A DNA stretch of 64,000 bases from the NCBI RefSeq assembly GCF_013488225.1, contig NZ_CP041240.1, positions 310,001 through 374,000 of the forward strand, read 5' to 3'. Each line of letters starts with the position of its first letter. Within the stretch, counting starts at the first letter, position 1. This document shows, in pieces, positions 1 to 64,000 of the stretch. The notes under the pieces are model-generated. The model searched no databases. It was not told where the DNA came from and worked only from the letters and a program-made list of their open reading frames with translations. The DNA comes from Sinorhizobium mexicanum (GTDB taxonomy: Bacteria; Pseudomonadota; Alphaproteobacteria; Rhizobiales; Rhizobiaceae). The translations under genes and the position numbers were made by a program.

Positions 1-1191
1 ATGCTTGCGGAGCGGACAGCCTTGTTCAAATCGTCAGGGACGGCTGCGGCGCGCGCTGCGGCTAAGGCGGCAGCCGAGTCGGGGAAAGAGATTATCGATT
101 TGACTGCCGGCGAGATCTGGAGCGATCTTGCCCCGACGATCCGGGTCGGTGCGATCGATGCGATCCGCAGGGGCATCAACCGTTACACCGACACCATCGG
201 AATGATAGAGCTTCGCGAGGCGCTCGCCCAAAAGGTCTCCGGCCATACCGGCCAAGTCTGGCACGCCGATGAGGTCGCCGTAACGTGTGGCGCCAAACAG
301 GCGCTGTTCAACGCTGCCATGGTGCTGCTCAATCCTGGTGACGAGGTCATCATTCCTGCGCCGTACTGGACGACTTTTCCGGCCCAGGTACTGATCGCTG
401 GCGCAAATCCCGTCCATGTGGAGACGCGCGCCAATGGCTATGTACCGAGGGTCGAGGATATCGCGGCCGCAATCACCGACCGAACCCGCGCCATGGTTGT
501 CAACACCCCGAATAATCCGACCGGCGCCGTGTATGGTACCGAAACGTTGGTTGGCATCGGGAAGCTTGCGATCGAACGCGACCTATGGATCATTTTCGAT
601 GAATGCTATGGCGATTTCATTCACGTTGACGATGCCCATTGTCCGATCGTCTCGATCCTTCCGGAAGCTCGCTCGCGCACCCTGATTGTCAACTCCTTTA
701 GCAAGTCGCTGGCACTGACGGGCTGGAGGATCGGTTATCTCGCCGGACCAAAAGAGGTGATCAGCGCGGTGAAGGCCCTGCAATCACATACAACCTCGAA
801 CCCGAACCTGATCGCGCAGCACGCAGCGCTCGCACACCTTCTAAACAGCGATGGCAGCTATGAGAGGCACCTGCGGTCGCACCTCGCGGGAGCCCGGCAG
901 ACGGGTCTCAGCGCGCTTTCGACCCTGACGCGGATTCCCGTGCCGAAGGCGACTGGAGGCTTCTATTTCTACCTCGACGTTTCCGGTCTGCTGCGCCTGA
1001 GATTCGGCAATGATGAGCCCATGACGGCCGACGATATCGTGCACGTTCTATTGACGAGAGCGGGGGTGGCCGCGGTTTCGGGCACGACATTCGGTGACCC
1101 GGCTGGCCTTCGCCTCTCCTACGGAGTACCGCCCGAAAAACTGGCCATCGGCCTTACCCGGCTCGTCGAGGTCCTGAACGCCTGGGAATGA
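1..1191 (+). CDS. Class I/II PLP-dependent aminotransferase (aspartate aminotransferase-like)
   Basis: This 396-residue protein has the fold-type I aminotransferase signature. NPNNPTG-like residues (TPNNPTGAVYG) lie near position 168-178, the Schiff-base lysine K235 lies in NSFSKSLALTGWR, and a substrate-carboxylate arginine lies in GLRLSYG near the C terminus. It should transfer an amino group from an amino acid to a keto acid in the cytoplasm. The window begins exactly at an ATG. The N terminus resembles the usual start of the family, but an upstream start cannot be excluded. A nucleotidyltransferase follows 40 bases later on the same strand, then a CDP-alcohol phosphotransferase relic. The gene therefore probably served a pathway that makes and activates an amino-containing head group rather than general aspartate metabolism. 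The substrate is unknown. Confidence 0.85.
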   Translation: MLAERTALFKSSGTAAARAAAKAAAESGKEIIDLTAGEIWSDLAPTIRVGAIDAIRRGINRYTDTIGMIELREALAQKVSGHTGQVWHADEVAVTCGAKQALFNAAMVLLNPGDEVIIPAPYWTTFPAQVLIAGANPVHVETRANGYVPRVEDIAAAITDRTRAMVVNTPNNPTGAVYGTETLVGIGKLAIERDLWIIFDECYGDFIHVDDAHCPIVSILPEARSRTLIVNSFSKSLALTGWRIGYLAGPKEVISAVKALQSHTTSNPNLIAQHAALAHLLNSDGSYERHLRSHLAGARQTGLSALSTLTRIPVPKATGGFYFYLDVSGLLRLRFGNDEPMTADDIVHVLLTRAGVAAVSGTTFGDPAGLRLSYGVPPEKLAIGLTRLVEVLNAWE

Positions 1192-1231
1192 CAAGATCAT
1201 GCTACGGCGCAGGCGGAAGAGAGAAGTACAG

Positions 1232-2008
1232 ATGACGAATGCTCCCAAGACGGCCGTCATACTCGCCGCAGGTTGCGGATCTCGCCTGCGGCCATTGACC
1301 GACCTGCGGCCGAAGCCGCTCGTCGAAGTCAACGGTACCCCCATCCTCCACAACGCGCTACGCAACCTTGAAGCTGTCGGCATCAAGGACGTCACCATCG
1401 TCGTTGGCTACCGCAAGGATGCTATCCAGTATTCCTGCGGCCACCACTTCGGTAATCTCGAAATCAACTATGTCGAGTCTCCGGTCTTCTACAAGACAGG
1501 CAGCGCATACTCCCTCTGGTTGGCGCGCCATGCCCTGCTGTGCGGCGACATCTACCTCCTGGAGGGGGACGTCTTTTTCGAGCTGGATGCACTTCGCCAT
1601 CTTGAAATGCGGGAGGCAGAAAATGTCGCCGCGGTCGCACCCTTCGACCCGTCGATGGAAGGCTCTGCTGTTGTCCTGACAGAAAACGGCTACATCGCCG
1701 AAGTTCGGATGAAGCAGGCAGCCGCCAACCTGATTGACGGGTCGCCGCGGCTCTTTAAAACGATGAATCTGATCCGCTTTTCCGGCACTGATCTCCGCGA
1801 GACGATCGTCCCGCATCTCGACAATCTCATCTGCTGTGGCGCCGTAAAGTCTTATACCGAAGAGTTGCTCTCCGACCTGGTGCAGAAAAAGGACTTGCGG
1901 ATCGCCGCGGCCAGATGTGACGACGTAAGGTGGTATGAGATCGATAACGAGGATGATCTGCGCATCGCGGAAGCGCTGTTCCTGACTGCCCGCAATATCG
2001 CGTGTTAG
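1232..2008 (+). CDS. NTP transferase (phosphocholine/sugar-phosphate cytidylyltransferase-like)
   Basis: The 258-residue protein opens with the nucleotidyltransferase signature LAAGCGSRLRPLTDLRPKP at about residues 9-27, followed by a typical Rossmann-like GT-A core (LLEGDVFFE carries the metal-binding acidic residue). Such enzymes couple CTP or another NTP to a phosphorylated or phosphonylated small molecule. ATG 1232 was chosen because GGAAGAGAG lies just upstream; an earlier in-frame ATG at 1199 has no such site. The neighbours are an aminotransferase upstream and a decayed CDP-alcohol phosphotransferase 22 bases downstream. A CDP-activated amino-alcohol or aminophosphonate that is then transferred to a lipid or glycan would fit, but that is inference. 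Confidence 0.8.
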   Translation: MTNAPKTAVILAAGCGSRLRPLTDLRPKPLVEVNGTPILHNALRNLEAVGIKDVTIVVGYRKDAIQYSCGHHFGNLEINYVESPVFYKTGSAYSLWLARHALLCGDIYLLEGDVFFELDALRHLEMREAENVAAVAPFDPSMEGSAVVLTENGYIAEVRMKQAAANLIDGSPRLFKTMNLIRFSGTDLRETIVPHLDNLICCGAVKSYTEELLSDLVQKKDLRIAAARCDDVRWYEIDNEDDLRIAEALFLTARNIAC

Positions 2009-2030
2009 CGGCTCGGTCGAGGAGAAAGGT

Positions 2031-2190
2031 GATGCTTCGCTATCTCGTGAATCCCGCCAATGCGATCACGATGTTCGGCCTGTTACGCTCGTCTATTGCG
2101 CTTTGTTTAGCGTTGGACAGGCGCCTTGGTCTCCCTGTTGCCGCCGGTCGTGGGCGGTCCTCGCCGACCACCTCATCAGCCTGAAGCATC
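2031..2190 (+). pseudogene. Truncated, frameshifted CDP-alcohol phosphotransferase
   Basis: The reading frame starting at ATG 2031 begins MLRYLVNPANAITMFGL, which matches the start of the intact gene at 23307-23921 (MIRYLFDAANAITALGL). After about 35 codons the similarity moves to another frame, where AVLADH corresponds to ALLADHADGMV of the intact copy. The CDP-binding motif and the transmembrane segments that should follow are missing. This is therefore a frameshifted, 3'-deleted relic of a second CDP-alcohol phosphotransferase. It lies directly behind the nucleotidyltransferase, in the place where the transfer step of the pathway would be expected. Confidence 0.7.
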
Positions 2191-2457
2191 TCCCCGCCCT
2201 GCATCGCTCGCGACAATACAGGATGTGCCGAAAAATCGCTCGTCATGCATCTCCTCGTTTGAAAAGAGGGGATCAGTTCTTCAGTTCGTTAGGGGTTAGT
2301 TTTCATTTCGCCCGAAAGCATGGGCATCAGGTTGATCTGCTGACATAAGCATGACGAGCCTCCAGATATTGGCGAACCCACTCTGCCACGATGCGGGGGA
2401 CCCCCCCTATCCACTCCCCGTAGGATATTGTTCCAACTCGACTAAAGGTCCGGAGTC

Positions 2458-3246
2458 CTAAGGGCACTCGCATGGTGCTTTGCGGAACACCGACATGTAT
2501 CGCGAAGATTTATTGTCAAACGGGTGCCTCAGCCAGTTTCCGTGACGCTCAAGAAGCTCAAGTCCGCTGATCCTTGCGAGCAAGTCGAGTTCGGTTGGAT
2601 AGACATATCGCATCTTAAGCGGCATCGTCCGACTTCCTGCCGGTGTAATCCAGAAGTCCAGAGAAATAAAATGCTGCTGATTGCGGTCGTGTCTGGCAAA
2701 GCGAACCATCGCACGCTGCTCATCGACATGCATGACTGTCGTTCGCTGGTCACGGCAGATGCCTTCTCCGACGAAGTCAGCGGTATATGGATAGCTCAAA
2801 TCAACAACAAAGCATCCGTTCGGCTTGAGAGCCTTTGCAGTTGATTTCAAGCAACTGATCTGTTGCTCGACGGTCACCATATGCGAGAAGGTGTTACCAA
2901 CACAGTACACGAGATCATATTGAGTACCCAGGTCGAACTCCGCCATGTCACCTACGTGTGCTGTGACAGACTGCCCACCTTTCTTTGCGCGAAGCGAGGC
3001 AAGCATACTTTCCGAGTTATCGAGACCGTGAACCGAAACTCCTGTCTCCGAAAGGGGCAAGGCGAAGTGGCCGTTTCCGACGCCCAACTCGAGTGCGCTT
3101 CCGTTCTTTGCAAGGGCCGCAAGAAAACTGACTGCCCGCTCGATCTCGATCGACCTGTCGAGCGCTTCTACATATTCGTCGTATACATCACTCCATATTT
3201 CGCCATAGGCGGTATAAGCATCTCTTTCTTTCACAGGGTCGTTCAT
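2458..3246 (-). CDS. Class I SAM-dependent methyltransferase
   Basis: This is a 262-residue Rossmann-type methyltransferase. The SAM-binding motif I is ALELGVGNGHFALPL (about residues 51-65), followed by an acidic end of strand 2 (VHGLDNSESML) and motif II-like residues in FDLGTQYDLVYCVGNTF. The preceding AGGAAA lies 6 bases before the ATG. It stands alone between the CDP-alcohol phosphotransferase relic and an IS5 remnant. It is not closely similar to the two methyltransferases at 22.4 and 26.7 kb. The substrate cannot be read from the sequence. Confidence 0.8.
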   Translation of the reverse strand: MNDPVKERDAYTAYGEIWSDVYDEYVEALDRSIEIERAVSFLAALAKNGSALELGVGNGHFALPLSETGVSVHGLDNSESMLASLRAKKGGQSVTAHVGDMAEFDLGTQYDLVYCVGNTFSHMVTVEQQISCLKSTAKALKPNGCFVVDLSYPYTADFVGEGICRDQRTTVMHVDEQRAMVRFARHDRNQQHFISLDFWITPAGSRTMPLKMRYVYPTELDLLARISGLELLERHGNWLRHPFDNKSSRYMSVFRKAPCECP

Positions 3247-3734
3247 GAAGTTTCCTCACTTGCTGACAAAATACGTCGAGACGACCCCTCCCGGACTTGC
3301 CCATGAGAGTTGCATCTACCGGACCTGCACTGCCTTTGCGCTCGCGAAAACAGGTCTCTTTTTTGCTTCGATAATACCAACAAAAGTCGTGCCAATTTGC
3401 TGATCCAGGCCGAAAGAAAACTTTGCGATTGCTTCCAGCTATTTAGTCACAGGCAAATCAAGATGACCTAAACACACCTGTGTCGAAACCCGGACAGACA
3501 CGACAGAAGGTGTAGGATAGCGTTACTTCCTATCGCTTAACGTTGATCTTGCCGGAGAGGCGCAATTGGTGTCCTTTCTGTAATTGGCTGGCGGGGAGTA
3601 TCTGGGGAAGCGATCGCCGCTTTCTGCTCTACTGAGAGTTGAATTTGCTGCATTTTTCTCTGGATCGAGGCAATGTGCCGTTGCGGGCTTCGGCATATTT
3701 ACCGCCTATCCGGCTGCGGCAATGATCTTCGAGC
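3247..3734. other. Non-coding stretch with one weak NifA-site match
   Basis: No convincing gene was found here. One TGT-N10-ACA sequence is present at 3481-3496, but no good -24/-12 element lies downstream, so it may be a chance match. Confidence 0.4.
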
Positions 3735-3872
3735 CACGTTTCATGTTACAGCGATGGCGGTGAGGTGGATCTGATGAGGCCATGGCAAGCCGTCTCGGCA
3801 TCGCATGCGTCAAAGGCTTTAGCTTCGCTTCTTGGTGCCGAAGATCTTCTCGATCCCGCCACGGATGTAGTC
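3735..3872 (-). mobile_element. IS5-family transposase 3' remnant
   Basis: Read on the minus strand from 3872, the sequence encodes DYIRGGIEKIFGTKKRS and then, after stop codons, HQIHLTAIAV. This is the C-terminal part of IS5-type DDE transposases (IEKxFGTxKRS ... LTAIAYN). It contains internal stops and no inverted repeat was recognised. It abuts the broken phnN and is the likely cause of that truncation. Confidence 0.6.
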
Positions 3873-3879
3873 ACCTGGA

Positions 3880-4077
3880 GAAGCCGCCGCAGGAACTAGT
3901 CATAGTCAACCGGCTCACGGTCCTCTCCGACCGCGACCGGTCAGCTGATAACCCGGCGCATGAAGCGAACGCGAGGATCATCTTTGTGGCGGCTTCGCAC
4001 ATAGTCGATCAACGTGTCTTTGCCCGCACCGCTTAGCCCGACAACAAGGATAAGTGTGCTCCACGGGGCGACCTCAT
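3880..4077 (-). pseudogene. phnN: Truncated phnN (ribose 1,5-bisphosphate phosphokinase) relic
   Basis: Directly after the DUF1045 gene the minus strand encodes LILVVGLSGAGKDTLIDYV and then DDPRVRFMRRVIS, the P-loop and the following motif of PhnN. PhnN makes PRPP at the end of the C-P lyase pathway. The likely ATG (4077) is in a different frame from the P-loop. A TGA interrupts the frame at 3941-3943 and a TAG at 3896-3898, with PVAVGEDREPVDYD readable between them. The rest of the gene is missing, and an IS5 remnant follows. The gene is not functional as read. Confidence 0.7.
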
Positions 4078-4082
4078 TGGCC

Positions 4083-4808
4083 TCAGATCGCCGCCTTGAG
4101 CAGCGCTTCGCCTTTCAAGGCGAACTGGGAACGAGCAATAAAATTGCCACCGTCGTTCTCCTGGACGAACAGGGACAGGGTGTCGATGCGGTAATCCTCG
4201 GGCAGGTACGGCCGGAAGACCTTTTCCAGACGCGCTCTTGTTTGTACGCGATCCTCTTCGGCAACGCGGCCGGTCAGCGTCATATGAAACCGGAAACGAT
4301 CGAGCACGTAAGGATAGCCCCACCGTACGAGATGAACGGTCTCGATCTCATCGAGCGGAGTTTGCAGCCGCCGCTGGAGTTCCGATGCAATCATCGGCGC
4401 CCGGAAACGATCGAACTCTTCTACGATCTGCGCAGCAAAATTACGCAAGGCGGGGATGGGGCTGGCGGGGACGAGCGCGAAGAAGCCACCGAGAAGATCG
4501 AGCCTGAGAGGACCTATCGGACAAGAAGACCGCGACGCGGCGAATCTCCTGATCGCCTGTTCGAGGTCGTCGACCGAAGTGCCTTCTCTCAACCGGAACG
4601 GTGCCTTGAGCGTGGCGTGGAAACCATACCGTCGCGGTTCGGACGTTAGCAGGCCGTCCGCTTCCGGTCGGACGTCACCGGCTGCATCAAACTTGCCGAA
4701 CGCATCGCGGCCAAGCCACCCACTCGCCGCTACGCTCAGTGGGTGTTCCCGAGCCGGTGCATAGTAAATGGCGTAGCGAGGAGTGGATGGTGCGGGCATC
4801 AGGCGCAT
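4083..4808 (-). CDS. DUF1045 phosphonate-metabolism protein (2H phosphoesterase superfamily)
   Basis: The 241-residue protein carries the two HxTL-type motifs of the 2H phosphoesterase superfamily (FHATLKAPF and FHMTLTGR). It belongs to the DUF1045 group that accompanies C-P lyase genes in alphaproteobacteria. 2H enzymes act on cyclic phosphates or RNA-type phosphodiesters; a role in opening the 5-phosphoribosyl 1,2-cyclic phosphate produced by PhnJ, as PhnP does in E. coli, is plausible because no phnP is seen in the window. Its start overlaps the end of phnL by 10 bases, so it belongs to the same operon. The downstream phnN is broken. Confidence 0.85.
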
Positions 4809-5536
4809 GCCTCCGCCAGAGCAACCATCGCGGCCGATCGATTGCCGACCTCGAACAGCGTGTCCGTAACGGCTTCGCGCACTTCCTCGTCGTGAAAGAT
4901 GCCGACGATGGCGGCGCCACGGGCTTTCGCCTCGTTGATCAACTCGACGACGGTCGTGCGATTGGCCGCGTCAAGCGAGGCGGTCGGTTCGTCGAGCAGC
5001 AGGACGGGGTAATCGACGATGAAGCCCCTGGCGATGTTGACGCGCTGCTGCTCGCCACCGGAGAAGGTGGCCGGCGCCAGCGACCAGAGACGCTCAGGGA
5101 TTCGAAGCCGTGTCAGCAGGGTTTTGGCGAGCACCTTGGCGTTGTCGGCCGGCATACCGTTGGCGATCGCCGGCCCCGCGACGACATCGAGGGCACCGAC
5201 GCGCGGGATGACGCGCAGGAATTGGCTAACATAGCCGATCGTCCGGCGACGAATTTCCACCACCTCCCAGGGCTCGGCGGCGAGCAGGTCGATGGTCTCG
5301 CCGCCATGCTCGAGAAGGATCTGGCCTTCATCCGGCTTATAGTTGGCGTAGAGCGAGCGCAGCAGGGTCGACTTGCCAGCGCCGGATGGTCCGTGCAGGC
5401 AGACGCATTCGCCGGATCTCACCGTGAGCTCGATGTTGTCGAAGACGGGCAGGACGATGCCGCCCTGCGTGTGGAGCGTGAAGCTTTTGGAAAGGCCAAT
5501 GGCGTGAAGCGCGGTGTTCGTTAGCACGGATTTCAT
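4799..5536 (-). CDS. phnL: PhnL, ABC-type ATPase of the C-P lyase system
   Basis: This 245-residue ABC ATPase has Walker A in [13 protein letters not shown], signature [15 protein letters not shown] and Walker [12 protein letters not shown]. PhnL is required with PhnG, PhnH, PhnI and PhnM for making alpha-D-ribose 1-methylphosphonate 5-triphosphate from ATP and phosphonate; it does not act as a classical importer. ATG 5536 was preferred to an earlier in-frame ATG because [13 protein letters not shown] is the usual family start. The gene lies between phnM and DUF1045; phnM separates it from phnK, whereas phnK and phnL are usually adjacent. Confidence 0.93.
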
Positions 5537-5590
5537 GGAACGGTTCTCCCGGTGTCTGGTCGAAGACACCGTCTTGTGGCCTGCGTTCTG

Positions 5591-6796
5591 TCAAAAGACC
5601 TGCCGGCCTTCTTTCCAGACTCTTCGGACAAGCGGCATGTCGTTGATCCCGGTGATGTGGCAGAGATCGGCTCGGCTGCCGATTTTGATCGCACCTCTGT
5701 CGGCAAGGCCGGCGGCCGAGGCTGGGACTGAACTGACGGTAGAGATCGCCTGTGGCAAGCTCATGCCGACCGGATCTCTCGTCAGCTGAAAAGCCGCATG
5801 CAGGAGGCTTGCCGGAACGTAATCCGAGGCGAGGATATCGAGATGTCCTGTTGTCGCCAAATCCCGGGCGCTTACGTTTCCCGAATGCGAGTTGCCGCGA
5901 ACGACGTTGGGTGCGCCCATCAGGACACGAACGCCGAGCGAATGCGCCGTTTCCGCCGCAGGCCGCGTCGTCGGAAACTCGGAGATCAGCACACCGGCAG
6001 ATTTCGCCTCTCGAACATGCTCGGCTGTTTCATCATCGTGGCTGGCGATCGGTAGTCGTCGAGCACGGGCAAGCGCGACGATCCGGGCCTGATTTTGAGG
6101 TCCGATCGTTCGGGACGCGTCCATCCATGCTTCGATACGGCGATCGGCATCCTCTTCCGACCAGCCGTACTGCGTGATCTGCATCTGGCGGAAACGGTCG
6201 AGTTGCCGCGACTGGCGATGACCGGGGGCGTGATCCATCACCGAGACGAGCTTCACAAGCGGATCGTCCACCAACGGCGTGAATCGGGCCAGAACGTCCT
6301 CGTCCGTCACCTCACAGCGCAGATGCAGAAGATGGTCTGCTCGAAGCACGCCATGGTCTTGGGCTTTATGGATACCATCGACGAGGATGGGCAGAATGCG
6401 AGCGCGATCGTCTTGCTTTCTGTGATCGCGGGTCATTGACCCGATACAAAGGGAATCGAAAACCGTCGTAACGCCGGCTGCGGTCATCACGGCATCATGC
6501 GTTACGACAGCGGATAGCGGATTCCAAACCACGCCGGCCCGCGGCAGAGCATGCTTCTCCAGATTGTCGGTATGAAGATCGATGAGGCCCGGGATCAGAT
6601 AGCCTCCGTCGAGATCGATCGCACCCGGCACCTTGCTCCTCCCCGGAGCGATGTCATTGATGCAGCCGTCAACGACATGGACGGTTCCTTCGTAAACCTC
6701 GTCCAGAAGCACGAGCCTTGCGCCGCTCAAGGTCAGCTCGTTGTTGATGGAGCGTTTGACCGCCACACCGCACGATGAAGTGTCAGTTCCGAACAT
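5591..6796 (-). CDS. phnM: PhnM, alpha-D-ribose 1-methylphosphonate 5-triphosphate diphosphatase
   Basis: The protein (401 residues) is an amidohydrolase-superfamily enzyme with the PhnM-typical metal-binding segment GLIDLHTDNLEKH, later metal ligands in SVMDHAPGH and ASHDDET, and ASDYVP near the C terminus. It removes pyrophosphate from the phosphonate-ribose triphosphate before PhnJ cleaves the C-P bond. The ATG directly follows the phnK stop codon. The first 15 or so residues extend beyond the usual start, so an internal start is possible. PhnM placed between phnK and phnL is an uncommon order. Confidence 0.93.
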   Translation of the reverse strand: MFGTDTSSCGVAVKRSINNELTLSGARLVLLDEVYEGTVHVVDGCINDIAPGRSKVPGAIDLDGGYLIPGLIDLHTDNLEKHALPRAGVVWNPLSAVVTHDAVMTAAGVTTVFDSLCIGSMTRDHRKQDDRARILPILVDGIHKAQDHGVLRADHLLHLRCEVTDEDVLARFTPLVDDPLVKLVSVMDHAPGHRQSRQLDRFRQMQITQYGWSEEDADRRIEAWMDASRTIGPQNQARIVALARARRLPIASHDDETAEHVREAKSAGVLISEFPTTRPAAETAHSLGVRVLMGAPNVVRGNSHSGNVSARDLATTGHLDILASDYVPASLLHAAFQLTRDPVGMSLPQAISTVSSVPASAAGLADRGAIKIGSRADLCHITGINDMPLVRRVWKEGRQVF

Positions 6797-7594
6797 CTAA
6801 AGCACCGATGATACGAGAAGTTGGGTGTAGGCGTGATGCGGATCATCCAGGACCTGGTCTGCCAGACCGGTCTCCACAATGTTGCCCCGCCACATGACGA
6901 TGATGCGGTCCGCCAATAGCCGGGCAACGGAAAGATCATGGGTGACGATCACCGCGGAAATCGCAAAATCTTGGACCAACTGTCGCAGCAGATCCAACAG
7001 CCGGGCCTGGACCGAGACATCGAGGCCGCCGGTCGGCTCATCCATGAAGACGAGGCGCGGTTTGGTGACGAGAATTCTGGCGATCTGCAGACGTTGCTGC
7101 ATGCCGCCGGAAAAGGTTCTCGGGTGGTGATCGATGCGCCGCAGGTCAATCTCGACCCGGGCCAGCCAATTCTGAGCCTCTTCGCGTATGCGGCCATAGT
7201 GCCGGGCACCGATGGCCATCGGTCGCTCGCCTATGTTGCCTCCCGCGCTGACTTCCATTCTAAGGCCATCGCGCGGGTTCTGGTGCACAAGTCCCCAGTC
7301 GGTACGCATCAGCTTGCGTCGTTCTGGCTCTGACAAGGTCAGAATATCCGTGGGCCCCTTGTCATTGAGGTCGTAAACCACCGAGCCTGTGTCCGGCATC
7401 AACCCTCCCGAAAGGCAGTTGAGCATCGTCGACTTACCGGATCCGGATTCGCCAACGATGGCGATGATCTCCCCTGGAAAGAGGTCGAAGGAAATGTTCT
7501 GGCAGCCGATCGTCTTTCCATAGCCCTTCGTAAGATTTTGCACGGAAAGCAGTGGTTGCCGGCGACTGGGTTGGACCTGGATTGCAGTTCTCAT
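6797..7594 (-). CDS. phnK: PhnK, ABC-type ATPase bound to the C-P lyase core
   Basis: This 265-residue ABC ATPase shows Walker [12 protein letters not shown], signature TFSGGMQQRLQIARI and Walker B LVFMDEPTGGLD. PhnK docks on the PhnGHIJ core complex and is needed for phosphonate use in vivo. It follows phnJ by 14 bases and is directly followed by phnM, consistent with one transcript. The sequence GLVHQNPRDGLRMEVSAGGN is typical of PhnK rather than of transport ATPases. Confidence 0.93.
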   Translation of the reverse strand: MRTAIQVQPSRRQPLLSVQNLTKGYGKTIGCQNISFDLFPGEIIAIVGESGSGKSTMLNCLSGGLMPDTGSVVYDLNDKGPTDILTLSEPERRKLMRTDWGLVHQNPRDGLRMEVSAGGNIGERPMAIGARHYGRIREEAQNWLARVEIDLRRIDHHPRTFSGGMQQRLQIARILVTKPRLVFMDEPTGGLDVSVQARLLDLLRQLVQDFAISAVIVTHDLSVARLLADRIIVMWRGNIVETGLADQVLDDPHHAYTQLLVSSVL

Positions 7595-7608
7595 CGTGGT
7601 TCCGATCC

Positions 7609-8538
7609 CTATTCGGTTTTCGAGTTCGGGAGCGAACCAAAGGGAGCCCGACCTTCACCCTCCGGTCCAACGTGACCTTGGTCTCGACGCGTTGCGCAGT
7701 AGTCGGTGTCAGAGCAAACGAACATTCGTTGCCCGCTGTCATTCACGACGATCTCGTCGAGGTAACTGTCACTTGCCCCACAAAGCGAGCAACAGTGCCT
7801 CCATTTCTGCACCCGGAACGGATGGTCTTCAAAGTCGAGGTTCTGCACTCGCGTGTAGGGCGGGACGGCATAGATCCGCTTTTCGCGGCCCGCGCCGTAA
7901 AGCTGGATCGCCGGACTGTTCGCGATCTTTGGATTGTCGAATTTGGGAATAGGCGACGGCGACATCAGATAGCGCCCGTGGGTCATCACCGGATAGCTGT
8001 GAGCCGTGGCAATATGGCCGAAGCGTGCAATGTCTTCGTAAAGCTGGACGCTCATTAACCCATATTCTGCATAGGCATGCATCTTCCGCGTCTCAGATTC
8101 CCTCGGCTCCAGACTGCGCAATGGTTCCGGCGACGGGACCTGGTATACGATGACTTGACCCGCTCTGAGAGGGGTTTCGGGGACGCGATGACGGGTCTGA
8201 ATGATTGTGGCCGCATCGGTTTTTTCGGTCGTCTCGATTCCAGCCACGCGCTTGAAAAATCGGCGGATCGAGACCGCGTTCGTGGCGTCGTCCGCACCCT
8301 GGTCGATCACCTTGAGCGTGTCGTTGGGTCCGATGACACTGGCCGTCACTTGTATACCGCCGGTGCCCCATCCGTAGGCGAGCGGCATTTCGCGGCTGCC
8401 AAACGGAACCTGCAGGCCGGGAACGGCCATCGCTTTCAAGATGCATCGGCGGATCATCCGTTTGGACTGCTCGTCGAGATAGGCAAAGTTGTAGGCTTGG
8501 CGGCCACGCTTGGCCGCATTTTCATGCGCGTCGATCAT
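7609..8538 (-). CDS. phnJ: PhnJ, radical-SAM C-P lyase
   Basis: The catalytic subunit (309 residues) uses a [4Fe-4S] cluster and SAM to cleave the carbon-phosphorus bond of ribose 1-alkylphosphonate 5-phosphate, giving a cyclic ribose phosphate and an alkane. Its unusual cluster motif is present: CSLCGAS (C-x2-C) followed by FVCSDTDYC (C-x5-C) in the C-terminal third. Its start overlaps the phnI stop (ATGA). The length and all the cysteines expected for the family are intact, so the lyase itself should be functional. Confidence 0.95.
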   Translation of the reverse strand: MIDAHENAAKRGRQAYNFAYLDEQSKRMIRRCILKAMAVPGLQVPFGSREMPLAYGWGTGGIQVTASVIGPNDTLKVIDQGADDATNAVSIRRFFKRVAGIETTEKTDAATIIQTRHRVPETPLRAGQVIVYQVPSPEPLRSLEPRESETRKMHAYAEYGLMSVQLYEDIARFGHIATAHSYPVMTHGRYLMSPSPIPKFDNPKIANSPAIQLYGAGREKRIYAVPPYTRVQNLDFEDHPFRVQKWRHCCSLCGASDSYLDEIVVNDSGQRMFVCSDTDYCATRRDQGHVGPEGEGRAPFGSLPNSKTE

Positions 8539-9641
8539 TCCGCCGCCTCCTTCGTTGACGGGCTGCCGACCTGCTCCTCGCGCAGCTGTCGTATGAACTG
8601 CAGGTCACCCTGAAAATCAACGTAGTGAGGCAAGGTCAGATGTGAAACGAACCCAGCCGCCTCGAGATTGTCGGTATGAGAAAGAACGAACTCTTCGTCC
8701 TGTGCGGGGTATTTCACATCCTCGCCATATTCACGGGACCGCAATGAGCGATCGACGATCGCCATTCCCATCGCCTTCCGCTCACTCTTTCCAAAGGAGA
8801 GCCCGTAGCCCCGCGTGAAGCGTGCCGGCTCGTCGTCCGAGCCTGCAAACAAGTCAAGCATCTGGCATTCGGTGACGGTGATGTCTCCAATCGAAACTGG
8901 AAAGCCCAGTTCCTCGGGAACCACTTCGATCGCGACGTCTCCGACCCGGGTTTCGCCGACATAGGGATGGGCTGCGCCATAGCCACGCAGAGCGGAATAA
9001 GCCAACCCCACGACAAATCCCTCATCGCCACGGGCAAGATTTTGCAAACGCTGATCGCGACCGGCCGGCAATGCCAGGGGCTCTCGCGTCAGATCGAAAA
9101 CCGACGCTTTGCCAGGCGCAGGCACTTCTGCCTCGATCAGACCTTCATCGGAGATGCTATCGAAAGCACGTGGACAATTGGCATCGAGCGGGGTCGCAGC
9201 CAGTTCCGCCCTTGTCACCTCGGCATCAGCGTTGTCGAGGAGGTCGAAATCAAGCAGTCTATGCGTGTATTCGTAGGTCGAACCGAGGACCTGTCCCCCA
9301 GGAACGTCCTTGAAGGTTGCGGAGATCCGTCGCTGGATGGCCATCCGATCCGTCTCGATCGCATTCGACACTGCGAAGCGCGGTAAGGTCGTACGAAACG
9401 CCCGGAGGAGGAAGATCGCCTCGACTGCGTCGCCCTGGGCCTGCTTTAATGCCAAGGCCGCAAGCTCTCTATCGTAGACAGAGCCCTCGCACATCACGCG
9501 GTCGACGGCGAGACCGAGTTGCTCGGCGATCTGAGAAACGGTAAGTTCGGGAACTTCAGGATCGCCGCGTCTATCCTCTGCGATCAAACGGTGCGAGTTG
9601 AGGATAGCCTGCTCGCCGCCTTTTACAGCCACATAGGCCAT
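8535..9641 (-). CDS. phnI: PhnI, C-P lyase core subunit (nucleosidase)
   Basis: The 368-residue protein begins MAYVAVKGGEQAILNSH, the typical PhnI start, and contains RGYGLSFGKSERKAM and the C-terminal SHTDNLEAAGFVSHLTLPHYVDFQ segment of the family. PhnI catalyses the displacement of adenine from ATP by phosphonate, with PhnG, PhnH and PhnL. The ATG directly follows the phnH stop codon, and the 3' end overlaps phnJ by 4 bases. Confidence 0.95.
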   Translation of the reverse strand: MAYVAVKGGEQAILNSHRLIAEDRRGDPEVPELTVSQIAEQLGLAVDRVMCEGSVYDRELAALALKQAQGDAVEAIFLLRAFRTTLPRFAVSNAIETDRMAIQRRISATFKDVPGGQVLGSTYEYTHRLLDFDLLDNADAEVTRAELAATPLDANCPRAFDSISDEGLIEAEVPAPGKASVFDLTREPLALPAGRDQRLQNLARGDEGFVVGLAYSALRGYGAAHPYVGETRVGDVAIEVVPEELGFPVSIGDITVTECQMLDLFAGSDDEPARFTRGYGLSFGKSERKAMGMAIVDRSLRSREYGEDVKYPAQDEEFVLSHTDNLEAAGFVSHLTLPHYVDFQGDLQFIRQLREEQVGSPSTKEAAE

Positions 9642-10247
9642 TTAGATCTCCACCGATATGCTGCGGGGAAGAGCAATGATTGCTTTTCCGGAGGTAAAGA
9701 GGACATCGACCCCGATCGGATAAAGCTCCTGATTGAGCTGCCACTCTTCCCAAAACCACGACGGAAGCCCTTCGATGGTGGCCGAAACCTCGTGCTGGAT
9801 CCCTGGCCCTTGCCATCGAACCGAGGGACCATCCGTAAAGGAGGGCACCTGGACAACAATGGTCGTCGAAGTCTGGGGCTCCAACTCAGTTCCGAGGCGA
9901 AACCCTGCTAGGCGTGGCATCGTCGTCGAATCGGCCACGATGGCAAATGCTGCTTCGTCCGCGCCATTGGCGAACGGCGTCCCGCAGTGAAACCCAAGGT
10001 AATTACGGACGTCGCCACGATTAGATCGGGAATCGAGCCAGACCGGCGTTTCGAAGTCTGCCAATGTGAGGCAAGCGGAGACGGTCGCCGGCGCGAGCGG
10101 CCCAACTGCCGTAGCTACAGAGCCAAGCGTTTGCGGGCGGCCCACATAAGCATAGGCATCCAGAATACGGCGGAACGTGTCTTGGCTGTCGAAAACGGGA
10201 TTTGTGAATCCGGGCTTGATCCCGGCAGTGTCCATACCGCTGTTCAT
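9642..10247 (-). CDS. phnH: PhnH, C-P lyase core subunit
   Basis: This 201-residue protein matches PhnH in length and pattern: SQDTFRRILDAYAYVGRP near the start, then PLAPATVSACLTLADFETPVW, and GLPSWFWEEWQ near the end. PhnH is part of the PhnGHIJ complex and has a PLP-transferase-like fold without cofactor. The start overlaps the phnG stop by 4 bases (ATGA), suggesting coupled translation. Confidence 0.92.
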   Translation of the reverse strand: MNSGMDTAGIKPGFTNPVFDSQDTFRRILDAYAYVGRPQTLGSVATAVGPLAPATVSACLTLADFETPVWLDSRSNRGDVRNYLGFHCGTPFANGADEAAFAIVADSTTMPRLAGFRLGTELEPQTSTTIVVQVPSFTDGPSVRWQGPGIQHEVSATIEGLPSWFWEEWQLNQELYPIGVDVLFTSGKAIIALPRSISVEI

Positions 10248-10705
10248 TCCGGGCTCGTGCCTCGCGCCATTGCAAAAAAGTCGACCTTTGTGGAAGCCGC
10301 CTTGCGGCTCTTCAGCTCACGCCGTCTCGCTTGCATCGCTTCAAATTGAGCGACCAATTCGCGACTCTCGGCCGCGACCTCGTCCGCCCGCTGCAGGAGC
10401 GCATCGAAGACTGCCGCCAGTTCCGCATGGCGCTGGTCGCGTCCGAGCACGAAGGCGAACCCCGTCGTGCCCTCGGTTAGCCTCAGGGCACATCGGGTCA
10501 TCGTGACCTCACCGAGGTTGAACGCACCGCCGGTACCGCCTGCGCGTCCACGCACCAGCACGAGGCCGGTTTCGGGTCGACGCAGCCATTCATATTGAGG
10601 AGCGATGGGCAGATCGTTCCACGCACGCTCAAGGTCATCACACTTGGTTCGCGCCAGAACCGCCATCCATCGCCGTCTGTTTTCAATTTGATTGCGCACT
10701 TGCAT
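10244..10705 (-). CDS. phnG: PhnG, C-P lyase core subunit
   Basis: PhnG (153 residues) is the first gene of the C-P lyase operon. The start MQVRNQIENRRRW at 10705 fits the family (RRxWMAVLA follows); a longer frame upstream would run over the palindromic operator and was rejected. The segment PETGLVLVRGRAGGTGGAFNLGE followed by TRCALRL is characteristic. PhnG works with PhnH, PhnI and PhnL to attach phosphonate to ATP-derived ribose. A palindrome at 10748-10769 is 42 bases upstream and is the likely PhnF binding site. Confidence 0.92.
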   Translation of the reverse strand: MQVRNQIENRRRWMAVLARTKCDDLERAWNDLPIAPQYEWLRRPETGLVLVRGRAGGTGGAFNLGEVTMTRCALRLTEGTTGFAFVLGRDQRHAELAAVFDALLQRADEVAAESRELVAQFEAMQARRRELKSRKAASTKVDFFAMARGTSPE

Positions 10706-10747
10706 TCGCCGCTTCGATTGCAGGCCTCGGTGGGCCGGGCCTAAGAT

Positions 10748-10769
10748 GATACCTAGATGTCTAGGTATC
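10748..10769. promoter_or_regulatory. Palindromic operator in front of phnG (candidate PhnF site)
   Basis: The two 10-base arms GATACCTAGA and TCTAGGTATC are perfect inverted repeats around a central TG. Its right 17 bases (CTAGATGTCTAGGTATC) occur again upstream of the ABC-transporter operon at 18446-18462. Its position just upstream of phnG and the phnF-like regulator gene nearby make a repressor-binding role likely. Confidence 0.75.
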
Positions 10770-10904
10770 TGCTTTTTGCAACACTTTGATGACAAGAGCC
10801 TGGTTCAGCAGAAAAGTGTTAGTCGGAGCAACAGAAGGAAATGGCCGGCGCTGGTAGGCTGAACCCGCGAATGAAGCTCCCTTCCCGTTCGCCAGCAATC
10901 TCGT

Positions 10905-11606
10905 TTAGTCATCGCCTTCTATCAGGTATTCATATCTGTCGGCTCGTATGACGCCGAAGGCGTATTTGATCGGTAGTCCATCCGGAGCCACATCGACATT
11001 TGTCTCGAAGAGCACCGGGCTGGACGATGATATTCGCAACAGACGGGCCTCTTGCTGGGTGGGCCTTCGGGCGGTAATCCGCGTCCATTTTCGCTTGTAT
11101 TCCGGAATGCCACAGCGCTTCAGGGCCGCAGTTGGAGAGTTCAGCCCTTCGAACGCTGTGGCGAGACCAGGAACTCGCTCGACCGGAAAATAGGCCGTAC
11201 CGGTCGCCAGCGGCCAGTCGTTGATGAACGAAGTCGTCCTGACGGCGGTAACGAGCGCCGAGGGCGCGATCTTCAAATGCGTCGCAATATCCGGCTCGAC
11301 AGAGATCTCGTTGATCGACAATATCTCCCGCTTGACCGACTTGTTCTGGCCAAGAAGTTTGAACGTGAATTTCGGATCGCTGTCCAAGGTGTGCGAAATG
11401 AAATCGTCGGCAACGAAGGTACCGACACCGTGTTGCACCCGCAGAGCTCCTTCAGACTCCAAGACCTTGATGGCGTTTCGCACGGTGTGGCGATTGACGC
11501 CAAATCGTTCTGCCAAGACCAGGTCGCCAGGCAGGCGACCGTTCTCGAAGGCTCCTGCACGGATATCACCGAGTATTCCGGAGCGAACCACTTCCCAACG
11601 TTTCAT
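10905..11606 (-). CDS. phnF: PhnF-like GntR/HutC-family transcriptional regulator
   Basis: The 233-residue protein has an N-terminal winged helix (LAERFGVNRHTVRNAIKVLESEGALRVQHGVGTFV, about residues 29-67) and a C-terminal UTRA ligand-binding domain ending in FGVIRADRYEYLIE. PhnF-type regulators repress phosphonate genes until an effector is present. ATG 11606 is used because MKRWEVVRSGI is the usual family start; the longer upstream frame overlaps the hydrolase gene. It lies 64 bases behind the hydrolase gene and is probably the last gene of the transporter operon. The palindromes at 10748 and 18446 are its likely targets. Confidence 0.88.
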   Translation of the reverse strand: MKRWEVVRSGILGDIRAGAFENGRLPGDLVLAERFGVNRHTVRNAIKVLESEGALRVQHGVGTFVADDFISHTLDSDPKFTFKLLGQNKSVKREILSINEISVEPDIATHLKIAPSALVTAVRTTSFINDWPLATGTAYFPVERVPGLATAFEGLNSPTAALKRCGIPEYKRKWTRITARRPTQQEARLLRISSSSPVLFETNVDVAPDGLPIKYAFGVIRADRYEYLIEGDD

Positions 11607-11670
11607 TAAGCACCACTTCAACTGCCGATACGACCATTGCATCCCCCAAAATGGGTGCAGGAAACCCTGT

Positions 11671-12900
11671 TTACCCGAAAAGCGGCCGATCGGGAAACAT
11701 CTCTGTGGGTAGCCCAAGGATGGATGCGAGCGTCGGCGCAAGGCGTGTGGCTTCAGCTCCTTCCGCCACCGCACTTGGCAGACCGGCCCCGGACATAATG
11801 CAGATACGATCGTCCGCACTCATACCTGGTCGAAATCCATGGGTGGCTTTGTATTTCGGTCGACCGAACGGTTGGTCTGCCGGATGCCCGGCTGGCACTG
11901 CTTCGAAATCATGCTGCGGCGGAGCCACGAAAGTGGCAATGCGCTCGCGCAGCCCGACCGGCAAATGTGCATCGTTCCAGGGTTCCGCCCCCACGGCGGC
12001 GAGCCTTCGCGTAACTTCCGCACGATCGGCATCGTTGTCGACCAGGACGTGCAGCGTCGCACCCTCAGTGCAAAACGTTTTTCCGGGAATCACCAGCTCG
12101 GGCAGGATCGAGGTGGTGATGTTACCGTGACCGTGATCGCTGGTAACTGCAATCACGTAGTCATCGAGCCGGCCGGATCGGCGCAAGGCGTCCAAGCAAA
12201 GACCGACGAGAGAGTCGGCAAACGCAATAGAGAAATGGGCCTCTTCGCTCTCGTAACCGAACTCATGCTGGAACATGTCTGGGACATTGATTTCGGTCAC
12301 GACCAGATCAGGGGGCTCTTTTGAACCGATGAGCCTTGCGGCAGCGGAGACGGTCAGTTGGTCGTCGATGAGCGTCGCGGTGACCCGAGAGACCATATCC
12401 GGCCTTGCGGACTCCTGAACGAAAGACGGTAGGGGAACCCCTGCCAAGCGACCGCGCGGATCCTTGACTCTCAGGAGGTAGGGGGCAGTGCCGTCGCTCG
12501 GAACCTTGGTGAAGCCGGGGCCGCGCATCCAACTGGGCGGAACATAGACGGAGGTATCTTCCGGGTCGATGAGAGCATGCCCGACGCAGGCCACGTCCAG
12601 GCCCGCGCGTGAAGCAAAGGTTGCAATTGTCGGCACAAGAAGATGCTCCACCTCGGCCGCGATGAATGCTCCGTCGATCAGAACGCGATTACCAAAAACC
12701 CCGTGCCTGTCTGCATCGACACCTGTGAGGATGGAAGCCCGACCCGGCATGGAGGTCGCCGGTACGGCGGAACGCATCCGGCGAACGCGATATCCGCTGT
12801 CGGCCAGAGCAGATAAATTCGGGAGCCTCTCCCGATGGTTCTCAAGATAGTCCGAGTTCACGCCGTCGATCATGATCAACAGGAGTTTACGACGCTTCAT
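11671..12900 (-). CDS. Alkaline phosphatase superfamily hydrolase (phosphodiesterase / phosphonoacetate hydrolase-like)
   Basis: The 409-residue protein has the superfamily's metal-binding pattern: LLLIMIDGVNSDYL at the N terminus, the nucleophile region VPATSMPGRASILTG near residue 45-60, and TSDHGHGN in the second half, followed by a late GHPAD/KATHGF histidine region. Such enzymes hydrolyse phosphomonoesters, phosphodiesters or phosphonates with two zinc or manganese ions. No signal peptide is visible, so it should act in the cytoplasm on imported substrate. It sits 7 bases behind the oligopeptide-type transport ATPase gene and in front of phnF. The exact substrate is unknown. Confidence 0.8.
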   Translation of the reverse strand: MKRRKLLLIMIDGVNSDYLENHRERLPNLSALADSGYRVRRMRSAVPATSMPGRASILTGVDADRHGVFGNRVLIDGAFIAAEVEHLLVPTIATFASRAGLDVACVGHALIDPEDTSVYVPPSWMRGPGFTKVPSDGTAPYLLRVKDPRGRLAGVPLPSFVQESARPDMVSRVTATLIDDQLTVSAAARLIGSKEPPDLVVTEINVPDMFQHEFGYESEEAHFSIAFADSLVGLCLDALRRSGRLDDYVIAVTSDHGHGNITTSILPELVIPGKTFCTEGATLHVLVDNDADRAEVTRRLAAVGAEPWNDAHLPVGLRERIATFVAPPQHDFEAVPAGHPADQPFGRPKYKATHGFRPGMSADDRICIMSGAGLPSAVAEGAEATRLAPTLASILGLPTEMFPDRPLFG

Positions 12901-12907
12901 TTCAATC

Positions 12908-13954
12908 TCACCCCTTCAAATCGAAAGATTTTTGTTTGATGCAGGCCGTCCAGTGCCCTGGCGCAACCTGGCGCAGTGCCGGTGAAGCCGCTGCACATTC
13001 CGGGCTTGCAATCGGGCACCTGGTTCGAAAGACGCAGCCGGACGGCGGTGACACGGCACTCGGAACTTCGCCTTTCAGAACCACCCGGTTTCGTCGAAAC
13101 TTTGGATGCTCGACCGGCAGAGCGGCCAGCAGCGCTTCGGTGTAGGGATGCGCAGGCCCATCCCAGAACATTGCCGAAGGGGCGATCTCCATGATCCGAC
13201 CGAGATACATGACGATCACCCGATCGGCGACGTGGCTGACCACGCGCAGATCATGCGAGATAAAAAGCATCGTCAGTGACAGCTTGTCCTTCAGATCCAG
13301 GAGCAAGTTGATGATCTGCGCCTGAACCGAAACATCGAGAGCCGAAACGGGCTCATCGGCGACGATGAACTCCGGCTCGGTCGACAGTGCTCTGGCGATG
13401 GCGATCCGCTGGCGTTGACCGCCGCTGAAGCTGTGCGGGTAGCGCACGGCATGCGTCGGGGAAATTCCGACCCGTGAAAGGAGCTCTGCCACGCGCTCGA
13501 GCCGTGCTCGCGGGGTCAGATGGGCATGATGGATCGACAGCGGTTCACCGACGATTTCACCGACGGTCATGCGTGGGTTGAGGCTGCTGTAGGGATCCTG
13601 GAACACCATCTGCATATGCCGACGAAAAGAACGCGTTTCCCTTGGCGTCAAGGTCGTCAGATCGACCCCTTTGAAGCGAACCCGACCGGAACTAGGACCG
13701 GTCAACCGCAGCAAGCTGCGCCCCAATGTCGTCTTGCCTGAACCGGATTCGCCGACCAGAGCGACGATCTCGCCTGGAAATATTGAAAACGATGCTCCGT
13801 CGACGGCTTTAATGAATCTCTTGGAACGGAACGGCGATATGCTGCGGAGTGGCAGGTGCACGCGAACGTCCTCAACTTCAATCAGAGATGGGCTACTGAA
13901 CGGCGGGATCGCACCCCCACTGGGTGTGCCGAAATGGGCAAAGGAGGGATTCAT
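12908..13954 (-). CDS. Oligopeptide/dipeptide-type ABC transporter ATPase (OppF/DppF-like)
   Basis: This 348-residue ATPase has Walker A GESGSGKTTLG, signature SFSGGQRQRIAIARAL and Walker B FIVADEPVSALDVS. It also has the C-terminal extension of OppF-type proteins with the Cys-rich segment GCVFRTRCPIASPEC, which in the family can carry an Fe-S cluster. It pairs with the OppD-like ATPase whose stop it overlaps by 4 bases (ATGA). The pair powers the permeases at 16.6-18.4 kb. Confidence 0.92.
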   Translation of the reverse strand: MNPSFAHFGTPSGGAIPPFSSPSLIEVEDVRVHLPLRSISPFRSKRFIKAVDGASFSIFPGEIVALVGESGSGKTTLGRSLLRLTGPSSGRVRFKGVDLTTLTPRETRSFRRHMQMVFQDPYSSLNPRMTVGEIVGEPLSIHHAHLTPRARLERVAELLSRVGISPTHAVRYPHSFSGGQRQRIAIARALSTEPEFIVADEPVSALDVSVQAQIINLLLDLKDKLSLTMLFISHDLRVVSHVADRVIVMYLGRIMEIAPSAMFWDGPAHPYTEALLAALPVEHPKFRRNRVVLKGEVPSAVSPPSGCVFRTRCPIASPECAAASPALRQVAPGHWTACIKQKSFDLKG

Positions 13955-14967
13955 GCTGCAACCTCCGGCTCCGCAGCCGCGGCGATTTCACGCCAACGCG
14001 AACAACGAACGCTGTGGCCGTCAGCCATGTCGAGTTCCGGCATCTTGCGAGCGCAGTCCGCCACTGCGTGGCTGCAGCGCGGGCGGAAGGAACAGCCGGT
14101 CGCCAGATGAGCAAGTTCCGGAGGGCTGCCGGGGATGGCGGAAAGCCGCCGCGGAAATGCGCGGCCAGGCTGCAATTGCGGCCGCGCTTTCAGGAGACCG
14201 CGCGTGTAGGGCATCCATGGCGTGTCGAAGATCTGCATGACATTGCCCTCCTCGACAATCCGGCCGGCATACATCACCACGACCCGATCGGCGATTTCGG
14301 CAACGACACTGAGGTCATGCGTGATGAACAGCATGGCCATGCCGGTCTCCTGCTGTAGTTCGTGTAGAAGGGCAAGGATTTGCGATTGGACCGTGGCATC
14401 GAGGGCCGTCGTCGGCTCGTCGGCGATCAGCAATTTCGGACGACATGACAGCGCGATCGCGATCATTGCCCGCTGGCGCATACCGCCGGAAAGTTGATGC
14501 GGATAATCATCGAGGCGCCGCTCGGCATCGGCGATACCGACCCGATCGAGCAGTTCTCTGGCTTGGCGTCGAGCTTCGCGAGGAGTGCATCGTTGATGGG
14601 CCCGCAGAACCTCGGTCAATTGGTTGCCAATCGTGTAGACCGGATTGAGCGCTGACGCGGGCTCCTGAAAGATCATAGCGATGTCGTTGCCAAGAATGCC
14701 GCGCAGACGTCGCGCCGGAATTTGGAGAAGGTCCTCCCCTTGATAGAGGACCTTCCCCGCAACAATCCGGCCCAGTGACTTCGGAATGAGGTTCAGGATG
14801 GAAAACGCGGTTGCCGATTTGCCTGAGCCGGATTCTCCGACAAGGCAGACCGTACTTCCTTGCCGAACCGAGAACGAGACCCCTTCAACTGCTTTGACAG
14901 TTCGATCGTGGGCATGAAAATGGGTGCGCAAATTCTCGACGCGCAGGAGTTCGGCATCGTTCATCAT
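13951..14967 (-). CDS. Oligopeptide/dipeptide-type ABC transporter ATPase (OppD/DppD-like)
   Basis: The 338-residue ATPase has Walker [12 protein letters not shown], signature [15 protein letters not shown], Walker [13 protein letters not shown] and the C-terminal [15 protein letters not shown] segment typical of OppD. The start is one of two adjacent ATGs (14967 or 14964). An in-frame extension further upstream runs into the binding-protein gene and was rejected. Gene order permease-permease-binding protein-OppD-OppF is that of a complete peptide-type importer. Confidence 0.92.
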
Positions 14968-15002
14968 AAAACCGTCCTGGTAGCTGAGCGGAACAGTGAC
15001 CT

Positions 15003-16514
15003 TCACTTGAAGTGAATGTTGTCCGGCCGGAAATCCATCGTGTAGTCGGTGTTCGGCAGCCACTGGATGGTGGTCCGAACCCCGTAGAATTCCGGCGCAC
15101 GATAGAGGTACGTACCGGGCGCTTCGTCCTCGAAGATATCGATCATCTTTTGATAGATGTCGTAGCGACGTTTGGTATCGAGCGTGGTCTCGCCTTCTTT
15201 GGCGAGTTCGACGAAGCGCTCCTGGTCTTTCCAAAAACGCTTCGCCCAGGTCATGTAAAGCGTGACCGCGGGGTCGGTCGGCACGACCCAGTCAGACGCG
15301 TTCCTCACGGTGAGGGCCGGGTCCTCCTTTTTGAGCTTCGTCCAGCCTTCGTCGACACGAACGCTGGCATTGACGCCGATCGCTTTCCACATCTGAACGA
15401 CAGCTTCCGCGACTGCAACGCCATTCGTGTAGTAGACCGGGTGAGTTACGAATTGGATCGGCTCCCCCTTGTAGCTCGATTGCGAGAGCAACTGGCGCGC
15501 GCGGTCGGGATCGAAGGCCGGAGTTGGCCGATCGGGATTATAGAGTTCCGGTCCCCAGGCCTCGTATTGGGCGGAGTGCGGCAGCGTAGCCTTGCCATCC
15601 CACAGGGTGTCGACAAGCAGCTGGCGATCGACCGACAGATTGAGTGCCTGCCGCAGTTTCTTGTCGGCCATCACCGGGTTGAAGGTGTTGTAGATAAGGA
15701 AGTGATGGTTCATCAACGCGCTGCGGAGGTCGCAACAACCCAGGTTCTTTACCGCTTCCAATTGATCCGGCGGCAGGCTGTTGATGACATCGACCTCACC
15801 GTTCGCGAGCGCAGTGATCCTCGCAGAAACCTCCGGGATGGCCTTGAAGGTCAAGCTCGAGATTGTCGGCCGACCGCGAAAGTAGGAGTCGTTGGCCTTC
15901 AGTTCCATGCTCTCGTCAGGCTGGAGCTTGACGAAAGCGAACGGACCCGTCCCGACCGGCTTTTGGCCGAAGCCGCTCTCTCCCACCGACTCGAAATAGG
16001 CTTTCGGCACGATATCGCTCGAATGATAGGCAAGCAGGTGTAGCAGTATCGGGCTCGGAGCTGTCGTGGTAATCCGGACAGTCAGATCATCGACGATGTC
16101 GACGCGTTCGATCACCTTGAGGAGATTCTTGGCAAAGACGTAGTCCGACTCCGGATTCAAGATTCGATCAAAGGTGAATTTGACATCAGCACTGGTAAAG
16201 GGCTGACCGTTGTGAAACCGCACATCCGGCCGCAGCGAGAATTCCATGGTACGATCGTCGATCCGCTTCCAGCTTTGTGCTAGGCCGGGAACAAGCTCAT
16301 AAGCTGTCCGATCCTTGCTTTTGGAAAAGTCCCGCGCAACGAGCGTGTCGAACATATTGTATGTCATTGGGAAGTCGACATTGCCAAGTGCCAATGCGGG
16401 ATCGAAGTTTGCGCGGACCGCGTTGACGCCGACAGTGAGGGGGGGTCTTGTGTCTTCCTGCGCGACCGCGAAGGTCGGCAGTAGCATAGCGACCGCTACG
16501 AGTAGGTTTCGCAT
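15003..16514 (-). CDS. ABC transporter substrate-binding protein, family 5
   Basis: The 503-residue protein starts with a signal peptide (MRNLLVAVAMLLPTFAVA, cleavage expected before QED) and has the SBP family 5 hallmarks: VPGLAQSW, FSLRPDVRFHNGQPFTSADV and GTGPFAFVKLQPDESMEL. It should bind its ligand in the periplasm and hand it to the permease pair. Family 5 proteins bind peptides but also opines, glycerol derivatives and other solutes, so the ligand is open. Its place in an operon with phnF and a phosphate-ester hydrolase suggests a phosphorus-containing solute. Confidence 0.9.
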   Translation of the reverse strand: MRNLLVAVAMLLPTFAVAQEDTRPPLTVGVNAVRANFDPALALGNVDFPMTYNMFDTLVARDFSKSKDRTAYELVPGLAQSWKRIDDRTMEFSLRPDVRFHNGQPFTSADVKFTFDRILNPESDYVFAKNLLKVIERVDIVDDLTVRITTTAPSPILLHLLAYHSSDIVPKAYFESVGESGFGQKPVGTGPFAFVKLQPDESMELKANDSYFRGRPTISSLTFKAIPEVSARITALANGEVDVINSLPPDQLEAVKNLGCCDLRSALMNHHFLIYNTFNPVMADKKLRQALNLSVDRQLLVDTLWDGKATLPHSAQYEAWGPELYNPDRPTPAFDPDRARQLLSQSSYKGEPIQFVTHPVYYTNGVAVAEAVVQMWKAIGVNASVRVDEGWTKLKKEDPALTVRNASDWVVPTDPAVTLYMTWAKRFWKDQERFVELAKEGETTLDTKRRYDIYQKMIDIFEDEAPGTYLYRAPEFYGVRTTIQWLPNTDYTMDFRPDNIHFK

Positions 16515-16576
16515 AGTGTCTCCTAAGGTTGGAGTTGTTGAGTTTTCCTGCAGGAAGCGTTTGAGAGGGGCGCGAT

Positions 16577-17482
16577 TTAGCTGCGGCTCCGGGGATCGAA
16601 CGTGTCGCGCAGCCAATCGCCGATCATCGATGCCGCCAGCGTTATTGCGACGATGACGAGACAGGGAAATACCGCCAGCCAGGGTGTGGTGATCAGGTAG
16701 TTCCTTGACTCGCCAAGCAACGAGCCGAGAGAAACATTTGGCGGCTGGATACCGACTCCAAGGAACGTGAGCGACGACTCCAGAACGACAATCTCGGCGA
16801 AGCTCAGGCTGGCCAATACGATGACGGGCGACAACGTGTTGGGAAGCACATGACGCATCGCGATATGGTAAGGGGAAGCGCCGGAGGATCGAGCCGCCTC
16901 TACGAAACTGCGTCCGCGCAGAGCTTGCACTTGGCCCCGGACAACCCGAGCATATTTATAGTAATCCGCGAACCCGACGATCAGCACCAAGACAAGCGGA
17001 CTCGGGCCGATGAGGGCGACCGCAGTCAACGCCACCAATGTGACCGGCACCGAAGCCTGCGCATCGACCACAGCCATGAAGCAATGGTCGATCCATCCTC
17101 CCATGCTTCCCGAGACTAGCCCACTGAGCGTGCCAGTGATGACGCCTACGAGAACTCCGGCACCGGCGATAAGCAAGGTGGTCTGGGTTGCGAACAGAAG
17201 CCGAGAAAAAAGATCTCGGCCGAGATGATCCGTTCCAAGGAGGTATTCGGTCGTACCCCCCGCGAACGCCGGCGGCCGAAGCCGGTGTAAAAGGCTCTGA
17301 CCGGCGAGATCATGCGGTGCGATCACCGGCGCGGCAGCGGCCAACAACGCTGCCAACATAAGAATGAGGCACGAGGCGATCGCCACTGTCGGCGGCCGAC
17401 GCCTTCCGGTATTGGTGGCGAAGAGGCCCTCTTCGGTTTGGGAAGCGCTCACTCCCGGCGCGCTGGTCTCGATGCTCATCAC
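16577..17482 (-). CDS. ABC transporter permease (OppC/DppC-like)
   Basis: The 301-residue inner-membrane protein has an N-terminal anchor helix after a charged leader (ASCLILMLAALLAAAAPV) and then GTDHLGRDLFSRLLF, the OppC_N signature, and the EAA loop EAARSSGASPYHIAMRHVLPN near residue 200. It forms a heterodimeric channel with the DppB-like protein, whose stop codon its start overlaps by 4 bases. Confidence 0.92.
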   Translation of the reverse strand: MMSIETSAPGVSASQTEEGLFATNTGRRRPPTVAIASCLILMLAALLAAAAPVIAPHDLAGQSLLHRLRPPAFAGGTTEYLLGTDHLGRDLFSRLLFATQTTLLIAGAGVLVGVITGTLSGLVSGSMGGWIDHCFMAVVDAQASVPVTLVALTAVALIGPSPLVLVLIVGFADYYKYARVVRGQVQALRGRSFVEAARSSGASPYHIAMRHVLPNTLSPVIVLASLSFAEIVVLESSLTFLGVGIQPPNVSLGSLLGESRNYLITTPWLAVFPCLVIVAITLAASMIGDWLRDTFDPRSRS

Positions 17483-18393
17483 GACCTCCCGCGCACCCGC
17501 GGATCGAGCAAGCCGTAACCCACGTCAACGAGAAGATTGGTCAAGATTATTGCTGCCGAAAATACGAGAATTCCGAATTGCAGCATCGCGAAATCGCGTT
17601 GCATGACCGCATCGATCACGAGGCGTCCTGCTCCAGGCCAGGCAAACACAGATTCCGTCACCACCGCGCCGGCGATCAGTCCGCCAAGTTGCAGGCCCAG
17701 AATGGTCAACACCGGGAGGATTGCATTTCTCAGCCCGTGCTTCACCACAACACGGAACGGACTCAAGCCTTTGCTGCACGCATAGCGTATGTAGTCCTGA
17801 GACAGGACCTCCAGCATGCTGCTGCGAACGAGCCTTGCAATGTTGGCGCAGGTCGCAAGAGCAAGGGTAATTGCAGGCAGGACCAGATGTTTCCACGTGC
17901 CCATGCCGCCGCTCGGCAGTAGTTTCAGGGAGAAGCTGAAGATCAGAATGGCGGCAATGCCGACAACGAAGTTCGGAATGGCTTGCCCCGCGATTGTTGC
18001 GGTCGTGAGGGAGCGATCAAAGACCGTGTTGTGATGTAGTGCGGCCCAGAGGCCGGCAGCCATGCCGATGATCATCGACAACACGAAAGCTGGAATGGTC
18101 AGGAGGAGCGTATTGGGAATGCGTTCCACGAAGAGTTCGACCACGGACCGGTTCGAAAAGAAGCTCTGCCCGAAATCGCCGCGCAGGAGTGCGGCGCCGT
18201 ACCGCACATATTGCGTCGCCACATCTTCATCCAGTCCGAGCCTTGCCCTCAGCTCAACGCGTTGTTCCTCGGGCAGGTCAGGCGGAATGAGGAAGGACGT
18301 GGGATCTCCAGTCATTCGTGTCGCAAAAAACACGATGGTGAGGATCGCCCAAAGCGTGAACACGCTACGCAAGCCTCGCGAGATGAAAAACAT
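17479..18393 (-). CDS. ABC transporter permease (OppB/DppB-like)
   Basis: This 304-residue permease begins MFFISRGLRSVFTLWAILTI with the first membrane segment, followed by the GDPTSFL motif and a C-terminal EAA loop (DYIRYACSKGLSPFRVVVKHGLRN). ATG 18393 was chosen because GGAGGAGAG precedes it by 5 bases. It is the first gene of the transporter-hydrolase-phnF operon. A copy of the phnG operator lies about 50 bases upstream at 18446-18462. Confidence 0.92.
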   Translation of the reverse strand: MFFISRGLRSVFTLWAILTIVFFATRMTGDPTSFLIPPDLPEEQRVELRARLGLDEDVATQYVRYGAALLRGDFGQSFFSNRSVVELFVERIPNTLLLTIPAFVLSMIIGMAAGLWAALHHNTVFDRSLTTATIAGQAIPNFVVGIAAILIFSFSLKLLPSGGMGTWKHLVLPAITLALATCANIARLVRSSMLEVLSQDYIRYACSKGLSPFRVVVKHGLRNAILPVLTILGLQLGGLIAGAVVTESVFAWPGAGRLVIDAVMQRDFAMLQFGILVFSAAIILTNLLVDVGYGLLDPRVRGRS

Positions 18394-18445
18394 TAACTCT
18401 CCTCCACCCAAAGCAAGAAGTCGAAACAGCTCCTACGCATGCGAT

Positions 18446-18462
18446 CTAGATGTCTAGGTATC
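18446..18462. promoter_or_regulatory. Second copy of the phn operator, in front of the transporter operon
   Basis: The 17 bases CTAGATGTCTAGGTATC are identical to the right part of the perfect palindrome in front of phnG (10753-10769). The central 12 bases CTAGATGTCTAG are the symmetric core; the outer left arm differs here. It lies 53 bases upstream of the first permease gene. Confidence 0.75.
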
Positions 18463-18792
18463 TCTCGAAGTAAGGCGTGCATGTTACGCTTTGATGACAT
18501 TCGCGACAAAAGTGTCGGATAATCTCTCAACGTTTGTAATGTTTGCGACGAATTCACACCGAACACAGGCAGCGAGAGCGCAAGGCGGGCGCACAGATGA
18601 TTTTCCGGACCCAATCGCTTACGTCGAATTGCCGCTGCACCTGATCCGATTGGGTTACGATTTTCCGCGTGCCGGACGGCTCGTTGATCGGTTCGACGAG
18701 GTGAGGCGGAATGCTTCCTTTCCTTTCGGGGCAATGCCTTTCATGCTGCGGCGCGGCCCTCGTGGACGAGGTAGCAAAGAGCGATGTTCGCC

Positions 18793-18960
18793 ACCGATCT
18801 TCACCTTGGCCCTGATGATGCCGATGGTCCGAATGAAGAGCTTCATCTTGTCCTTTGACGAGCGAAGACGTGTTTGATGGCGGACTTCACACGCTGTCTT
18901 TCCAGCAACTCCTCGTTGGATTTCGAGCGATAGGCGCTGTCCGCCCAGCCCGTCGCCGAC
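18793..18960 (-). mobile_element. IS5-family transposase remnant
   Basis: On the minus strand, ADSAYRSKSNEELLE and KSAIKHVFARQRTR (about 18843-18955) match the C-terminal half of IS5-type transposases. The match continues in another frame as MKLFIRTIGIIRAKVKIG (18793-18846). The frame change and the missing remainder show that it is dead. It differs from the other IS5 remnant at 3.8 kb. Confidence 0.65.
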
Positions 18961-19365
18961 GGCGACAGCCAAATCCACGATCCCCATAGGATCGAGCTTC
19001 TCCCCCAACCACCGGGCCGGGGGCTTTGCGATGGGGGATCCATCACCAGTCTGGAAGAGCTCATCGAGAAGCTGGAGGTGACGCGCCGCAGAGGCTGGGC
19101 ACTTTGCGACGAAGAGGCTGAAACTCGCGCCATTGCAATCACCACCCCTATCACACTGGAACCGACCAGACGGTCGGCACCAACCGATTGGTAGCGCCCT
19201 TCAACGATTCAACTTATTAGAAAAGACACATCACGATGACGGCGTTCGCGAACTCCTTTGCCCTTGCCGCGGAAACCAACCCACACCCACTCTGGTCGTT
19301 CTCGATGATTACCGCACTCCGGGGTCGAACCATCCCGGCGGCAGCGAAGGCCGGGCCGACTTAGT

Positions 19366-19697
19366 GCGGCGGCGCAGGCGGCGGGCCTCGCCCAGGCCGG
19401 AAAGCGCTACCAACGGCGCGCGCGAGCGGAGCCAGCTTGGTGATCCTTGATCAAGCCATGCAGTTCATGCTGGCCGACATGTCCGCAGCCCGATTGCTGA
19501 TCTGGAATGCCGCCTGGCGTTGCGATGCAGGCTTGCCTTTCACCAAGGAATCATCGCACGCTAAGCCCTTCGCCGGCGACTTGTGCGCGAGGAACGTTTG
19601 GAACGCCCGCAAACATTCGGAGCTACTCCAAGGAATACCCATCGAGCGCTTCTACCGCGACGCCAAAATCCACCAGAAGTGGGACGGGACCAGCTAG
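19366..19697 (+). pseudogene. Acyl-CoA dehydrogenase C-terminal relic
   Basis: The plus strand encodes AAGLAQAGKRYQ and RERSQLG, then, after a frame change near 19440, AMQFMLADMSAARLLIWNAAW, LPFTKESSHAKPFAGD and FYRDAKIHQKWDGTS. These are the successive C-terminal motifs of acyl-CoA dehydrogenases (QFMLADM..., RDAKIYQIYEGTS). Upstream domains are missing and the conserved GGYGY stretch is altered. It is a degraded gene end. Confidence 0.65.
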
Positions 19698-19797
19698 ACT
19701 CTACACATGATCATCGCCAGACAGACCAAAAAGGAAATGGAAGCCGGAACCCTCTTCTGAGGGTGTGGCGTATGCGCGAAAACTGGGGGAGAACAAC

Positions 19798-20589
19798 TTG
19801 TCACACTCAAAACGCATCATAATTGTTCCAGCGCGTTTCGCCTCGACAAGATTTCCTGGCAAACCGCTTGTTGAGCTGAACGGCAAAACCGCCATTCGAC
19901 ACACCATTGACGTCGCGAGAAAGGTCCGCGGCATCGACGCGATTTACGTCGCAACTGATGACGTTCGGATCGCGAACGACGTAGAAAGCTACGGTTGCGC
20001 GGCAATTTTCACCAGTGCTTCGTGCCGCAATGGCACCGAGCGAGTGGCAGAGGCAGCTGGTACTCTCGGGCTTGACGGGGGAGATCTTGTGGTAAACCTT
20101 CAGGGCGATGCCCCGCTAACGCCGCCGTCATTCATTGAACACGTCTTGGAGTTCCTCAACGGCCGTCCAGAGGCCGATGCAGTTACGCCAGTGCTAAGAT
20201 GTGACCGCTCAAACTATCTGCGTATCGCCGCGGATATTCGCAACAACCGCGTCGGTGCGACAACGAGTGTCTTCGACGCACGAGGGAGGGCGCTTTACTT
20301 TTCGAAAGCGCTCGTCCCTAGCGGCACTTCTGCAGAGACGCTTGCAGAACTGCCCGTATACCACCACGTCGGACTCTACGGATATCGGGTAAGCTGCCTA
20401 AAAGGCTTCGGCGAGTTGCCCATTGGACCGCTCGAGCAAGCCGAGAAACTTGAACAGTTGCGCTTTTTGGAGAACGGGCTCTGCATGTACGTGCTTCAAG
20501 AGCACGATGACGGGACCGAGTTTTGGGAACTCAATAACCCAGAAGACGTTTCCCACCTCGAAAGAACTCTCCCAAAGCCCACCGCGTAG
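19798..20589 (+). CDS. KdsB-like cytidylyltransferase (CMP-activating enzyme)
   Basis: The 263-residue protein has the CMP-KDO synthetase pattern IIIVPARFASTRFPGKPL, NGTERVAEA and LVVNLQGDAPLTPP. It would transfer CMP from CTP to an acidic sugar or phosphonate. TTG 19798 was chosen as start because GGGGGAG lies 7 bases before it and MSHSKRIIIVPAR is the family start; an upstream in-frame ATG at 19765 lacks such a site. Two features differ from housekeeping KdsB: QGDEP is QGDAP, and the usual VDTPED metal-binding segment near the C terminus is LNNPED, with Asn for the expected Asp. This points to a specialised or altered activity. It is convergent with the sialidase-like gene. Confidence 0.82.
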   Translation: MSHSKRIIIVPARFASTRFPGKPLVELNGKTAIRHTIDVARKVRGIDAIYVATDDVRIANDVESYGCAAIFTSASCRNGTERVAEAAGTLGLDGGDLVVNLQGDAPLTPPSFIEHVLEFLNGRPEADAVTPVLRCDRSNYLRIAADIRNNRVGATTSVFDARGRALYFSKALVPSGTSAETLAELPVYHHVGLYGYRVSCLKGFGELPIGPLEQAEKLEQLRFLENGLCMYVLQEHDDGTEFWELNNPEDVSHLERTLPKPTA

Positions 20590-20769
20590 CCAAGCTTCGG
20601 CTTTGTAAAGTCGACCTATCTTCCGAGCTGATCGCGTTTTTTGTTGGTGCGTGGCCTCCCCACCCGTTGACCATGCGTTTAGATGGAATAACGGTCGAGC
20701 CGTATCGGGCCGGAATGATGATAGTGACTGTGTGCTAGGCATGTTTCCCCTTCTCTCATATAGCAAATA

Positions 20770-22029
20770 TCAATAGACGAGTTTGCGGAACTCCTTGACG
20801 CGATGGAGCGTGATCAGGTTTGTATATTGAGGATCTCTGCCCTCCTCGTCCCCTGACCGGCACAACACGAGAAGATCATCGCCATCGACGGCCATGCTCG
20901 CGTAGTTCCGTGCGTGACGCTCTGTCTGACCCGCTGCGACAAGTCCGGCAAAGCACCAATCGATGCAGTTTCTGGAGAAGTGCAGCTGTAGCCTATGGCG
21001 TTCATTGTTAGGCAAGTTGTAGCGCGCCCGCGGCATGTGCGTAAGCCGCACCATTGAGTCGGTTGCTTGTGAGCTCAACAGCCAGTAGAGCTGCGTTCCG
21101 TCATCATAATGCAAGAAGAATTTCAGATGACCTCCCGGAAATGGAATAAAGAGAGCCTTTTTCCCAGATGGCGTGGATTGCAATGAGGTGAACAGACGGC
21201 CGTCATCCTGCTCAACAACCTTGACCAATGCAGCATAGCCCGTTCCGCCTGTGTTAGTGCGCAAAAAGAGGTGTACTGTGCGTCCAGCCGGATCGTGCCA
21301 CAGATGCGCGGGATCGTGGAATTGAACAATATTCGGTTCGAGCCAGCCCATCGGTGCACATAGGCGTCCCGATCCGAGTTCGGCCGGAGCTCGTACTAGC
21401 GTGCTATAGAACGGGACGCCAAATAGATCGAGATCGCTTGGCGAGACTATCTCGTTGAATGAAAACGACTCCGAAATAGTCCAGCTATTGGGGTCCAGGA
21501 GATCCTGGTCAATTCTTGCGCGCAACAGCCTCGGTGCCAGACCGGCTACGTTCCATCCCTTGACGGCAAGATCTCGCCGTTCGTCCAGGGCGAGATAGAC
21601 GTAAGGATCGGCGTGAAGCACATTACAGGAAGACCCGTGCCATTTCATATTCGCGGTTAGCGCGACCGGCACGCTCCATGTCTCCCCTCTATCGTCAGAA
21701 GCGATGATCATGAGATCGCCAGCATGACCAAGAATATAGAGTCGTCCGGCAGCTATAAACGGCCGAGCGTGCCAGAATGGAAAAGTACAGCGCTCAGCCC
21801 AGGAAGAGCCACCATCGTCCGAGACATAGACCTTGCCCATTCCGAAGCGCATACCGCGTGCGCGAGATCCCTTCGGCCCGGGGAGATCTCTGACCCCATC
21901 ACCGCCGAGATCGAAGGTAGCTATCAGCCTGCGGCTAGCGGTCACGACAATGCCCGGTGTGTAGCAATGGACATTTTGTGGCCGCTCCGAGCGATAAACG
22001 AGCTCGAAATCGTCCGCTAAGGCACGCAT
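20770..22029 (-). CDS. Sialidase-fold (BNR/Asp-box) protein
   Basis: The 419-residue protein contains Asp-box repeats (VSDDGGSSWAE and ASDDRGETWSV) and the six-bladed-propeller pattern of exo-sialidase-like proteins. ATG 22029 was chosen because AGGAGG stands 9 bases before it. No signal peptide is visible, which is unusual for a secreted glycosidase and suggests an intracellular role. The order with methyltransferase, CDP-alcohol phosphotransferase and a CMP-transferase suggests action on a CMP-sugar-derived or similar product, but the catalytic activity is unproven. Confidence 0.75.
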   Translation of the reverse strand: MRALADDFELVYRSERPQNVHCYTPGIVVTASRRLIATFDLGGDGVRDLPGPKGSRARGMRFGMGKVYVSDDGGSSWAERCTFPFWHARPFIAAGRLYILGHAGDLMIIASDDRGETWSVPVALTANMKWHGSSCNVLHADPYVYLALDERRDLAVKGWNVAGLAPRLLRARIDQDLLDPNSWTISESFSFNEIVSPSDLDLFGVPFYSTLVRAPAELGSGRLCAPMGWLEPNIVQFHDPAHLWHDPAGRTVHLFLRTNTGGTGYAALVKVVEQDDGRLFTSLQSTPSGKKALFIPFPGGHLKFFLHYDDGTQLYWLLSSQATDSMVRLTHMPRARYNLPNNERHRLQLHFSRNCIDWCFAGLVAAGQTERHARNYASMAVDGDDLLVLCRSGDEEGRDPQYTNLITLHRVKEFRKLVY

Positions 22030-22376
22030 CAACGAAATCCTCCTGTGATCGACAGTCCGGCCGAGCAAGCTTGCAAATCGTTCCTTGAACGATGATCACC
22101 ACGAGCTGTCATCACTCACGACATTCTTGCGGGATACGAGGCCCACAAGCCTTTCCTGATCCTGTCGTACTGGCGGAAGAACCGTAAGCCCCATCAAGAG
22201 AGAGGCCTGCCTAGAAATTGTGGTGAGCCCGTTTCTGCACATTCAACGGCCGGATGTTGCAACGCAAGTAGCCTCCACTGAGCCTTCATAATATGTCGCG
22301 ACGCTGGCCGCCATTCGACTTGAAAAACAGAAATCGCTTCCGAAACGGTCTTCTGAGATAGAGAACGCTCGGGAAT
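22030..22376. other. Intergenic stretch without recognised gene
   Basis: About 350 bases separate the sialidase-like gene from the methyltransferase. Apart from the ribosome-binding site of the former, nothing is recognised. Confidence 0.5.
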
Positions 22377-23285
22377 CTAGTTCCGGGCTCCAATCATCTG
22401 AATGCAGCCATCTCCGAACCAAAATCGCGCGAGCGGATGGTCGTAGTGTAGGTACAGGGGTGCAAGGAAACGTCGAAGGTTCTCGAATCCTTTCGTGTAT
22501 CGTGACACTCGCCGAATATCGATAAATCCGTTTTCGGCGTACCAATTGCGAATTTGTTGCTCGGTGAAAGCGAATTCGTGATAGGTGGGGGCCTGGAAGC
22601 GGTCACGAAGCGTGACGAACAGGTCATCATCAAACAGGCTTCGAAAGAAACCATCCTCTCCTTTAAGGAATGGAGGTTCGTTCTGACTCTTAACAGCCAA
22701 CAACCAGTCAAGCGCTTCTTTTGCCGTTCGGCCATCCAGATTGTCGATCGCCTGCCGGAACTGAGCGTCGGAAGCATACAGTTCACGAAGATGGTTGATG
22801 CAGCGATAGAAGATCCCGTTTCCGGTTCCGATGATGGTGATAAACAAATGCCCACCCGGCCGTGTCACCCTCGCCAGTTCGTCGAACCCTTTGCGCGGAT
22901 TCGCAGTGTGGGGCAGGACACCCGCGCAGTGCACGAAGTCGAAACTTCCATCTCCGAATGGCAAGTTCAGAACGCTCCCACCGATCAATTCCGATTTCCT
23001 GCCGAATTTCGAAAGGCGTCGAGCGGCACAATCCATCCACTCCTCCCCGAGCTCAAGCGAGGTGACCTTGGCGGCACCTTTTTCGAGAAAAGCATAGGAT
23101 GCATTCGCGTTCGAACCACAGCCGGCGTCCAGGACATTGAGTCCCGCGAAGCCTCCCGGATTGAACCCGAAGTATTCTTCATCGATTAGCGAGACCAATC
23201 GGGTGAAGATATGTTCGTTATTCTCCTGCTCTCGTTGATAGCGATCGAAGACTGCACGTGTTTCACTTTCGAAAGCCGTGTCCAT
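22377..23285 (-). CDS. SAM-dependent methyltransferase, copy 1
   Basis: This 302-residue methyltransferase has motif I NVLDAGCGSNANASYAFL, an acidic residue in SLELGEEW, and motif VHCAGVLPHTANPRKGFDE. It is clearly paralogous to the product of 26731-27657: motif I, the RFQAPTYHEF and RYTKGFENLRRF segments and the C-terminal RFWFGDG are shared. The two differ enough to expect different acceptors or successive methylations. GAGGGAGAAG precedes the ATG. It lies 21 bases behind the CDP-alcohol phosphotransferase gene, in one probable operon. Confidence 0.85.
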   Translation of the reverse strand: MDTAFESETRAVFDRYQREQENNEHIFTRLVSLIDEEYFGFNPGGFAGLNVLDAGCGSNANASYAFLEKGAAKVTSLELGEEWMDCAARRLSKFGRKSELIGGSVLNLPFGDGSFDFVHCAGVLPHTANPRKGFDELARVTRPGGHLFITIIGTGNGIFYRCINHLRELYASDAQFRQAIDNLDGRTAKEALDWLLAVKSQNEPPFLKGEDGFFRSLFDDDLFVTLRDRFQAPTYHEFAFTEQQIRNWYAENGFIDIRRVSRYTKGFENLRRFLAPLYLHYDHPLARFWFGDGCIQMIGARN

Positions 23286-23306
23286 AGGTTCTTCTCCCTC
23301 GATCCG

Positions 23307-23921
23307 TCAGGACCCGAATTCGTCCGTCAACAAAGCGATCAAACCGACCGCCGCGAGTGCGAGGTGGGTCAGGCGTAGCGCATTGCCGGTGCCCGGAAAT
23401 TTGAAGGTTGAAAGATGCAGCACCGTCAGAAGAAACGCCGCCCCAATCAACAACGTGCCAAGGGTCTGGGCCGGCAAGTACCGTTTGGTGGCAAAAAGAA
23501 GCGCCAATACGAAGGGGTCGGTGTTCAACGGGAGACCTCTGGTGAATCCGTCAGCGTCGAGGCCGATCGTTTTTAAGTAGCTGAGACGGAAAGCCCCAGA
23601 CACGACAAGGCAGATCGCGGCTGACAACGCGGCAACCGAGAACGCGTTGAAAGATAAAATCAGAACCGCTGGAAAGACGGCCAAGTTCACCAGATCTGCT
23701 AGCCCGTCGAATAAACTCCCAACCTGCGCCGTGAATGCTGATCGATTGGCGGAACTGTTGGCGACCATACCATCAGCGTGATCGGCCAAAAGAGCGCATA
23801 ACGCGAAACAAATGCCAACTTCGAAGCGTCCGACCAAAGCAAAATAGATGGCTGTCACGGCGAAGGTCAGCCCGAGAGCGGTAATGGCATTCGCAGCATC
23901 AAAGAGATAACGGATCATCAT
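23307..23921 (-). CDS. CDP-alcohol phosphotransferase family membrane protein
   Basis: The 204-residue protein is strongly hydrophobic, with several transmembrane segments. It carries a reduced form of the CDP-alcohol phosphotransferase motif, LLADHADGMVA...GSLFDGLADLVN, in which the D-x2-DG-x2-A ... G-x3-D-x3-D spacing is readable. Such enzymes move the phospho-alcohol part of a CDP-alcohol, with release of CMP, onto an acceptor at the membrane. The start is one of two adjacent ATGs (23921 or 23918) behind GGGAG. A frameshifted homologue is at 2031-2190. Confidence 0.8.
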   Translation of the reverse strand: MMIRYLFDAANAITALGLTFAVTAIYFALVGRFEVGICFALCALLADHADGMVANSSANRSAFTAQVGSLFDGLADLVNLAVFPAVLILSFNAFSVAALSAAICLVVSGAFRLSYLKTIGLDADGFTRGLPLNTDPFVLALLFATKRYLPAQTLGTLLIGAAFLLTVLHLSTFKFPGTGNALRLTHLALAAVGLIALLTDEFGS

Positions 23922-24508
23922 CCTACTCCCCAGTAGCGGCCGCGAGAGGCCTGCCGCCATTATTCAGTGGCCGGTCAAGGCGCTAAAGCACTCTCAGCCG
24001 CGCGCGGTCTTTTTTACCGTCGATTTCGAATGGTCAGAGATCGTCGCAGCGTGCGGCCGCTACTGGAGGTCGCGTTTGCCGATCAGTGTGCAAGGAACTC
24101 CTCGGTGGACGTCACAGTTCACAACGCAAGAGCTATGCCACCTTAAAAGTGGTTTCAGTTCCGTAGGTTAGCTTTTCGCCTCCGATTCTGTCGGTTTGCG
24201 ACGACGCAATTCTGTCAGGTTTCCGACAATCTCCATTGGGGCTGAGGACCGTCGAGTTCGGGGGTCCGGGTTTCGGGAGACATTGTCGCGATATCGGATG
24301 CAGAATTAGGCCCGACCAACTCGCACGAGCGGGTCGGGACTGAAGAGCCGTGCCGCCGGTTACTCCTTGAAATCGTCAAGCAGAGGTCGGAGCCCCCGAG
24401 CCGGGTGATGTTAATCCAGACAGACGCTCAGACTTTGGATTTGCCGTCCGAGCGTGCGGATGCCGATTCTCTCGATTCGGTGCGATGACCTTCAACCCTT
24501 CAACGATC
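23922..24508. other. Intergenic stretch without recognised gene
   Basis: Nearly 590 bases between the CDP-alcohol phosphotransferase gene and the IS110 remnant show no long reading frame and no recognised motif. It may hold further decayed IS sequence. Confidence 0.4.
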
Positions 24509-24766
24509 CGATCGCGGCTTTCGCCAATAGCCGGACGTTTGTCAGGCCCGATGCTCGGGCAGGCACTTTACATGTCCGCCTTCATCGCCATCCGCTTCAA
24601 CCCACCACTCCAGGATAAATACGATAGCCTGCGCCGCGCCGGCAAACATGCCAAAGTCGCCATCGCTGCCACTCTGCCGAAGCTCCTGGTCCTGGCCAAT
24701 GCCTTCATCATAGATCAGCGCAAAATGGACCCTAAACCGCGCGGGTACCATGTGGCTCGCAAATGA
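24509..24766 (+). mobile_element. IS110-family transposase C-terminal remnant
   Basis: The plus-strand frame reads LSPIAGRLSGPMLGQALYMS and FIAIRFNPPLQDKYDSLRRA, then GKHAKVAIAATLPKLLVLAN. This matches the IS116/IS110/IS902 C-terminal domain (ALYMxALxAxRFNPxLxxxYxxLxxAGKPxKVAxxAxMRKLL). The catalytic N-terminal DEDD domain is absent. It separates the AsnB-like gene from the rest of the minus-strand cluster. Confidence 0.7.
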
Positions 24767-24805
24767 ACGCATTCCCGCGAATAGAATTTCTTTGGCGGAA
24801 CGCAC

Positions 24806-26695
24806 CTACGCGAAGTGCTCCCTAAGGAATATTTCCAGGTTGCACAGCATCCAAACCTGCTTCCCAAAATCATCCGAGATCGGCCGGTTGGCGCCCAGCC
24901 ATGATCTCAACCGGGACCCGTCAAGATACGAGACAATGGCGGAATTGCTGTCTAGCAGCAGGCGCCGAAAGGGAGCCGAGGCCGTACCGGCTGCCCATTG
25001 ACCCAACGGTACTGGAAACCCTAGCTTCCTGCGTTTCAAAATAGCTGCCGGAAGAACATGTCCGTACGCTTCACGAAGCGCGACTTTCGACGTATCGGCT
25101 CGTTCAGAGAACAGAGAGATAGGCTGGACTGCCGCGGAAAGAAAAGCTGCCGTGCTATTCCACTTCAATCTCGCTCTTGCCGGCATGTTCAGAGCAACGG
25201 ACGTTAGCGCGTGGTCCACAAACGGTACTCGAGCCTCAAGCCCGACCGCCATTGTCGTGTTGTCTACCATTTCGAGCAGCGCCGGCAGGTGCGATCGGAC
25301 AAAAAAATGCGAAACTCGGTCGAAAACGGTCCCGCCGCACTCGTGCCACAGTAAACCGAAATGCTCCCTAAGTGCTGCATCACCATCCAAGTCGCCCAAC
25401 CATTGGGCCGTCGCCAGCTGTTCTTTGAGCGGAAGCGGAAAATAGGAGTATCGCTCGAGGAACAGGTCAAGCGCCGAGACCCCACGTTGCGGCAGCCCCA
25501 GCGAACCGCGTATGAAACGCTGGAGACGAGGCGGTAGATGGCGAATGATCTGGCTTCTCTGGTGATCAAATGGGAGCCTGAAAATCTTTCCGTAACCAGC
25601 GAAGAGTTCATCGGCTCCCTCGCCAGTCAGAACGACCTTGTGATCCTCGGCGACCGATCGCGCCAGGTGATACATGGCGACTTCGTTGTGCATTCCCATC
25701 GGATGCGAACGCAGCATCACAATTTTTTTGACGAGATCGACCGAGGGATCGGGAGGAATAGCGACAATTCGATGCGGCAAACGGAATGTCTCGGCAACCA
25801 GCGAGGCGTATGGAGCCTCATCGTAGTCCCTGCCGCGCACCGATCCCGTGAAGCAGACCACGCCAGGGGAAGCCTGCTTCGCGACCTCATAGGCTAGAAT
25901 GCTCGAATCCAGCCCGCCCGATAGAAGCATCGCAACTGGGGCGTCGGCCACTAGCTGCCGCTCAACTGCCGAGCTAATAAGTGACGTCAGCTCACGTGAG
26001 TCAACTGGCGCAGGGTTGCGGTCCCATGTCCACCATCGTCGCACGGTCACGCGGCCACCACTGATGACGGCTAGGCATCCAGGTTCGAGCTTCTTTATGC
26101 CGCTGAATAGCGTCTTCTGTCCGAGGGCTGCTCGGCACGAAAGAAAGCTCGACACGCCAATAGGATCCGGGCGCCTCGGACAACTCGGCCATTGCAACAG
26201 CGCGGATGGCTGAGAGGCAAAGGCGACGCCGTCTGAAAGATCCGCAAAATAAAGTGGCTTAATGCCGACGCGATCACGAACGAGAATCGTCATCCGGTTC
26301 CTCGGGTCATACAAACCAAAGGCGAACATCCCGTCTAAACGATTCAGACCATTGAGCTCCCACTCGATGTAGGCCCTAACCAAAACCTCCGTGTCGGATT
26401 TGGTCCGAAACCGATGACCCAGCTGACATAGTTGCTTGCGCAGTTCCCGATAATTAAAGATCTCGCCGTTGTAGGTAACCGTCACACCAGTTGCCTCGTC
26501 GCTGAACGGTTGATCGGATTGAGGTCCGAGATCGATGATCGAAAGACGAGCGTGCGCAAATGCGAAGCCACGACCTATTTGCACGTTGAGCGCATCCGGA
26601 CCGCGATGTGAGAGCCTGCGAATACACCCCAAGACCGAGCGCTGATCGTAGTTCTCTTGTCCGGTTGCGCCGACGATTCCAAAAATTCCACAAAT
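24806..26695 (-). CDS. Asparagine synthase-like glutamine amidotransferase (AsnB family), possible AUU start
   Basis: The protein has an N-terminal class II glutaminase domain (SHRGPDA, ARLSIIDL, YNGEIFNY, RDRVGIKPLYF) and a C-terminal AMP-ligase domain with the PP-loop LLSGGLDSSI. Length is 629 residues if translation starts directly before the catalytic cysteine. That codon is ATT (26693-26695), followed by TGT GGA (CGIFGIVGATGQ), with GGGAGA 5 bases upstream. The first ATG in frame is 21 codons later and would remove the nucleophilic Cys. Either AUU is used as a rare start or the start has been lost. The enzyme would amidate a carboxylate using glutamine and ATP. Confidence 0.82.
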   Translation of the reverse strand: MCGIFGIVGATGQENYDQRSVLGCIRRLSHRGPDALNVQIGRGFAFAHARLSIIDLGPQSDQPFSDEATGVTVTYNGEIFNYRELRKQLCQLGHRFRTKSDTEVLVRAYIEWELNGLNRLDGMFAFGLYDPRNRMTILVRDRVGIKPLYFADLSDGVAFASQPSALLQWPSCPRRPDPIGVSSFLSCRAALGQKTLFSGIKKLEPGCLAVISGGRVTVRRWWTWDRNPAPVDSRELTSLISSAVERQLVADAPVAMLLSGGLDSSILAYEVAKQASPGVVCFTGSVRGRDYDEAPYASLVAETFRLPHRIVAIPPDPSVDLVKKIVMLRSHPMGMHNEVAMYHLARSVAEDHKVVLTGEGADELFAGYGKIFRLPFDHQRSQIIRHLPPRLQRFIRGSLGLPQRGVSALDLFLERYSYFPLPLKEQLATAQWLGDLDGDAALREHFGLLWHECGGTVFDRVSHFFVRSHLPALLEMVDNTTMAVGLEARVPFVDHALTSVALNMPARARLKWNSTAAFLSAAVQPISLFSERADTSKVALREAYGHVLPAAILKRRKLGFPVPLGQWAAGTASAPFRRLLLDSNSAIVSYLDGSRLRSWLGANRPISDDFGKQVWMLCNLEIFLREHFA

Positions 26696-26730
26696 GGTAG
26701 TCTCCCGCGGCTTTGTACGTTGAAGAATGC

Positions 26731-27657
26731 TTAGCGTGGGGACGGGGCTCCGACGCTCCGTCGCGCGATCATTTGCACATAACCGTCACCAAACCAGAAT
26801 CTCGCGACAGGATGCTCATACTGGAGATACATCGGGGCAAAAAACCGCCGCAGGTTCTCGAAGCCCTTTGTGTAGCGCGAAATCCGGCGAGGTTCGACGA
26901 ACCCCTCGGTCAGGAACCACTCCTGGACTTGTGTCTCCGTGAAGTCAAAGCTGTGGTAAGTTGGCGCCTGTAGCCGATCCTTTATTGTTAAAAGCAGGTC
27001 TTTATCGAAGAGGCTTCGAATGAAACTTTCTTCACCTGGGATGAGTTCCGCCTCTGTGGCGTTCTTGACGCTGAAAAGCCAATCCAACCCTGCTTCGACC
27101 GACTCGATGGACATGTCATCAATAATGCTGCGAAACTCTTGATTCTGTGCGTAAACTTCCCGCAGCCGGTTTATGCATTGATACAGCGCACCGCTACCGG
27201 TCGCCATAATAGTCAGGAATAAGCACCCGCCGGGCTTAGTGACGCGAGCCAGTTCGGCGAACCCGCGTCGCGGGTCTTCGGTATGGTGGAGAACGCCCGC
27301 ACAGTGTACCAGGTCAAAAGTTCCTGTCTCGAAGGGCAAGTCCAGCACGCTACCGCCGACTAGTCTGGATCGATCTCCAAACTTTACCAATCTAGCTGTC
27401 GCGCATGGAAGCCATTCCTCCCCAAGCTCAAGCGACGTGACTCGTTTTGCTCCGTGCGACAGAAACGCATACGAGGCGTTCGCGTTCGAACCACAGCCGG
27501 CGTCGAGGATTGACATATCCCGAAACGCGCCTGCTGGAAGCCCAAAGTATTCTTCGGTGATCAATGTCGTTAGTCGGTGGAAGATGTGCTCGTCACAATC
27601 CTGCAGCCGGTGATGTGCATCAAAGACCTTGCGAGTGGCGGCTTCGAAAGCATTCAT
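26731..27657 (-). CDS. SAM-dependent methyltransferase, copy 2
   Basis: The 308-residue protein is a paralogue of the methyltransferase at 22377-23285, with motif I SILDAGCGSNANASYAFL, VTSLELGEEWLPCA and VHCAGVLHHTEDPRRGF. ATG 27657 was chosen because AGGAGG is 8 bases upstream; a longer frame starting at 27714 has no such site. It precedes the AsnB-like gene by about 35 bases, so both are probably co-transcribed. Two related methyltransferases in one cluster suggest two successive methylations of the product or of related products. Confidence 0.85.
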   Translation of the reverse strand: MNAFEAATRKVFDAHHRLQDCDEHIFHRLTTLITEEYFGLPAGAFRDMSILDAGCGSNANASYAFLSHGAKRVTSLELGEEWLPCATARLVKFGDRSRLVGGSVLDLPFETGTFDLVHCAGVLHHTEDPRRGFAELARVTKPGGCLFLTIMATGSGALYQCINRLREVYAQNQEFRSIIDDMSIESVEAGLDWLFSVKNATEAELIPGEESFIRSLFDKDLLLTIKDRLQAPTYHSFDFTETQVQEWFLTEGFVEPRRISRYTKGFENLRRFFAPMYLQYEHPVARFWFGDGYVQMIARRSVGAPSPR

Positions 27658-28547
27658 GGTCGTTACCTCCTGTTTAGTACTGGTTGCATTTTGAGCGCAT
27701 CTATTTGTTCTCATTCAAAGCTGTCGCGGTATCAGACGAGGGAGAACGCTTGAATGAAAGTGACGCGCCGAGCCAGTAGGATACAACCAGACATCATTAG
27801 CGCCGTTCGCTTCACCCAAACATGAGAACGCCGATTGGAAGGCTCCAGATCAGGCTAAGATGCTGGCTAGAACATCTTCACCGATGGGTGCTTGCTCGCG
27901 CGCGCGCTCCAAGCGGAATGCGGTGAAGCGTTCTTCGCTGTGCCATCGCGCACCGCTCTGCGAACCATTCGCAGATTTGCCCTTGCCGTCCGCCATGACT
28001 AACTCATTGAAGCAAGTTGCATGCCGTATTTGCGCGCCGCTTGCGCTGCACTACCTGTCCGTAGCGTCGGCGCGGACCTGGCGCCCTTGGTCGGGTTTCC
28101 GACATTCTTGTCCAGCTTTAGGCACAAAAAGGTTTGCCGATAGAGCACACACAGGGAGTTCTCAAGCATCAAAACACCGCGAATCGAGCGGGATTCGGTT
28201 CTCACCGCGAATGGACCGATAGGCGGCTTGCTGAACCGCTGGGTAGTGGCACCGATCCTAATCGAGATATGCTCAAGTGTAGCCACACAAGCGCGCAACG
28301 TCAGTGCCGCGAGAAGAGTGTCTCCGCAGATCACCGTAACTGCACACGCCCGAACACCGCGCGGACAAAGACTTCCCCCAGGTGCAGTGCTTGGCGGCGG
28401 TACGCTCGTTGGTGCAGCAGCTCGGCTTCCGACGGAGGCTTTTCTCGATGACGAGCCGTTGACCAGTCTCCCGGGAACTCCGTGAAGTCGTAGGTCAACG
28501 CGAGGCTGCTCCGGACAAGAGCAGTGTGCTTGCTGCTTTCAATAAAA
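27658..28547. other. Long stretch without recognised gene
   Basis: About 890 bases between the methyltransferase gene and the prxS promoter contain only short frames on both strands, none with a recognised motif or convincing start. Confidence 0.45.
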
Positions 28548-28563
28548 TGGCATGGCACTTGCA
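28548..28563 (+). promoter_or_regulatory. Sigma-54 promoter of prxS-rpoN2
   Basis: TGGCATGGCACTTGCA has the GG-N10-GC spacing and a perfect -12 box (TTGCA). It lies 85 bases before the prxS start. No TGT-N10-ACA site was found in the preceding 300 bases. Confidence 0.75.
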
Positions 28564-28648
28564 GGACATGCATGTCGGTCGAGGGTCTGCACGCATCAGG
28601 CGCAATGGAGAGCCATGCGTCCGTTTTTCTACTAGAGGAGCAATATTG

Positions 28649-29188
28649 ATGACTGTGAAAAAGAAGGTTCCCTTCGTCACCTTTCGCACGCGTGTTCGCG
28701 ATGATTCTATCGCAGGGCCAAACCCATACCGGTGGGAAGACAAGACATCCGACGACTATTTCAAGGGCAAGCGCGTTATCCTGTTCTCGCTGCCAGGCGC
28801 CTTCACCCCGACCTGCTCCACTTATCAACTGCCCGATTTCGAGGATCTTTACACCGAGTTCCAGAAGGAGCGCATTGATGAAATCTACTGTCTCTCCGTC
28901 AACGATGCATTCGTGATGAACGCCTGGAGCAGGGCCCAGGGGCTGAAAAAGGTAAAGCTCATTCCCGACGGCTCGGGAGAATTCACACGCAAGATGGGCA
29001 TGCTAGTCGCCAAGGACAATCTCGGATTCGGAATGCGCTCCTGGCGCTACGCTGCCGTAATCAATGACGGCGTCATCGAGCAGTGGTTCGAGGAGGAAGG
29101 TTTCTCCGACAACTGCGAAACCGATCCCTATGGCGTCTCTTCTCCGCAGAACATTCTTGAGAGGCTAAAGGCCCCGGCCGCCGCATGA
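28649..29188 (+). CDS. prxS: PrxS, symbiosis-expressed peroxiredoxin
   Basis: The 179-residue protein is a Prx5/AhpE-type peroxiredoxin with the peroxidatic cysteine (about residue 56) in PGAFTPTCSTYQLP and partner motifs YCLSVNDAFVMNAW. It reduces hydrogen peroxide and alkyl hydroperoxides. GAGGAG precedes ATG 28649 by 8 bases. In Rhizobium etli, prxS lies directly before rpoN2 and is expressed in bacteroids; the same order is seen here, with a sigma-54 promoter in front. It probably protects nitrogenase-producing cells from peroxide. Confidence 0.92.
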   Translation: MTVKKKVPFVTFRTRVRDDSIAGPNPYRWEDKTSDDYFKGKRVILFSLPGAFTPTCSTYQLPDFEDLYTEFQKERIDEIYCLSVNDAFVMNAWSRAQGLKKVKLIPDGSGEFTRKMGMLVAKDNLGFGMRSWRYAAVINDGVIEQWFEEEGFSDNCETDPYGVSSPQNILERLKAPAAA

Positions 29189-29262
29189 CCTAAAGGAGCC
29201 ACCATATCGCAGCTACCATTACGCACCGCGCAGTGCGTCGCTCGACAGGAGTTTCGCTCTAC

Positions 29263-30702
29263 ATGGAGTCCGTTGTAAGCCTTCTTCAACGCCAGCAGCA
29301 ATCGCTGGTAATGACGCCGCAACTCATCGCGTCGATACGTTTGTTGCAACTGGCGCATGCCGAACTGCATCAGTTCGTCGAGCAGGAAATAGAGAAGAAC
29401 CCGTTCCTCGAGTTGGCGTCAGACGACAGTGCGACGTCTGGCGATCTATCGCCGGTTTCGGGGGGAGACCCGAACATCGGCGCGCGCGAAAACGATGGTG
29501 ATGGGCCGATGAGGGCGGAGACCTCGGAACTGCTCAGGCAATGGAAATCAATCCGCGACACAGCCAATGTTGCCGCGGGGGATAGGCCTGCCCTCGAAGA
29601 GTTTGCCGCCTCAACGGAAACATTGCACGACCATGTCGCTCGTCAGGTGGCCCTTACCGCATTCACCCCGCAGGAGCGGATGATCGCTAGCCAGCTTACC
29701 GATCATCTGGAAGACACTGGGTATATTCATGTAGACCTTTTGGAGCTGGCCCGCAGGCTGAATGTCGGAGAGGCTGATGTAGAGCGGGTTCTCGGAACCT
29801 TGCAGCTCTTTGATCCACCGGGAATATTCGCACGAACTCTCAGCGAATGCCTCGAGATACAACTGCGCCAGCGAGACCGTTTCGATCCCGCGATGGCGGC
29901 GTTGGTTGCCAATCTTGAGATGCTGGCTCAACGCGATTTTCAGGCGCTGAAGCGGCAATGTCGTGTCGACGAGGACGACATTCTCGACATGTTGCATGAA
30001 ATCCGTACCCTCGATCCCAAGCCTGGCAACCGATACCAATCCGGAGGTCCGGACTATATCATACCCGACGTCTGGGTCCTGCCGTCGCCCGGAGGTGGAT
30101 GGCAAATCGAGCTTAATCCGGACATGCTGCCCAAAGTGCTGATCAACCAGACCTATTTTGCCGAAGTCTCTCGGCTGACGGCACACAATTCAGAAGATCA
30201 GGCATTCCTCAACGAGTGCTTCCAAAACGCAAGCTGGCTGGTTCGCAGCCTCGATCAGCGCGCCAAGACCATTCTCAAGGTAGCAACTGAAATCGTCCGC
30301 CAGCAGGATGTGTTTTTGGAACATGGCATTGCCCATCTTCGGCCTCTCAATCTTAAGACCGTCGCTGACGCGATTGACATGCACGAGTCGACTGTAAGTC
30401 GGGTGACATCGAACAAGTACATGCTCACTCCGCGCGGCGTCTTCGAACTAAAGTATTTTTTCACAGTCGCAATCGCCTCCTCCCAAGGCGGCGAGGCACA
30501 CTCCGCCGAAGCTGTCCGCCATAGCATCAAGGCAATGATCACCGCAGAAACGCTCGATCATGTATTTTCAGACGAGGAGATCGCGGCCCGCCTCAGGAAA
30601 ACCGGTATCGACATCGCGCGCCGGACCGTCACAAAATATCGAGAAGCGATGAACATACCCACCTCCGTGCAACGCCGCCGGGAAAAGCGGCTGGGACTCT
30701 AA
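29263..30702 (+). CDS. rpoN2: RpoN2, symbiotic sigma-54 factor
   Basis: The 479-residue protein has the sigma-54 regions in order: the glutamine-rich activator-interacting N terminus (LLQRQQQSLVMTPQLIASIRLLQ), an acidic region II, the core-binding domain, the HTH region and the C-terminal RpoN box ARRTVTKYRE (about residues 452-461). ATG 29263 was chosen because it gives the usual short leader before the Q-rich segment. It lies 74 bases behind prxS, and both share the sigma-54 promoter at 28548, so RpoN may enhance its own synthesis. It should serve the NifA-dependent promoters in this window. Confidence 0.95.
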   Translation: MESVVSLLQRQQQSLVMTPQLIASIRLLQLAHAELHQFVEQEIEKNPFLELASDDSATSGDLSPVSGGDPNIGARENDGDGPMRAETSELLRQWKSIRDTANVAAGDRPALEEFAASTETLHDHVARQVALTAFTPQERMIASQLTDHLEDTGYIHVDLLELARRLNVGEADVERVLGTLQLFDPPGIFARTLSECLEIQLRQRDRFDPAMAALVANLEMLAQRDFQALKRQCRVDEDDILDMLHEIRTLDPKPGNRYQSGGPDYIIPDVWVLPSPGGGWQIELNPDMLPKVLINQTYFAEVSRLTAHNSEDQAFLNECFQNASWLVRSLDQRAKTILKVATEIVRQQDVFLEHGIAHLRPLNLKTVADAIDMHESTVSRVTSNKYMLTPRGVFELKYFFTVAIASSQGGEAHSAEAVRHSIKAMITAETLDHVFSDEEIAARLRKTGIDIARRTVTKYREAMNIPTSVQRRREKRLGL

Positions 30703-30747
30703 TGGCGATCAAGCCCTGGCGGCCTCCGACCGCCGGCGAACGCGGCT

Positions 30748-31443
30748 CTAGTCCAAATCGGTCCCGTTCTTGACCGGTGCAAGACGGCTTTCGCCTTCCT
30801 CCGGGCCAAAACAACTCCTGAACTCGTGGCATTCCCGGCAACTGGGCGCCGCACAAAGCGCAAAACCCTCAGCCTCGCAAAGCTTGTAGTAGAGATACTT
30901 CTTCCATTTCATGTTTCCGGTGTTGCCGGCCGCCAGGTTCGGGAAGTGCGTGGCAAGCAAGCGGCTGAGCTCGGATCGGTCGAAGAGGCCGAGGTCCTGC
31001 CACAGATGATCATTGCGCAAGGCACGCCGGGCGATGATCTTGGCGAAGCGGGCGCTCGTGGAATCGCCCGGCCGGGCATGGGTTAGCAGCAGTCCGCGCA
31101 GAAGGTCTTCCTCCATACCAATCTCGGGATCGCTCACGTCTCCCAATGAGAATGAGTGGATGAAACTGGAGGGGAAATTACGGGTCAGGATATCCTGTAG
31201 CTCGGCGCGTGAAAGACCGGTTGCCTCCGTCGCCGTCGCCTCGCCGGCATCGACTTCCTCGAGCGCACGCGAAAGGACACAGGCAAGTACATAATCGTCG
31301 AAATCCATCTCCACATCCATCCGCGGCCATCGGCTGGCGCCGGGCGATTGTGAGTGTCGTGCGCGGCGGGGCAGATAGGACAAGCGTACTCCACGAGTGA
31401 CGCCCGGTCCCCATAAAATGCGGATCTGCCGCGGATCTGACAT
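30748..31443 (-). CDS. nifQ: NifQ, molybdenum donor for FeMo-cofactor synthesis
   Basis: The 231-residue protein has the NifQ C-terminal metal motif C-x4-C-x2-C-x5-C (CAAPSCRECHEFRSC) after the conserved NMKWKKYLYYKLCEAEGF. NifQ carries a Mo-Fe-S cluster and passes molybdenum to the NifEN/NifH cofactor machinery. ATG 31443 was preferred because GGAAGGA stands 8 bases upstream. It is convergent with rpoN2 and divergent from the Ntn-hydrolase gene. A sigma-54-like element (31518-31533) and a NifA site (31621-31636) lie upstream. Confidence 0.9.
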   Translation of the reverse strand: MSDPRQIRILWGPGVTRGVRLSYLPRRARHSQSPGASRWPRMDVEMDFDDYVLACVLSRALEEVDAGEATATEATGLSRAELQDILTRNFPSSFIHSFSLGDVSDPEIGMEEDLLRGLLLTHARPGDSTSARFAKIIARRALRNDHLWQDLGLFDRSELSRLLATHFPNLAAGNTGNMKWKKYLYYKLCEAEGFALCAAPSCRECHEFRSCFGPEEGESRLAPVKNGTDLD

Positions 31444-31517
31444 GGTGCTTGTCCTTCCATTCCCATCGACCGATGTCATATCGGTCGGCAGCTCCCGCCG
31501 CCTTGTCACAGGGGACC

Positions 31518-31533
31518 TTCAAATCTCGTGCCA
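31518..31533 (-). promoter_or_regulatory. Sigma-54-like promoter of nifQ
   Basis: On the minus strand TGGCACGAGATTTGAA has a perfect -24 box (TGGCAC) and correct spacing, but the -12 box is TTGAA instead of TTGCA. The mismatch suggests a weak promoter. Confidence 0.5.
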
Positions 31534-31620
31534 GCTGCGCGGCAAAGCTCTCGGAACTGATTTTCCGAGATGTATTCAACAACTTAAATGAGCATGCAGC
31601 AGAAAATGGATCGAATACGA

Positions 31621-31636
31621 TGTCTCGGAATCGACA
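31621..31636. promoter_or_regulatory. NifA upstream activator site between nifQ and the Ntn-hydrolase gene
   Basis: TGTCTCGGAATCGACA fits TGT-N10-ACA. It lies about 90 bases upstream of the nifQ -24 box and about 120 bases upstream of the -24 box of the divergent gene, so one site may serve both. Confidence 0.65.
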
Positions 31637-31757
31637 AAAGTCGACAGCGCCGCGTCCTCTTGCACCGAATACGAACGTCTAGAAGAGGACTGTCGGCATC
31701 CGAACACGGACGGGGCTTCCCGAGCGCGCTTTCGATCGCGGAAACCTGGGCGCTGCT

Positions 31758-31773
31758 TGGTATATTCCTTGCA
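31758..31773 (+). promoter_or_regulatory. Sigma-54 promoter of the Ntn-hydrolase gene
   Basis: TGGTATATTCCTTGCA has GG-N10-GC spacing and a perfect -12 box; the -24 box deviates (TGGTAT). It lies 104 bases before the gene start. Confidence 0.6.
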
Positions 31774-31877
31774 ACTGACACTCAAGGCAGACGCAAGCGC
31801 TGTGGCTTCAGTCGAGCTGATCGCCGCGACAATCAACGTCTAGAAGGCTGGAATAGCCCATATGAGGAGCACAGCGG

Positions 31878-32423
31878 ATGACGTGCATTGTCGGTTTAAT
31901 CGACAACGGGTCAGTTCACATTGGCGGCGACAGCGCTGGTGTGGCCGGCCATTCCATTACCATCCGGGCCGATCGGAAGATCTTCCGCAAGCAGGACTTC
32001 ATCTTCGGTTTTACGACCTCGTTCAGGATGGGCCAGCTGTTGGCGCATTCCTTCGAGCTGCCAAAAAGGCATGCCGATACTGATGTCTACGCCTTTATGG
32101 TGACCGACTTTGTGAACGGGCTCCGCCAATGCCTGCGAGATGGCGGCTACGCACAGCGGCACTACGAAGCCGAGCGTGGTGGCACGTTCCTCGTCGGCTA
32201 TGCCGGACGGCTCTTCAAAATCGGTTGGGACTATCAGGTTGGCGAAGCCGTCGATGGCTTTGACGCCTGTGGATGCGGACAAGAAATAGCACTGGGCGCG
32301 CTTTTTGCCCGCTCCCACTCTCCGCCTCGCGAAAGGTTAGCGATAGCTCTCAATGCGGCTGAGCGTTTTTCTACCGGCGTACGCGGCCCGTTTCACTTCG
32401 AGACGCTGGACTCGGCCGAGTGA
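31878..32423 (+). CDS. Ntn-hydrolase (proteasome beta-subunit-like) protein
   Basis: The 181-residue protein begins MTCIVGLIDNGSVHIGGDSAG, the N-terminal Ntn-hydrolase pattern in which Thr2 would be the nucleophile after removal of Met1. Asp18 and the later RKIF (Lys-equivalent region) match T1-family proteasome-like proteases. GAGGAG is well placed before ATG 31878. The fold suggests peptide or amide hydrolysis, possibly as a ring-shaped oligomer, but it is neither HslV nor a true proteasome subunit. It lies between nifQ and iscN with its own NifA/sigma-54-type promoter, so it is probably made during nitrogen fixation. Confidence 0.75.
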   Translation: MTCIVGLIDNGSVHIGGDSAGVAGHSITIRADRKIFRKQDFIFGFTTSFRMGQLLAHSFELPKRHADTDVYAFMVTDFVNGLRQCLRDGGYAQRHYEAERGGTFLVGYAGRLFKIGWDYQVGEAVDGFDACGCGQEIALGALFARSHSPPRERLAIALNAAERFSTGVRGPFHFETLDSAE

Positions 32424-33004
32424 GGAGGTCGACGCGCAAGGCCGAACCTTACGGCACACAAGGTCTACGTTAATTGTCAAACACCCGCCGCACCTGACGG
32501 CCCCTTCGCGCATGTCCGCACCGACATGGACGGGAGTGACCCGCACCCGTAGACCGAGGCGTTCTTCCGCCCGCCTCAACAAGACAATGAAATGTTGGCT
32601 GGCGCCAAAGGAAATGTCCACAGCAGACTCTTGCCCCTGCATGCCGCCGTTCCGCCGGCGCTGGGAGAGCAGCAGGCGGGAAACAAAAACCATATCCGAG
32701 CATGCAAGCGAGCGCGGCGCACGCACAGCAGCATTTCAGGCGATCTCGCTGAAAGGCGATCATGATCTCACGCCGGGTGGATCGACAAAGGTATTCGCAC
32801 GTCAGCCTGTCGCAAGCGCTCGCGTGACAACATTGTCACGAGGTCGGTCAGCAACCTTCAGCGTCCGACCAATGATGACCTGACAGCGCTGCGCAACGCC
32901 AGGGCGAGGCGAGGACCAGGATGTTTAGGCAAACCACACGACGGTACGGGCTTCAAAGCGAATTGGCCGGCCTCCGCACCCCCCTATTGTCCCATGTTCG
33001 ACGA
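32424..33004. other. Intergenic stretch without recognised gene
   Basis: Frames up to 176 codons run through this stretch on the plus strand (from within the preceding gene), but none has a recognised motif or a supported start. No relic was identified. Confidence 0.4.
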
Positions 33005-33020
33005 TGTCGGACACGGGACA
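33005..33020. promoter_or_regulatory. NifA upstream activator site of iscN-nifS
   Basis: TGTCGGACACGGGACA fits TGT-N10-ACA. It lies only about 50 bases upstream of the -24 box, closer than the common 80-150 bases. Confidence 0.7.
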
Positions 33021-33064
33021 CAAGCGCGTTAGAGCATGATGTTGTTTATACATGTTTTTCTCCT

Positions 33065-33080
33065 TGGCACGGTGGTTGCT
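33065..33080 (+). promoter_or_regulatory. Sigma-54 promoter of iscN-nifS
   Basis: TGGCACGGTGGTTGCT has a perfect -24 box and spacing, with a near-perfect -12 box. It lies 44 bases before iscN. Confidence 0.9.
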
Positions 33081-33124
33081 CGGCTACCCCGCTAAAGCCC
33101 TTCGGAATGAGGAGAAACCATCGC

Positions 33125-33445
33125 ATGATCACGCTCACTGAGAATGCCGTCGCAGGCATGAAAGCTGCGCTTTCGCGAGCCCCCGAGCCGGCGGAAGGTT
33201 TTCGCATCATGGTCCAGGCAGGCGGCTGCGCGGGCTTCAAATACATGATGGGAATGGAAAGCTTGGCGCGTGAGGGCGACGTGGTCATCGAGACAGATGG
33301 GGTTACGGTGTTCGTGGACGCAGGTTCGCAACCCCAAATAGCCGGTATGACCGTCGACTTCGTCACCGGGGTCGAATCCTCCGGGTTTGTCTTCGACAAT
33401 CCAAACGCGCGACAGAAGTGCTCCTGCGGCAAGTCCTTCGGCTGA
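33125..33445 (+). CDS. iscN: IscN, HesB/IscA-type iron-sulfur carrier
   Basis: This 106-residue A-type carrier has the three conserved cysteines: GGCAGFKYMM and the C-terminal KCSCGKSF. It accepts or delivers Fe-S clusters for nitrogenase maturation. ATG 33125 was chosen because MITLTENAV is the usual family start; the upstream frame crosses the sigma-54 promoter. It is the first gene of an operon that continues with a decayed nifU and nifS, as known for Rhizobium etli iscN-nifU-nifS. Confidence 0.9.
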   Translation: MITLTENAVAGMKAALSRAPEPAEGFRIMVQAGGCAGFKYMMGMESLAREGDVVIETDGVTVFVDAGSQPQIAGMTVDFVTGVESSGFVFDNPNARQKCSCGKSFG

Positions 33446-33469
33446 TCACCTGACATAGTGAGCGAACCT

Positions 33470-34290
33470 ATGTGGGACTACTGGGAAATGGTCGGGGAAT
33501 TCTTTTTAAACGCTATGAATGCCGGCGTTCTCAAGGCCCCTGCGGTCGGCGCCATCTCCTGCAGCCAAACGATTGAACTGATGACCAGAGTCGATCCTGT
33601 TGCCGAAGCCGTCACTGCCGCGAAATCCCAGTCTTTGCGCTGCAGCTCTGCGATCCCCTCTTCGTCAGGGATTGCCGAACTCATCATCGGAACGACTACC
33701 GACGGAGCCCACCGCCTCATCCATCGGGTGAAAGCGGGGTTCATCGACGGCCAGCCGCCGGACAGAACGCACCGTTCGGCTGTGAATTTTACCAGGAGCG
33801 CCGATTTCCGCGGCAGGGGATGCTCCTGGGAGCACGAGCCAAGCGCCCTCGTCTGCAAAGGCTTTGGTGTCGATGAAGGCGTGATCAGAAGGGCATCCGT
33901 ATCAACCGGCTCACTGCCAGCGAGCAGGCTATTTGCGACACGAAGCCTGTTGGCCGCCGGGGCGCCTGCTCCAAAGCAGTGGAGGAAATGCCTGTCGGCG
34001 GCCATGCAGCAATGTTCACGAAAGGCGCCACGACGTGAGAGGAGGCCCGTACGCAAAACAAAGACCGCCGTCGATACGGCAAGTTCGACTTGTCGGAACG
34101 CTGTCAAGAGCATGCGTTCACCTGAGGGCTGCGTGGGCTGCAACCTTGTCAACGTCGGCCACGATCAAGCTCCCTCACCCCGCCGCGCGCCTCGATCCCG
34201 TGTCTGCAGGCCTCTCTCATCATCGACCGCAGGCGCAACCAGGGCGGCCGAGCACACGAATGTTCACGTCAGGCTCCGCCCGCCGAGAAT
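33470..34290 (+). pseudogene. nifU: Decayed nifU (Fe-S scaffold)
   Basis: The frame starting at ATG 33470 begins MWDYWEMVGEFFLNAMNAGVL, the NifU start, and continues with degraded IscU-domain motifs. The first two scaffold cysteines (AISCSQT, LRCSSA) remain, but HCSV of the third is HRSA. The central [2Fe-2S] domain is readable as LVCKGFGVDEGVIRR, where the second Cys of C-x-C is Gly. The next motif appears only in another frame (RRGACSKAVEEM). A C-terminal GCVGC is visible near 34128. The frame change and lost ligands show that no working NifU is made, although the gene's full length is still there. Confidence 0.75.
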
Positions 34291-34296
34291 GCAACC

Positions 34297-35490
34297 ATGA
34301 GATCTATCTATCTCGACAACAACGCAACGACACGGGTCGATCCTGAAGTGGTTGAAGCCATGCTGCCATTCTTCACGGATCAATTCGGAAATCCTTCTTC
34401 GACGCACGCTTTCGGCTCCTCCGTCGGCGTGGCGGTGAGAAAGGCGCGCCAGCAGTTGCAAGCGCTGATCGGCGCGGAGTTCGATTATGAGATCGCGTTC
34501 ACCTCGGGCGGGACGGAAAGCGACACTACGGCGATCCTTTCGGCGCTCGAGGTGATGCCTGAGCGCAGAGAGATCGTGACTTCCGCAGTCGAGCATCCGG
34601 CCGTGCTGACACTCTGCGCGCACCTTGAGATGAGCCGCGGCGTCAAGGTGCACCGCATTCCGGTGGATCAACACGGTCGTCTCGACCTCGATGCCTACAA
34701 GGCCGCCCTCACCGCGCATGTAGCAATCGTTTCGCTCATGTGGGCGAATAATGAGACCGGTACAATCTTTCCCGTGGTTCAGCTCGCCGCGCAGGCCAAG
34801 CTGGTCGGTGCCCTTTTTCATACAGACGCGGTCCAGGCGGTCGGGAAGATTCCAATAGATCTTAAATCGACTGCAATCGACATGCTTTCGCTCTCCAGCC
34901 ATAAGCTGCACGGTCCAAAAGGGATCGGCGCGCTCTATGTAAAACGCGGCGTACGCTTCCGCTCGCTGATCAAGGGGGGGCATCAGGAGCGCGGCAGGCG
35001 CGCGGGTACCGAGAATACGCCCGGCATAGTCGGACTCGGCAAAGCGGCCGAACTTGCCACAAAATTCATGGACGACGAGAACACACGGGTAAAAGCGCTC
35101 CGAGACCGTCTGGAGAAGGGCGTTCTCCAGCGTGTTCCAGACACCTTCGTTACCGGCGATCCGCTGGAGCGGTTACCGAACACCGCGAACATCGCCTTTG
35201 AACATGCCGAAGGCGGTGGCATGCTGCGTCTGCTCAATCACCATGGCATCGCATGCTCCTCCGGCTCGGCCTGCAGCTCCGGCTCGCTGGAATCGAGCCA
35301 TGTCCTGCGAGCGATGAGTATTCCTCAAACTGCGGCACAAGGGACAGTGCGGTTCTCCTTCTCACGCGACAATGGCGAGGAGGATGTCGACCGGGTGCTC
35401 GAAGTCATGCCCGGAATCGTGGAGGAGATGCGTGACACTCCCCGCCCTAAAGCACGTGCCGAAGACCACAATCCGGATAAGGGAGAGTAG
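34297..35490 (+). CDS. nifS: NifS, cysteine desulfurase
   Basis: The 397-residue PLP enzyme shows MRSIYLDNNATTRVDPEV at the N terminus, the PLP lysine (about residue 202) in SLSSHKLHGPKG, and the mobile catalytic cysteine loop GIACSSGSACSSGS near residues 317-330. It releases sulfur from cysteine for Fe-S cluster assembly on scaffold proteins during nitrogenase maturation. It is intact although its usual partner NifU directly upstream is decayed, so it must use another scaffold. A nifV relic follows 3 bases after the stop codon. Confidence 0.95.
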   Translation: MRSIYLDNNATTRVDPEVVEAMLPFFTDQFGNPSSTHAFGSSVGVAVRKARQQLQALIGAEFDYEIAFTSGGTESDTTAILSALEVMPERREIVTSAVEHPAVLTLCAHLEMSRGVKVHRIPVDQHGRLDLDAYKAALTAHVAIVSLMWANNETGTIFPVVQLAAQAKLVGALFHTDAVQAVGKIPIDLKSTAIDMLSLSSHKLHGPKGIGALYVKRGVRFRSLIKGGHQERGRRAGTENTPGIVGLGKAAELATKFMDDENTRVKALRDRLEKGVLQRVPDTFVTGDPLERLPNTANIAFEHAEGGGMLRLLNHHGIACSSGSACSSGSLESSHVLRAMSIPQTAAQGTVRFSFSRDNGEEDVDRVLEVMPGIVEEMRDTPRPKARAEDHNPDKGE

Positions 35491-35493
35491 AAG

Positions 35494-35709
35494 ATGCGGC
35501 CGCCGCTCATGAAGCCTTCACTCTTTCGACCCTGCGATGGCGAGCACGCACCTGGTGTCGCCTTCGCTAAGGCAGAAAAGTTGGGCCTTGCCGGATCTCT
35601 CGCTGCAGTGGGCATCCCGGCTGCCGACGTGATCGCTCGCCAGCCAACCGCATCACCTCCCTCGAAGCGCGCACTTTACGGCTGGAGCCTCAGATGCGGG
35701 AACACTTGA
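35494..35709 (+). pseudogene. nifV: nifV (homocitrate synthase) N-terminal relic
   Basis: This 71-codon frame has an intact-looking start behind GGGAGAG, only 3 bases after nifS. Residues 14-45 read CDGEHAPGVAFAKAEKLGLA and then GSLAAVGIPAADV, which matches the conserved RDGEQxPGVAFxxxEKLxIAxxLxxxGVPxIEV of homocitrate synthases. The preceding DTTLR is degraded and everything after about 50 residues is lost. The relic lies in the ancestral nifU-S-V-W order. The short frame could be translated but cannot be active. Confidence 0.7.
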
Positions 35710-35732
35710 GACCACCGGTTGGGAGAATGGGA

Positions 35733-36116
35733 ATGAGCAGGTGTTTTGATGAGAGTCATCATATTGATGTCAAAGATATCCTCGCGCGGCTAAAGGGTCT
35801 GTCGGCTGCAGAGGAGTTCTTCGCAGTGCTTGGCGTCTCCTATGACCCGAAAGTGCTCAACGTGTCACGTCTCCATATCATGAAGCGTGTGGGCCAATAT
35901 CTCGGAGAAGAAGATTTCTCCGGTCTGCCCGACCAGGTGATCGCGGCTCGGGCCCGCGCCATGCTGGAACGGGCCTACGAGGATTTCGCGACTGCCTCCC
36001 CGCTCGCGCACCGGGTCTTCAAGGTGCTCAAGGACCACGACCCGGACAATCCCGCTCCACCGGGCCGCACCTTCGTGCCATTCGACTCCGTTCTGAAGCC
36101 GATCGAGAAGAAATGA
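35733..36116 (+). CDS. nifW: NifW, nitrogenase-stabilising protein
   Basis: The 127-residue protein matches NifW: DILARLKGLSAAEEFFAVLGV at the start, then LNVSRLHIMKRVGQYL and the C-terminal FVPFDSVL. NifW helps protect or mature the MoFe protein. ATG 35733 was chosen over 35727 because GGGAG is then 8 bases away. It follows the nifV relic and probably belongs to the iscN-nifS transcript. Confidence 0.9.
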   Translation: MSRCFDESHHIDVKDILARLKGLSAAEEFFAVLGVSYDPKVLNVSRLHIMKRVGQYLGEEDFSGLPDQVIAARARAMLERAYEDFATASPLAHRVFKVLKDHDPDNPAPPGRTFVPFDSVLKPIEKK

Positions 36117-36141
36117 GCCCGTCGCGGTTGCGACACGTCGA

Positions 36142-36157
36142 TGTCGCGAACCCGACA
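36142..36157. promoter_or_regulatory. NifA upstream activator site of fixABCX
   Basis: TGTCGCGAACCCGACA fits TGT-N10-ACA and lies about 90 bases before the -24 box, the usual distance. Confidence 0.8.
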
Positions 36158-36233
36158 ACTTCGGCTGAGACGCCGCACCCTCTGAACTGGAACGTCCCCG
36201 CTTTTCAAAAGGATAGGGGAGGCGCGGAGCGTT

Positions 36234-36249
36234 TGGCACAAATGATGCT
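36234..36249 (+). promoter_or_regulatory. Sigma-54 promoter of fixABCX
   Basis: TGGCACAAATGATGCT has a perfect -24 box and GG-N10-GC spacing; the -12 box is ATGCT. It lies about 57 bases before fixA. Confidence 0.85.
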
Positions 36250-36306
36250 TGCAAGGAAATGACGTGCCAAGCCCGCCATCCAAACAGGAGGGAGCAAGAA
36301 CCCGCC

Positions 36307-37158
36307 ATGCACATCGTAATCTGTATCAAGCAGGTGCCGGACTCCGCACAGATACGAGTCCATCCGGTGACGAACACAATCATGCGTCAGGGTGTGCCAA
36401 CCATTATCAATCCCTATGACCTGTTCGCCCTGGAGGAGGCACTCAAACTGCGCGACGCCCATGGCGGCGAGGTCACCGTGCTCACCATGGGGCCGCCCAT
36501 GGCAGAGGACGCTTTGCGCAAGGCGCTCACTTACGGCGCCGACCGCGCGGTACTTTTGACCGACCGATATTTCGCCGGCTCCGACACTCTGGCGACCTCA
36601 TTCGCTCTTTCTCAAGCTATCGCGAAGATCGGCGAGACCTTCGGTACGCCTGATATCGTCTTCACCGGCAAGCAGACGATCGACGGCGACACCGCTCAAG
36701 TCGGTCCCGGCATCGCCAAGCGCCTCGACCTCATGCAGCTCACCTACGTCGCGAAGATCGCCTCCATTGATCTAAACACGCGCGAGATCACAGTAGAGCG
36801 CCGCTCGGAAGGCGGCACGCAAACGCTGATGAGCAAGCTCCCTTGCCTCATCACAATGCTGGAAGGCACCAATGAGATCCGCCGCGGCTCGCTCGACGAC
36901 GCGCTACGCGCCGCTCGCAGCCGGATCGTGAAGTGGAGCGCGGCCGACGCAGGTATTGAGGACCTCACCAAATGCGGCCTGCGCGGATCTCCAACCGTCG
37001 TCAAGCGCGTCTTTGCCCCTGCTGCGCGGGCCGAAAAGGCGGAGCAAATCGACACCACCGAAAAGACGCCGCGCGATCTTGCCGATGCGTTGATCGCCGG
37101 GATCTTCTCGCGCCAGCCGGCGCTGGAAGACGAACTCGCCTTCGATGGCGACGCGTGA
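36307..37158 (+). CDS. fixA: FixA, electron-transfer flavoprotein beta-type subunit
   Basis: The 283-residue protein begins MHIVICIKQVPDS and contains the ETF-beta nucleotide-binding region VFTGKQTIDGDTAQVGPGIA. FixA and FixB form a bifurcating flavoprotein that, with FixC and FixX, drives electrons from NADH to quinone and ferredoxin/flavodoxin for nitrogenase. GGAGGGAG precedes the ATG. A NifA site and sigma-54 promoter lie upstream. Confidence 0.95.
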   Translation: MHIVICIKQVPDSAQIRVHPVTNTIMRQGVPTIINPYDLFALEEALKLRDAHGGEVTVLTMGPPMAEDALRKALTYGADRAVLLTDRYFAGSDTLATSFALSQAIAKIGETFGTPDIVFTGKQTIDGDTAQVGPGIAKRLDLMQLTYVAKIASIDLNTREITVERRSEGGTQTLMSKLPCLITMLEGTNEIRRGSLDDALRAARSRIVKWSAADAGIEDLTKCGLRGSPTVVKRVFAPAARAEKAEQIDTTEKTPRDLADALIAGIFSRQPALEDELAFDGDA

Positions 37159-37173
37159 AGGCAAGGAGCAACG

Positions 37174-38283
37174 ATGTTGAACACGAAGCAAGGCACCCCT
37201 CCTCCAGCCGCTGGCCGTGCCGGCATGAAGAAGGAACTGCCCGAGCATTTCAAGGACTACCGGCACGTTTGGGTCTTCATCGAGCTGGAGCGGGGCCAGG
37301 TCCATCCCGTCTCCTTCGAGCTGCTCGGCGAAGGCCGCAAGCTTGCTGACAAGCTGGGGGTCGAGCTTGCCGGCGTCGTTCTCGGACCGGCGGGAGAGGC
37401 CACCCTTTATGCCGTTGCCGAGGCCTTTGCTTACGGCGCCGATCTTGCCTACCTGGTCGAGGCGCCGCTCCTCGAAGACTACCGCAACGAGCCTTTCACC
37501 AAAGCAATCACGGACCTGGTCACGACATACAAACCGGAGATTCTGCTTCTCGGTGCGACCACGCTCGGCCGCGATCTTGCCGGTTCCGTTGCAACGACGT
37601 TGTTGACGGGGCTGACGGCCGACTGCACCGAGCTTGATGTGGATGCGGACGGCTCGCTCGCCGCGACCCGGCCGACCTTCGGCGGCTCTCTGCTATGCAC
37701 AATCTACACCCTCAACTGCCGTCCGCAGATGGCAACAGTGCGGCCGAGGGTCATGGCCATGCCGCAGCGCGTGAACAAGCCGATCGGGCGTGTCATTCAG
37801 CATGAGGTCCCGATGGTAGAGGAAGAGATCGTTACCAAGGCCCTCGGCTTCCTGTCCGATGGCCAGTCGTCGAACGCCAATCTCGCCTATGCCGACGTCG
37901 TGGTTGCCGGAGGCCTTGGTCTCGGCGCGGCGGAGAACCTGAAGCTTGTAAAGAATCTCGCGCGGGCGATTGGGGCCGAGTATGGCTGTTCGCGCCCGCT
38001 GGTCCAGAAGGGCTGGATGCCGGCTGATCGGCAGATCGGCCAAACCGGCAAGACCATCCGGCCGAAGCTCTACATCGCGGCCGGGATCTCGGGCGCCATC
38101 CAGCACCGGGTTGGCGTCGGGGGAGCTGATCTCATAGTGGCGATCAACACCGACCGAAACGCGCCGATTTTCGATTTCGCTCACCTCGGCGTGGTGACCG
38201 ATGCGATCCGCTTCCTGCCGTCTTTGACGGAAGTCTTCACCCATAGGCTGTCGCCGCACAGTCGCGATAAGCTTGCGAACTGA
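37174..38283 (+). CDS. fixB: FixB, electron-transfer flavoprotein alpha-type subunit
   Basis: This 369-residue ETF-alpha-type protein has the C-terminal FAD-binding domain with [27 protein letters not shown] and [11 protein letters not shown]...[13 protein letters not shown]. It is the FAD-binding partner of FixA. It follows fixA by 15 bases and precedes fixC by 5 bases. Confidence 0.95.
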
Positions 38284-38288
38284 GGGGC

Positions 38289-39602
38289 ATGACCATGACA
38301 GAAGAAAAGTTCGACGCCATAGTTATCGGGGCAGGTATGGCCGGCAACGCAGCCGCTTACACCATGGCGAGCCGCGGTTTGAAGGTGCTGCAGCTGGAGC
38401 GCGGCGAGTATCCGGGCTCCAAGAATGTCCAGGGCGCCATCATGTACTCAAATATGCTGGAGAAAATCATCCCGGACTTTCGGGACGATGCGCCTCTCGA
38501 GCGGCATCTGGTCGAGCAGCGCTTCTGGATGATGGACGACACATCCCACGTCGGGATGCAATACCGCTCGGATGACTTCAATGAGTCGAGGCCAAACCGC
38601 TATACGGTCATTCGCGCCCAGTTCGACAAGTGGTTTTCGCGCAAGGTGCGCGAGGCGGGAGCCACGGTTCTGTGCGAAACGACGGTGACCGAACTCGCCC
38701 GCGATGCAGATGGAAACGTGATCGGCGTTCACACCGACCGCATCGGCGACGTGATCCTGGCGGACGTGGTCGTTCTCGCAGAAGGGGTCAATGGGCTGCT
38801 CGGCACGCGGGCTGGCTTGCGTGAGACGCCGAAACCCGAAACCGTGGCGCTCGCAGTCAAGGAAATGCATTTCCTGCCCGAAGAGGTGATCGACCAGCGG
38901 TTCGGCCTCAAGGCCAACGAAGGCTGTGTGATCGAGGCCGCCGGTACGATCTCCCGTAGCATGGCCGGGCTCGCCTTCCTCTACACCAACAAAGAGTCGA
39001 TCTCGATCGGCATCGGCTGTCTCGTCTCGGATTTCGCCGCGACAATGGAGAGCCCTTACGACCTGCTCGAAAACTTCAAGAACCATCCGTCGGTCCGGCC
39101 GCTGATCGCAGACTCGGAGGTCAAGGAATATGCCGCTCATCTCATTCCGGAAGGTGGTTACAAGGCAATCCCGCAACTCTTCGGCAATGGCTGGGTCGTC
39201 GCAGGCGACGCCGCGCAGCTCAACAACGCCGTGCACCGGGAGGGATCCAACCTCGCCATGACGTCCGGGCGCCTCGCCGGTGAGGCCATCTTGCAGGTCA
39301 AGAAACGCGGGGATCCAATGGTCAAGGAGAACCTCGCCCTCTACAAGTCGAAGCTGGACAAGTCGTTCGTCATAAAAGATTTGCGGAAATACAAGGACAT
39401 GCCCGCCCTGCTCCACACCAACTCCCGCAATTTCTTCACGACATATCCGCAATTGCTGTCGCAGGCTGCACAGAACTTCATGCGTGTCGACAGCACCCCG
39501 AAGCTCGACAAGGAACGGGCGACTACGGCGGCCTTCGTCAAGGAGCGCTCGCGCTGGGGGCTCGTTAGTGACGCAGTCCGCTTGGCATTCGCCTGGCGCT
39601 GA
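38289..39602 (+). CDS. fixC: FixC, ETF:quinone oxidoreductase-like flavoprotein
   Basis: The 437-residue flavoprotein begins with the FAD-binding Rossmann motif [18 protein letters not shown] and has the second flavin motif GDAAQLNN...[16 protein letters not shown]. It receives electrons from FixAB and passes them through FixX and quinone at the membrane. It lies in the fixABCX operon, 12 bases before fixX. Confidence 0.95.
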
Positions 39603-39614
39603 AGGAGAGATGAG

Positions 39615-39914
39615 ATGACGATCGCAGTCACCAACTTGCGCGTAGAGGAAAAGCTTTACCAAAATCGCTATGTGGTCGATTCAGGACGCCCGCACATTAA
39701 AGTACGACCACACCAGTCGCCGAGCGCGAAGCTGTACGCCCTCACAAGCGTCTGCCCGGCCAAATGCTATGAGTTGAATGACAACGGCCAAGTGGAGATC
39801 ACCGCCGACGGGTGCATGGAGTGCGGCACATGCCGAGTCCTTTGCGAGGCAAGTGGTGAGATCGAGTGGAATTACCCGCGAGGCGGCTTCGGTGTCCTCT
39901 TCAAGTTCGGATGA
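39615..39914 (+). CDS. fixX: FixX, ferredoxin-like protein
   Basis: FixX (99 residues) carries one cluster-binding pattern [11 protein letters not shown] plus CPAKCYEL, typical of the ETF-QO ferredoxin domain. It completes the FixABCX complex. nifA starts 154 bases downstream. That gap contains no good sigma-54 element, so nifA is likely reached by read-through. Confidence 0.94.
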
Positions 39915-40068
39915 CTAGCTCGCAGGCCCTCCCGCGAGTGTCGCAAGCAGCATTGGATTTTTCAGGTTGTCGAAAATGTGCACAATAGGGCTTTGGAATC
40001 ATATGCTTCCAGAGTTCAGAAGAAAAAAGGCGCTTGGAGGAGCACCTGACAACCCCTGAGGAGTTCAC

Positions 40069-41802
40069 ATGCTGCACGATCGGTTCGACGAAGGAAGGCG
40101 GTCTGATTCATCCATTAAAACCAAGACGGATATCTCCGTCAGCGGAATTTACCAGATATCGAAAGTCCTCACCGCCCCCACCCGGCTGGAGATCACGCTC
40201 ACCAATGTCGTGAACATCCTCTCCTCGATGCTCGAACTGCGTCACGGAGCAATCGTCGTCCTGGACGAAGAAAACGAGCCAGAAATTGTCGCGACTGCCG
40301 GCGTCACGCCCTCACCTCAATCCGGCCGTGGCCGAGTTATACCGCAGGCCGCGATAGACGAGATCGTGGCTACGGGGGCGCCGGTCGTCATACAGGATGC
40401 TAGCAAATCGGAGCTCTTCCGGGCGCAACTTCAGACGGCTTCGAACGGCGGCACCATCTCTGGTCGCTTTATTGGGGTCCCGGTAAGGGCCGAGCGCAGG
40501 ATCCTTGGAACGCTATCGGTCGTCCGCGCCAGGGGCGACGCCACTAGCTTGCCCTATGACGAAGACGTACGCTTTCTCACAATGGTCGCCAACCTTGTCG
40601 GCCAGACAATCTGGCTCCATCGCACTTTTGGCATGGACGGTCAGCAGCTTATGGAGGAGCAACGCAGACACGACAAATCCCCAGACGACGAGAGGAACGA
40701 CACCGGCGGGCGTCTGCCTGCCAAAATCGACTGGATCGTCGGGGAGAGTCCCGCTGTCAAGCAGGTGCTCGCAACCGTCTCGGCCGTGGCGCCGACGAAT
40801 ACCACCGTACTTCTGCGGGGCGAAAGCGGCACCGGCAAGGAATTCTTCGCACAGGCCATCCATGAGCTTTCACCTCGGAAGAAGAAACCTTTCGTAAGAC
40901 TGAACTGCGCCGCACTGCCTGAAGGCGTTCTGGAATCAGAGCTGTTTGGGCATGAAAAGGGCGCCTTCACGGGGGCTATCTCGCAACGCGCGGGCCGTTT
41001 CGAACTGGCAAATGGCGGAACCCTATTGCTTGATGAGATCGGCGAGATCTCGCCTGCATTTCAGGCCAAGCTGTTGCGCGTCTTGCAGGAAGGTGAACTG
41101 GAGCGGGTTGGCGGCACCAGAACGCTAAGGGTCGACGTGCGGCTCATATGCGCCACCAACAGGGACCTCGAGACAGCCGTCGCCAATGGAGAGTTCAGGG
41201 CTGATCTTTATTACCGCATCAATGTGGTGCCAATTGTCTTGCCGCCGCTCAGAGAGCGACCCGGCGATATTTCGCGCCTTGCAAAGGCTTTCCTCAAACG
41301 ATTCAACAAGGAGAACGGCCGCGAACTCGCCTTCGCGCCGTCGGCGATTGACCTGGTCTCGCGATGCCGATTCCCCGGGAACGTCCGTGAGCTTGAAAAC
41401 TGCGTGCGAAGAACGGCAACACTCGCACAATCCAAGACGATCGTTCAGTCGGATTTCGCCTGCCAGAACAGCCAGTGCCTCTCTTCGCTACTGTGGAAGG
41501 GAGCCGACGGTTCAAACGGCGGCAATGCCACCGATGACCTCGCCAGGGGAATGCCGGCTGGATCGCCGCTCACAGTCAGGCGTGTCTGCGGCTCAGAGAG
41601 CGAGGCGTCCTCTAACGCCTGTGACCCGAACGATCCTGCTTGCCCCGCAATGGGTGCACGTCTGACCGAGCGCGAACGGCTGATCGACGCGATGGAGAAG
41701 TCCGGCTGGGTTCAGGCCAAGGCGGCTCGCGTCCTTGGCCTCACCCCGCGTCAGGTCGGTTATGCTCTACGCCGGCATCAAATCGAGATAAAGAAGTTCT
41801 AA
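40069..41802 (+). CDS. nifA: NifA, sigma-54-dependent activator of nif genes
   Basis: The 577-residue protein has an N-terminal GAF domain (about residues 45-185) and a central AAA+ domain with Walker A GESGTGKE (about 250), the GAFTGA sigma-54 contact loop (about 298) and LLLDEIGE. A cysteine-containing linker follows (FACQNSQC and ACDPNDPAC), then a C-terminal Fis-type HTH (AKAARVLGLTPRQVGYAL). The extra cysteines are typical of the oxygen-sensitive rhizobial NifA. It activates the TGT-N10-ACA promoters seen in this window, including the one upstream of its own fixABCX-nifA unit. Confidence 0.95.
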   Translation: MLHDRFDEGRRSDSSIKTKTDISVSGIYQISKVLTAPTRLEITLTNVVNILSSMLELRHGAIVVLDEENEPEIVATAGVTPSPQSGRGRVIPQAAIDEIVATGAPVVIQDASKSELFRAQLQTASNGGTISGRFIGVPVRAERRILGTLSVVRARGDATSLPYDEDVRFLTMVANLVGQTIWLHRTFGMDGQQLMEEQRRHDKSPDDERNDTGGRLPAKIDWIVGESPAVKQVLATVSAVAPTNTTVLLRGESGTGKEFFAQAIHELSPRKKKPFVRLNCAALPEGVLESELFGHEKGAFTGAISQRAGRFELANGGTLLLDEIGEISPAFQAKLLRVLQEGELERVGGTRTLRVDVRLICATNRDLETAVANGEFRADLYYRINVVPIVLPPLRERPGDISRLAKAFLKRFNKENGRELAFAPSAIDLVSRCRFPGNVRELENCVRRTATLAQSKTIVQSDFACQNSQCLSSLLWKGADGSNGGNATDDLARGMPAGSPLTVRRVCGSESEASSNACDPNDPACPAMGARLTERERLIDAMEKSGWVQAKAARVLGLTPRQVGYALRRHQIEIKKF

Positions 41803-41984
41803 GCCTGCTGGTGACGTCGATCGTCAGGCCAAACTTGCCCCGCCTCCCCTCGTGTGCTTGAGGCGCGCTGCCTTTTAAACCCTTGTCTGCCCACAGTCGG
41901 AAACCTTACAAAACCTTGTCGGCGAGAAAATGAATGGAATCGGACAAAAAAAGCTAACCGATTGAAGGGAATAGCGCTTCTCGT

Positions 41985-42000
41985 TGGCATGGCTCTTGCG
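41985..42000 (+). promoter_or_regulatory. Sigma-54 promoter of nifB
   Basis: TGGCATGGCTCTTGCG has GG-N10-GC spacing and lies 38 bases before the nifB ATG. No TGT-N10-ACA site was found in the nifA-nifB gap. Confidence 0.8.
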
Positions 42001-42037
42001 TTTTGTAACGCGACGTTATGCAGCAACGGAGCCTTCA

Positions 42038-43519
42038 ATGTCCTCACCGATGATTTCGCTTAAAAGCCTGACCAGCACGACAACAATGAATCAGCTGCTG
42101 GCGACCGCGAAGTCCGGTGCTTGCGCATCCTCATCCTGCGGTTCGCCCGCAAAGCCGGAGGACGTGGACTCTGCTACCTGGGAGAAGATCAAGGACCATC
42201 CCTGCTATTCAGAAGAAGCGCACCACTATTTCGCACGCATGCACGTCGCGGTCGCCCCAGCCTGCAATATCCAGTGTAACTACTGCAATCGTAAATATGA
42301 CTGCGCCAATGAAAGCCGGCCCGGGGTCGTCTCGGAAAGGCTGACGCCGGACCAAGCGCTGCGAAAGGTCATTGCGGTCGCCAATGAAGTCCCGCAGCTT
42401 TCCGTGCTCGGCATCGCCGGACCGGGCGATGGCTGTTATGACTGGAAGAAGACAAAGGCGACATTTGAACGCGTCGCGAGCGAAATCCCCGACATCAAGC
42501 TGTGCCTTTCGACCAACGGTCTGGCGCTGCCCGACCATGTCGACGAGCTTGCGGACATGAACGTTGATCACGTGACGATCACCATCAACATGGTCGATCC
42601 GGAAATCGGTGCGAAAATATATCCCTGGATTTTTCATGACCACCGCCGCTTTACCGGACTTGAAGCCGCCAAGATCCTGCACGAGCGGCAGATGTTGGGT
42701 CTGGAAATGCTCACCGCGCGCGGCATCCTCACCAAGATCAATTCGGTGATGATCCCCGGGGTAAACGACGAGCACCTGGTCGAGGTGAACAAATGGGTCA
42801 AGGAACGCGGCGCGTTCCTGCACAACGTGATGCCACTGATTTCCGACCCGGTGCATGGAACCTATTACGGCCTGACCGGGCAGCGCGGCCCGCGGGCGGT
42901 CGAACTGAAGACGCTTCAAGATCGCCTCGATGGCGGCGCCAGGTTGATGCGTCATTGCCGGCAGTGCCGGGCCGATGCGGTCGGCCTGCTGGGCGAGGAT
43001 CGTGGCCAGGAATTCACCCTGGACCGGATTCCCGGCGAGGTGCGCTACGACGCCAGCAAGCGCGAGACCTATCGGGAGGTGGTCGCGCGCGAGCGAGGTG
43101 ATCACGTGACGGCCAAGAGCGAGGCGATCGGGATGGTCAAGGCGGCAGGCTCCAGCGGATTACTCCTCGTTGCCGTAGCCACCAAAGGCGGCGGCCGTAT
43201 CAACGAACATTTCGGCCATGCGAAGGAATTCCAGGTTTATGAAGCCTCGGCCATCGGGATCAACCTCGTCGGGCATCGCAAGGTCGAGCAGTATTGCCGC
43301 GGCGGCTGGGGCGAGGAGTCCACCCTCGATGACGTCATCGCTGCGCTCGAAGGTATAGATATCCTGTTGTGCGCCAAAATCGGAGATTGCCCTAAGGATC
43401 AGCTCACGGAGGCTGGAGTCCGTGTAACGGACGACTATGGCTATGACTACATTGAGACGGCCGTCAGCGCGCTTTACGCCGCCGAATTTGGGCTCGAACC
43501 ACTGGCGGCCACGGCCTGA
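42038..43519 (+). CDS. nifB: NifB, radical-SAM FeMo-cofactor precursor synthase
   Basis: The 493-residue protein has the radical SAM motif C-x3-C-x2-C (CNIQCNYC, about residues 75-82) and additional cluster ligands ([16 protein letters not shown]). A C-terminal NifX-like cofactor-binding domain ([19 protein letters not shown]) follows. It fuses Fe-S units and inserts carbide to make NifB-co. ATG 42038 was chosen because GGAG lies upstream and the longer frame runs through the sigma-54 promoter. Confidence 0.95.
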
Positions 43520-43554
43520 CCCCCCCGTCATTCCATCAAAACCAGGAGCTGAAA

Positions 43555-43749
43555 ATGGCCTTCCGGATCATCGCATCCCAATGCACCCAATGCGGTGCCT
43601 GTGAGTTCGAATGTCCCTCCGGCGCGATCAAGTTCAAGGGAGAGGCCTACGTGATCGATCCGGAAAAGTGCACCGAATGCAAGGGAGAATTCGAATTGCA
43701 GCAATGTGCCTCCGTATGTCCAGTGCCAAAGACCTGCATTCCTGCCTGA
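43555..43749 (+). CDS. fdxN: FdxN, 2[4Fe-4S] ferredoxin
   Basis: The 64-residue ferredoxin has a first cluster motif [11 protein letters not shown] (C-x2-C-x2-C-x3-C pattern) and a second [18 protein letters not shown] with the longer loop known from nif-associated ferredoxins. It donates low-potential electrons to nitrogenase reductase or to NifB. It lies 35 bases behind nifB. Confidence 0.93.
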
Positions 43750-43841
43750 TCTCCAGGCGATTTACCGACCAGTCACGGTGTCCTCCGGAGGACCGTCGGG
43801 TTCCTTTTGACTTCATACGGCCGAGGAATGGAGGAAAGGCC

Positions 43842-44144
43842 ATGGGCCTTCAACGCGAACAGGAAGTGGAAATCCGCAAGCCGCCCCGATTCACACCCGG
43901 TGAGCGGGTCCGTGCTACACGCCACATCAAGAATGACGGCACCTATCCCGGCAAAAATATCGGCGAAAACCTGGTGCGGAAGGGCGACGAGGGTTATGTG
44001 CGCGACATCGGTACCTTTCTCCAGCAGTTCTACGTCTATGCCGTCGAGTGGGTCGATCGCGGCACCGTTGTCGGCATGCGCGCGCGTGAACTGACGAGCC
44101 TCCAGAAAACTGTCACTGTCCTCAACGAAGGGATAGCCAAATGA
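43842..44144 (+). CDS. nifZ: NifZ, nitrogenase P-cluster maturation protein
   Basis: NifZ (100 residues) contains FTPGERVRATRHIKNDGTYPG and GYVRDIGTFLQQFYVYAVEW, the conserved pattern of the family. It assists P-cluster formation in the MoFe protein. ATG 43842 stands behind GGAGGAAAGG. The end overlaps nifT by 4 bases (ATGA). Confidence 0.92.
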   Translation: MGLQREQEVEIRKPPRFTPGERVRATRHIKNDGTYPGKNIGENLVRKGDEGYVRDIGTFLQQFYVYAVEWVDRGTVVGMRARELTSLQKTVTVLNEGIAK

Positions 44145-44353
44145 AGATAATGATCCGCAGAACCAGCGCCGGCTTGTCGGCCTATGTTCCGAAGAAGGAT
44201 CTCGAAGAGCCAATTATCAAGGTCGAGAAGGAAGATCTATGGGGTGGAGCTGTAACGCTCAAGAACGGCTGGCGCATCGCCCTGCCCGACCTGCCCCGGG
44301 ATACGCCTCTTCCGATCACCGTCGAGGCCAAGAGGATTTTCGACAAGGACTGA
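44141..44353 (+). CDS. nifT: NifT/FixU small protein
   Basis: This 70-residue protein matches NifT/FixU (MKIMIRRTSAGLSAYVPKKD at the start, GGAVTLKNGWRIALPDLP in the middle). The biochemical role is unknown; it is regularly found beside nifZ or nifK. Its start overlaps the nifZ stop. Confidence 0.9.
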   Translation: MKIMIRRTSAGLSAYVPKKDLEEPIIKVEKEDLWGGAVTLKNGWRIALPDLPRDTPLPITVEAKRIFDKD

Positions 44354-44389
44354 TGCTGCGGATAGCAGTCAAGCGGCGAGAGAAAACAC

Positions 44390-45265
44390 ATGAACACGAT
44401 CCTGACCTCGGACCGTCTCGTGATTTTTCGAAACTTTGATGCCGAAAGGCGACTTGACCTGTTGAAGGAAGTGCTCGCCACCGATGGGATCGTTCCCTAT
44501 CTCGGTCCGGGTCTCCTGCGGCTCAGCTCCGCGCAACCGACTATACCGCACACACCGGAGGCAGTCGCCGCGGCACTTAACTTGCGTGCCACAGCTCCTT
44601 CCAGGATACGCACCAACATGTGGTCGGTCGCGCAATTCATAGAACAGCGCCGGCATCGCCGTACGCTTCAAGCCTGGATGGCCGAGATCTTCGCAGCACC
44701 AGTGTCGCCGACCATGCTCCACGCCTGGTTCGCAACCCTACCGCTCTCCCTCATCATCGATAGCTGGTACGATGGGACGATGCGCGCGGCCCTTGCAGAG
44801 ACCGGTCGAACGGACGTGGTTGAGATACAAGGCATCACGCGGGCGAACGAATTCGGCGACATTTGGACAAAATCCTACGATCTTTCAGGGACGGAACTCG
44901 AACTCGGACGAGCGGCAAGGACGGTTCTCTATACGCCTCACGGCAGCGTTAGGCCGGCCGCAAACTTCCTCGTCTCAGATTCCGACTATGTCGAAGTTCT
45001 GACAGAAATCGATATCCAGACGCCAATCCCTGAGGTGGTGCAGGACCGGCGCACCAACCGGGGTCTGTTTTTCGTCGGCTGCCGCTTCGACGACCAGATG
45101 CTGCGCACCTACGCCCGACAGATCATGAAGCGCTCCCACGGCCCACGAATTGCGGTGATCGATGCGGCAACGCTGACCAAAAACGAACGCCGTTTCCTTG
45201 CAGCAAACGCGATCACGCTGATCGACATGCCGATCGCCGAAGCCGTGGCTCGGCTTGCCGGATGA
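44390..45265 (+). CDS. SIR2-like domain protein behind nifT
   Basis: The 291-residue protein has a SIR2-like (Rossmann-type) layout: DGIVPYLGPGLL near residues 32-43, then YTPHGSVRPAANFLVSDSDY and LFFVGCRFDDQMLRTYARQI. The first segment resembles the GAGxS start of SIR2 folds, but typical zinc-binding cysteines are absent. Proteins of this kind are found at the ends of nif clusters; the role is unknown (NAD-related hydrolysis or deacylation are possibilities). It lies 36 bases behind nifT in the same direction. Confidence 0.7.
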   Translation: MNTILTSDRLVIFRNFDAERRLDLLKEVLATDGIVPYLGPGLLRLSSAQPTIPHTPEAVAAALNLRATAPSRIRTNMWSVAQFIEQRRHRRTLQAWMAEIFAAPVSPTMLHAWFATLPLSLIIDSWYDGTMRAALAETGRTDVVEIQGITRANEFGDIWTKSYDLSGTELELGRAARTVLYTPHGSVRPAANFLVSDSDYVEVLTEIDIQTPIPEVVQDRRTNRGLFFVGCRFDDQMLRTYARQIMKRSHGPRIAVIDAATLTKNERRFLAANAITLIDMPIAEAVARLAG

Positions 45266-45458
45266 GGCAGGGCAGCAGATGGGGGCAAGGATCGTTCAGC
45301 CTCGGTCGATCCGGCTACCTGTTGCCAATCGGAAAATCTGTTGAGAGTCGGGCAGTCCCGCGCATCGGGCGACGTCGCAGGCGCACTTGCAGCAAGCATC
45401 CATGTCTACGACAGGCTGTTGATGCAAAGGCTGGTCTAGGTGCGAGACCCGCGTAAGT

Positions 45459-46403
45459 TCAGGAACGCCTGGGACGTCCCTTGGCCCGTCGTGGAGAAAT
45501 TATGCGGGACGCCTCCTGAAATAACACCTCGCGCATCCAGAGGCTTGCCTGATCGCTATTATGAAGGGCAGGCCATTGGACGGCTTGGGTGAACGTGGGG
45601 AGTGGCAGCGGAAGTTCGACGATCCGCAGGGGTATTGTTTTTGCGAAATACTTCACCAGCCGTAAGGGCATGGTCGCTATACGGTCGGTGCCTGATAGCA
45701 TGGATGGAATCATGCTGAATCCCTGTACGACGACCTCAATATGTCTCTTGAAGCCGTGCTCGAGCAGATACCATTCCTCGATCGAAGGCGTTCGGGTATT
45801 CCCGAATTTGACCGCCACGTGCCCCATCGACATGTATTCCTCGAGTGTAAGTCGCTCTGATAACTGCTTGTTCGAGCGGCAGCCTACACACACGAGTGTC
45901 TCGTCGAACAGTCTTGCTCTCGGATGCGTGCGCGACATGAACAATTCCGGAAAAATCAAAAAATCGGCGTCACCGCGCCGGAGGCTGTCATCGTAGTTGT
46001 CCGCAAGAGGCAGTAATTCGAAGCTGACGGCGGGAGCCTCCCGCGCAGCGCGCTCCACCACCTTTTCGAAAAAGACGAGTGCGGCGTAATCCGAAAGGAT
46101 GATCCTGAAGCGGCGATCCGATTGAGCCGGGCAAAACGGATCCCAGGAAATGATGGAGATTTGAATGTGTAGCAGCGCCTCGCGGACTGCGGGCGCGAGC
46201 CGTTCCGCGCGCGGGGTTGGAACTAATTCGCGGCCTATCATGGTAAAGAGGTCGTCGTGGAAATAGGTGCGCAACCTGGCGACGGCCGCGCTCATGGCCG
46301 GCTGGCTCAGGTTGATGCTGCGTGCCGCCGCCGTGAGGTTACGCTCGGCCATCAGGGCATCGAGCGCGACGAGGAGATTTAGATCAAGGCCCTTGAACCG
46401 CAT
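45459..46403 (-). CDS. nodD: NodD-type LysR regulator
   Basis: The 314-residue protein has the NodD N-terminal HTH ([19 protein letters not shown] and [20 protein letters not shown]) and family-typical stretches such as [21 protein letters not shown]. It binds nod boxes and responds to plant flavonoids. ATG 46403 is used because NodD proteins start MRFKGLDLN. It is convergent with the SIR2-like gene. The only nod box found lies about 830 bases upstream (47232-47279). Confidence 0.93.
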
Positions 46404-47231
46404 GTCTTCATCTATCCATGGGGAGGTGGCGAGGAAGGGTGACAAGGCTTGTGCAGTACGAGCCCCGAGACATCGGGCAGAGGCTTATCTTCATCGCAGC
46501 ATACCTGCTTCAGACAAGGACTCCGCTTTAAGCAAGAGTAATAGAGGGTCATGAGCACGACCGAACCGACTGCATGGAAGAAATGGACAGGTGACGTTAA
46601 AGCCGGCTGCAGGGCGGCTTTGATTTTAGTTGATGGCTGCTACCTACTCGCCAGACGCCGGGTGGAACCGCCGATCTGATCAACCGCCTCCGCCTGAGGC
46701 GGCATATCGCCTTAGACCATGCAAGTGACGTCGGGGCTCCCACCAGTTCGAGTTGGTCAAGCGCAAGCGCGATTTCGGGCTTCCACTTCCAACGAGGAGG
46801 GAAGCAGATTGAGCTGCGGTAGGTCACCAGTGCTTCAGCCTCCGCGTAACCTTCTCACTCTCCTCAAGGTCCGCCACGCTGAAATGATGGGAAAAAACGC
46901 CGCCGCCAGTAGCCGAGGTCAAATGACAACCACCGCCGAAGCGCTTCACGCCTGGATCGGCTTTCATGGAACCATCCGACGTGCAGACATCGGACGTGAG
47001 TACATTCTGGTAATGCGCAATGACAACGGTGAGCTTCGCCATCTTACTCCTGCAGCTTCTCTAAAATCGTGCCTGGTTCGCCTCCTCCGACCGGTCATGG
47101 CCGGAGGACCTGATTGAGGACGGAGCGGATTGCAATCCACGGCCATCCAGCGCCGGAATCATACGCGACTATAAGGTCTGGTCGCGCGGACGGGCCTCAG
47201 TGCCCAAGCTTCGTCAATGCAGCATTACGCG
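46404..47231. other. Upstream region of nodD with no convincing gene except a small ORF
   Basis: The region holds a possible 72-codon frame on the minus strand (46824-47042) and overlapping frames on the plus strand, none with a recognised motif. It lies between the nod box and nodD. Confidence 0.4.
46824..47042 (-). CDS. Small candidate ORF downstream of the nod box
   Basis: A 72-codon frame (MAKLTVVIAHYQNVLTS at the start) has GCAGGAG a few bases before its ATG and begins about 190 bases behind the nod box on the same strand. No family is recognised, and a longer frame overlaps on the other strand. It may be an unknown nod-box-controlled small protein or a chance frame. Confidence 0.3.
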   Translation of the reverse strand: MAKLTVVIAHYQNVLTSDVCTSDGSMKADPGVKRFGGGCHLTSATGGGVFSHHFSVADLEESEKVTRRLKHW

Positions 47232-47279
47232 AGATCGGTAAAATCGATTGTATGGATGGAATCCATTCGCGCTATGGAT
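47232..47279 (-). promoter_or_regulatory. nod box
   Basis: Read on the minus strand, the site begins ATCCATAGCGCGAATGG and ends ATACAATCGATTTTACCGAT, matching the 47-base nod box consensus with about four differences. It contains the LysR-type ATC-N9-GAT motif. It points towards nodD, but no nod biosynthetic gene follows within 800 bases. Confidence 0.88.
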
Positions 47280-47487
47280 GCTTAAATACATACGTTCCAA
47301 GGAAGAGCGGCGACGCCAATGCCCGCAGAGGCCTAGGAAGATTTTCCAATCTCGTGAAAGCATGGAGCGCTGAGACTGGATACCCGGGCCGGGAACGTCG
47401 CCGACTCGCGGATTGCCGCCGCTATTCTGAACTTCACGTTGCGTAGTTCGATGCGCAAGCGATTGGTTGATTTTCAAAGAGCTTACA

Positions 47488-47601
47488 TCAGCCCATAGGC
47501 TGATTCCCTGTCCCGCTTGTCAATTTATAGGCTGAATACTTCGTATTGAAATTCAGTCTATAGACTGATACAGTTGCGACTGTAATCAAGTTATAGCCTG
47601 A
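47488..47601. promoter_or_regulatory. Operator array in front of the mobile mystery A/B pair
   Basis: Four related sites are present: TCAGCCCATAGGCTGA (47488-47503), TTATAGGCTGAA (47525-47536), the perfect palindrome TCAGTCTATAGACTGA (47553-47568) and TTATAGCCTGA (47591-47601). They end 8 bases before the antitoxin-like gene and are the likely sites for autorepression. Confidence 0.7.
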
Positions 47602-47609
47602 GAAGACCC

Positions 47610-48071
47610 ATGAAGAGCGATACTCGCAAGAGAGCCCGGCTGCGCCTCGACGAAAGGCTTCAGACGCTACAGCCCATTGATCGGTTCAGGGCGCCCCCGA
47701 AGGGATGGGTGCGCGCTCTGCGCGACGCTCTCGGCATGACAGGCGCGCAGCTCGGCGCACGCATCGGCGTTCGGCCCCAAACCATCGAATCGATCGAGAA
47801 GTCAGAAGCAGCAGGGACGATACAGCTCAACACACTGCGCCGGGCCGCCGAGGCTCTAGATTGCACACTTGTCTACGCCCTCGTTCCAAACAGCTCGCTC
47901 GAAGCTGTCGTCGAGGCTCGGGCACGCAAGATCGCGATACGCGAGCTTCAGCGCGTTGCGCACACGATGCGGTTGGAGGCTCAGGGCACGGATAATGCAG
48001 ATTTCGAAGCTCGCGTCCAAGCGTACATTCGCGACAAGCTCTCTGAACGCGATCTCTGGAACGAAACATGA
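47610..48071 (+). CDS. Mobile mystery protein A (HTH regulator)
   Basis: The 153-residue protein has a Cro/CI-type HTH (ALRDALGMTGAQLGARIGVR, then TIESIEKSEAAGTIQLNTLRRA, about residues 35-80) and matches the 'mobile mystery protein A' family, which is always coupled to protein B. It probably acts as repressor/antitoxin. Its stop overlaps the start of the Fic gene by 4 bases (ATGA). Confidence 0.85.
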   Translation: MKSDTRKRARLRLDERLQTLQPIDRFRAPPKGWVRALRDALGMTGAQLGARIGVRPQTIESIEKSEAAGTIQLNTLRRAAEALDCTLVYALVPNSSLEAVVEARARKIAIRELQRVAHTMRLEAQGTDNADFEARVQAYIRDKLSERDLWNET

Positions 48072-48673
48072 CGGATCTCTTCCAAGAGCCTGATGACGCA
48101 ACACCGCTTGAGCCGCACGAGCGAGAGGGCCTGCTTCAGACCTGGATCACCCACCGCAGCGACCTCAACGAGGCCGAGCAGGAAAACATCGTTGAGGGTG
48201 CGGCCTGGGCACGCGGCCGCCGGCGTTTGCGCCTTGAGCAGATACTCACTGAAGACTTCATGCGGACACTCCACAAACGAATGTTCGGGGACGTTTGGCG
48301 ACGGGCCGGTACGTTCCGGACGACGGAGCGCAACATCGGTATTCAGGCCTACCGCATCGGAATGGAGCTCGCGAGTCTATCGAGTCTATTGAGTGATATC
48401 CGCTATTGGGTCGAGCATGGGACCTTTCCGCCGGATGAGATCGCGATCCGATTCCACCATCGGCTGGTCGCGATTCACGCATTTCCGAACGGAAACGGTC
48501 GTCATGCGCGACTGGCGGCTGATCTTCTGATTGAGCGCCTTGGCGGCGAGCCTTTCAGTTGGGGCGGCGGCAGTCTGGCCGACGTCGGCGAACTGCGCGC
48601 ACGTTACGTCGCCGCACTACGCGCAGCGGACGATCATCACATCGGGCCGCTGCTGGAATTCGCGCGCAGCTAA
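48068..48673 (+). CDS. Mobile mystery protein B (Fic-domain protein)
   Basis: The 201-residue protein carries the Fic core HAFPNGNGRHAR (about residues 137-148; consensus HxFx[D/E/N]GNGR) and is typical of 'mobile mystery protein B'. Fic proteins attach AMP or other nucleotides to target proteins. An inhibitory-helix-like element in the N terminus or in partner A could hold it in check. Pairs of this kind travel on mobile elements; here it marks the left border of the defence island. Confidence 0.87.
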   Translation: MTDLFQEPDDATPLEPHEREGLLQTWITHRSDLNEAEQENIVEGAAWARGRRRLRLEQILTEDFMRTLHKRMFGDVWRRAGTFRTTERNIGIQAYRIGMELASLSSLLSDIRYWVEHGTFPPDEIAIRFHHRLVAIHAFPNGNGRHARLAADLLIERLGGEPFSWGGGSLADVGELRARYVAALRAADDHHIGPLLEFARS

Positions 48674-49148
48674 GTGCAGAGACCTTCATTTCGCTGCGGC
48701 GCAAACCGGCAACCGAACTCCGGCATGGCTGTAGCTGTAGTAGGCGGTCGGTATAGGCATGCTCATGCATGGAGCATCTGTTTCGGAGTTCCGGACGATA
48801 CATTATGCGATCCCTTGAGCACAGAATGGGAACATCGGCTGACGCAAATTCGTTGTGAGCCAAGCGCGAGGGTCACGTGAGCACACGCGTGCAGGGTTGG
48901 CGGTATGACCGGAACGGCTTACGCAGGAACCGCGTGAACTTTGTGCTACGGCCATTGCACTCGCCGCTGTTGCGCTTATCGAATGCATGTTTCGACCAAC
49001 GCTTTGCGGAACGGTGTTCCTTCGCGGAGTTCCACCTTGCCGCGCAATGACGCGTTTTGTAGTGTCACACTACAGATTCTGACTGAGTCGAAGAGAACGG
49101 TCCCATAAAGGTTGGTCTCGCGCAAGATTTGGGAACGAGAAAGCCAGT
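48674..49148. other. Intergenic stretch before the restriction gene
   Basis: No gene was recognised. A 17-base palindrome lies at 49058-49074. Confidence 0.5.
49058..49074. promoter_or_regulatory. Perfect 17-base palindrome upstream of the restriction gene
   Basis: TGTAGTGTCACACTACA is a perfect inverted repeat with a single central base, 75 bases before the restriction-endonuclease-like gene. No T-run follows, so a terminator is unlikely; an operator is the simplest reading. Confidence 0.45.
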
Positions 49149-49991
49149 ATGCACGGACCAGAGATTTTGACGAGAACCTTATCCTCGACAACCCGTCGTG
49201 ACCGGTTTGGCAACCTCTGGCAGTATCATTCCAGAAGCGACCATCATTCCAAGGTCGCCTGCTGGGGAGTCATCTTCGATCTTCTTGCAACCACCCCGCT
49301 GCTGCGACGTCACGTCGAAGCTGGCGTCGTTTGTTTCGGCATCAATCATGAGATGCGAGATTTCGTTCACGATCGCAAGAAGAACCTCGATCTCGTCCTC
49401 TGTACACCGAGCGGAGCCGCTACCAGCGATTCGTTGGCGAGCATCGCGTCCGACTATGACATTCAGCTGAACGATGCCGAACGCGCCATTCTAGACAATC
49501 TTCCGAGGCTCATTCGTGCTCCGGTCGGTTCGGTAGTCATGGCGCTGGAAGCGAAGGCATGCATGACCGCACATCAGCGCGCGCTACCACGACTCTACGA
49601 TGAATTGAATTCCTCGCACCTCACTGTACATGGGGCCAGTGAACAGGCGATCGCCGTCGGCTTCACGATGGTGAACATCGGCGAAACCTATCTCAGCCCC
49701 GATCTCAACAAGAAGAATCGGGCTACCGAGCCGGAGTGGAGCCGGCACAAGCAACCGAGAGACGCGCAGCTCGCCATCGATAAGATCAAGCAGTTGCCTC
49801 GCCGCTCGAAAGTCGGGGACGTTGGGTATGATGCACTCTCGATAGTCGTGATCGACATGCCGAACGATGGAAAGCCTGTAAAGCTAATCAAGGCTGCGCC
49901 CGCACCCCAGCAGGGCGACATCTATCATTACGATACGATGATTGCGCGGCTATCTGGGATCTATGCGACGCGCTTCAAGGATCTTGCCTAG
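49149..49991 (+). CDS. Candidate type II restriction endonuclease (PD-(D/E)xK-like)
   Basis: The 280-residue protein has an acidic residue in KNLDLVLCTP (about residue 79-84) and, about 50 residues later, VVMALEAKACMTAHQRALPR, a good match to the D...ExK nuclease pattern (E-A-K near residue 135). It reads against vsr and overlaps its end by 42 bases. Directly beyond is a C5-cytosine methyltransferase, so a restriction-modification partnership is likely. The family is not recognised by name, and the target sequence cannot be read from the DNA. Confidence 0.65.
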   Translation: MHGPEILTRTLSSTTRRDRFGNLWQYHSRSDHHSKVACWGVIFDLLATTPLLRRHVEAGVVCFGINHEMRDFVHDRKKNLDLVLCTPSGAATSDSLASIASDYDIQLNDAERAILDNLPRLIRAPVGSVVMALEAKACMTAHQRALPRLYDELNSSHLTVHGASEQAIAVGFTMVNIGETYLSPDLNKKNRATEPEWSRHKQPRDAQLAIDKIKQLPRRSKVGDVGYDALSIVVIDMPNDGKPVKLIKAAPAPQQGDIYHYDTMIARLSGIYATRFKDLA

Positions 49992-50369
49992 TTTCGAACG
50001 AATCCGCCCTTTCTTGCATTCCCAGACGACGATCACATGATAGCCGCTTCGCCTCAAACTCCTGATGGCCTGGGCATCCCTTCGGCGGTTGTCGCGGAAC
50101 TTCCTCGTCCAGAAGTCCGTGTTCGTCTTGGGAACCGTCGCCTTCCGGCACCCCGTGTGGTGATGCCAAAAGCAGCCATTCACGAAAATGGCCCAGTGAC
50201 GCGATCGATTGGCAAAATCTGGGCTGCCGGCGAGCTGCTTGACGTTCTTACGGTACCGTAGTCCCTTCTCACGAAGCACCCCGGCGACCACCGTCTCGAT
50301 CTGCGTGCCCTTTTGCCTGACACCAGCCATGCGAGCCGAAGTGATCGGGTCCGGTCGGGATGCTGTCAT
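49950..50369 (-). CDS. vsr: Vsr, very-short-patch repair endonuclease
   Basis: The 139-residue protein matches Vsr: SARMAGVRQKGTQIE at the start, then AIFVNGCFWHHHTGCRKATV and PKTNTDFWTRKFRDN. Vsr nicks T:G mismatches that arise from deamination of 5-methylcytosine made by the linked methyltransferase. The ATG overlaps the methyltransferase stop (ATGA), so translation is coupled. Confidence 0.92.
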   Translation of the reverse strand: MTASRPDPITSARMAGVRQKGTQIETVVAGVLREKGLRYRKNVKQLAGSPDFANRSRHWAIFVNGCFWHHHTGCRKATVPKTNTDFWTRKFRDNRRRDAQAIRSLRRSGYHVIVVWECKKGRIRSKLGKILEARRIDPR

Positions 50370-51538
50370 TCCGCGGCCACCGCGCATCCGCTCTCCTTCT
50401 GGCTCTCAAAGGCCTCCATGCGCGCCAGGTGGCCGCGAAGGCGATCCTGGAAACCATCGGCAAATCGCAGGGTCGCTCGTTCGGTTCTGGAGAGAAAGCC
50501 GCGCGTGGCACGTGCCGACAGAGGTTTGCCGTAATACTGAAGGAACTTGACGAGAGCCGGACGCGCTTCCCACTGCGGATAAGCATTGATGGATACGGAG
50601 TACCGGCGCTCTCCATCGAAACGGGCGGCCTTGGGCCACCTGCCATCCGGTGGGAGTTTGCCATCTCTATGGACGTCGTAGAGCGACGGAGATGCCAAGC
50701 ATCCGCCCAGCCATTTGGCGACGGGAACCGAAACCGCATTACCGACGAGAGACCATCGCAACGAGGGACGGCCGACTTGCTCCGCCGGTTTGGTCCAATC
50801 CTCCGGAAAGCCTTGAAACCGCTCTGCGTCGCGAATGTCCGGTGTGATGACGCCCCCTGTCGGAAGAAGTATGGCCGGCGGGGAAGCGATACCCACGGTC
50901 GATCCGTTCTTCAACGTCGGGATCGCATCGGGAGCCCACCCGAGTCCGCGAACACCCTCGGTCCAGTAAAAACCATGCGCACGGGCGTCGAGATCGGTGG
51001 CCGCCAACTGGGGCTCGGCCTCGTCCGCCAGAACCACCGAAGCGGGATCGACGTCGGTCGTCGTGGCGACGAAAAGCACGCGCTCGCGGCGTTGGGGGAG
51101 AAACGAAAGGCTGTTGACGACCCGATAAGCCCAGCGATAGCCACGCTCCTCGAACGCCTCGATGAGGATGCGCATCGCACGCCCTCTATCCAGTTGCAGC
51201 ATGAACGAGACGTTCTCGAGCACGACCCAGGGCACTCGACGCTGATCGAGCAGTCGAAAAACCTGCCCGACAAGGCCGGAACGAGCCCCCTCGATGCCAG
51301 CCGTCAGCCCCGCCTGGCTGAGGTCCTGGCACGGAAAACCAGCCACGAGCACTTCGACCTCGCCTGGCAACGCCTTGATGTCACGAACGTCGCGTTCACA
51401 AGGCACATCTGGAATCCGAGACGCAAGAACCGCGCGCGCCGGCTCCCAAATCTCGCAAAGCATGCTCGTTTCATGGCCGGCTGCGGCGAGCCCACTTTCC
51501 AACCCGCCGACGCCTGCGAACAACCCTGCGATCTTCAC
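50366..51538 (-). CDS. DNA C5-cytosine methyltransferase
   Basis: The 390-residue enzyme shows motif I MKIAGLFAGVGGLESGL, catalytic GFPCQDLSQAG (motif IV), VVLENV (motif VI) and QRRERV (motif VIII), with ERFQGFPEDW and LVGNAVSVPVA (motif X) at the end. It methylates cytosine at carbon 5 in an unknown target. It lies 105 bases behind the giant helicase gene in the same direction and is coupled to vsr. It could be the modification enzyme for the nuclease at 49149, for the helicase system, or for both. Confidence 0.93.
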   Translation of the reverse strand: MKIAGLFAGVGGLESGLAAAGHETSMLCEIWEPARAVLASRIPDVPCERDVRDIKALPGEVEVLVAGFPCQDLSQAGLTAGIEGARSGLVGQVFRLLDQRRVPWVVLENVSFMLQLDRGRAMRILIEAFEERGYRWAYRVVNSLSFLPQRRERVLFVATTTDVDPASVVLADEAEPQLAATDLDARAHGFYWTEGVRGLGWAPDAIPTLKNGSTVGIASPPAILLPTGGVITPDIRDAERFQGFPEDWTKPAEQVGRPSLRWSLVGNAVSVPVAKWLGGCLASPSLYDVHRDGKLPPDGRWPKAARFDGERRYSVSINAYPQWEARPALVKFLQYYGKPLSARATRGFLSRTERATLRFADGFQDRLRGHLARMEAFESQKESGCAVAAE

Positions 51539-51643
51539 GCTCGACCTTCCCTCATGACTTGCCGATCATACCGCTGCCGCCGATGAATCGATTACAACGA
51601 CCGGCTATACCCATTGCCAAAGTTCCGATTTTGTTCTCGATTG

Positions 51644-54600
51644 TCAACCCAATCTAGATGCAAAGAAGGTCCCGTCCGGTCCATTTTCCACGATGAACGG
51701 CACCTCGATTGCTTGAAGCTGCTGACCGACCGGAGCCAAGGGATCGAACGTGATCGCACCGTCAGTTCGCCACGAACCAACCCCTTGGTCGAAGAAGACG
51801 GTGACGGAACCCTTGGAAGTCCGAAAATCGAGCCGCCGACGATGCGGAATTTCACGGTGGAGGACGAGCTTTGCCGCGGGGGCAACCCGCCCCAGCAGAT
51901 GTTGAAACACCACGTTGCGCTCGGCGACGTCCGGCCAGTCATCCTTCAGGGTTTTGCCCACGCGAGGCCGCCGATTGTCTCGGCGCTGTTCGAGCGTCTC
52001 GACCGTCAGCAGCGTGTTCCCATCTGCGAAGCCGGCGAACAGCTCGGCGACGAGTCGCACGACCAAAGGGCTGAACAGATACCGGTCGGCATATCGGAGC
52101 TCGATGCATGGCGCCGAAAGCACCTCCGCGAGCGCCTCGCTCCGTGTCATCATGAGTGCCTTCAGGCGCTGGCCGAATCCCGTTGCCGGACCGTCAAGCT
52201 CGGCACCGACTTCGAATATCGTCTCTCGCACGCGCTCCACGAGCAAGGAACGAGAATCGATCGGCGTGACGGAAGCTGGCCTTCGAGCGGGAGTTCCGCG
52301 CACGATAGGCGCAGACGAGGTGCTCGCCCAGTTTGGACCGATCTGATAAGCACTGGGCCCGAGCGACCGCCATGCCGTCACGTGATCACCGCTCGTCACG
52401 AAAGCAAGTATGTTGGCGTCGCTTTCGGTCAGGGGACGCAGTACTGCCCGCGCCCGTTCGATCCACAGCGCGATGCGCCGCCGGATCACCGGATCGGCCT
52501 CGTTCAGTACATTCGGATCCACAGCGACCGTAACGACGCGACCGCGGGCGCCCCACCGCTCGATGACCGGTGTCATCGACCAAGCATCGAAATCCCAGTC
52601 AGCCGGGTCGCCGTGGAGAGCGACCGTCAGCTCGGCCGCGGGATCGCTGGCCATACGCTCGTTCAATGCGAGGGACAATGATGTCGGCTCGTATGAGGAG
52701 GACGCTCCGAAGAGTCGATGTTCTTCGGGAAGCACGAGACGGGCGAGCGTCGTCGTCAAGAGCGCATGGGCGGTCGCCCTATCGGTCGCCTCGACGGAAT
52801 GCTGCGCATCAGGGGCCAGCACGCAGCGGGGACATGCTCTGACCGCGTCGGGATCGCCACAGCGACCTGCCGAAGTGCAGTCCAGGAAGGCTCGCGCCTC
52901 GCCCAGCAGCGTGACCGGATCGCGGGCGATGGAAGTCGAGAATCCAGCGCCACCGCTCGCACGGTCGAAGATCACTGCGCTCCAATTGTTGGTCCCGTTC
53001 ACACTCGGCGCTTCGGGCGCGGCGAAACCCATTTCGTCAGCATCGATGCCGAGCCGCTTGGCGACCGCTTCACGTAAGGCGAGCGCTATCGTCAGCGCGA
53101 CGTCACGGGAACGGCACTCGTAAAGCTGTATTTCGCAGAGGTCGGTGCGAATCTCATGGCCCAGCATCAACCTGCGGGCGACAGCAAATGGTGCAAATTC
53201 CGGCGCGCCGCTGCAGGTCTCCCGGTCGATTGCGAGCGGCGCGCCCCTCAGGGGCCGGTGGCCAGCCAGGCCAGTTCCTCCCACCTGGTCTATTTCTGCC
53301 TCGGCACGACCGCAGTGTAGGCAGACTGCATAACCGTGGCCATGTTCCCCAGGATTGAACCAGAAAACCGTGCCGTCGGAACTTGCTCTGACGCGTCCCA
53401 CCGCCGGGTCTGGAAAAGCTCGCCACGGAGCTTCCCGCGTCGAGACCCAGGGATCGACGACGGAGCCGCCACCGAGCTCAGCGGGGTCGTCGTGGACCTT
53501 GAACCGAACGTCGACCGAAAATCCCGCCGGGCTGATATAGCGAAGCGATTTCAGGTTGTTCGCCCCACACTCGGCGCACGGGCTCTGCTCGAGTGCCGAG
53601 GGCTTGGACGAGAGCGCACCGCAGCTGTTGCAAGACCACATGGTCCTCAAGCTCTGGACTTCGCGAAGGCCCGCCTCAGACACGGGGCGCTGCCAATTGA
53701 GCGTTATTCCGGCGGATTCCCGGACGACACCGTCGACGACGATGCCGCGCCCAGGAGCATATTCGTAAATGCCGATCTCGCGGGAGCGAGACGGATAGCC
53801 GCGTCCGAAGTTCTGCTCCTTCGGCTCGCCGTCCTCCGCTCTCGCCCGGTCCATTGCAGCCTTTTCACTCGCAGTCTCGGTGACGAACTGAACCACATCC
53901 GTCGGAAAGCCGTAGGACGGCAAGAAGCCTCTTCCTGCGAGCTCACCTAGCAGGTACCCCCTCTCAAGGCGACGACGCTGCAGTTCGCGAGCCCGATTGA
54001 CTGCAGAGAGCTCCACGTCTCCGGAGCTGCCGGTCCCGCTCGCGGGTTCCAGCGCCTCCCATTCCGCCTGGATCTCGTTAGCGATGCGATCCATTCGATC
54101 GCGCAGTGCTTCTATGAGATCCCAACCCGGCGAAACGGGGGTACCCGCCAAGACCGTTGCCAATTCAGTCATCAGTGCATCGTCGGTTGGGACCCCGTCC
54201 AACCAAGCCGTGAAGGCGGTTGCAGGGGAAGCGCCCGTGTCCTCACTCGCCTCGGCCACAAGCGCGAAGAAGGTGCCATTCGTGAGTTTGTGCAACTCCG
54301 AACCGAGTCCAGTCAGGAAACGCGCGAGCAAAAGCGCAGCAGCGTGGCGCGTGGCAATCGTCGGGCTGTCGAGGCTGACTTGCGGCGTGCGGACTTGGCG
54401 CTTGAGATAGTCGGCGGGGTTGGCGATCGTCATTCGGTCGAGTGGACGGTCCTTGCATAGCGTGAGCCCGACTGCAATCGGCTGACGCTGGCGCCCCGCA
54501 CGCCCGACACGTTGACGGTAGTTTGCGATCTCAGGCGGTGCGTTGGTATTCAGCACGGCTTCGATACTCCCGATATCGACGCCCATCTCCATGGTCGTCG

Positions 54601-57600
54601 AGCATCCCAGGACGTTGATCTTTCCTTCCTTGAACGCCTTTTCATACTTTCGGAGCGTCGTGCTTGCCTGCTGGGCGGAATGTTCGGCTGCCCGAAGCCA
54701 GGGCGAGAACTTGGCGGCGCGATCTTGCTGATCTCCCCACATGCCTGCCCCGCGCAAACCGACCACGGAGGCGTCGGCCTCCAGCCACGCATCCAATTCG
54801 TCTTCGCTCACCTCACTCCCATCGGATCGGCGCCGCCATGAAAATGGCAGGCGCGGGAGCGAAATCTTCGCAGCAACGGGATGAACACCGTCGTCGTCGT
54901 ACGGGCTCAATCCTCTCAATGTAGTATCGAGGATGCGTCGGGTCGTCGGGCACCAAAGAGCCTCGTCCACCTTCGAGACGTTCAAATCTCCGAGCTTGAA
55001 ACGAAAACCATTGCCCGATGCGACCATGAAGCGTCTCAGGACCCGCCAAGCCTCGTCTAGAACCTCGCCCACTTTGTCTTTGTCGGCCTGATCGTCGGGA
55101 TCGAGTTGCAGGGCTTGGAAAAGCAAACGTACGACGCGCGTCAGGCGGCGACCATAGGGATTGGGCCAGAACCGTACGTACCGGCTCGAACTGTCGCCCG
55201 GAGCCCACGGCTTGACCTCGATGTGACTCTGGCGTCGGTCGATCCAGTTGAGCCACCAACGCGGAAAATCGAGCGCGACGTTCGTGCGAAGAAAATGCGT
55301 CACGAGCAAACGGAGCAAATCGCGCCAGTCATCCTCGCTCAGGCCGAGCGCTCGTGCCGGAGCCGGAACTACCACCGGCGAACGGTCGATGCCGGGGAGC
55401 TCGAAGCGAAATAGCCCGAGCGTTTCCGCGGAATTCGCGCGTACCGGTCGCCGCATTGCCTCTCGGTAGAGAAGAAACTCAGCGAGAGTTTCACTATCGT
55501 CAAAACGATCGTCGCGATTGGACGTGGTCCAGAGAACCCTCAAGAAGTGGTCGACGGTCGTGTGCCTTGCGAGTCGCTGTACCAGCTCTCGCCACGGTTT
55601 TGCCGCACCGCCCAACAACCGTGAGCGCTCTGCCTCCAGATCGGTCGCCAACTGCGCGAACGTTGGATCGTCTGGGAAACTTCGGAGCTTTGCTATCTTT
55701 GCGTCGATCGCTGCTAGTTGCTCGGCGTCGACTGGCGGCGCCTCTTGGACGAAATGATAAATGAACCCCCGAATGAAGGTGCGTTCGGACGCAATTTGGA
55801 CGTTCGCTGCATGACGTGCGGTCCCTTGCCGCGCATCGGTAAACGTAATGAGGCGGCGGCCGTCGAAAGGCAGTGGCTCGGCGGAACCGGGTTCGGGTGA
55901 GAGGTCCGCGAGGAACCCAGGCGTGATCTGGGCCATCAGGAACGGGGCGCCGGCCACGACGGGCCGCATCGCGCCGCGTCGGGGATCGACGCGATCCGGT
56001 GCCTTCCTGCAGTTTGGGCAGCACAAAATGTCGTCGCTCGCCGCAAACGTCAGTGAAGTCCCCTCGTCGGCATCACAAAGGCCGCTCTCGACTTCGACAC
56101 AGAGGATTGGCGTCCCTGCCCTTGGAGGAAGACTAAGATATCGACGAGAGAGAACGGTTGGGGCGACGACTTGAGCGGTCGCTTCATTCTCATCGTCGTC
56201 GTCTGAATCAGTCGTGCCCTCACGTTCCAGAGTCTGCTCGAATTCATCCTCATCATTACCTTCGCTCCACGCGGCAATGCGCCCGCCACCATCGAATTCT
56301 TCGGCTCGCAGAGCGCCATCACCGCAATGCGTGCAGCAAACCCATTCGAGAACGATCGAATTACAGTGCGGACAATGCTCGCGTGCATCAGTGAAGATGG
56401 CACCATATGGCCAATCCGACCCGTCTTCGCGTGGCGGGCTGCCGGGACATTCCGGATTGACGCATGTCCACAACCCCGACACCGTACGGTGAAAAAGGTG
56501 TATTCGGCTCGGAAGGATCGCGTCACCGCCACTAGCCGCTATCGCCGGGTCAGCATGGGGATCACGCGCCCTCGCAGTTTGGACGAGCATTTGCGTCGCA
56601 TTCTGGCGATGCCCCATCAGTTTGGAAGCGCAAGCCTTCCATTCGCCCCATGAGTATATTTTGCCCGAACGAAGCTCCTCGCGTGCTGATCGAAGCACTG
56701 CCGACTGGGCAAGCATGCGCCCGCTCTCAAGCGGATCGAGCGTCGCCAATGAAGGCGGGGCAAACGAGCGTCCCTCGAAATGGCTCGGCGCTGGAGGAAG
56801 AGGGGCACGATGCCCCTCGACGACGTGGATCGCTTCGTCCGGCGCGCCGGAAAGTTCGCGCAGGAAGCGATGGAGGTCTTCCCTGCCCCGCTCTCCTCCA
56901 ATCGTAGCGGAGGTAGCAACATAACGGATTTGGTCCGGTGTCCGACCGAATGCCAAGGCCACCCGTCGAAGCAGCAGCGCAATCTCGGCTGCTTGCGCAC
57001 CCATGTACGAGTGCGCCTCATCCAGCACGATGAAATCCAGCTTGCCTTGAGAGGCTGCCAAGATTGGCGCGTCGTTCTGTCGAATGAGCATGTATTCGAG
57101 CATCGTGGCGTTGGTCACGAGAACCGGCGGCGGCGAGGCGCGAAGTGCAGCTCGATCGCCAACGCGCCAAGGCTTCCGCGCGCGCGTGTCGGCGCGCGCC
57201 GCGTTCGGCGTTTCGCCGTTATAGAGGCAATATCTCAATGCCCCACCAAAGGGCTCGAACCATTTTTCGAGTCGCTCTTCCTGGCTGCTGATGAGTGCGT
57301 TCAGCGGATAGAGCATCAGGGCACGCACGCCCTTGAGCGGGCGGCGTCCACCATCGGACAAGCGAACGAGCCTATCGAGGATGGGCACGAGGAAGCATTC
57401 GGTCTTTCCCGACCCGGTGCCGCTCGATACGATTACCGACCGAGGCCGATCGGCAACCAGATGCTCCCAAGCCAGCGCCTGATGAGCATATGGAGGAAAC
57501 GAGACCGACCGAAGCACATCGATCGTGCGCGGATCCAGAAGGCCGGGTTTCAGACCAGACCAGCCGCCCGGAAGTGGAAGCCAGGGAAAAGCCCCCTCAA

Positions 57601-57760
57601 TGAATGGCTCGGCGATGAGCGACTCGGGCGCTCCGGCTGGAGCTCCCCACTGCTCCCGTAGATATCGGGCCAGCGTGCGCGACTTCGGCCGCAACATCCC
57701 GATCACGGCTTCTGCCGCCTGTTTTGGCAGTCGCTCGATCATTCGGTCGAAATCTATCAT
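51644..57760 (-). CDS. Giant DEAD/DEAH helicase with DUF1998 (DruE-like)
   Basis: The 2038-residue protein has helicase Walker A SSGTGSGKTE (about residue 113), DEAH box VLDEAHSY (about 248), helicase C-terminal motif VGRAGRQRQPIAVGL (about 1085) and a C-terminal DUF1998 domain with FDRASGGAGFS (about 1605) and CPRCV. Two cysteine clusters (CPHC/CTHC and CNSCG...CAECG) look like zinc fingers. Length and domain order fit DruE of Druantia defence systems. Its ATG overlaps the stop of the 1103-residue partner (ATGA). It is expected to act on invading DNA; the mechanism is not established. Confidence 0.85.
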   Translation of the reverse strand: MIDFDRMIERLPKQAAEAVIGMLRPKSRTLARYLREQWGAPAGAPESLIAEPFIEGAFPWLPLPGGWSGLKPGLLDPRTIDVLRSVSFPPYAHQALAWEHLVADRPRSVIVSSGTGSGKTECFLVPILDRLVRLSDGGRRPLKGVRALMLYPLNALISSQEERLEKWFEPFGGALRYCLYNGETPNAARADTRARKPWRVGDRAALRASPPPVLVTNATMLEYMLIRQNDAPILAASQGKLDFIVLDEAHSYMGAQAAEIALLLRRVALAFGRTPDQIRYVATSATIGGERGREDLHRFLRELSGAPDEAIHVVEGHRAPLPPAPSHFEGRSFAPPSLATLDPLESGRMLAQSAVLRSAREELRSGKIYSWGEWKACASKLMGHRQNATQMLVQTARARDPHADPAIAASGGDAILPSRIHLFHRTVSGLWTCVNPECPGSPPREDGSDWPYGAIFTDAREHCPHCNSIVLEWVCCTHCGDGALRAEEFDGGGRIAAWSEGNDEDEFEQTLEREGTTDSDDDDENEATAQVVAPTVLSRRYLSLPPRAGTPILCVEVESGLCDADEGTSLTFAASDDILCCPNCRKAPDRVDPRRGAMRPVVAGAPFLMAQITPGFLADLSPEPGSAEPLPFDGRRLITFTDARQGTARHAANVQIASERTFIRGFIYHFVQEAPPVDAEQLAAIDAKIAKLRSFPDDPTFAQLATDLEAERSRLLGGAAKPWRELVQRLARHTTVDHFLRVLWTTSNRDDRFDDSETLAEFLLYREAMRRPVRANSAETLGLFRFELPGIDRSPVVVPAPARALGLSEDDWRDLLRLLVTHFLRTNVALDFPRWWLNWIDRRQSHIEVKPWAPGDSSSRYVRFWPNPYGRRLTRVVRLLFQALQLDPDDQADKDKVGEVLDEAWRVLRRFMVASGNGFRFKLGDLNVSKVDEALWCPTTRRILDTTLRGLSPYDDDGVHPVAAKISLPRLPFSWRRRSDGSEVSEDELDAWLEADASVVGLRGAGMWGDQQDRAAKFSPWLRAAEHSAQQASTTLRKYEKAFKEGKINVLGCSTTMEMGVDIGSIEAVLNTNAPPEIANYRQRVGRAGRQRQPIAVGLTLCKDRPLDRMTIANPADYLKRQVRTPQVSLDSPTIATRHAAALLLARFLTGLGSELHKLTNGTFFALVAEASEDTGASPATAFTAWLDGVPTDDALMTELATVLAGTPVSPGWDLIEALRDRMDRIANEIQAEWEALEPASGTGSSGDVELSAVNRARELQRRRLERGYLLGELAGRGFLPSYGFPTDVVQFVTETASEKAAMDRARAEDGEPKEQNFGRGYPSRSREIGIYEYAPGRGIVVDGVVRESAGITLNWQRPVSEAGLREVQSLRTMWSCNSCGALSSKPSALEQSPCAECGANNLKSLRYISPAGFSVDVRFKVHDDPAELGGGSVVDPWVSTREAPWRAFPDPAVGRVRASSDGTVFWFNPGEHGHGYAVCLHCGRAEAEIDQVGGTGLAGHRPLRGAPLAIDRETCSGAPEFAPFAVARRLMLGHEIRTDLCEIQLYECRSRDVALTIALALREAVAKRLGIDADEMGFAAPEAPSVNGTNNWSAVIFDRASGGAGFSTSIARDPVTLLGEARAFLDCTSAGRCGDPDAVRACPRCVLAPDAQHSVEATDRATAHALLTTTLARLVLPEEHRLFGASSSYEPTSLSLALNERMASDPAAELTVALHGDPADWDFDAWSMTPVIERWGARGRVVTVAVDPNVLNEADPVIRRRIALWIERARAVLRPLTESDANILAFVTSGDHVTAWRSLGPSAYQIGPNWASTSSAPIVRGTPARRPASVTPIDSRSLLVERVRETIFEVGAELDGPATGFGQRLKALMMTRSEALAEVLSAPCIELRYADRYLFSPLVVRLVAELFAGFADGNTLLTVETLEQRRDNRRPRVGKTLKDDWPDVAERNVVFQHLLGRVAPAAKLVLHREIPHRRRLDFRTSKGSVTVFFDQGVGSWRTDGAITFDPLAPVGQQLQAIEVPFIVENGPDGTFFASRLG

Positions 57761-60700
57761 CGTCTCCCCTCACCGCTGCCAGCGAAGCCACGAAGGACTT
57801 CGTCGATTCCCATAGGCACGATCGCTTCGAAATACTCTGGATCATAGAGCCACGCGTCTCGGCACCGCCGGAGTTCCTTTTCGTCGAGCGTAAAGCGCCC
57901 ACACGCGTGGTCGACGATTGCGAACGGCGCCGCTATCACGTGCGCAAAGGAAGAATCATAAGGATCCGACTGTGATCGATATGCCGCCAGGCATTTCGGC
58001 CCGAGCAGTTGCTGGGGCGGAGGGTCGGCATCGTCGTGGCTGCCTCTCAGCCGGTCGATCTCGCTGCGTTTGCTCACATTGCGGCGTATTTGAAGAAAGT
58101 GAACCGCCGCACCATCGATCGCCTTTCCTTCGCGCGCCATTTCGGCCGCGACGTGCGTCAAGAAGACCGCCTTGGCATGCCCCGCCAATTCGGGCCGGAG
58201 GTTCACGATTTCACTTAGCGCGGACAATACGTTGCGATAGACAACGTCACCGCCGATCCCGATCTCCGCCAGTCGTGAGCGTACATCCTCGATGCGCGCG
58301 GAGAAGGCACTCAACCAGCCTTCTATGGTCGTCGACGCCCAAATGAACGGGAGGTCGCGTTGAAGATCAAGGAGCGCAGCACGTTCCTCGAGAGACTCAC
58401 AGAACGCAAGCAACCAGGTGGCAACGCGCGCCGAACGATCGAGTGCCTTTAGCGCATCCACCGAGGAAATCGGGAGCCCCTCACGCCGAGCGAGTACGAG
58501 CAATTCGATTAGGGTGCGACGATCGCGTGGAGGGATTTGATCCGGATTCGAGTATGCCTGAGCGAATGCCGTTGCACGTGCGCTGGCTGAATCCGTGCGG
58601 ATGGCACGCTCGAGAAGGGTTTCTTCGCTAGAAGGTACTCCGCTGAGCGCCGGCACGATCCTCGGGCGTATCCTTGCGCCGTTGCTTCTTCGGCCATAGA
58701 CCAGCCAAGGGCCAGCGGGAAGCTTCTCACTCAACTCCTTGCCCATGTCCGCTTGGCCCACTGGCGCAGTCACGGAAGCTACGCCGGCTGCAGGATGGCA
58801 GATCGCGATCGAACGGAGATCTAGCCGGTGGCCGGTCGCGAGCGCGGAGAACGCATTTGGCGCGGGTGGGTTGAAGGGGTCAACGTCTTCGGCGTACCAC
58901 CGCACCTCCGCGATGTTTTCAGTTGCGCCAGTCGCGGACAGAACGATCCGCGCGTCCAGACTCTCGGAGCTGCCGAGCAAGTGCGTCATGGCGTCGGTGA
59001 AGGCCGACAGAGGAACCTCGCCAGAAATGGAGCGGGCAATGGTCAGTCGTGGAGTGTCTCTTGCCTGAAGTTCCATGCACAACGAAGTCGGGCGCATGGC
59101 GAGAATGCGAAAGCCCTTCAACCCGTCAACGCAAAGGATCGAGTGTGGCTTCACGAGTGCGTCATCCGCGTCGATCAGGCGCAGATCGGATCTTGGATCG
59201 CTCAATGTGAGTGCCAGTTCCGCGTTCCAACGCGGTCTTAGCTCAATTATTGGCTTTCCGCTCGGGGCGCCGAGCATTACCAGCGCCTCATCGCCTTCTA
59301 ATTTTACGTCTAGGTTCGTTGCCCCTCGGGCCGCAAGAAGTCCTGCTTCGAGGCCGCTGATCCGCAGCTGTCTTCGCCCGCGATCGAATGCAATGTTGAA
59401 TGCTTTCGGAACGATCGCGGCATCGACGGCATATTGAAGCTCGCCGTTTTCAATTACCGCCAGATCGACGTCTCCCCAGGGTTTACCGCTATCGATTGGT
59501 TGCCACCTCCCCCTCCCACGCGGTCGCCAATGAATCGTATGACGCCTCGGTGCCGAGAGATGCCCGTTCCGTTCGATCCAAATTTGTGGAACACCGAGAA
59601 ATACTGACTCGCGCACGTTGCGCATCAAGTCTCCGACGAGCACGGCCCTCGCGTCGGCGTCATCATCCGCCATCGTTCGCCAGGTCCATCGGGCTCCCTC
59701 CAGCGTCAACTGGGCCGTGCCGCTGAAGCTGACGACACGACGGTTGGATCGCTTGCAGAGGCCAAGATCACTGTAGCTGTCCGAGAACGAGAGCGCGTGA
59801 AAATGCTCCTCGCGCACAGCGAGCGCGAGCGCCGGCCTGGTCGTTCGGACGGGGGACGTACCAAGCACACGGAGAGTAACTGGCTTCTCGTGCGCGTCGT
59901 GCTGCTCGATCTGGAGCGCTACGACTGGGGCATGCAGAGCCTCGCCCCCGGTGGCGACAAATTCGCCGATGGCAGTGCTTCCGGCTTGTGCGGCGAGCCG
60001 CGCCTCTTCCTCGAGAGCGAGCGGCGCATCAAACTTGGCAACGAACGCCCGCAACTCATGAACCGAAGTACCTTCCTTTTCAAAAGTTTCAATGGCGGCG
60101 ACGGCCGCAAGGTCCTCGCAGTACGGAGGGCGCGGAACCACTCTGACGCGGCGGCCTTGCAGAATGGTGTCCGAGATGCTCGGCGGCAGTCGCCTCAGAT
60201 CCACCCGACCGGACAAGCCGAGTGATGCTCTAGCGATCCATTCGTCGCCGCTATGAGTAAGATGGCGAGTGATGTCGAGAGCAGCGCTGCCGTCCTCTCG
60301 AACTCGCACGATCTCCTCGACCATGGCTCGAATGTCATCGCCTTCGATTTCGAAGGGGAGATCCAGGCGCCAACTAGGGTTGCTCTGGTCCAGATAGTCG
60401 ACGGGGTCGCCTCTAACCTCCTTCGAAGGCAATGATGCGCGAATTTCGACGATCTTCTCACAGAGTTCGGTCGCGGGATCGAACAGTGCCTGAGCCAGTC
60501 GATCCGAAACACGCCACGCTTCTGCGCCGACAGCATCTCGCATCGAGAACCCTCTTTCGGCGCACAGGACCGAATTCTTCAGCCATGACGAGATCCGGGG
60601 ATCCTCGCGAACCGAGGCTAGCGGAAATCCCGCCTCGCGTACGATCGAAAGTAGCCGTTCGCCCCCACTCGGCACGGGTCGACGCCAGACGCGCAGACCC

Positions 60701-61068
60701 ATGCTCACGAAGTTCTCGACGTCCCGATACCGCACCCCTGCATGAGGACCATACTCGAAACCGATCGATCGTAGCGGCCGGATCCAGTCCCAGTGGCCAC
60801 CGCTGCGCTCACGCCTAAACCATTCCGCAATATACGATATGACCAGCGCGGCGCCGGAGCTGTCGTTGATCGCCGACGGACCGTATCGCCACAGCATCGT
60901 GGCGATGCTGTCATATTCCGACCGCGCGAACCGGTAAGCGTAAAGTGGCCTGCCATCGGGCTCCGCAAGACCCCGCGACTGCAATAGCGATCGAAATGCG
61001 TACCTCAGTTCCGTTGGCGCGCCCAAGTCCACCTCCACGCGCAGTCTATTCGTACCGCACTTCTGCAC
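57757..61068 (-). CDS. Large partner protein of the DUF1998 helicase (DruH-like candidate)
   Basis: The 1103-residue protein has no clear catalytic motif that I can name. It contains long stretches rich in short beta-like segments and an alpha-helical C terminus (about residues 900-1050). Size, position and the 4-base overlap with the DruE-like gene fit the DruH partner of type III Druantia systems. This assignment rests mainly on context. It is the first gene of the unit helicase-methyltransferase-vsr. Confidence 0.6.
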   Translation of the reverse strand: MQKCGTNRLRVEVDLGAPTELRYAFRSLLQSRGLAEPDGRPLYAYRFARSEYDSIATMLWRYGPSAINDSSGAALVISYIAEWFRRERSGGHWDWIRPLRSIGFEYGPHAGVRYRDVENFVSMGLRVWRRPVPSGGERLLSIVREAGFPLASVREDPRISSWLKNSVLCAERGFSMRDAVGAEAWRVSDRLAQALFDPATELCEKIVEIRASLPSKEVRGDPVDYLDQSNPSWRLDLPFEIEGDDIRAMVEEIVRVREDGSAALDITRHLTHSGDEWIARASLGLSGRVDLRRLPPSISDTILQGRRVRVVPRPPYCEDLAAVAAIETFEKEGTSVHELRAFVAKFDAPLALEEEARLAAQAGSTAIGEFVATGGEALHAPVVALQIEQHDAHEKPVTLRVLGTSPVRTTRPALALAVREEHFHALSFSDSYSDLGLCKRSNRRVVSFSGTAQLTLEGARWTWRTMADDDADARAVLVGDLMRNVRESVFLGVPQIWIERNGHLSAPRRHTIHWRPRGRGRWQPIDSGKPWGDVDLAVIENGELQYAVDAAIVPKAFNIAFDRGRRQLRISGLEAGLLAARGATNLDVKLEGDEALVMLGAPSGKPIIELRPRWNAELALTLSDPRSDLRLIDADDALVKPHSILCVDGLKGFRILAMRPTSLCMELQARDTPRLTIARSISGEVPLSAFTDAMTHLLGSSESLDARIVLSATGATENIAEVRWYAEDVDPFNPPAPNAFSALATGHRLDLRSIAICHPAAGVASVTAPVGQADMGKELSEKLPAGPWLVYGRRSNGARIRPRIVPALSGVPSSEETLLERAIRTDSASARATAFAQAYSNPDQIPPRDRRTLIELLVLARREGLPISSVDALKALDRSARVATWLLAFCESLEERAALLDLQRDLPFIWASTTIEGWLSAFSARIEDVRSRLAEIGIGGDVVYRNVLSALSEIVNLRPELAGHAKAVFLTHVAAEMAREGKAIDGAAVHFLQIRRNVSKRSEIDRLRGSHDDADPPPQQLLGPKCLAAYRSQSDPYDSSFAHVIAAPFAIVDHACGRFTLDEKELRRCRDAWLYDPEYFEAIVPMGIDEVLRGFAGSGEGRR

Positions 61069-61233
61069 CGTAAGACGCTATTGGGCAGCACAATCGGTTA
61101 CAACTCGGTTGACGCCGACTCAACAATTTGTTGTATGTTTAGTCGTCGTACGGACATAACCAGCAATACAACTCGCCCTCGCGCTTGGCGCGGGGAAAAA
61201 CCAAAAAGCGAGCACATCACACGTAAGCTAGGC

Positions 61234-63753
61234 TCACAGTAGGTCGTGGATTGCAGATAACTCATCGTAGATTCCAGCAAAACCAGGAAAGCGCTGCAAG
61301 TCTTTCAGGCTTTTTACCAAAGCTTGGCTAGTGCGTGAGCATAAGCCCTTTATCTTTCGGCGCGCGCCTTCGACAATCGGGGCCGGGATTTGCCGGACGT
61401 ACCTGATCAAAACCTGCGCCGCGTCGGCGGTTATGTCATGGCGCCTCTGCGCCAATTGCTCAATGAGTAGGAATATATGTTCGATATCCTCACCCATGAG
61501 CGATACGAGACGGTGCAGAGGGCGTTCGGCCCAGTAACACGCATCAGATGCATCGAACTTCGCCGATGCAGCGATCCAATTACCCTCAAAATAGCTCACG
61601 ACAGAGTCGCGCAATGACGTAAGGGCCTTGTCGCGGCTCGAGGTGGCAAGGGAATTGGCGCGTGTAAAGAAGCACTGGCCCTGTTTGCTCCAGAATTCGC
61701 TGAGAGCACGCGGATTATCCCGCGAATTCTCTATCATTTTAGTACAGATCCTCTCGGCCTCGGGAAGATTATAATTCGCCTCCATATTGTACCACCGGCG
61801 CATCATGAAGACGTCGTGATAACCGATTCCTTCAGCCTGCCGGAAATAGGCCCTTGCCTTCTCCTTGTGATCTGGCCCGAGTTCGGCACAAGCCTGGCCT
61901 AGCAAGGCAAGCACCTTAGGATTGGCCAAAACCGTGTCGTTGGGCGAGAAACTCTCGCCCAAGCTCACCATGTCAACGAATCGCTTTTCGCGGATCATCA
62001 CCTGAAGACTGCTGATTACCGCCGCGACTTCAGGAGTATACTTCGAGCCTTGACCATTGAAATATTTAACCTTGGCCTTCATCATTTCGAAATGAGGCAG
62101 CTGCTGCGAGACAAGACGGATGAATGGAATGCAGGGCGGCGTCAGCTGGTAAACAGTTTCCCCTTGCTCATCTTCTGCCGTGGACAAAAAAACGCTGGCG
62201 CACTCGCTGAGAGCGTCGCGAATCTGTTCTGTTGTAAATTGAAAAAGACTTGACAACGTTGTAAAGCTGACTGGCTCCTCAACTAAATAGAGCGCACCCA
62301 GAACGTGGCGCGACTTCCCGCTTCGATCCAGCCGGTCATATTCACGTTGATAGAGATACCGCCGAGATTCATTTCCCCCCTTGTCCCGGAAAAGTTCCAA
62401 TGCCTGCGTGTAGTTGCCGCAAAAGCGCCTGAGCCCAACCACTGTCTCTATGAGAAGAGGCAACAGATTTGTCTCAGTTGCTATCTGGTGTACGATTTCA
62501 GGTTGCGGGTGGGGAACATCGAACTGTTTACAGCACACTTCGAGGAACGCAAAAAACTCTGATTCCGCGTCGAGTCCGGGAACGCTCAAGGACGAGGTTA
62601 ACGCGTGTTGCGGCGGATAACGAAGCGTGTACAGAATTCGCGTTCGTTTTTTAGCGAGTACCGATTTGATGAAAAGGCTCTCTTCGCCGGTTTCTAACCC
62701 GCGGCGGCTCAAGGCATCGATATCATCCAGTACGATCAAACCGGAGAACTCGCTGAACAGCTCGTCAAGCGTCCGCGAAATCTCGCCGTCGGACGCGTCC
62801 GAGGCATCTCTGAGGCTCATCATCCCGGAGTGGTGAATTATCTGGACGAACTCTTCGCGTGCATTGGAAAATTGGCGAAGCGCAAACGACTGTTCTTTAC
62901 CGCTGAGTGGGTTTAGCTCGGTCTCTTTGCCGGAAATGAAGATGACGTAGTCCAGACGATCGCCAGACCTACTTCTCACACCGTGTCCATGTTCGGCGAG
63001 AATGCGAGCGAACTCGAAAGCGAGTGTGCTCTTTCCCGACCCACCAGGGCCGTGAAGGTAGAGCCGCGGATTTTCGCCCGCCACGAACCAATTCCAGAGG
63101 GTCGAAAGCAGATCACCTCTGTTGATGAACTCCTTCATCGTCGCTGGCGATGGTGGAAATGAGCGGTGAACCGGGAATCGGGACGCCTCATCGCTATCCG
63201 CGGGCAGCAGCTGGCGCTCGGAATATAAGAGAGCAAGATGGCGGGGTTCAGCTTGAAGAACCTCGTGCCTATCGCGAACCCATAGCGTTCCCGCCCGGTA
63301 TTTACCGACTTCTCTTTGAAGTCGCGCCGGTAGCTCTCCGCCCCTTTTGGGAACCAAGATCACCGCAACCTGTTTGTCGGACAGGCCGGGAACTCGATAG
63401 ACCTTAGATAGGCATTCAATATTGATAGCAGCAAAGTCGGTGAGGGCTCGATTAAAGCTTTCAACGTCGAACGGGCCGGCTACTCCTTCTACCGTTAGTG
63501 CTCTGTCCTTAACGCCCACGACGATGATCCCGCCAAAGCTGTTGTAGAAGCCAAGAGCCAACCTTACAAAACCGACGCCATAGCTCTCAGTGAAATTATG
63601 CGGGACCGTTTCTTTGTAGTCGAGAATATAGCCTTCCTGAGAATGGAACCGCGCCTCATCCTGACTCCAAATCGATCGGAAAAGTCCATCGAAAGTGGCC
63701 GGAAGCTGCACGTCTTTAATGGCTGAAATAATCCCCGCTAATTCTTCCCGCAT
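61234..63753 (-). CDS. AlbA-domain STAND-like NTPase
   Basis: The 839-residue protein starts with an AlbA_2 (Schlafen-like) domain (EGYILDYKETVPHN, then GIIVVGVKDRALTVEGVAG). A NACHT/NB-ARC-type ATPase follows, with Walker A YLHGPGGSGKSTLAFEF (about residue 234) and Walker B GLIVLDDIDAL (about 339). The C-terminal half is helical and repeat-like (TPR-type, e.g. KEKARAYFRQAEGIGYHD). ATG 63753 was chosen because GGGGGACTG precedes it; a longer frame from 63864 is possible. The layout (effector-ATPase-sensor repeats) fits STAND proteins used against phages. It lies upstream of the DruH-like gene on the same strand. Confidence 0.75.
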   Translation of the reverse strand: MREELAGIISAIKDVQLPATFDGLFRSIWSQDEARFHSQEGYILDYKETVPHNFTESYGVGFVRLALGFYNSFGGIIVVGVKDRALTVEGVAGPFDVESFNRALTDFAAINIECLSKVYRVPGLSDKQVAVILVPKRGGELPARLQREVGKYRAGTLWVRDRHEVLQAEPRHLALLYSERQLLPADSDEASRFPVHRSFPPSPATMKEFINRGDLLSTLWNWFVAGENPRLYLHGPGGSGKSTLAFEFARILAEHGHGVRSRSGDRLDYVIFISGKETELNPLSGKEQSFALRQFSNAREEFVQIIHHSGMMSLRDASDASDGEISRTLDELFSEFSGLIVLDDIDALSRRGLETGEESLFIKSVLAKKRTRILYTLRYPPQHALTSSLSVPGLDAESEFFAFLEVCCKQFDVPHPQPEIVHQIATETNLLPLLIETVVGLRRFCGNYTQALELFRDKGGNESRRYLYQREYDRLDRSGKSRHVLGALYLVEEPVSFTTLSSLFQFTTEQIRDALSECASVFLSTAEDEQGETVYQLTPPCIPFIRLVSQQLPHFEMMKAKVKYFNGQGSKYTPEVAAVISSLQVMIREKRFVDMVSLGESFSPNDTVLANPKVLALLGQACAELGPDHKEKARAYFRQAEGIGYHDVFMMRRWYNMEANYNLPEAERICTKMIENSRDNPRALSEFWSKQGQCFFTRANSLATSSRDKALTSLRDSVVSYFEGNWIAASAKFDASDACYWAERPLHRLVSLMGEDIEHIFLLIEQLAQRRHDITADAAQVLIRYVRQIPAPIVEGARRKIKGLCSRTSQALVKSLKDLQRFPGFAGIYDELSAIHDLL

Positions 63754-64000
63754 TCCAGTCCCCCGAAGCCCGATTCGTGACGAGAACGCTACTACAAGTT
63801 TTAGTCCTTTCCCAAGGCTAGTCGGCATATGCACAGACGAACCAAACGGCTTGGAGGAAGCCATCGCCTCGTGTGCGCGCGTCCTGAACTTTGAATGTTT
63901 AATCCATGTTAACTATGGGAACCTACGCGTGATTTCGCACGAGACAGAAGTTAAGTGGGCATAGACTTCCGTCAGCCGGACAAAAACTACTACTGCAGCT

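Follow-up and report, generated by a model that had tools for sequence, protein, structure and literature searches.

A predicted PhnF regulon joins C-P lyase genes to an opine-type importer beside a phosphonate biosynthesis locus in Sinorhizobium mexicanum

In a 64-kb stretch of Sinorhizobium mexicanum DNA (the window), a single regulon of the regulator PhnF very probably covers both a C-P lyase operon and an importer operon, which together form the cassette described here. The sequence establishes the sites and their conservation, the operon order, the protein families and the linkage to a neighbouring locus (Table 1). We lean towards the fuller explanation that this private, doubly controlled regulon serves a rhizopine- or opine-type economy built on a phosphonate ester.

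Results

The original prediction placed a perfect 22-base palindrome before phnG. Read directly from the window, this site (10748-10769) is GATACCTAGA-TG-TCTAGGTATC, with symmetry at 20/22 positions: both 10-bp arms are perfect as claimed, but the 2-bp TG centre is asymmetric and the palindrome is not gapless. Its right 17 bases, CTAGATGTCTAGGTATC, do recur exactly (10753-10769 and 18446-18462), and the two copies stand, as predicted, before phnG and before the first permease gene, dppB, with gaps to the ATG of 42 and 47 bases (the latter for the 22-bp frame from 18441). At dppB the right arm is whole and the left arm is reduced to TCTAGA, 19/22 positions agreeing with the phnG-side dyad. The phnG-side dyad also contains ACCTAGAC, a half-match to the HutC consensus GTMTAKAC (as given in PMC4494728), within its longer 22-bp arrangement.

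By itself a 17-base repeat is only moderately unlikely, because 3/20 shuffled windows show identical direct repeats of that length. At ≤3 mismatches to CTAGATGTCTAGGTATC, 100 shuffles gave a mean of 0.05 matches (largest 1), and the whole 7.14-Mb genome returned both sites, the opposite-strand reading of the first and no others; as a reversed control pattern matched 6 times in the same scan, loose matches alone carry little weight. It is the position and conservation of the sites, rather than the repeat alone, that decide the case for candidate operators. The candidate operator is found at both promoters in 8/8 related cassettes from Sinorhizobium, Rhizobium, Mesorhizobium and Microvirga (16/16 promoters, a count that omits a partial further copy on the S. 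chiapasense plasmid NZ_CP133150.1).

A reading of the dyad as a transcription terminator or mobile repeat is scarcely credible. The phnG-side dyad comes after phnF and is predicted to fold as a 9-bp stem, yet in the direction of the genes it is not followed by a T run, and the terminator was dropped after folding and inspection; moreover, the second copy, with one arm incomplete, stands before the first gene of an operon, neither copy recurs elsewhere in the genome, and both site positions are kept in related cassettes though the flanking DNA diverges.

Consistent with the claim that the importer operon ends in phnF, its final gene scores 182.6 bits against TIGR02325 (cut-off 156.8) and encodes Pfam UTRA and GntR domains. 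It lies immediately upstream of the phnG-side site, and the genes of both operons are all on the minus strand. The idea of one regulon was to be given up if the motif proved frequent away from phosphonate genes, and this is not so: exact matches to the 16-base core GATACCTAGACATCTR number only 4 across 394 genomes of the same family; G000 and G341 have two apiece, and all lie at phnG and dppB promoters. A close binding protein was likewise found only in these two genomes when the best 3 to 6 candidates were scored per genome, a procedure that makes all counts from our family-wide protein searches lower bounds. We take the family to be Rhizobiaceae because G341 shares a contig with S. meliloti 4H41. 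Three cassettes (M. erdmanii, P. sophorae and a second Microvirga copy) also combine a like importer with a phosphodiesterase and C-P lyase; neither phnF nor the operator site was found in them, which ties the operator to the cassette PhnF. The genome has two further operons for C-P lyase, whose PhnF is 33% identical; the operator was not found at these either, and the cassette circuit therefore appears private. A second phnF beside MT1 in M. loti, S. fredii and S. meliloti M270 was accompanied by no further site with ≥15 matches in these loci. Together with the conservation above, this distribution supports the prediction of one PhnF regulon joining C-P lyase to the importer.

A PHO-box-like direct repeat is present in 16/16 promoters of the 8 cassettes, and in the 64-kb window a PHO-box pattern, composed after inspection of the two window sites, matched these two promoter sites alone. 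Judged by this repeat at each promoter, the cassette promoters fit a Pho regulon; binding by PhoB, like that by PhnF, and the promoter positions themselves are predicted.

Table 1. Features of the cassette and its surroundings (window positions unless a contig is named)
Feature	Position	Strand	Remark
Aspartate-type aminotransferase	1..1191	+	biosynthesis
PEP mutase	contig C3:309092-309898		biosynthesis; just beyond window
Phosphocholine-type cytidylyltransferase	1199..2008	+	biosynthesis
SAM methyltransferase MT1	2458..3246	-	biosynthesis-linked
DUF1045 phosphonate-operon protein	4083..4808	-	TIGR03223
phnL	4799..5569	-	
phnM	5591..6796	-	
phnK	6797..7594	-	
phnJ	7609..8538	-	
phnI	8535..9641	-	name from annotated S. 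chiapasense counterpart
phnH	9642..10247	-	profile match
phnG	10244..10705	-	profile match
Proposed PhnF operator of phnG	10748..10769		dyad GATACCTAGA-TG-TCTAGGTATC
PHO-box-like repeat TGTCATCAAAGTGTTGCA	10777..10794	-	upstream of phnG operator; like box in 8/8 phnG promoters
phnF, GntR/UTRA-type regulator	10905..11606	-	final gene of importer operon
Phosphodiesterase, nucleotide pyrophosphatase kind	11671..12900	-	within importer operon
Importer ATPase 2	12908..13954	-	profile matches
Importer ATPase 1	13951..14967	-	profile matches
Periplasmic binding protein, AccA-like	15003..16514	-	agrocinopine receptor clade
Importer permease 2, DppC type	16577..17482	-	profile matches
Importer permease 1, DppB type	17479..18393	-	profile matches
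Proposed PhnF operator of dppB	18441..18462		GCGATCTAGATGTCTAGGTATC; one full arm, second partial
PHO-box-like repeat TGTCATCAAAGCGTAACA	18482..18499	-	upstream of dppB operator; like box in 8/8 dppB promoters
SAM methyltransferase MT2	22377..23285	-	biosynthesis-linked
CDP-alcohol phosphatidyltransferase-like gene	23307..23960	-	S. chiapasense annotation, 100% identical protein
-24/-12 type promoter TGGCATAGCTCTTGCG	24125..24140	-	precedes CDP-alcohol transferase; TGT-N10-ACA 88 bp upstream
asnB-type glutamine amidotransferase/synthetase	24806..26632	-	
SAM methyltransferase MT3	26731..27714	-	61% identity to MT2

The C-P lyase set phnG, H, I, J, K, L and M is complete as open frames. The transporter had been called "oligopeptide-type", and its subunits do belong to the Dpp/Opp/Nik superfamily, but its binding protein sides with the opine receptor AccA. 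The closest solved relative of this binding protein is AccA (E 2e-86), followed by DppA (4e-34). In a tree of the window protein and 10 of the 30 returned loci, hand-picked to span the ranking, it falls within an AccA-like set, with E. coli Dpp, Nik and Opp proteins outside a 99/99 branch and E. coli OppA and NikA as long branches. In a residue table of the same sample, based on the ligand contacts listed in PMC4526662, the phosphate/OH1 contacts N54, N284, Y375, Y376 and S419 of AccA are retained in 8/8 type A proteins, the E. coli proteins having 2/5 (DppA), 1/5 (NikA) and 1/5 (OppA). Among the pyranose-site residues Y145, W178, M372, W423, T430, E434 and E510, T430 alone is kept (1/7), and because of this loss we regard the protein as AccA-like and not as an agrocinopine receptor. 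These sequence comparisons assign the importer to the opine (AccA) kind, beyond the plain oligopeptide one. Pfam and NCBIfam assign every subunit to the Dpp/Opp/Nik superfamily, as would suit an ordinary peptide importer co-regulated by chance and perhaps used for phosphonopeptides; this is very improbable, as the binding protein clusters with AccA, away from DppA or OppA, and the seven-gene operon has a phosphodiesterase and no peptidase.

Assignment of this phosphodiesterase to the NPP type is supported by its sequence, by residues of catalytic type (D12, S50, D208, H212, D255, H256 and H354, invariant in 11/11 aligned proteins) and by a structure model of moderate confidence (mean pLDDT 67.6), whose matches include the glycerophosphocholine diesterase ENPP6. 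No signal peptide was seen by eye. A contig scan with the phosphodiesterase gave 6 loci in 5 genomes and is not a census, because only two short peptide patterns were used.

The cassette adjoins a phosphonate biosynthesis locus and nif genes, and this pairing in the symbiosis region, as read from the gene families, goes beyond the first reading of the window. The PEP mutase carries EDKAFPKRNS. The CDP-alcohol transferase of S. chiapasense scores 25 bits (cut-off 22), and the window frame gave no match in a Pfam search at E 1e-5. In four relatives, the annotation of the stretches names neither a phosphonopyruvate decarboxylase nor a glycerolipid acyltransferase. The biosynthesis locus is close to 7/8 type A cassettes by gene-level linkage; PEP mutase and nifH were above cut-off in 8/10 and 7/10 records, respectively, two records being one genome. 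For the type B cassette of P. sophorae, nifH was not above cut-off. With the best 3 to 6 candidates scored per genome, a closer PEP mutase was found in 10 genomes, only 5 of them with nifH, and importer-PEP mutase pairs occur in nifH-less genomes too (G344, G351, G380 and G070), so nodules are not the sole setting. The importer and phosphodiesterase occur without C-P lyase within the stretch examined in M. mediterraneum, P. zundukense and G064.

PMC3538637 reports lacZ activities in M. loti R7A nodules versus a nifA2 mutant of 827 versus 7.7 (pepM), 2456 versus 16 (aatA) and 862 versus 22 (asnB) Miller units; mutants in these genes were fully effective, the genes being dispensable for fixation, and the authors considered direct activation of the three by NifA highly unlikely. 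A NifA/sigma-54 element was not found at the window PEP mutase promoter, nor in 4/6 relatives examined. The PEP mutase of M. erdmanii is preceded by a -24/-12 element alone, and that of M. loti CJ3sym by a -24/-12 and TGT-N10-ACA pair. Because promoter sequences and gene order match, we take CJ3sym to be the R7A symbiosis island. NifA/sigma-54 control of the cassette promoters was rejected, as no paired element was found at them. A literature search, with subscription journals mostly outside it, returned in the texts consulted no paper that connects a PEP mutase of nodules to a phosphonate opine.

Discussion

On the basis of these data we infer a substrate, a product and an ecological role. 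PhnF would act as a repressor that sits on the dyads just before the start of its own operon and of phnG, and would be released when a phosphonate or a cleavage product occupies its UTRA domain; under phosphate shortage, PhoB would act through the PHO boxes to activate the same two promoters. The AccA-type binding protein would capture a phosphonate ester for the ABC transporter to bring in, a cytoplasmic phosphodiesterase would cleave its P-O-C ester, and PhnGHIJKLM would cleave the C-P bond to yield phosphate and carbon. The ester would come from the adjoining locus, where PEP mutase would make phosphonopyruvate, the aminotransferase phosphonoalanine and the cytidylyltransferase a CMP-activated phosphonate, which the CDP-alcohol transferase would couple to an alcohol, and both methylation and amidation would take part. 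This locus may be on in nodules in a NifA-dependent manner, as published for M. loti, and the whole would form a rhizopine/opine-type economy with the phosphonate ester as private compound. Synthesis and catabolism genes are linked on the symbiosis element (7/8 type A), and the same compound is presumably made and degraded. That it is a phosphonate-ester rhizopine, made in the nodule and reclaimed by kin, seems to us evenly balanced. More tentatively, and a little short of that, it may be the first C-P-bonded rhizopine or opine and a private phosphorus currency unusable by competitors, in a wider set of bacterial phospho-ester opines with a DeoR-controlled phosphodiester branch (M. mediterraneum) and a PhnF-controlled phosphonate branch (the window).

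Alternatively, PhnF and PhoB might simply co-regulate C-P lyase and an importer that scavenges soil or plant sources for phosphonate or phosphate esters, the biosynthesis locus being a mere neighbour on a crowded symbiosis element. C-P lyase accepts a broad range of substrates, PHO boxes suit general phosphate hunger, a Microvirga plasmid has the cassette without a close PEP mutase, and only 7/97 AccA-like places are near PEP mutase and 90/97 are not (from the 3 to 6 top-scoring candidates of each genome). We nevertheless consider plain scavenging rather unlikely, since importer-PEP mutase linkage recurs with other importers, gene orders and regulators (G064, G373, G344, G351 and G380), and a sister importer in M. 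mediterraneum likewise adjoins a cytidylyltransferase and a CDP-alcohol transferase. Moreover, an AccA-like gene lies ≤25 kb from PEP mutase in 7/19 PEP-mutase genomes compared to 0.14 expected by random placement, a figure chosen post hoc and counting related genomes as independent.

CDP-alcohol transferases are classical makers of phospholipids, and the S. fredii enzyme is weakly like PssA (45.7 bits, cut-off 107); with the ENPP6 match of the phosphodiesterase model, this is consistent with a locus that makes a phosphonolipid or phosphonoglycan whose water-soluble head group the cassette recycles. Such membrane or surface salvage is unlikely, and slightly more so than scavenging, as an AccA-type receptor suits small soluble opine-like esters and the relatives' annotated stretches name no glycerolipid acyltransferase. 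The product could also be an agrocin-like toxin with the importer as Trojan-horse or immunity route, agrocin 84 being likewise imported via AccA (PMC4526662); this is highly improbable, given that the producer carries the importer in its own locus, alongside the full set of C-P lyase genes for use of the compound as food.

The phosphonate-ester rhizopine would provide a candidate role for the nodule-expressed, fixation-dispensable pepM, aatA and asnB genes of M. loti, and, if true, would widen the opine/rhizopine concept to organophosphorus compounds and mean that phosphorus is privatised in symbiosis besides carbon and nitrogen. The analysis also yields a named regulator, PhnF, and two candidate operators for it, besides an assayable enzyme and a receptor whose relative AccA is solved.

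Among known systems, the acc operon of Ti plasmids (AccR, AccA-E and AccF; agrocinopines) is alike in its AccA-clade SBP_bac_5 receptor, two permeases, two ATPases, operon-encoded phosphodiesterase and plasmid location. By contrast, acc has a DeoR-type regulator and a GdpD-type phosphodiesterase where the cassette has PhnF and an NPP-type enzyme, and the cassette has C-P lyase attached and changed sugar-side contacts (1/7 kept); agrocinopines are made through plant T-DNA, whereas the cassette's proposed ester would be made by neighbouring bacterial genes. The mos/moc rhizopine system likewise unites nodule synthesis and matched catabolism on a single symbiosis element, and differs from the cassette in the predicted C-P bond of the latter's compound and in the latter's catabolism, which PhnF, and probably phosphate, would control. 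The mos/moc compound is L-3-O-methyl-scyllo-inosamine (PMC3538637). The phn operons of E. coli and S. meliloti resemble the cassette in phnFGHIJKLM content and a PHO-box-like repeat, but the cassette has an opine-type importer and phosphodiesterase instead of the phnCDE importer. Finally, PepM phosphonate clusters share the PEP mutase with EDKAFPKRNS, the aminotransferase and the cytidylyltransferase, whereas here the annotations of the four relatives list no phosphonopyruvate decarboxylase in these stretches, and a CDP-alcohol transferase and asnB are present, joined to C-P lyase genes.

Two operons under one predicted operator

All genes of the cassette, an AccA-like importer operon and a C-P lyase operon, lie on the minus strand, and their order confirms phnF as the last gene of the transporter operon, as originally predicted (Table). 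Read directly, the sequence before phnG contains two perfect 10-bp arms around a TG centre, so that the "perfect 22-base palindrome" of the original prediction holds for its arms but not as a gapless palindrome; the 17 bases said to recur exactly before the first permease gene, dppB, do so. The 22-bp site lies 42 bases from the ATG of phnG and 47 bases from that of dppB, and a whole-genome search (7.14 Mb, 4 contigs; up to 3 mismatches) gave no further dyad match beyond these two sites. Of 20 shuffled windows, 3 also had a repeated 17-mer, so that chance could produce such a repeat now and then; the argument for the dyad rests on its place and its conservation. The only other repeated 17-mer of the window, inside the methyltransferase genes MT2 and MT3, is a duplication, the two being related (61% identical).

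Eight cassettes were compared: those of the window, S. chiapasense (L004), R. gallicum (L005), Microvirga VF16 (L006), S. meliloti M270 (L007), S. meliloti 4H41 (L041), M. loti CJ3sym (L042) and S. fredii CCBAU 83666 (L076). In all eight the predicted operator stands at both promoters with 18 to 22 of 22 positions matching. Across these 16 sites, 9 of the 10 positions of one arm, GATACCTAGA, never vary, and the opposite arm is looser. A repeat resembling the PHO consensus (e.g. TGTCATCAAAGCGTAACA) starts 26-42 bp upstream of the operator at all 16 promoters, and a pattern derived from these PHO-box-like repeats, written after seeing them, matches the 64-kb window only at its own two repeats. 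Across the 394 genomes of the family the core GATACCTAGACATCTR was found four times, at both promoters in S. mexicanum and at both in the genome carrying the 4H41 contig; these are the only two genomes with a close binding protein among the matches listed. The search of related genomes proposed with the original prediction thus found the motif confined to cassette promoters rather than common elsewhere.

The S. mexicanum genome holds two more C-P lyase operons (three in all), whose PhnF proteins are 33% identical to that of the window and at which the whole-genome search found no operator motif. Because the core is limited to cassette promoters and these operons lack the motif, the predicted PhnF circuit is private. 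With predicted operators at both promoters of all eight cassettes, the proposal of a single PhnF regulon joining C-P lyase and importer also fares well, and a predicted regulon that is real, conserved and private is strongly supported at the sequence level. A second PhnF adjoins MT1 in three loci (78% identity in CJ3sym, 74% in M270), and another S. chiapasense plasmid carries a second copy of most of the cassette (93.8% identical), which stops at the record start.

Locations of the cassette, its flanks and related features
Feature	Location	Strand	Detail
Importer operon		-	dppB, dppC, binding protein, two ATPases, phosphodiesterase, phnF; gaps up to 64 bp
phnF-phnG interval			199 bp; holds first dyad
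C-P lyase operon		-	phnG, H, I, J, K, M, L, then DUF1045 gene; gaps up to 21 bp
Dyad before phnG	10748-10769
17-base recurrence before dppB	18446-18462
Second repeated 17-mer	23104 and 27479		inside MT2 and MT3
PEP mutase	C3:309092-309898		just outside window; over cut-off; EDKAFPKRNS
Aminotransferase, then phosphocholine-type cytidylyltransferase	window 1-2008		downstream of PEP mutase
Cassette flanks			CDP-alcohol transferase-like gene, three methyltransferases, asnB
Manno-octulosonate cytidylyltransferase, sialidase-family protein	window 19765-22068
Other C-P lyase operons	C1:3909819-3913518; C4:386645-390516
Second PhnF	L042:3082-3780; L076:14440-15132; L007:4701-5429		M. loti CJ3sym; S. 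fredii; S. meliloti M270
Second copy of most of the cassette, other S. chiapasense plasmid	NZ_CP133150.1 1-9050
TauE/SafE-type permease, GntR-type regulator	L008:16824-18730		names from S. chiapasense
P450, NTF2-like, SDR genes	L008:10574-14612
nifH fragments	L066:7289-7454		M. loti CJ3sym
Second kind of PEP mutase	L068:3050-6749 (G396:C13)		M. erdmanii
R31 importer locus	L078:6762-21120		M. mediterraneum R31 plasmid

Importer binding protein and phosphodiesterase

Among solved structures the binding protein is closest to AccA, the agrocinopine receptor (E 2e-86), with DppA next (4e-34). The eight cassette proteins cluster together (100/100) in a 32-row tree. Their sister group (99/99) consists of proteins from M. 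mediterraneum and P. zundukense, both nodule isolates, and all of these fall inside the AccA-like set, separate from DppA, NikA and OppA of E. coli; the deeper order is unsure because of long branches. Five AccA ligand contacts named by El Sahili et al. 2015 (PMC4526662), N54, N284, Y375, Y376 and S419, are kept in all eight cassette proteins, the E. coli proteins keeping two (DppA) or one each (NikA, OppA); at seven further pocket positions T430 alone is kept. As N54, Y375, Y376 and S419 are common to most other AccA-like rows, they indicate a phosphorus ester in general. We therefore consider the imported compound quite probably a phosphorus ester, and infer that its non-phosphorus part would differ from the pyranose of agrocinopine.

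The phosphodiesterase is of NPP type by sequence and by model (moderate confidence, mean pLDDT 67.6), all 50 listed model matches being nucleotide pyrophosphatase/phosphodiesterase-type entries, ENPP6 included. S50 aligns with the threonine, the nucleophile, in the LTFPNH stretch of the Xac enzyme. All 11 aligned phosphodiesterases share D12, S50, D208, H212, D255, H256 and H354.

A biosynthesis locus beside the cassette and its promoters

Genes for PEP mutase, aminotransferase, cytidylyltransferase, MT1, CDP-alcohol transferase and an asparagine-synthase-type protein lie near seven of the eight cassettes, the last two being diverged in S. meliloti M270. On the 1.4-Mb Microvirga plasmid the only PEP mutases found were two more distant ones, below cut-off and far from the cassette. 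In CJ3sym, PEP mutase, aminotransferase, cytidylyltransferase, CDP-alcohol transferase, MT2 and asnB stand in one row. Of the 10 records searched, 7 have nifH over cut-off; two of the ten, G341 and G394, represent one genome. A TauE/SafE-type permease, which could be an exporter, and a GntR-type regulator lie upstream of PEP mutase. The manno-octulosonate cytidylyltransferase and sialidase-family genes recur in the S. chiapasense locus and are absent from three other related plasmid loci compared. The second kind of PEP mutase in M. erdmanii has its own aminotransferase and precedes nifH, which shares its strand, by about 0.7 kb.

In M. loti strain R7A, nodule lacZ activities of pepM, aatA, asnB and the msi321 methyltransferase gene were 827.1, 2455.8, 861.7 and 319.8 Miller units, and with nifA2 mutated they were 7.7, 16.2, 22.0 and 11.7; pepM, aatA and asnB each stayed below 20 in broth, and mutants were fully effective (PMC3538637). 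The authors found no NifA promoter at pepM, aatA and asnB and considered direct activation highly unlikely, and the available text of their report ties no phosphonate product to the four genes. Our promoter scan placed CGGCACGCGCCTTGCT at the CJ3sym PEP mutase and TGGCATAGCTCTTGCG at the window CDP-alcohol transferase, each paired with a TGT-N10-ACA element, which lies 82 bp upstream in the former and 88 bp upstream in the latter; it detected no NifA/sigma-54 element at the PEP mutase beside the window. The 100-kb region holds 10 such pairs at 8 promoters, and 40 resampled sequences averaged 0.7 pairs, none exceeding 3. In CJ3sym, nifH fragments with a NifA-type promoter lie upstream of MT1 and agree with the published nifH fragment before msi321 (PMC3538637). 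P450, NTF2-like and SDR genes, present in most related loci mapped, lie near PEP mutase with a paired sigma-54/NifA-type promoter.

Spread across the family

At the E limits used, and as lower bounds, the 394 genomes include at least 79 with an AccA-like protein (at least 97 places), 19 with PEP mutase (at least 26 places), 22 with nifH and 5 with the window-type phosphodiesterase. An AccA-like gene lies within 25 kb of PEP mutase in 7 of 19 PEP-mutase genomes versus 0.14 expected under random placement, and 90 of 97 AccA-like places are away from any PEP mutase. Four of the five phosphodiesterase genomes carry nifH and the same four PEP mutase (Fisher 3.6e-5 and 1.9e-5, respectively; these and the random-placement figure were chosen after the pattern was seen and treat related genomes as independent), the fifth (G327, 36% identical) having neither.

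The pairing of importer and ester-making pathway is wider than phosphonates and wider than nodules, and its neighbourhoods vary. In G064 the biosynthesis row accompanies a type B importer, the phosphodiesterase and genes of DeoR and CobD-like type, with no phn genes found within 38 kb. The importer of G373 is strongly diverged, its phosphodiesterase is 38% identical, and phnM is present in fragments; G344, G351 and G380 are without nifH. On the M. mediterraneum R31 plasmid an AccA-like importer and phosphodiesterase accompany a DeoR regulator, a class III aminotransferase, a cytidylyltransferase, a CDP-alcohol transferase, a GHMP kinase and a class I/II aminotransferase-fold enzyme (whose S. 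fredii fold relative scores best as CobD, under the CobD cut-off), with neither PEP mutase nor phn genes annotated within the 31-kb stretch. By its gene content, this locus is likely a phosphate-diester twin of the cassette. Type B cassettes (L043, L044, L045) have binding proteins of 30-33% and phosphodiesterases of 46-47% identity and phnM ahead of phnG; neither PhnF nor operator was found in them.

Discussion

The best single account of the linkage and of nodule expression is that the imported compound is the neighbouring locus's own product, serving as a rhizopine, a reading that we regard as evenly poised. Scavenging instead of rhizopine reclaim is a live rival, as is salvage of a phosphonolipid or glycan. 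In bean bacteroids, phosphate is reported to be limiting and genes for phosphonate use to be raised (PMC6421345), in keeping with the PHO-box-like repeats of the cassette, and in M. huakuii bacteroids a phnG, not necessarily of this cassette type, is down (PMC3973600). If its substrate is confirmed, the cassette would be a variant of the opine/rhizopine kind. No signal peptide was seen on inspection of the phosphodiesterase by eye, and the enzyme is thus expected to act after import, as AccF does (PMC7356202).
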